Assembly: GCA_902705835.1 (NCBI GenBank)
Contig: CACSIN010000001.1
Coordinates: forward strand, 382,650 to 422,521
Reading direction: 5' to 3'
DNA length: 39,872 nt
DNA from: BD1-7 clade bacterium
GTDB taxonomy: Bacteria > Pseudomonadota > Gammaproteobacteria > Pseudomonadales > DT-91
Part shown: positions 1 through 39,872 of the stretch, one piece after another
Layout of the letters: each line of letters opens with the position of its first letter
How positions within the stretch are numbered: the stretch's first letter is position 1
Translations under genes and position numbers: made by a program
Notes under the pieces: model-generated
Seen by the model: the letters and a program-made list of their open reading frames with translations, nothing else
Databases searched by the model: none
Told to the model about the DNA's origin: nothing

Positions 1-336
1 GGCTAACGTGAAGCGACTACGACCGGAGCTCACAACGACCTTTGACTCGTCCGTGACATCGATCTTGATTTCACAACCATCCGGTAACGCCTTACAGATA
101 TCCAGCAGTTTTTTCGCCGGTAAGGTAATCTGAAAATCATCCGTCGCACTGGTGTCGTCCAGTGTCACTCGACTCGTTACTTCAATCTCAAGATCGGTGC
201 CTGTTACGGATAACAGCTGACCTTTAACATCCAGTAATACATTCGACAGAATTGCCATGGTTTGACGGCGCTCAACAACGCCAGCAACCAAAGACAAGGA
301 TTTCAGCAATGCTTCACGTGGAATAACCAATTTCAT
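1..336 (-). CDS. dnaN: DNA polymerase III beta subunit (sliding clamp), N-terminal part
   Basis: The first 112 codons of the replicative sliding clamp are visible; the rest lies beyond the left edge of the window. The clamp encircles DNA and tethers polymerase III. The N-terminus reads MKLVIPREALLKSLSLVAGV, followed by VERRQTMAILSNVLL, which is the usual start of bacterial DnaN clamp domain 1. The start is the ATG complementary to 334-336, and no in-frame stop occurs down to base 1. The gene lies 135 bp downstream of dnaA on the same strand, the usual dnaA-dnaN order, so the two are probably co-transcribed. A parS-like 16-mer overlaps its first codons (310-325). Confidence 0.96.
   Translation of the reverse strand, partial: MKLVIPREALLKSLSLVAGVVERRQTMAILSNVLLDVKGQLLSVTGTDLEIEVTSRVTLDDTSATDDFQITLPAKKLLDICKALPDGCEIKIDVTDESKVVVSSGRSRFTLA
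310..325. promoter_or_regulatory. possible parS-like ParB binding site inside dnaN
   Basis: The 16-mer TGCTTCACGTGGAATA contains the central CACGTG and fits the general parS pattern TGTTYCACGTGRAACA at 14 of 16 positions; the mismatches are positions 3 and 15. ParB and ParA are encoded at 10579-12311, so an origin-proximal parS is expected somewhere nearby. However, the bases also encode the conserved IPREA residues of DnaN, so the match may be chance. Confidence 0.3.
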
Positions 337-471
337 CTTTTCTACCCTGTACGTAAATTTTAATCTTTCCCGAGTGCAGCGCGTAACACATGCACTTTTG
401 TTTATTTGTACTGCGAATTAATTTCTGCGTATTCGACACAACCCGGAGGCTGTATCGAATATGCATGGTCA

Positions 472-2214
472 TCAAGTGGTAAGAATGCGCATCAAGTTTT
501 TAACGTCTTCACGAATATCACCATTGGTTTCTTTCAACTCAGCCACCTTACGACACGCATGTAAAACCGTTGTATGATCTCGCCCACCAAAAGCATCGCC
601 AATTTCTGGCAAACTATGACTGGTCAATTCTTTAGCCAACGCCATCGCAACTTGCCGCGGGCGAGCCACGGATCGATTTCGGCGTTTTGACAAAAGATCT
701 GATACCTTGATCTTGTAATATTCAGCAACCGTTTTCTGAATGTTATCAATACTCACCAAACGGTCTTGTAATGACAACAGATCTTTAAGAGACTCCTTGA
801 TGAGCTCAATGTCGATCGGCCGCGCTTTAAAGTGCGCTTGAGCAATAACACGCTTCAATGCCCCTTCAAGTTCACGAACATTCGAACGCAATCGTTGTGC
901 AATAAAGAACGCCGCATCTCTGGGTAGCTCCATATTTGCCTGATCTGCCTTCTGTAAAAGAATCGCTACACGTGTTTCCAACTCAGGGGGTTCAACCGCA
1001 ACGGTCAGCCCCCAGCCAAAACGGGATTTGAGACGTTCCTCAAGCCCTTTAATTTCTCGTGGATATCGATCACAGGTCAGAATGATCTGCTGACCACCTT
1101 CAATGAGTGCATTAAAGGTATGAAAGAATTCTTCCTGAGAGCGTTCCTTGTTTGCGAAAAACTGAATGTCATCGATCAGCAGCGCATCAACACTGCGGTA
1201 ATAACGTTTAAAATCGTTAATCGCGTTGAGTTGCAATGCTTTTACCATATCCGCAACAAATCGCTCGGAATGCAGATACACAACTTTGGCATTCGGTTTT
1301 TTCTTCAGTAGCTCATTACCAACGGCGTGCATAAGGTGAGTTTTACCAAGACCAACACCACCGTAGAGGAAAAGTGGATTATAGGAACCACCGGGGTTTT
1401 CCGCGACCTGCATCGCTGCTGCCCGGGCCAATTGGTTTGACTTACCTTCAACAAACGTTTCAAACGTATAGTTATTAATAACGTTGTTTTGTTGCTGACC
1501 TGCACCCGCGTTTGGCGATGGCGGAGGAATGTTGTCAACCGGCGGCGGCTCTCTGTTGGCAAAAGTATTTTCCTGACCAGATACCAGATGCGGATTACTG
1601 TCTTGAATGACCGAAGCAACAGCCGCCTGTTGATTACCCGAGGCTTGATTGGCGATACCATCACCTGCACCAATAGGGTAGCGATCATAAGAAGGAGCGT
1701 TGACGCTAGGACGCTCAGCAGCCTTCACCGCCGGCGGTTCAACATCAATAATGCCACGGTGATTATTATCACTGTGGGTGGGTGATTCCATATAACCGGC
1801 GTTTTTATCCGAGTTCGACGAGATGGTCGCTTTACCGGGCGATGATGTGAGATTAGACGCACCGGCTTCATAACCTTCAAAGCGCCCAATATCCTGCCCT
1901 GCTGACGGCGAAGCAGATGCATACCCCCCGGCCGCCGGTGCATCACTTTGCGAACGCTGACTCAATTCATCAGCCAATACAACCGCAGCGGTCAAGCCCA
2001 TTCCTTGGCTTAATTGATTCAGTAATTCGTTAATGCGGGGCAAATATTTATTCTGAACCCAATCTTTTACAAATCGGTTAGGCGCAATTAAGACTAATTC
2101 CGGCAAGTAGTTCAGATTCACCTCAAGCGGATTTATCCACGTTGAGAACTGCTGGGCAGGCAATTCTTCGTGCAAGATAGCAACACAGCGTTGCCAGACT
2201 TCATTCGCTGACAC
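472..2214 (-). CDS. dnaA: Chromosomal replication initiator protein DnaA
   Basis: DnaA binds DnaA boxes at oriC, opens the duplex and loads the helicase; it also regulates transcription. Domain I (about 1-80) has the [16 protein letters not shown] segment. Domain II (about 85-245) is a long, low-complexity linker rich in Pro, Asn, Gln, Ser and Gly. Domain III (AAA+) begins near [11 protein letters not shown] (about 249), with Walker A GGVGLGKT at 285-292 and Walker [10 protein letters not shown]. Domain IV carries the box-binding signature [11 protein letters not shown] at about 546-556. I chose the GTG at 2212-2214, giving [10 protein letters not shown] and 580 residues. A TTG two codons upstream (2218-2220) would give 582, but GGAC at about 2224-2227 is better spaced for the GTG. 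At 580 residues it is well over 100 longer than E. coli DnaA (467), and the excess is almost all in domain II. It is transcribed away from the 2215-3182 gap. Confidence 0.97.
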
Positions 2215-2831
2215 AAGCAAAACGTCCGTTCTATTGTCAATGCAACTCTCATCGGCTCTCTATATGACTATAAGAAGCCGACCAATTATTCGTCGTGATC
2301 GATAAACCAAACTCACTACCTGATAAACCTAAACCTGCGCAAAGAGCGAACCTAACTTGAAGCATTACAACTTCAGAGCGGCGGCACAGAATAACAATAG
2401 ACGCGAATTTAACGTCGACCCTGCGTGAGATCCTCAGCAATGCAGACTGTCATTTTTACAACGACAGCCGAAGCAACCTTCGAACAAATCTCATCAACAC
2501 AATCATGCTCGCAATTTCTACTTTGTTTGGTTGATCAAATGAACTGTTTCACGACCCAACATCGTATTGATTACCCACAATTACTGCTGGCAATAAATAT
2601 AATTTCCGATTGCAGCTCATCTTTAACAATGAAAGAAGGGCGTGCATTACTCATAAAATAGGCACGTTCACTTCATCCACCAGATTGAGGCACTCGATCG
2701 GAAAGAGCGCACGCCGATATGGCTAGGTTCGAAAAAATGCAGAAATAAGCGCCGCTATAAGAAAACCTATTCACAGGTTGGCAAACGTTATTTTCTGTCA
2801 CATGGACTTATTCTATAGCTGTTAATTAAAC

Positions 2832-2840
2832 TTATCCACA
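2832..2840 (+). promoter_or_regulatory. DnaA box, perfect consensus
   Basis: TTATCCACA is an exact match to the DnaA binding consensus. It lies in the AT-rich half of the dnaA-rpmH gap, about 620 bp upstream of the dnaA start. It may serve dnaA autoregulation or be a remnant or auxiliary part of an origin. Confidence 0.7.
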
Positions 2841-3105
2841 AACACATCACTTTTTTAGCATTGAATTTATTATTGTTTAAATTCAACAACTTACACACAA
2901 CAACCTACAACTATAGATGTTATTTATTGGCACTACACTTGTTGATAAGTTGTTTGAAAAAATACTTCCGGGTAACACAAACATTCGATATTGCAAGGCA
3001 CTGTTGAAATAATACTCAATTTAATGACTCCGCTTATTCGCCCCTGCCAATCAATATGCTCTTAACCGATTATTATAAATAAATAGTTTATAGCCGACGG
3101 ACATG

Positions 3106-3134
3106 TTGTTTTTTTGCGCGGTAATCTCTATAAT
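3106..3134 (+). promoter_or_regulatory. Sigma70-type promoter of rpmH
   Basis: TTGTTT (3106-3111) and a perfect TATAAT (3129-3134) are separated by 17 bp, about 50 bp upstream of the rpmH start. No other strong promoter was seen before yidC, so it probably drives rpmH-rnpA and may reach yidD-yidC-mnmE. Confidence 0.7.
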
Positions 3135-3182
3135 TCGCCACCCTTAATTCAGGCAAGTTTAACGCTAAGTACGGTACTGAAC

Positions 3183-3317
3183 ATGAAAAGAACATTCCAA
3201 CCTAGTGTGCTGAAACGCAAACGTACCCATGGTTTCCGTGCGCGCATGGCAACAAAAAATGGCCGCAAGATCATTAACCGTCGTCGCGCCAAAGGTCGTG
3301 CTCGTCTTTCTGCGTAA
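3183..3317 (+). CDS. rpmH: 50S ribosomal protein L34
   Basis: L34 is a 44-residue, highly basic protein of the large ribosomal subunit. The whole sequence is typical: it starts [19 protein letters not shown] and ends [12 protein letters not shown]. The frame is open further upstream (an ATG at 3114), but the family length and the conserved MKRTFQPS start fix the ATG at 3183. It is the first gene of the rpmH-rnpA-yidD-yidC-mnmE cluster, behind a strong promoter. If replication starts at about 7.9 kb, this gene is transcribed against the fork. Confidence 0.98.
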
Positions 3318-3390
3318 TTGCTGCACTACTGCATTACTATAAAGAAAGCGGAACCAGCATTGGATAACTCAATAACGAACATCCATTCCC

Positions 3391-3768
3391 GTGGCGTCTG
3401 ATTCCTACGCATTTAGTAAGTCCAGACGTCTGCTGAACGCACCAGATTACAAAGCAGTTTTTGATAACGTCGATTACAAGGTCTCTCGGAAGGCCTTTTT
3501 GTGTTTGTCAAAAAATAATACGCTTGACCATCCTCGGTTAGGGCTCATTATGGCGAAAAAAAACGTTCGCTATGCTGTGCAACGAAATCGGATAAAGCGT
3601 ATTATTCGTGAGTCTTTTCGGCTGCATCAGCATGAGCTGCCACCGATTGATGTGATCGTGCTTGCAAGACGCGGATTAGACGACTTTACTAATGCTCAGC
3701 TGCATGCCGAATTTGAACAGGCTTGGCAGCGAGTAACGAAAAAATTTAACCAAAGCCAACGTGACTAA
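3391..3768 (+). CDS. rnpA: Ribonuclease P protein component
   Basis: RnpA is the protein subunit of RNase P, which matures tRNA 5' ends with the catalytic RNA. The 125-residue product has the family pattern FSKSRRLL near the N-terminus, HPRLGLIMAKKNVR in the middle and the signature RNRIKRIIRESFR from about residue 65. The start is a GTG at 3391, with no ATG nearby and no strong Shine-Dalgarno. It lies 73 bp after rpmH, the usual arrangement that lets both share a promoter. Confidence 0.96.
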   Translation: MASDSYAFSKSRRLLNAPDYKAVFDNVDYKVSRKAFLCLSKNNTLDHPRLGLIMAKKNVRYAVQRNRIKRIIRESFRLHQHELPPIDVIVLARRGLDDFTNAQLHAEFEQAWQRVTKKFNQSQRD

Positions 3769-3863
3769 CGCGGGGAAACGTCGGGAATCGTACACGCTTG
3801 TTACTCTGATCGCCTCTATCGTTCACTCGTAAGGCCACTATTGACAGAGAACCCCACCAACGT

Positions 3864-4151
3864 GTGCAATGCCACAGTCAGATCATGATCAGACTCGTTG
3901 ACAATACGTTACTACATCTTCGTAAGGCAGCGCTGAAGTGTTTGTTGGCTTTAGTACGTTTTTACCAGTTATTTCTATCTCCTATACTTGGAAGCCATTG
4001 TCGCTTTTACCCAAGTTGTTCCCACTATTGTCAAGAAGCGCTGATCGAACATGGCATCGTGCGTGGACTTTGGCTAAGCACAAAGCGTATTTCCCGTTGT
4101 CACCCGTTCTGCGAAGGCGGAGTGGACCCAGTACCTAAAAAGAGTCAATAA
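3864..4151 (+). CDS. yidD: Membrane protein insertion efficiency factor YidD
   Basis: YidD is a small membrane-associated protein thought to help YidC-dependent insertion. The conserved core reads [20 protein letters not shown], followed by [12 protein letters not shown] and then [13 protein letters not shown]. This is the family's Cys-containing core plus the C-terminal GGxDPVP. The frame gives 95 residues from the ATG at 3864; a second in-frame ATG at 3885 gives 88 and is equally plausible, since neither has a convincing ribosome binding site. The stop is 2 bp before yidC, which suggests coupled translation. Confidence 0.93.
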
Positions 4152-4153
4152 GC

Positions 4154-5902
4154 ATGGATAAAGTCAGGTTAGTTCTGTTAGCCGCCTTTGCGATGGTCAG
4201 TCTGATGCTGGTTGTCGAATACGGCCAATTCAGAGATGCCAAAAGCAAAGAAGCGCTGATGCAACGCCAACAGGCAACTCCCGTCGCTGGGGCAAGCCCG
4301 GCCCAAGGCACTGACGAAGCGATTCCAACCCAATCTAGTTTGCCTACCATTACTGGCGGAACCGACGACGTTCCAACACTCTCAGGATCAGAGCTTTCGA
4401 TCGATGAACCCCGTGTTCCATCAAACCGCTTAATCGAAGTGACTACCGATAACTTCGCCATCAAGATTAACCCTAAAGGGGGTGACTTGGTTTATCTGGC
4501 GCTACGGAAGGAATCAGCACGCCTCGACACGCCTGATATCCCATATGTACTGCTCGAAGAAACCCAGGAAAACACCTACATTGCCAGCTCCGGTCTAATC
4601 GGTGCCAATGGCACAGACACAGCTAAAGGACGCCCCACCTTTCATAGTGCGCAAAGCAAATACCGGTTAGAAGATGGCAAAGATACGCTGCAAGTCGACC
4701 TGACACTGCAGCAGGGCGATGTCAGCTTAATCAAGCGCTTTACCTTTACCCGTGATGATTATCTGATTGATATCGATTACCTGATTAACAACCGCAGCAG
4801 CAGCCCGTGGAAAGCAGCTTTCTATGCGCAAATTAAGCGTGATAGCAAACCGATGCCCGAAGCTGGTGGCGCCGGAATGGGTATGCAACCCTATTTAGGA
4901 TTCGCAACACGTACACAGGAAGACCGATTTCAAAAAGTGGATTTTGAAGATATAGAAGAAAAAGCCTTCAAAACTCAGATCGAAGGTGGCTGGGTAGCCA
5001 TGATCCAGCATTATTTTTTGAGTGCCTGGATTCCGGATGCAAATACAGAAAACAGCGTCAGTATTTTCCGCGCCAAGAGCGGGTTTAATTACGCAAGAAC
5101 AACCACGCCAGTCATGGTGGTAAAGGCTAACGACGAAGGAAAAATCCACAGTGAATTTTATGCTGGGCCAAAGGATCAGTACCAATTAGAGAAAATTTCT
5201 GAAGGCCTCGATCTCAGTGTTGATTATGGTTTCTTATGGATGATTGCCCAGCCGCTGTATGCGCTGCTGTTCTTTTTCAATACCGGAACATTACACGCCT
5301 TCGGCTACAAACTAGACATCTTTGGCGGTGTCGGTAACTGGGGCTTCTCTATTATCCTGTTAACCATTTTGGTTAAGGCTTGTTTTTACAGCTTGAACGT
5401 CAAAGCGTATACCTCGATGGCCAAAATGCGGGCAATTCAGCCGAAAATGCTGGCACTCAAAGAACGCCTTGGTGATGACCGACAAAAAATGTCGCAAGAA
5501 ACCATGGCGCTGTATAAAAACGAAGGGGTTAACCCTCTGGGTGGCTGTTTACCAATGCTGGTGCAAATGCCAGTATTCATCTCCCTTTACTGGGTATTGT
5601 TGGAGTCTGTAGAACTACGCCACGCACCTTTCATTGGCTACATCAAAGATCTATCAGCGATGGATCCATATTTCATCATGCCTTTGATCATGGGTGCCAG
5701 CATGTTTATTCAGCAAAAGCTGAACCCACCACCACCAGATCCAATGCAAGCCAAGATTATGCAGTTCCTGCCAGTAATCTTTACCTTCTTCTTCCTGTTC
5801 TTCCCATCAGGATTGGTATTGTACTGGGTAGTCAACAACTGCCTGACTATTGCTCAGCAGTGGTTTATTACGCGTCGCATTGAAGCGGCGGCTAACTCCT
5901 GA
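4154..5902 (+). CDS. yidC: Membrane protein insertase YidC (Oxa1 family)
   Basis: YidC inserts and folds inner-membrane proteins, alone or with SecYEG; the Fo c subunit encoded at 13961 is a classic client. The 582-residue protein has an N-terminal membrane segment (about 5-23), then a Ser/Thr/Pro-rich stretch, a large periplasmic domain (about 90-345) and the C-terminal insertase core. The core includes [38 protein letters not shown] and [14 protein letters not shown]. The position of the groove arginine in E. coli YidC is a lysine here (about residue 408, in [11 protein letters not shown]), a conservative change I believe is also present in Pseudomonas. The ATG at 4154 follows the yidD stop by 2 bp. 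Confidence 0.97.
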
Positions 5903-5921
5903 CACACTCGAATCTGACGTT

Positions 5922-7298
5922 GTGTTAGCACAAGACACCATTGTCGCGATTGCCACCCCCGCAGGAAAGGGCGGGGTTGGTATCGTGCGTTTATCCGGTA
6001 AAGACGCGCTCACCATCGGTGAACGTTTAACTCAATCCGCACTTAAACCACGTTATGCCCACTTTACTGGGTTCTTCGAGAACGCCTCATCCACCACTGA
6101 TAACTTGCTGGATGAAGGCATTGTTATCTATTTTAAAGCCCCGCATTCTTTTACCGGTGAAGACGTCGTCGAACTGCAAGGCCACGGTGGTCCCGTATTG
6201 CTCGATGCTATCGTCCGTGAATGTATCCAACAGGGTGCGCGGATGGCAAATCCCGGGGAATTCTCCGAACGCGCGTTTCTCAATGATAAACTCGATTTAG
6301 CACAAGCCGAAGCCATCGCAGATTTAATCGATAGCAGCTCACTAGAGGCGGCCAAAAATGCCTTGCGATCACTGCAAGGAGCTTTCTCAAGTCATATCCA
6401 TCAATTGGTTGAACAAGTTACGCATCTGCGTGTATTTGTTGAAGCAGCGATTGATTTTCCCGAAGAAGAAATCGACTTCATTACAGACGGGCGCGTTTCT
6501 GAACAGCTTTCAGGCATCAAACAGCAATTAGCATCTACGCTGGAAAGCGCACGCCAGGGCAGTATCCTGCGTGAAGGTATGACGGTGGTTATTGCGGGGC
6601 GCCCGAATGCCGGTAAATCTAGCCTACTAAATGCTCTGGCAGGGCATGACGCGGCCATTGTCACAGACATTGCAGGCACTACTCGCGATGTTCTCAAAGA
6701 ACAGATTCACATTGACGGTATGCCCTTGCATATCATTGATACCGCTGGCCTTCGTGAGAGTGCGGATATTGTTGAACAAGAAGGCATCCGTCGAGCTTGG
6801 CAAGCCATTGAACAAGCCGATGCGATCTTGTTAGTCAATGATTCAACCACCACCGATATGACACTACCAGCCTCAGAAATCTGGCCGGCATTTACCCAGC
6901 GGTTGCCAAGTTTGGATCATTTAACCGTCATTCACAATAAGTGTGACCTCTCCGAAGTACAGGCATCAATGGACAACCATGACGGTGTCCCTGTGATCAA
7001 ATTATCAGCCAAAGCAGGCGATGGCTTGCCTCTATTAACCAATCACTTAAAAGCCATCGCCGGGCTGAATCAGCAAGCTGAAGGGGGATTCACAGCACGT
7101 CGCCGGCACCTTGATGCCCTCGAACGTGCGATGCGTTATCTAGATGCCGGTGAATTACAACTCAACAACCTCGGTGCGGGTGAACTTCTGGCTGAAGATT
7201 TACGATACTGTCAGCAATGTTTATCCGAAATTACTGGGGAATTTTCAAGTGATGACCTTCTCGGTGAAATTTTCTCCAGCTTCTGTATTGGCAAGTAG
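5922..7298 (+). CDS. mnmE: tRNA modification GTPase MnmE (TrmE)
   Basis: MnmE works with MnmG to install the cmnm5 group on the wobble uridine (U34) of certain tRNAs. The N-terminal folate-binding domain starts [19 protein letters not shown]. The inserted G domain has the P-loop GRPNAGKSS, the G2/K-loop region around [14 protein letters not shown] and NKCD. The protein ends in FCIGK, the conserved C-terminal cysteine motif. The open frame begins at 5850 inside yidC, but similarity starts only at about 5925. I take GTG 5922, giving 458 residues (E. coli 454) and a 19-bp gap after yidC. Its partner mnmG is the next gene but is separated by the origin-like gap. Confidence 0.95.
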
Positions 7299-7535
7299 CA
7301 CGATACTGCTTCTACACGCATCTCTGTGCACCCCACACGATTTTTGATTCCCTAAACAACACATCTAACCCCTTATCCGACAATCCTTTGCTCTACAGCA
7401 CCTACGAAATGATGCCTTCCATCGATCCGTTCGTACTCTTATCGTCCGATTCGATGTCTTGAGTACGTTTCTAATAACGTCATTAAACACAGGTAGCCGA
7501 CTGCAAATTCATCAATCCAATCCCTACAAAACGTG

Positions 7536-7673
7536 TTATCCACGTAATACACGTATATTCAACACACATTTTCCCAAAGAAACACCTAAAACTATACTTA
7601 TACACACATCGCACAGGGTTACCCACAGAAAAGCAAGAGGGTGAGGATAGTTTTAGCACCAGACTGTGCATAA
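7536..7673. promoter_or_regulatory. DnaA box cluster
   Basis: Four 9-mers match or nearly match TTATNCACA: 7536-7544 (plus), 7598-7606 (plus), 7619-7627 (plus) and 7665-7673 (minus). Two fit TTATNCACA exactly and the other two differ from TTATCCACA at one base. The last is in the opposite orientation, and the cluster lies beside an AT-rich tandem repeat, as in E. coli-type origins. Confidence 0.65.
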
Positions 7674-7850
7674 ACAGGCCACATACCCACAACCACTGAT
7701 AATACCCAACGTATACGTCGAAAACCATCCCGTTAGATACCGGTTAATCTCCATCTTAAGCGCAGTGAAATTACGTGCTTATGATTACATTAAGTGCTTG
7801 TTTTATTTGCGATTTGCGAACATATACACAGTATTTTTCGCTCTAGTAAT

Positions 7851-7918
7851 AACTAAATATATCTCTATATATACATCTCTATATATACATAAATACTTAT
7901 CTATATATTTCTTGTAGT
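7851..7918. repeat. AT-rich tandem repeat, candidate DNA unwinding element
   Basis: The 14-mer CTCTATATATACAT occurs twice back to back at 7863-7876 and 7877-7890, and the similar TTATCTATATATTTC follows at about 7897-7911. The whole block has almost no G. Its place between the DnaA boxes and mnmG suggests the duplex-opening part of an origin. Confidence 0.6.
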
Positions 7919-8035
7919 AAAACTACAAAAAACAGATTTCAGCGTTGATGGCGCGGATATACTGCGACAGGTATAATATGCAGCTGTTTTCAAATCGCGT
8001 ATCTCCGTGATTGAACGTCAACCCAGGACCTTTTT

Positions 8036-9925
8036 GTGAAATATCCCAAACATTTTGGCGTCATCGTGATTGGTGGCGGCCATGCTGGTACAGAAGCAGC
8101 ATTAGCCAGTGCGCGTATGGGCGTTGATACCTTATTACTTACGCATAACATTGATACGCTTGGTCAGATGAGTTGTAACCCTGCGATTGGTGGTATCGGT
8201 AAAAGCCATTTGGTGAGAGAAGTCGATGCTCTCGGCGGAGCAATGGCTCGTGCAACTGATGAAGCAGGGATTCAATTTCGGGTACTAAATTCACGAAAGG
8301 GACCAGCAGTGCGTGCAACACGAGCACAGGCTGATCGTGCATTATATAAAGCCGCGATTCGTCGAATGCTCGAAAACCAGCCACACCTGAGTATTTTTCA
8401 GCAGTCCGCTGATGACTTGATTGTTGAACAAGATCAAGTCCGCGGAGTTGTTACCAATATGGGTGTTAGTTTCTTTGCTGATGCCGTGGTATTAACCACA
8501 GGTACCTTTCTCGGTGGCAAAATCCACATTGGTTTGGATACAGCTTCAGGCGGTCGTGTGGGTGACCCACCATCGATCGCGTTGGCCGATCGCTTACGGG
8601 AATTGCCTTTTCGTGTTGATCGATTAAAAACCGGGACACCGCCTCGTATTGATGCGAAGACCGTCGATTTTACTGACCTTCAGGAGCAGTGGGGTGATAA
8701 GCCCGAGCCAGTCATGTCATTTATGGGCTCAGTACAACAACACCCTGAACAAGTTTGCTGCTGGATTACGCATACCAATGAAACTACCCATGAAATTATT
8801 CGCCAAGGATTAGATCGCTCGCCGATGTATACCGGCGTAATTGAGGGTATCGGCCCGCGTTATTGCCCGTCGATTGAAGACAAGATTCATCGTTTTGCCG
8901 ACAAGTCTTCCCATCAAATATTTATTGAACCGGAAGGCCTGAATACCCATGAATTATATCCAAACGGTATTTCGACCAGTTTACCTTTTGATGTACAGGT
9001 TCAATTGGTGCGTTCAATCAAAGGATTTGAAAATGCGCACATTACCCGTCCGGGTTACGCAATCGAATATGATTATTTTGATCCGCGAGATCTTAAACCT
9101 TCATTAGAAACTAAACTGATTGACGGTTTATTTTTTGCAGGTCAGATCAATGGTACAACCGGTTATGAAGAAGCTGCCGCTCAAGGTCTATTAGCAGGTT
9201 TGAATGCCGCTCGGCGTTTCCAAGAACTAGAAGCCTGGTGCCCGCGACGCGATGAAGCGTACATCGGCGTCTTAGTCGACGACCTAATTACCTTGGGAAC
9301 GAAAGAACCTTACCGCATGTTTACCAGTCGCGCGGAATACCGCTTGTTATTACGTGAAGACAATGCAGATTTACGCCTGTCAGAAAAAGCGCAGGAACTA
9401 GGGTTGCTTAGCGACGAGCAATGGCAGTGTTTTAGTGACAAAAAAGACGCGATTGCATCTGAAAATGAACGCTTGGGGAAAGTCTTTGTTCAGCCAGATT
9501 CAGCAGAGGCTGACGCTTACAACCGTTTGATTGATAAGCCACTCACCCATGAATACAGTTTGAAAGATTTGCTGAAACGTCCAGAAATCGGTTACACGAA
9601 TATTCAAACGATCAGCGGATCCCCGATCGACAACGATCAAGTTGTTGAGCAAGTTGAGATACAAAGCAAATATGAAGGTTATATCGCTCGCCAAAGTGAT
9701 GAAATCGATCGCTTGCGCCGCTACGAAAATACATTGATTCCGGAAGCATTGGATTTTCATCGTGTTAAAGGCTTGTCTAATGAAGTGACGGCCAAACTTA
9801 CCGATGCAAGGCCAACAACCCTTGGGCATGCACAGCGTGTACCGGGCGTAACACCGGCAGCAGTTTCATTGTTATTGGTCTATTTAAAGAAAAACGGAAT
9901 GCTGGAGCGCGTTAACATTGCCTGA
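8036..9925 (+). CDS. mnmG: tRNA uridine 5-carboxymethylaminomethyl modification enzyme MnmG (GidA)
   Basis: MnmG is the FAD-dependent partner of MnmE in wobble-uridine modification. The 629-residue length equals that of E. coli MnmG. The N-terminal dinucleotide-binding motif is [14 protein letters not shown], followed by [15 protein letters not shown]. Other family segments are [44 protein letters not shown] and [21 protein letters not shown]. The start is GTG 8036 with AGGA at 8025-8028, 7 bp away. The TGA overlaps the rsmG start by 8 bp, so the two are translationally coupled. A TATAAT about 60 bp upstream (7972-7977) is the likely -10 element, without a clear -35. Confidence 0.98.
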
Positions 9926-10535
9926 ATTTAGTAGTGAAATTGCGGCAATTGCCTCCCGCCTCTCGCTGACACTGACAGAAACACAAATTGATCAGCTCAG
10001 CAGCTATATTCAACTCTTGGCAAAATGGAATAAGGCCTACAATCTGACAGCGATACGTAATGTCGATGAAATGTTGGATCGGCATTTGCTCGATAGCTTG
10101 AGTATTGGCGCCTATATTGACGGACAACGTTTGATTGACGTTGGCACCGGAGGCGGTTTGCCTGGTTTACCGTTATCGATCGTCTACCCGGACAAACACT
10201 TCACCCTGCTGGATAGCAACAGTAAAAAAACGCGTTTTTTGAAACAAGTCGTTATGGAGCTGAATTTGCCCAACGTCGATGTTGTTCATAGCCGCGTGGA
10301 AGCGTTTCAACCAGAGAATGTATTCGATGCTGTTTTAAGCCGTGCTTTCGCCTCATTAGAGGATATGGTGGTTGGTTCTGAACACTTGTTGAGCGCAACA
10401 GGCGTCTATCTCGCGATGAAAGGGATCTGGCCGGAAATGGAGTTGCAGCCCATAAATAAACCTTATAAGGTGCAGCCTATCGACTGGCCGGGAAATGATC
10501 AGGAACGTCACCTCGTGATTATTTCTCAACAATGA
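9918..10535 (+). CDS. rsmG: 16S rRNA (guanine527-N7)-methyltransferase RsmG (GidB)
   Basis: RsmG methylates G527 of 16S rRNA using S-adenosylmethionine. The 205-residue product has the family segment [18 protein letters not shown], then RHLLDSL and the SAM-binding loop [32 protein letters not shown] and [10 protein letters not shown] follow. The start is TTG 9918, overlapping the end of mnmG; GGAG at 9904-9907 is a suitable ribosome binding site, and no better start was seen. It is co-transcribed with mnmG, and parA follows after 43 bp. Confidence 0.95.
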
Positions 10536-10578
10536 CCATATTCCGCATCTTATCCAACACAGGTTGTAGGGGATTTAC

Positions 10579-11361
10579 ATGACCAGAGTGTTAGCTATTG
10601 CCAACCAAAAAGGTGGGGTGGGTAAAACCACCACAACAATCAATTTGGCGGCATCATTGGCGGCAACCAAAAAGTCAGTTCTGTTGATTGATCTCGATCC
10701 TCAGGGCAACGCGACAACGGGGTCTGGCGTGTCAAAACACGACCTTGAGTTATCAGCTTATGATGTGCTGATGGGTGAGGCAGCGCTGGAAGACAGCATC
10801 GTTCTCGGTTCAGAAGCCGGATATGATGTTCTAGGCACCAATGCCGATCTGACCGGTGCTGAAATTGGCATGTTAGACATGGCCGATAAAGAACTGCAGT
10901 TGCGTAATGCGTTGCAAGATCTCTCCAGTAATTATGATTTTATCCTGATGGACTGTCCGCCTTCACTCAACATGCTGACAATCAATGCATTGAGTGCCGC
11001 TGATGGGGTGATTGTACCCATGCAGTGTGAGTATTATGCATTGGAAGGCCTCACCGATTTGATGAACACCATTGAGCATGTTCGCAGCCGAGTTAACCCA
11101 GCCCTCAAGATTGAAGGCATACTGCGCACCATGTACGATCCACGCAATAGTCTGACCCGTGATGTATCGGAACAATTGGAAAGCCATTTTGGTGACAAAG
11201 TGTATCGCACTTGTATCCCGCGCAACGTTCGTCTGGCGGAGGCTCCAAGTTTTGGCTTACCTGCCATCATATACGACAAAGCATCTCGCGGAGCGATGGC
11301 CTATTTGGCGCTTGCCGGCGAAATGATTCGCAAGGAAAAGCACCAGGCGCAGCCTGCCTGA
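10579..11361 (+). CDS. parA: Chromosome partitioning ATPase ParA (Soj)
   Basis: ParA forms ATP-dependent DNA-bound gradients that move ParB-parS complexes and so segregate the new origins. The 260-residue protein has the deviant Walker A KGGVGKTTTTINLAASLA at residues 11-28 with the signature lysine. Walker A' is LLIDLDPQGNATTGSG and Walker B is FILMDCPPSLNMLTINAL. A GGGG stretch precedes the ATG. It directly precedes parB, and the rsmG-parA-parB order is standard near gammaproteobacterial origins. Confidence 0.96.
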   Translation: MTRVLAIANQKGGVGKTTTTINLAASLAATKKSVLLIDLDPQGNATTGSGVSKHDLELSAYDVLMGEAALEDSIVLGSEAGYDVLGTNADLTGAEIGMLDMADKELQLRNALQDLSSNYDFILMDCPPSLNMLTINALSAADGVIVPMQCEYYALEGLTDLMNTIEHVRSRVNPALKIEGILRTMYDPRNSLTRDVSEQLESHFGDKVYRTCIPRNVRLAEAPSFGLPAIIYDKASRGAMAYLALAGEMIRKEKHQAQPA

Positions 11362-11390
11362 GGCCCGTTTAACCGAACAGAGAGACAAAC

Positions 11391-12311
11391 ATGGCAGCAA
11401 AAAAACGGGGTTTAGGGCGTGGACTGGATGCACTGTTGAGCGCCAATTCTACCTTGGCCGAGGCCCACAAGGATGTCGACACCAGTGATCAAACACCGGA
11501 TAACGCTGCTAGCGGTAATCTGGCATCCGGTCACAGCGATCTGCGTAATATTCCGATTGAATATCTGCAGCGTGGTAAATACCAACCGCGTAAAGATATG
11601 TCGCAGCCGGCATTGGAAGAACTCGCTGCGTCGATAAAAGCACAGGGGTTGATGCAACCGATCGTTGTGCGCCCACTAGGGACCAAGAAATTCGAGATTA
11701 TTGCCGGTGAACGCCGTTGGCGAGCGAGTCAGTTGGCCGGTTTAGATACCGTGCCGGTTATCGTCCGTGATGTTGCTGACGATGCAGCGATCGCGATGGC
11801 GCTGATTGAAAACATCCAGCGCGAAGATCTTAACCCGATTGAAGAAGCCATGGCGTTGCATCGTTTGCAAAGCGAGTTTGAGCTCACCCAGCAGCAGGTC
11901 GCTGATGCGGTTGGTAAATCCCGCTCAGCGGTGACTAACTTGTTGCGCTTGATGTCATTACGCGACGATGTGCGCCGTATGCTTGAACATGGCGATTTAG
12001 AGATGGGCCATGCACGTGCACTGCTGGCATTACCGAAAGAACAGCAATCTGCGGCTGCCAGTACCGTCGTCGGTAAAGGTTTATCGGTGCGTCAAACGGA
12101 ATCTTTGGTGCGTAAGCTTTTGCAAGATGCGGAAGAGGTCGTTGAAAAAACCGAACCGGATGCTGATATTCGTCACCTTGAACAAGAGCTTTCTGAGAAG
12201 CTCGGATCGCCTGTTGCTGTGCAGCATTCAGCCAAAGGTAAAGGACGTTTAGTGATTAAATACAGCAGCCTTGACGAGCTTGATGGTGTGTTATCACACC
12301 TGCGCCGTTAA
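11391..12311 (+). CDS. parB: Chromosome partitioning protein ParB (Spo0J), CTP-dependent clamp
   Basis: ParB binds parS, loads as a CTP-dependent sliding clamp and activates ParA. The 306-residue protein starts MAAKKRGLGRGLDALL, the usual ParA-interacting N-terminus. The ParB/Srx CTP-binding fold contains KYQPRKDMSQPALEELA, the GERRWRA box and ENIQREDLNPIEEA. A helix-turn-helix follows (QQQVADAVGKSRSAVTNLLR) and then a C-terminal dimerisation region. It begins 29 bp after parA with an AGAGA ribosome binding site. The only parS-like sequence I found in the window is at 310-325. Confidence 0.96.
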   Translation: MAAKKRGLGRGLDALLSANSTLAEAHKDVDTSDQTPDNAASGNLASGHSDLRNIPIEYLQRGKYQPRKDMSQPALEELAASIKAQGLMQPIVVRPLGTKKFEIIAGERRWRASQLAGLDTVPVIVRDVADDAAIAMALIENIQREDLNPIEEAMALHRLQSEFELTQQQVADAVGKSRSAVTNLLRLMSLRDDVRRMLEHGDLEMGHARALLALPKEQQSAAASTVVGKGLSVRQTESLVRKLLQDAEEVVEKTEPDADIRHLEQELSEKLGSPVAVQHSAKGKGRLVIKYSSLDELDGVLSHLRR

Positions 12312-12374
12312 TCGATTGGTTTCTTATGCCTTGCGAACGGTATCAACGTCCGCCTTGAGGCAGATCAAAATTGC

Positions 12375-12403
12375 TTGAAGCAGTGGTTTTAAATCCCTAT
12401 AAT
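12375..12403 (+). promoter_or_regulatory. Sigma70-type promoter of the ATP synthase operon
   Basis: TTGAAG (12375-12380) and a perfect TATAAT (12398-12403) are spaced by 17 bp, about 90 bp upstream of atpI. It is the only good promoter I see before the nine atp genes. Confidence 0.6.
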
Positions 12404-12494
12404 GCGCCTCGCTCTTCTCCTCAGTTGCGCTTGTTGGTGCCTGCGGAAAGATATGAAGTAACAAAATTAGATGTAGCCGATTTAAGGCGCTGAC

Positions 12495-12908
12495 GTGGCG
12501 GATTTCGACCAAGCGACCTCCAGCAATATATCAAAACCAAGTATTCAGACTCTGATACTGGTTGATGTCGTTGTAATCGCGGTTTTATTTTCAGGAATAG
12601 CCTTTTTTGAACGTCAGTATGCTTTGGCGGCGATAACAGGTGGGCTGATCTTTTTTGTCCCGAATACCTGTTTTGCCTGGATGAGCTTTCGAGTTATGGG
12701 GGCGCGACAAATTAGACAAGTCGCCCATCGATTCTATCAGGCTGAGATGACCAAATTTGTATTGACGATGGGCCTGTTTGCCTATGCCCTGACTCAATTG
12801 CCATCGATAGACCGGATGAGTCTATTTGCTGCTTATATCGTTACTTGGCTGATTCACCAGCTGGCAGCATTTCAGATACTCGGTCGCCCGGCACGCGGTA
12901 ATTCATGA
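12495..12908 (+). CDS. atpI: ATP synthase accessory protein AtpI
   Basis: AtpI is a small membrane protein that heads many atp operons and helps c-ring assembly; it is not part of the final enzyme. The 137-residue product has four hydrophobic segments (about 22-40, 44-66, 86-104 and 109-127) and the family stretch FRVMGARQIRQVAHRFYQAE followed by MTKFVLT. The start is GTG 12495 with AAGG at 12484-12487, 7 bp away. atpB follows after about 60 bp. Confidence 0.9.
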   Translation: MADFDQATSSNISKPSIQTLILVDVVVIAVLFSGIAFFERQYALAAITGGLIFFVPNTCFAWMSFRVMGARQIRQVAHRFYQAEMTKFVLTMGLFAYALTQLPSIDRMSLFAAYIVTWLIHQLAAFQILGRPARGNS

Positions 12909-12949
12909 CCGACGTGCGCACATCGATGGCTAACGGAATTTAAAATTAA

Positions 12950-13897
<948 letters not shown>

Positions 13898-13921
13898 TTA
13901 AACGAATTACCAACTTTTTAA

Positions 13922-14197
<276 letters not shown>

Positions 14198-14255
14198 TTC
14201 GATATTGCGTAAACCGTTTTATTGAATTTAATCCAAGCAAAAGCAGAGGTGCGGG

Positions 14256-14726
14256 ATGAACATTAATTTAACATTGATTGGCCAGTCCATATCATTCTTG
14301 TTCTTCGTTGCATTTTGCATGAAGTTCGTTTGGCCTGCGATTACTAACGCAATGGCCGAACGTGCTCAAAAGATTGCTGATGGCTTGGAAGCAGCCGATC
14401 GTGCTGAGCAAGATAAAAAGCTTGCTCAAGAAGGTGCTGTTAAGAAATTAACAGAAGCCAAACACGACGCTGCGGCCATCATCGATCAAGCAAATAAGCG
14501 TGCCAACAAAATTGTTGAGGAAGCCAAGACGCAAGCCCAAGCTGAAGCCGATTTAATTAAGGCATCTGCTCAGGGTGAAGTCGAGCAAGAAGTAAACCGT
14601 GCGAAAGAAACGCTGCGTACACAAGTTGCCACTTTGGCAGTTGCGGGTGCAGAAAAAATTCTTGAAGCAACGGTTGATGCTAACTCTCATAAAGAGATGT
14701 TAGATAAGCTGGCAACCCAACTATAA
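14256..14726 (+). CDS. atpF: F1Fo ATP synthase subunit b
   Basis: Subunit b is the peripheral stalk linking Fo to F1. The 156-residue length matches E. coli. It has one N-terminal membrane helix (about 5-27, MNINLTLIGQSISFLFFVAF) and a long charged, Ala-rich coiled coil typical of b. AGGT precedes the ATG. It lies 58 bp after atpE and 12 bp before atpH. Confidence 0.96.
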   Translation: MNINLTLIGQSISFLFFVAFCMKFVWPAITNAMAERAQKIADGLEAADRAEQDKKLAQEGAVKKLTEAKHDAAAIIDQANKRANKIVEEAKTQAQAEADLIKASAQGEVEQEVNRAKETLRTQVATLAVAGAEKILEATVDANSHKEMLDKLATQL

Positions 14727-14738
14727 CGAGGTTTTCTA

Positions 14739-15275
14739 ATGGCGGAATTGAGTACTTTAGCAAGACCCTATGCCAAAGCAGCATTCGGTTTCGCTTTAGC
14801 CAATCAGAACCTCGATGCCTGGGCCAAGATGCTGAACACGCTGGCAGCGATTGTATCGAACGATAAAGTCGATGCAATTTTAAGCTCGCCAGCACTCACA
14901 TCTGAGCAACAAGTCACGGCGATCACCGCAATCTGTGGTGATGAACTAACAGAAGAATGTAAAAATTTTGTTAGCCTTCTCGCTGAAAACAAGCGTTTGA
15001 CTCTTCTTAAAGAAGTTACTGAGCAATTTGTGTCGCTGAAAGCGCAACATGAAAAGTTCTGTGACGTAGAAGTGACAAGCGCTTATGACGTTGACAGCGA
15101 AGTCGAAGAGAACCTGGCTAAAGCGCTTAGCAATAAGCTCAACTGTAGCGTGAACATTCAAACAACAGTTGATAAAGATCTAATAGGCGGCGTTGTAATT
15201 CGTGCAGGTGACTTAGTCATCGATAGCTCGGTTCGCGGTCGTTTAGCCAAACTCACTGAAGCCATGAGCTTGTAG
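14739..15275 (+). CDS. atpH: F1Fo ATP synthase subunit delta
   Basis: Delta attaches the b dimer to the top of the alpha3beta3 hexamer. The 178-residue protein begins MAELSTLARPYAKAAFGFAL, the family's N-terminal LARPYAKAAF motif, and has the C-terminal DLIGGVVIRAGDLVIDSSVR segment. It starts 12 bp after atpF with ACGAGG as ribosome binding site, and atpA follows after 18 bp. Confidence 0.96.
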   Translation: MAELSTLARPYAKAAFGFALANQNLDAWAKMLNTLAAIVSNDKVDAILSSPALTSEQQVTAITAICGDELTEECKNFVSLLAENKRLTLLKEVTEQFVSLKAQHEKFCDVEVTSAYDVDSEVEENLAKALSNKLNCSVNIQTTVDKDLIGGVVIRAGDLVIDSSVRGRLAKLTEAMSL

Positions 15276-15293
15276 GGGTTTGAGGGATATAGC

Positions 15294-16838
15294 ATGCAGC
15301 AACTGAATCCATCAGAAATTAGTGAAATTATTAAGCAGCGCATCGATCAACTCGATGTGTCTAGCGATGCAAAAAACGAAGGTACAATCGTTTCCGTTAC
15401 TGACGGTATCGTGCGTATTCATGGTCTGGCTGACGTAATGTACGGCGAGATGGTTGAATTCGACGGTGGCGTTTACGGTATGGCACTGAACTTGGAGCGT
15501 GACTCCGTTGGTGCAATCGTATTAGGTGACTATCTGTCTTTGCAAGAAGGACAGAAATGCCGTTGTACTGGACGTATTCTTGAAGTACCCGTCGGTCCTG
15601 AATTACAAGGCCGTGTCGTTGATGCTTTGGGTAACCCAATTGACGGAAAAGGCGCGATTAACGCAAAAGAAACTGATGCGATCGAAAAAATCGCACCCGG
15701 TGTAATTTGGCGTAAGTCGGTTGACCAACCTGTTCAAATTGGCCTGAAAGCCGTTGATGCGATGGTACCAATCGGTCGTGGTCAGCGTGAATTGATCATC
15801 GGTGACCGTCAGATCGGTAAGTCGGCGATTGCCGTTGATGCGATCATCAACCAAAAAGGTTCTGGCATTAAGTGTGTTTACGTTGCGATCGGTCAGAAGG
15901 CTTCTTCTGTTGCCGCGGTTGTACGTAAACTGGAAGAGCACGGTGCAATGGACCACACCATCGTGGTAGCAGCGACCGCATCTGACCCAGCGTCAATGCA
16001 GTTCTTGGCAGCTTTTGCTGGCTGTACCATGGGTGAGTACTACCGTGATCGTGGCGAAGATGCATTGATCATTTATGATGATCTGACCAAGCAAGCTTGG
16101 GCATACCGTCAAATCTCCTTGTTGTTACGTCGTCCTCCAGGCCGTGAAGCATACCCTGGTGACGTTTTCTACTTGCACTCACGTTTATTAGAGCGTGCTT
16201 CTCGTGTTTCTGAAGAATACGTAGAGCAGTTCACCAAAGGTGAAGTGAAAGGCAAAACCGGTTCTTTGACTGCATTGCCGGTGATTGAAACTCAGGCTGG
16301 TGACGTATCTGCATTCGTACCGACCAACGTAATCTCGATTACTGATGGTCAGATCTTCCTTGAAACCGATATGTTCAGTGCGGGTATTCGTCCGTCAATG
16401 AACGCCGGTGTTTCTGTATCACGTGTTGGTGGTTCTGCACAGTCAAAAATCATTAAGAAGCTGTCTGGTGGTATTCGTACCGCATTGGCTCAGTATCGTG
16501 AATTGGCTGCATTCTCGCAGTTCGCTTCCGACCTTGATGATGCGACAAAAGCACAGTTGGATCACGGTGAGCGTGTTACCGAACTGATGAAACAGAAGCA
16601 GTACGCACCTCAGAGCATTGCTCAAATGGGTGTTGTACTTTACGCAGCTAACGAAGGTTATTTGAACGATATCGAAGTCAACAAGATTCTAGACTTCGAA
16701 GCGTCTCTTCTGTCTTACATGGATTCTGAGCATAACGATCTGATGTCAGATATCGTTGCGACCGGTAAGTGGAATGACGAAACCGAAGCGACCTTTAAGT
16801 CTGCTATCGAAACGTTCAAGGCAACACAAACCTGGTAA
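15294..16838 (+). CDS. atpA: F1Fo ATP synthase subunit alpha
   Basis: Alpha forms the non-catalytic nucleotide sites of F1. The 514-residue protein has the beta-barrel domain at 1-95, the [15 protein letters not shown] segment, the P-loop GDRQIGKSA (E. coli has GDRQTGKTA), [40 protein letters not shown] and the signature [17 protein letters not shown] with the arginine near the catalytic site. The Thr to Ile and Thr to Ser changes in the P-loop keep the GxxxxGK[ST] pattern. A hairpin follows the stop codon before atpG. Confidence 0.97.
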
Positions 16839-16847
16839 GTGATCTTA

Positions 16848-16868
16848 AAGGAGAGCAACGCTCTCCTT
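16848..16868 (+). other. Intercistronic hairpin between atpA and atpG
   Basis: AAGGAGAGC (16848-16856) and GCTCTCCTT (16860-16868) form a perfect 9-bp stem with an AAC loop. No T-run follows, so it is unlikely to be a simple terminator. It may stabilise or punctuate the atp mRNA, or lower atpG expression relative to atpA, which fits the 3:1 subunit ratio. That last role is inference. Confidence 0.6.
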
Positions 16869-16896
16869 GATCGCTTCTGCGTATAGAGGTCGAAAT

Positions 16897-17757
16897 ATGG
16901 CTGGTGCGAAAGAAATACGTACACAGATATCGAGCATCAAGAGCACGCAAAAAATCACCTCAGCTATGGAAATGGTTGCGGCGAGTAAAATGCGTAAAGC
17001 TCAAGAACGCATGGAGGTTGGAAAACCTTATGCGCGTCGTATTCGCTCGGTAATTGGACACATAGCCAATGCAACACCGGAATACAAACACGCTTATATG
17101 GAAGAGCGTGAAGTAAAACGTGTTGGAATTATCGTAGTTTCATCCGATCGGGGTTTGTGTGGCGGTTTGAATACCAATGTATTCAAAAAAGCTGTCCAGG
17201 CAATGCAGGAGTATAAAGCGCAGGGCGTTGAAGTCGATGTTTGTACCATCGGTAGCAAGGCCGCAAGCTTTTTTGGTGGTTTAGGCGCGAATGTTGTTGC
17301 CGCCGCTAAAGACATCGGCGAACAGCCGGTGGTTTCTGATTTGATCGGAGCCGTTAAAGTTATTCTCGATGCTTTTACAGAAGGTAAAATCGACAAGGTC
17401 GTGCTGGTCGGTAATGAGTATGTCAATACCATGACCCAGGCGCCTCAACTCGAACAATTACTGCCTTTGGAAGCTAGTGAAGAAACCCAACGTCAACATT
17501 CATGGGATTATCTCTATGAACCAGACGCGGAATCTTTGCTGGACGGGTTACTGCTTCGCTACATTGAGTCTCAGGTTTATCAAGCAGTTGTAGAAAATGC
17601 CGCGTGTGAGCAAGCCGCTCGTATGCTGGCGATGAAAAGTGCAACTGACAATGCAGGCGACATCATTGATGAACTGCAAACGATTTATAACCGAGCTCGT
17701 CAAGCCGCGATTACTCAAGAATTGTCTGAGATCGTTGCTGGTGCAGCAGCTGTATAA
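16897..17757 (+). CDS. atpG: F1Fo ATP synthase subunit gamma
   Basis: Gamma is the central rotating shaft of F1. The 286-residue protein begins [20 protein letters not shown] and continues [16 protein letters not shown], as in E. coli. The middle has [16 protein letters not shown], and the C-terminal helix has [11 protein letters not shown]-like spacing in [19 protein letters not shown]. The frame is open to 16867, but the conserved MAGAKEI start and AGAGGT upstream place the ATG at 16897. Confidence 0.97.
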
Positions 17758-17808
17758 AGTATTTATGCTGAAACCAGAGGGTTTCAGCTCAACAGATTTA
17801 ATTTTTAA

Positions 17809-19218
<1,410 letters not shown>

Positions 19219-19254
19219 GGGCTCTTTGCAAGCAACGTACATATAGGTAAATAT

Positions 19255-19674
19255 ATGGCTATGACAGTACATTGCGACATCGTAAGTGCAGAGCAATCGC
19301 TCTTCAGTGGATTAGTTGAGATGGTCATCGCATCCGGTGACAAAGGTGAGTTGGGCATACTTTATGACCACGCACCGCTTCTTACAGAACTGATTCCTGG
19401 ACCGGTTCGGTTGATCAAGCAAGGCGGCGAAGAAGAAGTACTTTATGTATCCGGTGGATATCTAGAAGTACAACCGACTCACGTGTCGATTCTTGCTGAT
19501 ACCGCAATTCGTGCTCACGATATTGATGAAGCCGCAGCGAAGAAAGCTGAGGATGAAGCTCGTCGTGCGTTGACCAACCAGAATGCCGAGATGGACTTCA
19601 CTCGCGCATCCGTTCAGTTGGCCGAAGCGATGGCGCAAATCCGTGCATTAGAAATGCTACGTAAGAGAAGATAA
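19255..19674 (+). CDS. atpC: F1Fo ATP synthase subunit epsilon
   Basis: Epsilon is part of the central stalk and inhibits ATP hydrolysis. The 139-residue length matches E. coli. The N-terminal beta-sandwich reads [17 protein letters not shown] and [16 protein letters not shown], followed by [20 protein letters not shown] and a C-terminal helical hairpin rich in Ala, Glu and Arg. It is the last atp gene and a strong terminator lies 40 bp downstream. Confidence 0.96.
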
Positions 19675-19714
19675 CGTCTTATGACAGTTATTTGATGCTT
19701 ACGACATCAATTTG

Positions 19715-19745
19715 AAAAGGGCAGCCTCTGGGTTGCCCTTTTTTT
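19715..19745 (+). terminator. Rho-independent terminator of the atp operon
   Basis: AAAAGGGCA (19715-19723) pairs with TGCCCTTTT (19734-19742) around a 10-nt loop and runs into seven T (19739-19745). It closes the atp operon before glmU. Confidence 0.85.
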
Positions 19746-19766
19746 GTTTGCAAAGCCCCTAGCCCT

Positions 19767-19795
19767 TTGCCTTGCCTGTGAGTTGGCGTTAAACT
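19767..19795 (+). promoter_or_regulatory. Possible glmU-glmS promoter
   Basis: TTGCCT (19767-19772) and TAAACT (19790-19795) are 17 bp apart, just after the atp terminator and about 38 bp before glmU. Both hexamers deviate from consensus. Confidence 0.35.
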
Positions 19796-19832
19796 GGCGG
19801 CCCTCCAAGGATAGTTGTAAAGTGACTCACTC

Positions 19833-21221
19833 GTGAATTCCCAGATCGTTGTGCTGGCTGCCGGCAAAGGCAGCAGAATGAAATCCCATCTTCCTAAAGT
19901 TCTGCAACCCCTCGCAGGTCGCCCGTTATTGTCACACGTGATTGACAGTTGTTCGGTGTTACCCGGTGCGCAATTGCATATTGTAGTAGGGCATAAGGCT
20001 GAGCAAGTACGTTCGACCATCGAGCAAGAGCTCCAAAACCCGCCTGTGATGCATTGGGTTGAACAAACAGAACAGCTCGGTACCGGTCACGCAGTTCAAC
20101 AGGCATTACCAGGGCTTTCTGATGACGGCATAGCCTTGCTGTTATGCGGTGATGTGCCGCTGATATCAGCGACAACACTGCTAGAACTGTTTGATAAGGT
20201 ATCAAACACTAACATGGCGTTATTGACGATCGAATTGGATAACCCGTTTGGTTTTGGCCGAATTGTTCGTGATGACAATGGCCATGTGTGTAAGATCGTT
20301 GAGCAGAAAGATGCCAACGAAGCTATTCAGGCCATCGGTGAAATTAACACCGGTATGATGGCTATCAAGACATCGCATCTGAAACAACTGTTACCACAGA
20401 TTTCAAATGACAACGCTCAGCACGAGTATTACCTAACCGATTTAATCAGCCTTTGTGTTGAAAATGGAATTGGTGTTGAAGCGGTACAAACGAACGACGA
20501 AATTGAAGTCATGGGCATTAACGATAAAGTCCAATTGGCTTCGCTCGAACGCGCCTATCAGTATCGTCAAGCCGAAGCTCTGATGCGTGAAGGTGTGACT
20601 ATGGCAGATCCATCACGTTTTGATCTACGCGGTAAATTGACGGTGGGTATGGACGTGTTTATCGATGTCAACTGTGTCTTTGAAGGCCAAGTTGAGTTAC
20701 AAGATGGTGTCACTATCGGTGCGAACTGCATTATTGGTTCTCCAGGCGAACAAGTGACGATTAAAGCCGGGACTGAAATCAAGCCGAATTCAATGGTTGA
20801 GGCGGCGCACATTGATGAAAACTGTACCGTCGGACCTTACGCGCGGTTGCGCCCAGGCACGGTACTCAAATCCGGTGCAAAGATTGGTAATTTTGTCGAA
20901 ACCAAAAAATCGGTTGTTGGCAAAGGCTCGAAGGTCAATCATTTGACGTATGTGGGTGACACCCAAATTGGCGAATCCGCCAATATTGGCGCTGGAACGA
21001 TTACCTGTAATTACGATGGTGTGAACAAATCTGCAACCATTATCGGTGATAATGCGTTTATTGGTTCTAACAGTTCATTAGTTGCGCCAGTAGAGATTGG
21101 CGCAGGTGCGACAGTCGGTGCCGGTTCAACAATTACGCAGAGTATAGAAGATGGCGCCCTCGCCGTAGCGCGTGGACGACAAAAGAATATCCCGAATTGG
21201 CCCAGACCGAGGAAGAAGTAA
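19833..21221 (+). CDS. glmU: Bifunctional GlcN-1-P acetyltransferase / GlcNAc-1-P uridyltransferase GlmU
   Basis: GlmU makes UDP-GlcNAc, the precursor of peptidoglycan and lipid A. The N-terminal pyrophosphorylase has VVLAAGKGSRMKSHLPKVLQ and the TEQLGTGHA and CGDVPLI segments (about residues 6-110). The C-terminal left-handed beta-helix acetyltransferase has hexapeptide repeats with GPYARLRPGT, NHLTYVGD containing the catalytic His, GAGTITCNYDG and IGSNSSLVAPV. The protein has 462 residues (E. coli 456). It starts with GTG 19833; no strong ribosome binding site is visible. Its stop codon directly abuts the glmS ATG. Confidence 0.97.
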   Translation: MNSQIVVLAAGKGSRMKSHLPKVLQPLAGRPLLSHVIDSCSVLPGAQLHIVVGHKAEQVRSTIEQELQNPPVMHWVEQTEQLGTGHAVQQALPGLSDDGIALLLCGDVPLISATTLLELFDKVSNTNMALLTIELDNPFGFGRIVRDDNGHVCKIVEQKDANEAIQAIGEINTGMMAIKTSHLKQLLPQISNDNAQHEYYLTDLISLCVENGIGVEAVQTNDEIEVMGINDKVQLASLERAYQYRQAEALMREGVTMADPSRFDLRGKLTVGMDVFIDVNCVFEGQVELQDGVTIGANCIIGSPGEQVTIKAGTEIKPNSMVEAAHIDENCTVGPYARLRPGTVLKSGAKIGNFVETKKSVVGKGSKVNHLTYVGDTQIGESANIGAGTITCNYDGVNKSATIIGDNAFIGSNSSLVAPVEIGAGATVGAGSTITQSIEDGALAVARGRQKNIPNWPRPRKK

Positions 21222-23051
21222 ATGTGTGGGATCGTAGGAGCGGTTGCAAACCGTAATGTCAGCAAAATATTGCTCGAAGGCCTGAAACGACTGGAATACC
21301 GGGGTTACGATTCCGCCGGCTTGGCTGTGGTAGATGATCAAGGCGCACTAGCAGTTTGTAAGCGCCAGGGCAAAGTCGTTAACCTTGAACATGCTGTTGA
21401 AGACAACAACGTAGTCGGCCATACCGGTATTGCACATACCCGTTGGGCAACACACGGCAAGCCAAGCCAAAAGAACGCGCACCCTCATGCATCTGCAGCG
21501 CGTGTTGCAGTCGTGCACAATGGCATCATTGAGAACTTCGCACAATTACGTGAACAGTTGGAAGAATCGGGTTATCACTTTGAGTCTGATACGGATACCG
21601 AAGTCATCGTTCACCTACTGCATCAAGAATTGGCAGATGGATATAACCTGTTAGATTCTGTTCAACGGGTTATTCCTAAGCTTGAAGGCGCGTACGGTCT
21701 TGCAACATTCTCGATTGATGATCCAAACACGGTTGTCGTGGCGCGAAGCGGTAGCCCATTAGTAATTGGTGTAGGCATCGAAGAAAACTTTATTGCATCT
21801 GATCAACTGGCGTTGCGTCAGGTTACCGATCAGTTTGTTTATTTAGAAGAGGGCGATATCGCAGAAGTACGTGTCGACGGTTTTGAGATCTACCAAGACG
21901 GTACTCAAGTCGAGCGCGAAAAAGTTCAGATTACCGCTGCGGCAGATTCAGCAGACAAAGGCGAGTTTCGCCATTTTATGTTGAAAGAAATCTATGAGCA
22001 GTCGGCTGTTATCAAAGACACGTTGCAAGGACGAATCAATCAAACTGACATTGTTGAACAAGCGTTCGGTGCAGATGCCAAGTATGCATTGGAAAATGTA
22101 AAAGCGGTTCAGATTGTTGCCTGTGGCACGAGCTACCACGCAGCAACTGTGGCGAAATACTGGATAGAGCAGTACGCCAATATTGTTTGCAGTGTAGAGG
22201 TGGCTAGTGAATTCCGTTATCGCAAAGTTGTTGTTCAACCAAACACTTTGTTACTAACGATCTCTCAATCGGGTGAAACAGCAGATACGTTAGCTGCTTT
22301 ACGTTTGGCAAAAACGTTAGGCTATATCTCAACGATGACTGTCTGTAATGTTGCACAGAGCTCTTTGGTTAGAGAATCTGATATCGCACTGATGACTCAC
22401 GCCGGGCCTGAAATCGGTGTTGCATCGACTAAGGCGTTTACGACACAGTTAACGGCTTTGTTACTTCTTACCGTTTATCTTGCTAAGCATAACGGCATGA
22501 AGGCTGAAGAAGTTAAAGACATCGTTGAACAATTACATCGTTTACCTGAGTTGATTGATCAAGCCATTGAGCTAAACGATACCATCGAAAGTGTCTTTGA
22601 GAGCTTTGCCGATAAACACCACGCTTTATTCCTTGGTCGCGGCATTATGTATCCGGTAGCAATGGAAGGCGCGCTTAAGCTCAAAGAGATTTCTTATATT
22701 CACGCCGAAGCCTACCCTGCGGGTGAGTTGAAGCATGGTCCATTAGCGTTGGTTGATGACAACATGCCTGTTGTGGCTGTTGCACCAAATGATGAACTGC
22801 TGGAAAAACTGAAATCTAACCTGGAAGAAGTTCAGGCACGCGGTGGCCGCTTGTTTGTATTTGCTGACCAACATGTTGAGTTTGCATCGTCAGAAGATGT
22901 CGAGCTAATTAAGCTGCCCAATATTCCGGAAATACTGGCACCGATTATCTTTACGATCCCGCTGCAGTTGCTGTCGTATCATGTTGCCTTGTTGAAAGGA
23001 ACGGATGTTGACCAACCACGCAACTTGGCAAAATCAGTAACGGTAGAGTAG
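21222..23051 (+). CDS. glmS: Glutamine-fructose-6-phosphate aminotransferase GlmS
   Basis: GlmS converts fructose-6-P and glutamine to glucosamine-6-P, the first committed step to UDP-GlcNAc. The 609-residue length equals E. coli GlmS. The N-terminal class II glutaminase begins MCGIVGAVA with the nucleophile Cys2, and [10 protein letters not shown] follows. Two SIS sugar-isomerase domains include [20 protein letters not shown] and [11 protein letters not shown]. The end has [14 protein letters not shown] and the C-terminal [13 protein letters not shown]. It starts with no gap after glmU, so translation is coupled. Confidence 0.98.
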
Positions 23052-23099
23052 CTATCTGCCGACAGCCTGCTGATAATTAGATTCTAACTATCAACCAAG

Positions 23100-23145
23100 A
23101 ACCTCTGTTGTTAGCCAATGTTGGGCAGATGATAGAGGTTTTTTT
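23100..23145 (+). terminator. Probable terminator downstream of glmS
   Basis: AACCTCT (23100-23106) pairs with AGAGGTT (23134-23140), and a run of seven T ends at 23145. The loop is long (27 nt) and may hold further pairing. It lies about 50 bp after glmS. Confidence 0.5.
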
Positions 23146-23300
23146 GTATCATAAGAAAGCAAATGAATGCTATTTTGAAGCGCCGATTTTCCGAACAAAA
23201 ATTTCGGGCTACCGATGTTGTGCGCTTGAATGACGTGCGACGGAGGCCCATGATTTTTGCAGAAACCAAGAGCCTCCTTTCAAATTATTGTGCTTGTCTA

Positions 23301-24299
23301 CTACAGCGATAGCTGCCAGCCAAACGTTAGTCCCTGCTCCGTTGCTAGCTGTGGCCCGTTTAGATCTTGGTATACAGGTGCGGTATATTCCAACGCTAAC
23401 CGATTGCCAACCGGCAGTACGAAATTAAAACCGATCGCGCCAGAAAACATTTGGCCGCCGCGTAGGTCAGTACGTGCGGTTGGAATAACGGCTGGATTTA
23501 AGCGCTTGTCTTGGCCGTTAATATCTCCCCAGTAGTCATAGGCCAGCCGAATCGATCCACTGACCCACGATGCAAAGGGCACGGCAAACCAGGATTGTGC
23601 CTTATAACGATTACCGAGGCGGTAGCCGCGACTGTTGTTGCCGGTTCTCAGTGTGGCAATAAACTGCGCGCCAAATGAAAAGTCGTCATGCAACGCGCTG
23701 TAGGTGAACCCTGGCATTAGATCATAGGTGCCGGAGCCTAGCTGCATGGGGTAGGGAAGCACAACCTTGCCCATCGGTGTGACACCGTCTTCGTTGATAG
23801 ATCCGGTTGGAAAGCTGGTGCCAAAGTTAAAGTGAAAACGGTCGCGGCCGTTATCCATCACTTTATACAAGGCCTGTGCTTTGATGTCGCCAATACCACT
23901 GGTTTCTGTGCGAAACTCTGCGCCCATGCGGGTAACGTGGTCCATGGTCATATCAAGGTAGGGAATCATTAACGCCCACGTCAGATCGTCTGAGCTGGCG
24001 TACATGGCACCAAACATATGCATGGTCATGTCCATTTTGATGGGAGAGACCATAAAATCTTCGAGTACACGGTCAGTGGAGACCTTCTTAGTACCGATCT
24101 GATTGCCATCCATTTGCATGTACATCGCACGGTAGGAGAACATCCACTCGCCTTCATTGTGCGTGTGATCACCCATGACATCGATGGGAGCGTGGCTGTC
24201 GGGACGAGAGGTATCCCATTCATGGGCAACGGCGGTGGTTGCAGAAACAGCCATGGTCAGGCCAACCCCGATATTGGATACGGTTTTTGTAAAAGACAT
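23301..24299 (-). CDS. Outer-membrane channel-like protein (Phenol_MetA_deg-like transporter family)
   Basis: The mature protein is a probable outer-membrane beta-barrel of 332 residues including a signal peptide. The ATG at 24297-24299 gives MSFTKTVSNIGVGLTMAVSA with likely cleavage after AVA at residue 25. The frame extends 26 codons upstream, but only this start yields a clean signal peptide. The mature part has HAPIDVMGDHTHNEGEWMFS, then Met-rich stretches (MYMQMDGN, KMDMTMHMFGAMYAS), FNFGTSFPTGSI, PYPMQLGSGTYDLMPG and PVYQDLNGPQL. This matches my recollection of a transporter family related to the meta-pathway phenol degradation proteins, often seen near metal or respiratory genes. Substrate is unknown; the Met/His-rich strands hint at metal, which is inference. 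It diverges from the redox kinase with a shared palindrome in between. Confidence 0.8.
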   Translation of the reverse strand: MSFTKTVSNIGVGLTMAVSATTAVAHEWDTSRPDSHAPIDVMGDHTHNEGEWMFSYRAMYMQMDGNQIGTKKVSTDRVLEDFMVSPIKMDMTMHMFGAMYASSDDLTWALMIPYLDMTMDHVTRMGAEFRTETSGIGDIKAQALYKVMDNGRDRFHFNFGTSFPTGSINEDGVTPMGKVVLPYPMQLGSGTYDLMPGFTYSALHDDFSFGAQFIATLRTGNNSRGYRLGNRYKAQSWFAVPFASWVSGSIRLAYDYWGDINGQDKRLNPAVIPTARTDLRGGQMFSGAIGFNFVLPVGNRLALEYTAPVYQDLNGPQLATEQGLTFGWQLSL

Positions 24300-24332
24300 A
24301 ACGCAGTGGCTCGGTTTGTAATTTTGCGCGAT

Positions 24333-24376
24333 AGTATACAAAACCCTGACAAAACCGAGTGCGACATAATGTCGCA
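24333..24376. promoter_or_regulatory. Divergent control region with RegA/PrrA-type palindrome
   Basis: TGCGACATAATGTCGCA (24360-24376) is a perfect palindrome with 8-bp arms and one central base. It contains GCGAC-N5-GTCGC, the GCGNC half-site form described for RegA/PrrA regulators. On the minus strand a TATACT -10 element (24338-24333) lies so that the palindrome centre falls at about -42, a good activator position and where the -35 would be. On the plus side it ends 34 bp before the kinase ATG. Confidence 0.65.
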
Positions 24377-24410
24377 TTGTTATTCCTATATCGCATAATA
24401 AACTGACCTA

Positions 24411-25631
24411 ATGTTCTTACTTCGTCGTGATTCCGCGTTTACTGACCCCAGACAAGTGCTTCGTTTGCTGTCATGGCTACGATTGGCTGCGTTTCTTGTG
24501 GTGATGAGCCTGTTGGCTATTGCGCAATGGGCGGGTATCGACGCCTTACAAGATGCTATTCATTGGCGTTGGATATTTGTCGGTCTGCTGTTAAGCATCC
24601 TGCTCAGCGGTGTTAGCATGATGCTGCGGAATACTTTGATTGATAATCGGTTGCTATATGCTGTTATCTTATTGGATATTCTCGCGTGGTTTCTGTTACT
24701 CAATGCCAGTGGCGGCTCGGTAAACCCGGCGGTTAGCTATTTGCTGGTCTTATTGTCGATCGCTGCGCTGTCTCTGTCGATCTCCCAGTCGGTTACCTTG
24801 CTTGTTGTTATCATGGCGTTTTACACGTTGATGATGCAGTACCAGCCGGCAGAAGGGCACCAGCATATGTTTGGTTGGCACCTATGGGGCATGTGGTTGT
24901 TGTTTCTGCTCAATGCGCTGGTCATGTTGGTGGTTATTGAATTACTGATTCACAAGTTGGCGCAAAAAGACCAGGCCATTGCTCGGTATAAAGAAAATAC
25001 CGTGCGTTCTGAGCAGCTAGTAATGATGGGCACGATGGCGGCAAACATTACCCATGAATTGGGTACCCCATTATCAACCATTGCCATGTTAACGGCAGAG
25101 CATGACAACGAGGATGCCGATCTTATTCGTGAGCAAGTTGAGCGGTGTAAGCAGGCATTGGGTCAGTTAAAAGCACTGGGTGATGATCAGCAGGCGAGTC
25201 AGTCTCTGGATAGTTCGGTATTTTTCGAACACCTACGGCAGGAATTACTGCTGATACAGCCGGGTGTAGCGCTCACAATCGATGATCAGCTACAGCAACC
25301 TTTTCGGGTAAGTTTGTTGTTGAACCAAGCGTTATTAGCATTACTAAACAATGCTTCTGATGCGTGTAGCAGTATTGTGACATTGTCTGCTTTTGAACAA
25401 GACAGCCGTTGTGTGCTGACCATAACACATGACGGTGATGGCATTAGCGAAGCACTCATTGAGCAGCTGGGCCTCACGCGTGTAGCTTCGGCGAAAAATG
25501 GTTTAGGCATTGGTTACTACCTGGCCAATGCATCGATTGAACGCCTTGGCGGTACGTTGACGATTCGTAACTTGGATGTTGGTGTTGAAACCCGCGTGTT
25601 ATTTAACCGTGAGGCGCTGATTGATGACTAA
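24411..25631 (+). CDS. regB: Redox-sensing histidine kinase, RegB/PrrB/RoxS family
   Basis: The product is a membrane histidine kinase that senses the respiratory quinone pool and redox state and phosphorylates its RegA-type partner. Its 406 residues hold about six membrane helices (roughly 23-42, 52-72, 80-98, 107-122, 125-143 and 158-180). The loop GGSVNPA at 101-107 corresponds to the quinone-binding GGxxNPF signature, with Ala in place of Phe. The H-box is NITHELGTPLST with His215. Cys246 in EQVERCKQ sits where RegB has its redox-active cysteine. The ATPase domain has NNASDAC, DGDGI and GLGIGYYLA. It overlaps the regulator gene by 8 bp (ATGACTAA). The Pseudomonas name would be RoxS. Confidence 0.9.
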   Translation: MFLLRRDSAFTDPRQVLRLLSWLRLAAFLVVMSLLAIAQWAGIDALQDAIHWRWIFVGLLLSILLSGVSMMLRNTLIDNRLLYAVILLDILAWFLLLNASGGSVNPAVSYLLVLLSIAALSLSISQSVTLLVVIMAFYTLMMQYQPAEGHQHMFGWHLWGMWLLFLLNALVMLVVIELLIHKLAQKDQAIARYKENTVRSEQLVMMGTMAANITHELGTPLSTIAMLTAEHDNEDADLIREQVERCKQALGQLKALGDDQQASQSLDSSVFFEHLRQELLLIQPGVALTIDDQLQQPFRVSLLLNQALLALLNNASDACSSIVTLSAFEQDSRCVLTITHDGDGISEALIEQLGLTRVASAKNGLGIGYYLANASIERLGGTLTIRNLDVGVETRVLFNREALIDD

Positions 25632-26175
25632 TATGGCTGAAAACGAAGCACTTGTTGTTGTGTTGCTAGAAGATGATGTTAGTTACGGTGGTGTTGCCAA
25701 ACGTTTGTTAGAAAAACGCGGGCATGAGGTTTTTTGGGCCGAAGATTTGACCGGCTTGAGCCATATTCTGAAGCAAGTTACCGATGCTGACATGGTGTTA
25801 CTGGATCTAAAACTAGCTAACACAACATCTCTGGATAGTGTTGCTACGGTGCGTCGGCACTATCCTCACGCCCGTATTTTTATGGTGACGGCGTATGCCA
25901 GTATTGCGACCACAGTAGAAGCGATGAAACGTGGTGCTGATGATTATTTGCCCAAGCCGATAACCATTGATGAAATTTTGCAAGCGTACTATGGCGAAAA
26001 GGAATCCGAGCCTTCTGTTAATACCAAACCGATATCGCCGAAACGGTTAGAGTGGGAGCATATTCAACGGGTGTTGCAGGAAAACAACGGTAACATCAGT
26101 CGCACCGCCGAACAACTCAATATGCATCGACGTACGCTTCAGCGCAAACTGCAGAAAAAGCCGGTAGACGAATAG
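25624..26175 (+). CDS. regA: Redox response regulator, RegA/PrrA/RoxR family
   Basis: This is the DNA-binding partner of the upstream kinase. The 183-residue protein has a receiver domain (about 10-125) with acidic Glu16, Asp17 and Asp18, phospho-acceptor Asp61 in MVLLDLKLA, Thr89 and Lys111 in LPKPIT. A Pro-rich linker leads to a C-terminal Fis-type helix-turn-helix NISRTAEQLNMHRRTLQRKL (158-177), the compact arrangement of RegA. I chose ATG 25624 because it overlaps the kinase stop, typical of coupled pairs; ATG 25633 is an alternative that would lose three residues. It may act on the palindrome at 24360-24376. Confidence 0.92.
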   Translation: MTNMAENEALVVVLLEDDVSYGGVAKRLLEKRGHEVFWAEDLTGLSHILKQVTDADMVLLDLKLANTTSLDSVATVRRHYPHARIFMVTAYASIATTVEAMKRGADDYLPKPITIDEILQAYYGEKESEPSVNTKPISPKRLEWEHIQRVLQENNGNISRTAEQLNMHRRTLQRKLQKKPVDE

Positions 26176-27008
26176 ACCTTCAACAGAACTTGCGCTAACT
26201 ACATCGTCTGCACATCATTAAATTTCGATGCTGCGATTATTTTTCGAAAATATATTTAAATATATTTAAATATATTAATAGTGTTAGTAAACCTAATAAT
26301 AATCATTAGGTTATATCTCTCTACTTGTTCTTATCTAGAACAACAAACACGTTGTTGACCCTGTCTGATAGATGTCATTAAAAAATATAATTACATTATT
26401 AGTTGTTTTTATTTTTTCATTGCTGCTTAAATAACCTCAGCTAGAGTATATAAAATACTAGAAAGCACTGATTTTTAATGACGTACTGCTCGTCGTTAAT
26501 GGCGATTGATATATTGCAGTTAGCCTTTGCATTGGACTTTTATACATCGATTTGCATTTTTTAATCCGGGGGTGAAGGCAGTCGTGAGACATTAATCTAG
26601 CGTAACTAGGAGCAATAGAAGTGTCTAAGTGAATTTTATATGAAAATTTTTCCGTAACTATAATATATGGACTATATAACAAACGTTAGATTCATGATGA
26701 GCGGAATCATGTGGTTTAACGATCACCATGTAAAATATTAAGTCGATAGATAACGCATAAACCATTAAGTATCTGAGCGTGATTTTTTATGATGTATTAC
26801 ATTTTTTATCACGATAATTACATCGTAGTATCCAGTACAGAATGATTGGCAAAAATCGGTAAAGGGATTTTTTGCGTGATATTGCGCCTCGTGGGAAGTG
26901 CGCATGTAGATAGTTGTGCAAGTGCTATAGCAATGTTGGTTGTCTTCTTTTATCTATGTGATAGCAGTCAATGGGGGTAATGTAATTGCGGTTGTTTGAG
27001 AGTTCGTT
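26176..27008. other. Long AT-rich gene-free region before the giant-protein cassette
   Basis: I see no credible gene in these 833 bases. They are clearly more AT-rich than the flanking genes. The block TATATTTAAA repeats in tandem at about 26251-26280, and an inverted repeat (AACCTAAT 26290-26297, ATTAGGTT 26305-26312) follows. The promoter of the cassette must lie here, but no clear -35/-10 pair was identified. Such AT-rich leaders are often silenced by H-NS-like proteins and often mark acquired DNA; both are inferences. Confidence 0.6.
26251..26280. repeat. AT-only short tandem repeat
   Basis: The 10-mer TATATTTAAA occurs twice in tandem (26251-26270), followed by TATATTAATA. The block is pure A/T and lies about 730 bp upstream of the first cassette gene. 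Confidence 0.6.
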
Positions 27009-27488
27009 ATGGCTAACGTATTGTTTTTGAATGCCACGGTGTGCCAGCTTGCTATTAATTTAAATAACGCACTTCAGAACCAAGTATTAGATACACCGAT
27101 GTGCTTGAGTACTCCGGTGAGTCATACCCGTCGTGCCGCAAGCAGTGTTCACCTTATGGAAGTAGGTGTTGACAGTAATGCTCAGCTGGTTGGCAGCTCA
27201 TTATCTATCGCAGCAAATCCGGGTAAGGATATTTTTGGCGGTAATTCATCGGATAACATTGTGGTTGTTTTCTATGAATCCTCGGATAGACCTTGTTTGT
27301 TTAACATTAAGTCTAGCGTTAGTACTGTATCGAATTTATACCTTTATGTGTTGGGTGACACTATCGCTGCGTGTGATCAGAGCGGCATCAGTGCAGATAT
27401 TACCGTTACCAAACTTAGCGATGCAGAAGCTGCACAGTTAGTTGTTCAGATGGGGATACCATCACACACGTTTACTCCGTTGAAATAG
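27009..27488 (+). CDS. Small cassette protein A, shares a domain with the giant protein N-terminus
   Basis: I do not recognise this 159-residue protein. It begins MANVLFLNATVCQLAINLNN and has no signal peptide or membrane helix. Its second half (about 80-135) is predicted beta-rich and contains NIKSSVSTVSNLYLYVLGDT followed by IAACDQSG. The same segment in protein C reads KITSSVSTTLDLYFFLFEDT, IVAEDQTG: 15 identities in 28 positions by eye. It differs from C in a longer middle insert (about 30-75) and a C-terminal tail ending HTFTPLK. ATG 27009 has GAGAG 6-7 bp upstream. It opens a four-gene series read in the same direction. Function unknown. Confidence 0.75.
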   Translation: MANVLFLNATVCQLAINLNNALQNQVLDTPMCLSTPVSHTRRAASSVHLMEVGVDSNAQLVGSSLSIAANPGKDIFGGNSSDNIVVVFYESSDRPCLFNIKSSVSTVSNLYLYVLGDTIAACDQSGISADITVTKLSDAEAAQLVVQMGIPSHTFTPLK

Positions 27489-27514
27489 CTGTTGAATCAA
27501 AAAAGGATTATTTG

Positions 27515-27856
27515 ATGAGCTCTACCATTCGTTTTGTAAATTGGATGCCTGAATCCGTTACACCAGTACTTAATCAATCGATGCTATCAGACTTAAAAAC
27601 ATCAACGGCGGCGCATAGTTATTTTCCCTATTCCATGTCTGTGCCTCGTCAGCCAGATCAACCTCCTTCTGCGGGCGTGTGGGGTAATACAAATAATCTT
27701 GTTGTTAAGTCTGGCGGAAAATCGCAGATCTACAACAATCTGACCGAACCCGAAAACAGCGCACCAAATCAAGAATTGATACTGTGGGTATTCCCCGATT
27801 TTGTCATTTTTTCTCAATTTGAGAAACAACTCGGAGAAAAGGTTTTTCCGGGATAA
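27515..27856 (+). CDS. Small cassette protein B, probable diverged member of the same domain family
   Basis: I do not recognise this 113-residue protein. It starts MSSTIRFVNWMPESVTPVLN and has no signal peptide. The pattern resembles that of A and C: an N-terminal strand IRFVNW (like LFLNAT and YFINAT), a WGNTNNLVVKSGGKSQIYNN segment (like the GDNKVNELLY region of C) and a late hydrophobic strand ELILWVFPDFVIF (like LYFFLFEDTI). Identity is low, so homology is a suggestion only. ATG 27515 has AAAAGGA at 27501-27507, 7 bp away; an in-frame TTG one codon upstream is less likely. The gap after gene A is 26 bp and after B is 42 bp. Confidence 0.7.
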   Translation: MSSTIRFVNWMPESVTPVLNQSMLSDLKTSTAAHSYFPYSMSVPRQPDQPPSAGVWGNTNNLVVKSGGKSQIYNNLTEPENSAPNQELILWVFPDFVIFSQFEKQLGEKVFPG

Positions 27857-27898
27857 ACCAACGGCCAAATGGCCTTAATTAGCAAAAGGAAATGAACT

Positions 27899-28273
27899 AT
27901 GGCTACCGCCTATTTTATTAATGCGACTCCAACAAAAACCAAAGTGCAACTCAACACAGGTAACCTGAATAGTCTTGCACCCATGAGCGTTGATTCATCT
28001 TCAGAGGCTGTCAGTGCCCCGGCATGGGGAGCAGACATTGCAGCATTTGTGTCTCCTGATACATTTGCCGGTGATAACAAGGTCAATGAGCTTTTGTATA
28101 GCTCACAGCAAAGTGGAAAAACTCGTCGTTATAAGATTACTTCGTCAGTTTCTACAACACTGGATCTATATTTCTTCTTATTTGAAGACACCATTGTTGC
28201 TGAAGATCAAACCGGTTCTTCTGCAAGTATTCATATTGAACATATCGAAACCATGGAAAGCGAGTTGGCATAA
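27899..28273 (+). CDS. Small cassette protein C, shares a domain with protein A and the giant protein
   Basis: I do not recognise this 124-residue protein. It begins MATAYFINATPTKTKVQLNT and has no signal peptide. The middle is Ser/Ala-rich with SAPAWGAD, and the second half has GDNKVNELLYSSQQSGKTRR, the conserved KITSSVSTTLDLYFFLFEDT and then IVAEDQTGSSASIHI. The order of strands matches both gene A and residues 1-115 of the giant protein (TYVLNGTDKTTDIRINGGN ... TFDVQLIVFENTI). AAAAGGA precedes ATG 27899. The stop is 64 bp before the giant gene, with a hairpin between them. Confidence 0.75.
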   Translation: MATAYFINATPTKTKVQLNTGNLNSLAPMSVDSSSEAVSAPAWGADIAAFVSPDTFAGDNKVNELLYSSQQSGKTRRYKITSSVSTTLDLYFFLFEDTIVAEDQTGSSASIHIEHIETMESELA

Positions 28274-28300
28274 ACTGAATCTGTTTGTGATTTGACCATC

Positions 28301-28321
28301 ACCGGTGACGTTGTCACCGGT
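28301..28321 (+). other. Hairpin just upstream of the giant gene ribosome binding site
   Basis: ACCGGTGAC (28301-28309) and GTCACCGGT (28313-28321) form a perfect, GC-rich 9-bp stem with a GTT loop. It ends 3 bp before AAGGAG (28325-28330), the ribosome binding site of the giant gene. No T-run follows, so it is not a standard terminator. It could act as an mRNA stabiliser, a partial attenuator or a binding site that sets expression of the giant relative to the small proteins. Confidence 0.7.
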
Positions 28322-28337
28322 TACAAGGAGTAGTTTG

Positions 28338-31300
28338 ATGAGCGCCAGTACGTATGTTTTAAACGGAACAGATAAGACCACCGATATTCGAATCAATGGT
28401 GGGAACTATCAGTCGATGTCAGCTTTGAACCTTCAGACGGGTAGTCTCGATCAAACAACTAAATTTTTATTAGACAGAAACCCTGCACCAGGCACACTGG
28501 GGTTGGGTGAAAATGAAGTGATTGTGAAGATAAACGGTACAATCACAACGTACACAGTGACCCTTGCCGATAGCATATTGATCACGTTCGATGTCCAGCT
28601 GATTGTATTTGAAAATACTATCGAACCTAAAAATACAATTAGTACCGAGGGTTTTACCGTAACACTAACGTCTCAATCCAATGCGACATTAGCGATTTCA
28701 GAAGCACAACAAACGACTCGATGTGTCAGACACCTTAATGCGTTCGCTACCAGTGCAGCCGAAACACTTCAGTTCACACGTATTGCGACCAACGAAAAAG
28801 CCGCCCTCTATCAAAGCGATTTGAATCCCACAAAATCTGGCACTCTAGCTTTTACCTTCTTTTACCGTTTTGCAGATGGCTCAGATGCACCGGAGGTTTT
28901 GTCCCTACAAGCTTCCTATGACGATAAAGGGGCTTATGTATTTACTGACGACAATATTGCCTCCGAATCCTTGTTGACTGAGCTGAATAGCGTGCTCACG
29001 TCAGATTCACTGGGATATTCGCGGGTTGCATGGCGCCGTAACAGTGATGATTACAACGTGATTCAGGTGTCTGTTGTTGCTGCGATAGTTGCTAACGCTA
29101 ATTTTGAAATCGGTACCTGGAACCTGCTATTAGCTGAGCGGGCGACGTTAACTCTTGAGGCTGAGACACAAAGCATTGTCATTCAAAATGTATCTGGCGA
29201 ACAAAATTTGGTAGTGCAGGTGAAAGAAACCGGTGTACCTCAACCGGTAGGATCTAACCCGTCTGAAGTGTTGATTCCACTAGCCGGCGATCAGCGAGGT
29301 AGTATGATATTGGCTTGGGATTGGGGTCACTATTCCCTTTCTCAACATTACGGTGGCAGTCAGCGATTATTTTTTGGCAACTCAACTGAAAAAGCAGAGG
29401 TGGCGCAATACCCGCTGTTTATTCCCGCACCTGACCCTGGGCCTTTTGCTGATATCGATTTGTACTTCCACGTGTATCTGCAACCATTGGCAGAGCTTGA
29501 CGACAATCGCACCCGGTTTTCTCTCGATTTACAGCAGGAAAACAAGCTAACAGCTCATTATCTATCGACGACAACGAATACTCCCGTGTCATTGACGCCG
29601 GATAGCAATGCTGCAATGACAGCAGGGTTTGGTTGGGCAATTAATGCGGGGGACGAAGCCTCGGATCGTTACCTATGCCCCGTCGGTGCGTATGCTGTCG
29701 TTGGAGATGGTGCCGAAAAACGTTTGCAAATACGTGGTGGTGTCAGTGGTACTGAATATGTATTGGTTGAAGCTAATGATGTCTTGACCTTTAAGAGCCG
29801 ACAACCGGCCTTTGCTCAGGGTTATACACCGGATGGCAGTGCTCCAGTCAAACTCGATGATACGCTAACTACCAGTTGGGTAGAGGTGAGCTTGCGCCAA
29901 CAACAAGCGACAGCAGACGGCACACTGATTGACACTAGTTACTGCGCTCAATCGTCTGCATCAACCTATTTCGGCGCAGAGCTAAATCCTTCATACCAAT
30001 ACCCAATTGCTGTCGGCGCCAGTCTTTTGCGCTTTTCTGAGCCTACCGACCTGACACTATTTCCCATGTTGCCATACGGTGGTGTGTTTTATTCCGACGC
30101 TGATCAGGGGATAGAAAGCCCCAATCCGGATTTGTCCGCAGATAATCTCGATGCCATTGAGCAGCAATTAATTGCGCCGCTTCGTCGCTCTACCTTGCAG
30201 CCCTTTTTTGACGCGGTTTATGGCCCGATCTTTTTCGATACATCAACTAGCACTGCGCTGGAAGGAGGCTACGCTCGCACCCCGTTGGGTCTAGTGGCGG
30301 GATTAAATACATCTGTTGCAGCACCAACGCCCGCAGGTACTATCAAGGATATTATTTTAGCGACAAGCCCGCAGATCCAAAACCAACGGTTGGTATTAAC
30401 GGCAAATGATAGCGGCGTTGTCAATCCAGTATTCAGCAACAATACATTGAACGACACCCTGTTCATGGTGGCAACAGATGCTGATGCGTTGGCACCCTTT
30501 GCCAATGAAATTAAGCTCGGTGACTTTACCTACGAGGTCAATCTCGGTAATCAGACCAACCAGGCAATAGCCATTTTTAAATTTATACCCGGTGTCAGCG
30601 CTCGTACACTAATCAATGACACATATGCCTGGACCAGCCTGACGGGCGATACTCCTGATGCTGATGTACAAAAACGTTTGCAAGCATACATTCAGGCTGC
30701 AGACGAGGGTGGCGATTTATTTGAAGCGTTCCGGCAAATGATCGACAACCCGAACTGGAATGGTTTGTTGATATTCAATTGCCCGCTCGATTATCAGGCA
30801 CTGCCGCTGGATATACAGATCCTGCTCGGCGGCATCTGTGGGCAGCTTCGGGCACATCACTTTGGCGTGAATATCAACCGGGTTGGTGCCGATGGTGCCA
30901 ATGTTGAATACAGTTCACTGTTCTCAGTGATCAATTATGAATCGATATTCGGCGATTGTAATCCACCATCGCAGACTGGCGATCCGAGTTTTCAAGTACT
31001 GAAGCTGAATGTTCGTTATGCCAACAGTAAGCTGGCAGTGTTTGATTCCCAGATAGCATTCAGCATACAAAGATTGTTCGAGAGCCAGGTGACATTAAGT
31101 GTTTGCCCACCGACTGATTATAAGGACACGGGTACGATTGTTATTGATGGCGTTTATACGCTAAATGAAGATGGTACAGGATCGTTAGTGTTTGCCACTA
31201 CAGACTTGCGCAGTTACACCTATGATGCTGATAGTGATACCTATACGCCGTTGACGGCGCAGTCAGTAACCAATGCTGCGCTGGTACCCGTTACGCGAAA

Positions 31301-34300
31301 AGTGGGCACTGGAGATTGCACCACGATAGCTAAGTCTGCATTTCGTATTGATGGCTTGTTGGCATTTCAGGCTGACGTCGGTGGTGATTTATTTTCATTC
31401 GGTGTGGTCGTAGATGGTGTTCCTAGTGAAGGGCTGGCGATTACCGCATACGCGTTCGACATGGATACCTGCATTAAGTCAGACAACACGGCAGAGATAT
31501 TAGGCACCATTGCCGCCAACATCGATAACCTGAAAGTGGATCAGGTGTTAACCAAAGCCCGTGAAAACAGCTTTGATGAAACGTTTCCCAGCCAGATCCA
31601 AAGTCTGATATCTACCCCTGACGGATTGACACCTGCACGCACTGGTGACTGGCAGGTTAGCGTTTCAGGTTCAGACTTTGACGCCTCACCGCGCTTCAGT
31701 CTCGTGTTTGATGTGCCTATGGGCATTTTGGGGATGTTGTTATCGACCAAAACCGACTTAACAGCCCGCATAATGATTGGTTGGGATCCTCAAGGTAAAG
31801 ACAATAAACAAGTGGGTGCCGTATTGCAGTTACCGTCAGAGGTCGCTGGCCCGGGTGGGTTTGAGTTCCAGGGTATTATCTCAACCAGTTTTGAACGCGT
31901 GGATTTGAATCGCATTACTCTGAGCTCAGGCACCGGTGGTGATGACGTTAAGGTATATGCGCTGTACTTTGTGTATTTTCAAGGCAGCTTGCTGAATCTG
32001 TTGTTTAACTACGACCTGTCGCCAAAAGATTTGGGGTTCTTTGGCGGGCCGACGGATCCAGGCGGCAGTAACTCCCTGTTTTTTGTCGGTAAGTCGACGG
32101 GTAAAGATTGGAAAGGTCCAACCATGAGTGTGACCTTGGAAGACGTACCATCGGCGTTTTTGGGGCGCTCATATGAAATAAAAACAGATCCGACTAACCC
32201 TAATGTTATTAGCGATGCCTATGACAAGCTCAATCCTTTGGTCGAAAAAACGGTCGAGGAATTCATTAATATCGTTTATGCCAACCGTTCACTGTATAAC
32301 GCCGACGCTGGTATTGCGTTCGGATTACAGTTTGACTTCAAGAGCCTGGCGTTAACCGCATTGTTGCATGATTCAAGCTTTTACGGCGCACAGATAAAGA
32401 TCACACCTTCGAAGGATAAAAAAGGTGATGATAGTACCAAGAAGGTTGCGAATGACTCCCACCGTGAACTTAATCATATCCCGATTACCCCAAACAGCGA
32501 CAACGCCAGTGTAATTCTAGCTGAGGACAGTGATGGCGAAGAGAAGATGGGGTTTCTTGATCAGGTCGAAGGTCTGACATTTACTATCATCTACCGCAAG
32601 GTCAGTGATCAGGTCGGTGTGTGGTCTGCCGATATCTATTTGAATTTGGGAACGATCAATATCGGTACCTTTTCGTTATCGCTACCAAACTTCAGTGTTT
32701 CGATCTGGACTAACGGTGACTGGCGTTTTGCCATTGGCTGGCCGTTCACTGGCAGTAATGCACACCCAATCACGATTCAGTTTCAAGCCGGTCCGATTCC
32801 GGTGATTGGCCAGGCAGGTTTCTACTTGGGTAAACTCAGCAGTGCGGCAGCACCGGATCAGTTTGGTGACGAATTTAATTTGATTTGGAGCTTTGGCGCA
32901 GGTGTATCCGGTGGCGTCGGTAAAAAATTCAAGGAAGGGCCTTTGAGCGCTGAAGCGAGCGTTATGCTGTCGTTGATTCCACAAGGTTTTCTGGCGTCAT
33001 TTGATGGCAAGATGACTGATGATGGAGTTGACTATTGGTGGTGGGGTATCGGGTTATCGTTAACCGGTAAGGTTGGTGGCAAGGTCGATTTCAAAATCAT
33101 TGTTGTGCAGGTGTCGTTAACGATTTCTGTTAATTTGGCATTTGCTATCGAAACGGCACACAAAACGCCGCTTACTATGAATGTTACTGTAGAAGCGAAG
33201 GCTTCGATAAAGATTGTTTTTGTAAAAATCAGCTTCTCTTTTAAAACCAAGCTGGATTTATTTACCTTTACTTTTGGCAATGGACCAACGGCCAGTCTCA
33301 GTGGGCCCACGCCGCAGGCTGCAGCAGCGCTGTTTAATAGCTCAGTATTGACGCGCGAAGCAATTCATCATATCCGTCAGACTGGCGACAACACACCACA
33401 CAACTACCGTGCGCCCGGTCCGGCGTTTACTTTTGATATCAACACGACAACGCCGGAAACGATTGTTGTCGATTTCTTGCTACAGACGACGTCTATCAGT
33501 CAAGACGGTTCGACGTGGGCACCACAAGGGGTTGCGACACTGGTGCTTGAATCGGGTGATCAGGCTTCACCTTTTGGCAAGCTCTCGAAAGGGTTGGCAC
33601 AGTGGCTCGTCAGCTCTTATGGCGGTGATGGCAGTTTTGATTCTCAATTAGCAGCGACAGCCGCCGCCTTGGAAGACGGGCGTTTTAATGATGCAGTTGA
33701 ATCAGCACTGTCGGAGATGTTTGTATTCGCCATCAGCGCAGCCGACTACAGTGCCGAAACCGCAACCGTCGGTATGGTTATGCCAACCAGTTTGGTGATT
33801 GCCTATAACAATACCAGCACATTGGCGAATCCACTGCATGCCTGCTTGGCAGATAATCGCTTACCGGGTAACTACGAGCAAATGGTCCATGCCTATTTTG
33901 AGCATGGTCGTTCAGATCTCAACATCAAGGCTACAGAAGACGGTGATGGCTCCATTGCACAAACCCTGTTTGATGGTTATTTCGTTGTCTTGAGCCAACA
34001 GCTGATCCAACTGTTGATTGAAACCGGTGCGCCAGATTTAGATACGGCATTGTCAGAGATCAGTTTGAGCGATCTGGGTGGATTTGTATCGCGCTTTATC
34101 ATGGGGGGAGTTCGGTTACCTGATCCTACTGATCCGAATGTATTGACCGCATTGTATCTGTTGACCAGCCAGCAATTTGGCTTACAAAAATCCGGTGATA
34201 ATTGGGTGCTGGATGCGGCGATCAAGGAGACTGGCGATACGCCTGACTGGATTACAGTTGCTTCCGATACCACCTCTCGCTTAGATGATAGCATGGTGCA

Positions 34301-37300
34301 TACCATCGGGCCGCAGAGCCAACCATGGACCATTGAAGCGTTACCTCCGCTAGCCCTTGAAACACCGCATTATCCGATTAACAACAATACTAACTGGCAG
34401 AAGGGTGATGGTGTCGAGCGCATTATTAACTTGCTGTCCGAAGACATAAAACAAGGCATTTTTGATTGGCAGAATGCTCAATCTAATGACGGTGGCCCCT
34501 GGCTATCGCTGGTGCTTCAGAGCGGTGATGATACCGGTGGCCAGGCCGATCTTTCTGCACCGGGTACGCCCTGGGAGGCCTCGGCAGCATTATCATTATC
34601 TGTGGAATTAGCAGGTATACCCGATGGCTCTGGCGAACCGGGGGCTATTTTGCCGAATATATTCTCAATATTGGGCACGAATGAGGCCGACAGAACCTTA
34701 TTGCAGGACCTTCTGGATGACGTTGAGGCCGGATTAGCAACCATAGATTTTGCTGACTTGTTAGCCAGTGCCAGTCGCGGAAATTGGGAATCCACAAAAG
34801 CGCCGGAAGTTTTGGTGCGGACCGATTTATCAACCAACAGCTTGCCGCCTGCAATGACAACAGACGATGGCGAAGGTGGTACTCAAGGGTGCGCTAACTA
34901 TGCAAAACCGGCAGAGGGTGGTGATGAACTGATTCGTTTCTTGCGTCTGATTTGGGAGGTCTCTGTTAACCACAGCACAGGCTTCTTCCTACAAGTGGAT
35001 GGGCTTGACCTTAGTCAGTTCGAAACTGGGCCTGCTAATTTCACTTTATTAATCGGTTTTGGAGAGACTGGAAGTACTGTTGCTGCTAAGGGCTATCAGA
35101 ACGCGTTAGTGGGCAAAAAACCGGATGCGGACTCCGGTATCTTTGCTACATTGGCTTCGGATGACGACGGTACGCCGATTCAGGCGTATGTATCAGCCTA
35201 TCCCGGTGGTGATGTCGGATGGAATATCAGCTGGCAAGATGCACCCGACGAGGCAGCAGCGGATAGTGGTGATTACTTGCTTAGTTTGTATCAGATGGCC
35301 AGCTATCGTATCGAAGCGATTAACGATAAGCCTGTCGACAATCCATGGAGCCGGCCACTGAACGCTGAAAATACAACCCCGGAAGGTAGTGACCAAACCC
35401 AGTGGAACTTCCACACGGTGATTTCCAACGACCAATTAAACACGTCAGGCAATCGTTATGCATCTGTCGGCGATACGATTAATGTCGCCATATCGATGGA
35501 AGATGTTTTTGGTAATAGCTTGCCAGATTCGATGGTGCGCACAATCGATCTGGACATTGTCTATAACGACAATATTCAAGGAATCAGTGATTGGCCTGGT
35601 TCACAGGCCAGCTATGTCATCACAAATGACAAGGGCGTTATTCTGTCGCTTAATCTGGCATTCGATCCAACGATTGTTCAGGATAGTGATGGCAATGTCG
35701 ATCCAGACCAGCTGGCGCGAACGGTGGAACAATATGCGTTGATCAAGGATCAGCTGATGGATCCGAATATGAATGCCGGTATCAGTACCGCAGAGATACT
35801 GAATAGCGGCCTCATCATCAAACAGATCGATCAATCAACAGTGATATCTGGCCTTGTCGCCTATATCGATGGGATTTCGGCCTGGTTAGCCACAGGAACA
35901 ACGGGCACGGCTCCCGCTGCGTCCATATTGTCTGCCTTTTTGGAAAAAGACTATCCGACGAACTGGCCGGGAGACTTGCAACAATTGACCGTCTCATTGG
36001 CACTGACACGTGATCATGTTACTGATGATATTGCTGAAAAAATGCCTGATGTGCGCCATGTATCGACACCGGTGCAACCGGTCGAACAAGCCAGCACTGA
36101 AGAAGATCCGTCAGGATTAACCAGTTTTGCGGATAATTTTGAGTTGGCTTACTTTCCGTTTGATGGCAGTCAGGGCGTCATCAAAGTTGCCACCGGTACG
36201 GATAACGATATTACCAGCCAGACGTTTGGCCGGCGCAGTATCTGGATTCAACGTTGGAGTGATAATCAGGGAACGTCGGTAAAAATCCTCAATGACGATG
36301 ATCATCCGCCGATTTTTTATGCGCCTCCACCGTTGAGTACGCAATTGATTACCCGAACAGTCGACGATTTGCGTAATTATTCAGATCCCGACAACTGGAC
36401 ACCACACAGCCAGGTTTTCAGCAGTATTGATTTGGATGTTTGGGGAGAAAACTTCCTGGCGACGGTTGAAACACTGTTTAGTCCGACAAAATCGACGGCG
36501 ACGGCGGACGCTTCAACACCACAAACACCACTTTATGATCCGTTTGTAGCGAATAAAGAGTCGCTTGCCGAATCTGTCTCATCAAGCATTGAGTATGTTT
36601 ATGATGAGGCCGAAGGCACTGGCGATCCGTCATCGGCTCGTGAAACCTGGAGACAGGCGTTGCTGCGCACGTTGAATAACGATTATGGGTTTTCAACACT
36701 CACACAGCTAGAAGCGCTTGTGAAACTCAACGGTGAGATTGAGCCTGATGGTGATCCGAATAATCCACCTCTTTTATTCGGTGCGGTTGAAGCAGCAGGG
36801 GGCTCGGATGACAAGGCGTTACCTTACGCGCTAACACCGGCAACCTTGCCCTTGACGCAAGGCACTAACTGGTTAAATACGCTGGTGTCTGCAAGAGATC
36901 CGTCGGCGCAGAGAGCATTCACGCTGGATCTGGATTATCAAGTCAATCAAATCGAACACCACCGTGATGGGTTGGCAGCGAAATGCGGCTATACACCGTC
37001 GAATTGGTTGACCTTTATTCTGCAGCAAAACCCTGCCGAAATGCCACAAGGTCAGGATAACACGCTGACTCAACCGATTGGCACGACACGTATTCCGATT
37101 CCATTAAGAACCTATCCGCCATTACCTAAGTTGTTGCAGGCTGCGGCAACCAAGTCGGCAGAAATTACCACAATCGCTGATGCCATGACGTGGAATCTGG
37201 ATTTGACCATTGAGCGATCTAACGCAGATCAGGACACATTAAATCTGCTGTTGAGCTTTAATGAACAACAAAATGCGTTTGATATTGAAACACCGACCCT

Positions 37301-38324
37301 AATGCAGTCGATTGATCGGTCAGCACCAAAAGATCTGGTAGAGGCCCTAGCACGATTTGAGTATGAATATCCGCAGTTAGCTCCGTATATTGATGCGATA
37401 GTGACTAACCCCACTGATCAGTCCATCGCAGCAATGCAGGAGTTTTCCAGCCTGATTGGCAATGTTGCAACAGCGTGGGCGAGTTGGGTATCTCCGCAGG
37501 CTTTAACGGCAAATACATTGTCCGCCAAAGCGGGAGGGGACCCAGAAGTCTGGCATTTTGCCATTCAGGATGTTGAAAACAGTACAGACCTGCAAGTGAA
37601 GGCCTCTTGGTCGATTGGTGATTCTGCGCCACCATGGCCGACAATTGAAGGTTATTCTCTCAGCGGTAGCCCGGATGCCAATACGGCGATTTATACGCCG
37701 GACTCGGATCGTTTGCAGACACTGAAGGTGAGTTGGCGGAATTTTTATGTGCTCGATTATCAGAATGTTGTGCCACAAGCTTACACCGAGCGTAACCGCA
37801 ACCTGGCTTTGCCTCCGCAAGATACGAATCCGAATTTCATTTATCGTACAGAGACCGTGAGCTGGCCAACACCGATTGTGCCGCTTCTGGTCGGAGAAAC
37901 AGTAATGACGTACCCGTCAGGTGACAGCCTGTCGTCAGCGATTAATACAATGTTGTTATCCATGATGACACCTCCAGAAGGTAGCCAGACAAATGGGTCG
38001 AGTACACAGTTAGCTTATGAATCCGCGATTGAATACCGTTACGCCGTTATGGCAAATAAAGGTGATACAACCTATGCGCAGTTACCTGTCTTTTTGTTAG
38101 AGCAGACGGTTAGCAACGATGAGACGTCAACAGCTGCAAAAGCAATCGCCGATAACCTCAAGCTGTGGCAACAAAATACGCAAGCGTCATCGACCTCGAG
38201 TAGCTTGAAATTTGTGCCAACGGTATTTGCAACAACGATCGTATCTGATTCAGATAGATTACCGTTGGTACAATTTGCGGGATTGGCGATTAATATTCCC
38301 GATGATAAAAGTTGGTGGGATTAA
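28338..38324 (+). CDS. Giant protein of 3328 residues, function unknown
   Basis: I do not recognise a named function. The start is ATG 28338 with AAGGAG 7 bp upstream; the frame is open to 28305, but that GTG lies inside a hairpin. Residues 1-115 repeat the small domain of proteins A and C. There is no signal peptide, no clear membrane helix, and no RTX, cadherin or Ig-type repeat that I can see. The protein is Asp/Thr/Ser-rich and beta-rich. A central block (about 1407-1650) has strongly alternating hydrophobic strands, including VGVWSADIYLNLG, GPLSAEASVML, YWWWGIGLSLTGKVGGKVDF, VVQVSLTISVNLAFAI and KIVFVKISFSFKTKLDLFTF. The C-terminal part (about 3137-3185) has NPNFIYRTETVSWPTPIVPL, and the protein ends DDKSWWD. 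Likely cytoplasmic, or exported by a non-Sec route; a structural or assembly role is only a guess. At nearly 10 kb with no frameshift it is clearly maintained. Confidence 0.85.
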   Translation: MSASTYVLNGTDKTTDIRINGGNYQSMSALNLQTGSLDQTTKFLLDRNPAPGTLGLGENEVIVKINGTITTYTVTLADSILITFDVQLIVFENTIEPKNTISTEGFTVTLTSQSNATLAISEAQQTTRCVRHLNAFATSAAETLQFTRIATNEKAALYQSDLNPTKSGTLAFTFFYRFADGSDAPEVLSLQASYDDKGAYVFTDDNIASESLLTELNSVLTSDSLGYSRVAWRRNSDDYNVIQVSVVAAIVANANFEIGTWNLLLAERATLTLEAETQSIVIQNVSGEQNLVVQVKETGVPQPVGSNPSEVLIPLAGDQRGSMILAWDWGHYSLSQHYGGSQRLFFGNSTEKAEVAQYPLFIPAPDPGPFADIDLYFHVYLQPLAELDDNRTRFSLDLQQENKLTAHYLSTTTNTPVSLTPDSNAAMTAGFGWAINAGDEASDRYLCPVGAYAVVGDGAEKRLQIRGGVSGTEYVLVEANDVLTFKSRQPAFAQGYTPDGSAPVKLDDTLTTSWVEVSLRQQQATADGTLIDTSYCAQSSASTYFGAELNPSYQYPIAVGASLLRFSEPTDLTLFPMLPYGGVFYSDADQGIESPNPDLSADNLDAIEQQLIAPLRRSTLQPFFDAVYGPIFFDTSTSTALEGGYARTPLGLVAGLNTSVAAPTPAGTIKDIILATSPQIQNQRLVLTANDSGVVNPVFSNNTLNDTLFMVATDADALAPFANEIKLGDFTYEVNLGNQTNQAIAIFKFIPGVSARTLINDTYAWTSLTGDTPDADVQKRLQAYIQAADEGGDLFEAFRQMIDNPNWNGLLIFNCPLDYQALPLDIQILLGGICGQLRAHHFGVNINRVGADGANVEYSSLFSVINYESIFGDCNPPSQTGDPSFQVLKLNVRYANSKLAVFDSQIAFSIQRLFESQVTLSVCPPTDYKDTGTIVIDGVYTLNEDGTGSLVFATTDLRSYTYDADSDTYTPLTAQSVTNAALVPVTRKVGTGDCTTIAKSAFRIDGLLAFQADVGGDLFSFGVVVDGVPSEGLAITAYAFDMDTCIKSDNTAEILGTIAANIDNLKVDQVLTKARENSFDETFPSQIQSLISTPDGLTPARTGDWQVSVSGSDFDASPRFSLVFDVPMGILGMLLSTKTDLTARIMIGWDPQGKDNKQVGAVLQLPSEVAGPGGFEFQGIISTSFERVDLNRITLSSGTGGDDVKVYALYFVYFQGSLLNLLFNYDLSPKDLGFFGGPTDPGGSNSLFFVGKSTGKDWKGPTMSVTLEDVPSAFLGRSYEIKTDPTNPNVISDAYDKLNPLVEKTVEEFINIVYANRSLYNADAGIAFGLQFDFKSLALTALLHDSSFYGAQIKITPSKDKKGDDSTKKVANDSHRELNHIPITPNSDNASVILAEDSDGEEKMGFLDQVEGLTFTIIYRKVSDQVGVWSADIYLNLGTINIGTFSLSLPNFSVSIWTNGDWRFAIGWPFTGSNAHPITIQFQAGPIPVIGQAGFYLGKLSSAAAPDQFGDEFNLIWSFGAGVSGGVGKKFKEGPLSAEASVMLSLIPQGFLASFDGKMTDDGVDYWWWGIGLSLTGKVGGKVDFKIIVVQVSLTISVNLAFAIETAHKTPLTMNVTVEAKASIKIVFVKISFSFKTKLDLFTFTFGNGPTASLSGPTPQAAAALFNSSVLTREAIHHIRQTGDNTPHNYRAPGPAFTFDINTTTPETIVVDFLLQTTSISQDGSTWAPQGVATLVLESGDQASPFGKLSKGLAQWLVSSYGGDGSFDSQLAATAAALEDGRFNDAVESALSEMFVFAISAADYSAETATVGMVMPTSLVIAYNNTSTLANPLHACLADNRLPGNYEQMVHAYFEHGRSDLNIKATEDGDGSIAQTLFDGYFVVLSQQLIQLLIETGAPDLDTALSEISLSDLGGFVSRFIMGGVRLPDPTDPNVLTALYLLTSQQFGLQKSGDNWVLDAAIKETGDTPDWITVASDTTSRLDDSMVHTIGPQSQPWTIEALPPLALETPHYPINNNTNWQKGDGVERIINLLSEDIKQGIFDWQNAQSNDGGPWLSLVLQSGDDTGGQADLSAPGTPWEASAALSLSVELAGIPDGSGEPGAILPNIFSILGTNEADRTLLQDLLDDVEAGLATIDFADLLASASRGNWESTKAPEVLVRTDLSTNSLPPAMTTDDGEGGTQGCANYAKPAEGGDELIRFLRLIWEVSVNHSTGFFLQVDGLDLSQFETGPANFTLLIGFGETGSTVAAKGYQNALVGKKPDADSGIFATLASDDDGTPIQAYVSAYPGGDVGWNISWQDAPDEAAADSGDYLLSLYQMASYRIEAINDKPVDNPWSRPLNAENTTPEGSDQTQWNFHTVISNDQLNTSGNRYASVGDTINVAISMEDVFGNSLPDSMVRTIDLDIVYNDNIQGISDWPGSQASYVITNDKGVILSLNLAFDPTIVQDSDGNVDPDQLARTVEQYALIKDQLMDPNMNAGISTAEILNSGLIIKQIDQSTVISGLVAYIDGISAWLATGTTGTAPAASILSAFLEKDYPTNWPGDLQQLTVSLALTRDHVTDDIAEKMPDVRHVSTPVQPVEQASTEEDPSGLTSFADNFELAYFPFDGSQGVIKVATGTDNDITSQTFGRRSIWIQRWSDNQGTSVKILNDDDHPPIFYAPPPLSTQLITRTVDDLRNYSDPDNWTPHSQVFSSIDLDVWGENFLATVETLFSPTKSTATADASTPQTPLYDPFVANKESLAESVSSSIEYVYDEAEGTGDPSSARETWRQALLRTLNNDYGFSTLTQLEALVKLNGEIEPDGDPNNPPLLFGAVEAAGGSDDKALPYALTPATLPLTQGTNWLNTLVSARDPSAQRAFTLDLDYQVNQIEHHRDGLAAKCGYTPSNWLTFILQQNPAEMPQGQDNTLTQPIGTTRIPIPLRTYPPLPKLLQAAATKSAEITTIADAMTWNLDLTIERSNADQDTLNLLLSFNEQQNAFDIETPTLMQSIDRSAPKDLVEALARFEYEYPQLAPYIDAIVTNPTDQSIAAMQEFSSLIGNVATAWASWVSPQALTANTLSAKAGGDPEVWHFAIQDVENSTDLQVKASWSIGDSAPPWPTIEGYSLSGSPDANTAIYTPDSDRLQTLKVSWRNFYVLDYQNVVPQAYTERNRNLALPPQDTNPNFIYRTETVSWPTPIVPLLVGETVMTYPSGDSLSSAINTMLLSMMTPPEGSQTNGSSTQLAYESAIEYRYAVMANKGDTTYAQLPVFLLEQTVSNDETSTAAKAIADNLKLWQQNTQASSTSSSLKFVPTVFATTIVSDSDRLPLVQFAGLAINIPDDKSWWD

Positions 38325-38559
38325 TCAGCAGGCTAATCTAACGGAGAGCAATGGCTGTGGTGGGCTATTGCATCTTTGTACGTTTGAATTAGCAAATGTT
38401 TTGAGCAGTGTTGAGATGGCACGGGCGCAAAAATAGAAGAGTCTATAGGAGACGCGTAAAGTCAGAGGAAGTGGGGGAGTAAAGAAGAAATAAAAACACA
38501 AAATTCGAAAAATAAAGTAACAGCGATAGACGATAAAACACTAAAGAATTAGGAAAGAA

Positions 38560-38588
38560 AAAAAGTGCTCCTACCGGAACACTTTTTT
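38560..38588. terminator. Bidirectional terminator between the giant gene and the FKBP gene
   Basis: GTGCTCC (38565-38571) pairs with GGAACAC (38576-38582) with one C-A mismatch and a TACC loop. It is flanked by an A-run on the left and six T on the right, so it can end transcripts from either side. It lies 236 bp after the giant gene and about 70 bp after the stop of the convergent FKBP gene. The rest of the 331-bp gap (38325-38655) is purine-rich on the plus strand and holds no gene I can support. Confidence 0.8.
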
Positions 38589-38655
38589 ATAAGTGTGAAT
38601 TATCGGAAGTTCGAAGAAAATTCACACCATCTATCGGTCATACAAAAACGCAGAA

Positions 38656-39426
38656 TTACTGTGGTTTTTCGTCAGCAGGTGCGTTTTGGTTTTGTGCTTC
38701 CGGATCAACGATTTCCAACAGTTCAACTTCAAATACGAGTGTTTCGTTAGGGCCAATCTTGGCGCCTGCGCCGCCTTCACCGTAGGCCAAGTCAGCAGGG
38801 ATGAAAAGTTCGTACTTTGAACCAACAGGCATCAGCTGCAGAGCTTCTGTCCAGCCAGGAATAACTGCACCAACACCAAAGGTTGCTGGCTGGTTACGGC
38901 TGTAAGAGCTATCAAACTCGTCACCGTCTAACAGTGTTCCACGGTAGTGAACAACAACGGTATCGTCAGCAGTTGGTTTTTTGCCTTTACCTTCAGTAAC
39001 GACTTTATACTGCAGGCCAGAGTCGGTGGTTTTTACACCGTCTTTCTTAGCGTTTTCAGCCAGGAACTTGTCGCCTTCAGTTTTGTTTTCGTCAGCAGCG
39101 GTTTTACGCTCAGACATTTGCTTTTCCATTTGCTCTTGCTGGAAAGCCTGCATCGCTTGCATGATGCTTTGCTGATCTAGTGCTGGCTCATTGCCTTCAA
39201 AACCATCTGCCAGACCTTTTTCGAACGCGGTTTTATCCAGTTCGATGTTTTGCTGACGGAAGTTGCTGGAGATGTTAAGGCCAATGCCGTAGCTAACTTT
39301 AGCAACGTTGCTGTCCAGAGTTACCGCTGGTGCTTCAGCTTGGGTTGGCTCCGCTGGCTTCTGCTCGTTACAGGCTGTCAGTGCGACAGAGGCAGCGATA
39401 ACACCTGCCAGAATTGTTTTATTCAT
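38656..39426 (-). CDS. FKBP-type peptidyl-prolyl cis-trans isomerase, lipoprotein
   Basis: The enzyme catalyses proline isomerisation and probably acts as a periplasmic folding helper anchored to a membrane. The ATG at 39424-39426 gives MNKTILAGVIAASVALTACN, a lipoprotein signal with lipobox LTAC and Cys19, and Asn at +2 favours the outer membrane. GGAG lies 7 bp upstream; an in-frame ATG four codons earlier lacks this fit. Residues 40-125 form a helical FKBP_N dimerisation domain (VSYGIGLNISSNF ... QEQMEKQMSERK). Residues 154-240 form the FKBP domain with VVVHYRGTLLDGDEFDSS, VIPGWTEALQLMPVGSKYEL and IPADLAYGEGGAG. The protein has 256 residues, close to FkpA and Mip. It is convergent with the giant gene. 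Confidence 0.94.
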   Translation of the reverse strand: MNKTILAGVIAASVALTACNEQKPAEPTQAEAPAVTLDSNVAKVSYGIGLNISSNFRQQNIELDKTAFEKGLADGFEGNEPALDQQSIMQAMQAFQQEQMEKQMSERKTAADENKTEGDKFLAENAKKDGVKTTDSGLQYKVVTEGKGKKPTADDTVVVHYRGTLLDGDEFDSSYSRNQPATFGVGAVIPGWTEALQLMPVGSKYELFIPADLAYGEGGAGAKIGPNETLVFEVELLEIVDPEAQNQNAPADEKPQ

Positions 39427-39535
39427 GAATTGCTCCAAATTCCAATGGTTGTCATTCTTATGTAAGCGCTTAGTCTAGCATTGCTTCACAGTTAACCTAA
39501 ACAGCACTACAAAATATAGGAAAAATGTTAATTAT

Positions 39536-39872
39536 TTAATATTGTGCTTGTTGCTCCGCACGCTTGTTCATCAAAGTTTGAACCTGCTTCGCATCGTTGA
39601 TCAGTTTCTTGGTTGATGCGCCGTCCAACGTTAGTGGGTTGGCGCTTCGTGATGTCGTTTGTTCTTTCGCATCGCTGTTTTTCTGTTCCTGGTAACTATT
39701 GAGTATCTTGCTTAGTTTTTGGTCAGGTTTTGGCATCGATAATGAACGGTCGGTGATTTCAACCAGCTCAGCGTTTATTCCTGGCCCTGGGTGTCGTTGT
39801 GAAAACTGCAAATTGCCGTGTTTATCCTGCCAGCGATAGACCATCACTTTCTGGCGACCCGTAATGGTGTCG
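39536..39872 (-). CDS. DUF4124-like protein, N-terminal part missing at the window edge
   Basis: The visible part ends ...MNKRAEQQAQY and contains VMVYRWQDKHGNLQFSQRHP, the aromatic [VI]Y[RK]W.D..G...[FY]S pattern of DUF4124 domains, which are found in exported proteobacterial proteins of unknown role. The frame stays open upstream of the GTG/ATG pair at 39842-39847, reading DTITGRQK up to the window edge. The true start is therefore probably outside the window and I annotate it as partial. The C-terminal half is Lys/Gln/Ser-rich with a probable helix. The 109-bp gap to the FKBP gene should hold the FKBP promoter. Confidence 0.75.
   Translation of the reverse strand, partial: DTITGRQKVMVYRWQDKHGNLQFSQRHPGPGINAELVEITDRSLSMPKPDQKLSKILNSYQEQKNSDAKEQTTSRSANPLTLDGASTKKLINDAKQVQTLMNKRAEQQAQY

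Follow-up and report, generated by a model that had tools for sequence, protein, structure and literature searches.

A probable chromosomal origin in the mnmE-mnmG gap of a BD1-7 clade gammaproteobacterium

Introduction

At which of two intergenic gaps does chromosome replication start in a bacterium that carries dnaA and mnmG in one locus? In Pseudomonas the origin lies beside dnaA, in the dnaA-rpmH gap. Gammaproteobacterial origins next to gidA (mnmG) have also been published, as described for DoriC 10.0 (PMC6323995). The DNA analysed here, called the window, is a stretch of 39,872 nt (C1:382650-422521) from the 5.06-Mb draft genome (30 contigs) of a BD1-7 clade bacterium, a clade placed by NCBI in the Spongiibacteraceae, Gammaproteobacteria. 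The nearest named locus is that of BD1-7 clade bacterium SB11_3 (MnmG 99%). Positions refer to the window unless a contig is given. The genes are arranged in the order dnaN (minus), dnaA (minus), gap A, rpmH, rnpA, yidC, mnmE, gap B, mnmG, rsmG, a parA-like and a parB-like gene:

472-2220, minus strand: dnaA (PF00308, PF08299, PF11638)
2221-3182, no strand: gap A, the dnaA-rpmH gap (962 bp), probable dnaA promoter control region with five box-like sites
3183-3317, plus strand: rpmH (TIGR01030)
4154-5902, plus strand: yidC, third-codon GC skew −0.146, lagging-strand-like
5931-7298, plus strand: mnmE, third-codon GC skew −0.272, lagging-strand-like
7299-8035, no strand: gap B, the mnmE-mnmG gap (737 bp), proposed oriC, with the GC-skew minimum (7933) and the densest DnaA-box cluster, both of 400 kb
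8036-9925, plus strand: mnmG (gidA) (TIGR00136)

Searches of the window for tRNAs and for Rfam families at gathering score found neither. Further along, on the plus strand, a histidine kinase gene and, after it, one for a response regulator with a Fis-type helix-turn-helix occupy 24411-26175, and an open frame of 3339 aa (28305-38324) has no Pfam match at E up to 0.001. C1:381325 carries a perfect parS palindrome and C1:380653 a copy with one mismatch; they lie 1.3 and 2.0 kb before the window begins, to the dnaA side as seen from the proposed origin. A search for dif gave one site with three mismatches, on contig C28.

Results

GC skew over 400 kb

GC skew was followed over C1:190001-590000 (400 kb). 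All 20 of the ten-kb bins before position 7352 had negative values, and all 20 after it positive ones. The cumulative GC-skew minimum was found at 7933, inside gap B, and the keto-skew minimum at 7934, while TA skew alone had its minimum at 50606, away from gap B. A two-level change-point model gave its best point 15 bp past the mnmG start (dlnL −0.2 for gap B, −23.3 for gap A), and 95% of bootstrapped minima (3-kb autocorrelation kept, 500-bp resolution) fell between −1685 and +815 relative to the mnmG start. Within the 400 kb of this draft genome, gap B has the position at the GC-skew switch that is expected of an oriC. The switch in the dnaA-rpmH gap that would mark a Pseudomonas-type origin was not found. 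This supports the first-pass annotation, which had placed the origin in the gap before mnmG and not in the dnaA-rpmH gap, and argues against the alternative that replication starts at dnaA, as in Pseudomonas, and that the mnmG gap merely controls mnmG.

A skew minimum at 2.2-3.2 kb of the window, or elsewhere in the chromosome, had been named as evidence against this placement. The minimum lies outside 2.2-3.2 kb; a place elsewhere in the chromosome is excluded in part, for the pieces sampled from 7 of 30 contigs. A further twenty samples of 20 kb, taken from C1 and, with two or three pieces each, from six other contigs, contained no second negative-to-positive switch inside a contig (total sampling 800 kb of 5.06 Mb). 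In the samples from contig C6, skew changed from +0.063 to −0.010. Skew is a record of past replication, not of present initiation.

Third-codon skew as a control for gene direction

Since skew may follow gene direction, genes on the same strand were compared between the two arms. Plus-strand ORFs had a mean third-codon skew of −0.173 left of dnaA (n = 62) and of +0.124 right of mnmG (n = 92). For yidC and mnmE, both on the plus strand and pointing away from dnaA, the pooled value was −0.197. When 20,000 pairs were picked at random from the 47 right-arm plus-strand genes of at least 350 codons, none was as low; right-arm pairs averaged +0.117, the lowest single right-arm gene had −0.195, and pairs from 24 left-arm genes averaged −0.163. 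Of the other genes in the same block, rpmH had −0.222 (only 18 informative positions) and rnpA +0.2 (only 55 informative positions). Values below the right-arm mean were obtained for mnmG (−0.060), rsmG (+0.029) and the parA-like gene (−0.007), and parB had +0.192.

The left-arm-like skew of yidC and mnmE indicates that these genes have long been copied as left-arm genes, with the origin to their right. Their lagging-strand skew is a further point against an origin at dnaA. The same control bears on the idea that gap B is no origin at all, and instead a DnaA-regulated mnmG promoter or a titration site, with the skew switch falling there by coincidence of gene order. A conserved TATAAT about 60 bp before mnmG (see below) would fit this idea. 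However, same-strand genes flip the sign of their third-codon skew between the arms, and the values of yidC and mnmE match those of the left arm, so that we consider this idea extremely improbable.

DnaA boxes and AT-rich DNA in gap B

Elements in gap B are, from left to right:

7483-7491, plus strand: DnaA-box-like TTAAACACA, one mismatch; not among the sites of G004
7536-7544, plus strand: DnaA-box-like TTATCCACG, one mismatch; kept in G004
7598-7606, plus strand: DnaA box TTATACACA; kept in G004, aligned to CTATACACA in G005 and TTACACACA in G001
7619-7627, plus strand: DnaA-box-like TTACCCACA, one mismatch; kept in G004, aligned to TTATACACA in G001
7665-7673, minus strand: DnaA box TTATGCACA; kept in G004, aligned to TTATCCACT (minus strand) in G001
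7822-7830, plus strand: R1-like box ATATACACA, off consensus, its start 214 bp before mnmG
7843-7853, plus strand: DnaA-trio-like element CTAGTAATAAC, 12 bases past the R1-like box
7854-7913, no strand: AT-rich tandem repeat, proposed unwinding element, from repeat search and AT content
7972-7977, plus strand: TATAAT, likely −10 element of an mnmG promoter, about 60 bp before mnmG

A search for TTATNCACA with at most one mismatch gave 336 sites over the 400 kb. The six in gap B start at 7483, 7536, 7598, 7619, 7665 (minus strand) and 7822, two of them exact. Four DnaA-box-like 9-mers within 140 bp had been reported for this gap; we find four in 138 bp (7536-7673), the only four-in-140-bp cluster among the 336 sites. 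The intergenic gap thus contains the clustered boxes, at least three, that are expected of an oriC. The strict box TTATCCACA does not occur in gap B, and its sole copy in the window is in gap A; genome-wide, it was counted 52 times on both strands versus 23 times for the reversed pattern. The pattern TTWTNCACA was not enriched across the window (3 found, 4.84 expected from whole-window shuffles), so the signal of gap B lies in the clustering and not in the number of boxes.

The tandem repeat at 7857-7890 has a 14-bp unit in 2.4 copies, inside an array that reaches to 7908. The best 100 bp, starting at 7832, are 81% AT, a value reached by 0.008% of the 100-bp windows in the 400 kb. An AT-rich element beside the boxes, as expected of an oriC, is therefore present as a predicted unwinding element. 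The first-pass annotation had described this repeat as adjacent to the boxes. The repeat is real, but the four-box cluster ends about 185 bp before it, and the box that abuts it is the weaker sixth one at 7822. An IHF-like site with one mismatch is located at 7791, between the box cluster and the R1-like box; such sites occur at 1.6 per kb in the window. TATAAT is kept at the aligned position in G004, G005, G001 and G002, consistent with a role in an mnmG promoter.

A box-spacer-trio module before the AT-rich repeat

The R1-like box at 7822 is aligned to TTATTCACA in G005, TTATACACA in G002 and TTATCAACA in G001, and these are followed by TTAATAATAAT, CTAATAATAAC and CTAATAATTAC, respectively. 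Scored at 17 positions against a consensus chosen after inspection of these sequences, a post hoc choice that bears on all module scores given here, the window reached 15, the sole match that high on both strands of the 400 kb. E. coli scored 16. Gap A scored only 12-13, and a score of 13 occurs 45 times in the 400 kb, which again argues against an origin at dnaA. Among 17 other stretches, only three had the module before mnmG as their sole best match: those of G001 and G004 (100 kb each) and MG1655.

As an intended independent test, a cmsearch profile of the module, called R1, was built from 13 sequences from outside the order. It did not find the window module at E up to 10, and its five matches in the same genome (E 0.7-1.2; 150 of 1005 candidates scored) were all elsewhere. 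Over 42 sources, R1 gave mnmG-side matches at E < 0.001 in four loci (L006, L020 and L026, titled Pseudomonas, and L007, titled Paucimonas MAG); in other loci, weaker matches were seen on both sides. As the profile misses the window module, we take the likeness of the box, 12-base spacer and trio-like element in gap B to an E. coli core as suggestive.

Gap A and the possibility of a second site

Gap A carries box-like sites at 2571, 2767, 2832, 2891 and 2940 (minus strand) and, at the 300-bp scale, ranks second among the box clusters of the 400 kb (four sites). The earlier statement that this gap has only one perfect box holds for the site at 2832, but the gap is not poor in boxes, as four sites with one mismatch are also present. 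As judged from the sequence, it most likely serves dnaA autoregulation or DnaA titration, and it may have a share in initiation alongside this putative regulatory role. The one perfect TTATCCACA with its four imperfect companions favours an origin in gap A, as do three genomes of the same order (G025, G023 and G042) with a better box-trio match in their dnaA-rpmH gap; set against the skew, third-codon and module data, we hold this placement to be very unlikely.

The two gaps, which lie 4.1 kb apart, could also act together: the origin may be split, or the dnaA-rpmH gap may hold an active second site beside a main origin at mnmG. They are the two densest box clusters of the 400 kb, and both are box-rich in Pseudomonas loci as well. 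According to DoriC 10.0, some Gammaproteobacteria have two predicted origins (PMC6323995), and a review describes bipartite origins with two box clusters around a spacer gene (PMC4285127). According to this review, however, such origins reach about 2 kb (PMC4285127), and here a single GC-skew switch is seen, at one gap. An involvement of both gaps is in our view unlikely. It overlaps with the reading that we prefer, an origin in gap B, since both start at mnmG, so the likelihoods stated in this text do not sum to one.

Skew, gene order and box clusters in relatives

Of the same-genus genomes G001, G002, G003 and G004, the skew comparison covers two, with the GC-skew minimum at −12 (G001) and −103 (G004) relative to the mnmG start. 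Two genomes of the same order with the same gene order had it at −377 (G034) and −25 (G011), a Porticoccus MAG (G061) at −129, and the control E. coli MG1655 (40 kb) at +32, i.e., 32 bases into mnmG. The keto minima were at +38477 in G001, −286 in G004, +1088 in G034, −41 in G011, −143 in G061 and +2070 in MG1655. In 11 of 17 other genomes, several of them with weak skew, the GC-skew minimum did not fall within 400 bp of the start of mnmG. For the three Pseudomonas stretches, G038, G048 and G052, the local skew was weak or gave no information. G050 had its minimum left of both gaps; in G015 and G008 it fell between the two, in G023 just past mnmE and in G040 1 kb inside mnmG.

Two of these genomes are particularly informative. 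G001 carries extra DNA between mnmE and mnmG, and G011 between dnaA and rpmH; in both, the switch remains at mnmG, with gap A worse by 12.9 and 15.9 lnL units, respectively, which speaks against a two-gap origin. Porticoccaceae carry the rpmH-rnpA-yidC-mnmE block in inverted orientation; its ends fall in the two gaps, which creates dnaA/mnmE and rpmH/mnmG junctions (seen in the G061 stretch, L226-L230, and from the order of genes in L011 and in L003, a duplicate record of G061). The inverted block of G061 points away from the mnmG-side gap, with replication, and the skew switch is still at mnmG (dnaA side −27.5 lnL). This is hard to reconcile with a switch that merely reflects gene order around a promoter or titration site.

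Box clusters also precede mnmG in Pseudomonas, Vibrio, Alteromonadales and Pasteurellaceae loci and in Porticoccus (L003; L011 has a weaker one). In the betaproteobacterial loci and in three Moraxellaceae loci (L027, L028 and L063), they were missing or weak. Pseudomonas loci among L004-L026, and L077, have DnaA-box sites in both gaps, and in many of them CTATCCACAG or TTATCCACAG stands as a box some 195-250 bp upstream of mnmG.

Place of the module across genomes

The better module is in the mnmG gap in G000, G004, G005, G049, G021 and G020, and in the dnaA-rpmH gap in G025 (L251; 15 versus 0 in gap B) and G023 (L196-L200; 16 versus 11). In G025, yidC and mnmE have a leading-strand skew of +0.125, which fits a move of the origin, while the lagging-like block skew of G023 (−0.119) is against it. 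G034 scores 15 in the dnaA gap and 13 in the mnmG gap, yet its skew switch is at mnmG, which contradicts the use of the module as a marker of origin place.

Module place was compared with yidC-mnmE skew in those 69 of 118 entries that have the block intact and in this orientation, or 65 without four duplicate records. The two were correlated in the expected direction over these 65 genomes, which are not independent (rho −0.45, P 2e-4). This is mostly due to the seven betaproteobacterial loci, without which rho was −0.25 and P 0.06 (n = 58, likewise not independent). Block skew was negative in 27 of 28 entries with the better module before mnmG (by at least 2) and in 21 of 22 with in-between scores, and positive in 9 of 15 with the better module before rpmH.

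Discussion

Our data make it very probable, as far as sequence can tell, that gap B (7299-8035) is the chromosomal origin, a DnaA-dependent oriC at the location known from E. coli. The position of the skew switch, the box cluster, the AT-rich element and their order were computed directly, and from these we infer binding, melting and initiation as follows. DnaA would bind to the box cluster at 7483-7673, and a DnaA filament would start at the R1-like box (7822) and extend over the trio-like element (7843). Next, the AT-rich repeat (about 7854-7913) would melt and the helicase would load there. The left fork would copy the rpmH-mnmE block and dnaA, and the right fork mnmG, rsmG, the parA-like gene and parB.

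This places the origin for this genus and cautions against placing it at dnaA by default in this order. Within the order, movement of the origin between these gaps is plausible. A more far-reaching version, which we put forward only tentatively and regard as rather doubtful, is that the origin core (box, short spacer, trio, AT-rich DNA) moved between gaps A and B lineage by lineage within one order, and that E. coli-type and Pseudomonas-type origins are alternative losses from an ancestor with both gaps active. Comparing both gaps makes the question of origin movement testable.

Comparison with known origins

The kind of origin is known already, and the window adds a new example in an informative gene order. 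Like E. coli K-12 oriC (NC_000913 3925744-3925975), gap B lies directly upstream of mnmG, ending at its start (8036), as the first-pass annotation had recognized. It had also named mioC as the other neighbour in E. coli, which we confirmed in MG1655, and mnmE as the neighbour here; mnmE indeed ends at 7298, directly before gap B. In E. coli, by contrast, the dnaA-mnmE block is about 37 kb off and mnmG is in the opposite orientation.

E. coli also differs in GATC content, with 12 sites in 350 bp versus one in the 737 bp of gap B (2.6 expected). A SeqA gene was found in none of six genomes of the family, and among 14 control genomes E. coli was the sole positive. GATC enrichment and SeqA control, as in an E. 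coli-type origin, were thus not found for gap B, and with one GATC and no SeqA found, regulation by SeqA in the E. coli manner is likely absent here. In the gidA-adjacent oriCs presented with DoriC 10.0 (PMC6323995), there are likewise two candidate gaps, and the gidA-side one was taken as oriC, as we do. The decision there was made by GATC enrichment, which gap B lacks, so it is not favoured by that measure.

The bacterial basal unwinding system is described as a DnaA box, a spacer peaking at about 10-13 bp, and trios with the consensus 3′-GAT-5′ (PMC8287927). CTA on the strand of the window, the start of the element in gap B, is 3′-GAT-5′ on the other. The trio-like element in gap B, with its box and 12-base spacer, bears a suggestive likeness to this system, but only its first trio is GAT.

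Pseudomonas has the same gene block, with boxes in both gaps; unlike its origin, that of the window is indicated by skew and box-trio match to lie in the mnmG gap. With dnaA, both box-bearing gaps and mnmG all within 10 kb, the layout stands between the textbook cases of Pseudomonas and E. coli. With mnmG read forward, MG1655 oriC has the R1 box TTATCCACA, 13 bases, CTAATAAGAGATC, AT-rich DNA and mnmG. Gap B shares this order of R1-type box, 12-13 bases, CTA-starting element, AT-rich DNA and mnmG, and a GC-skew minimum at mnmG is common to both.
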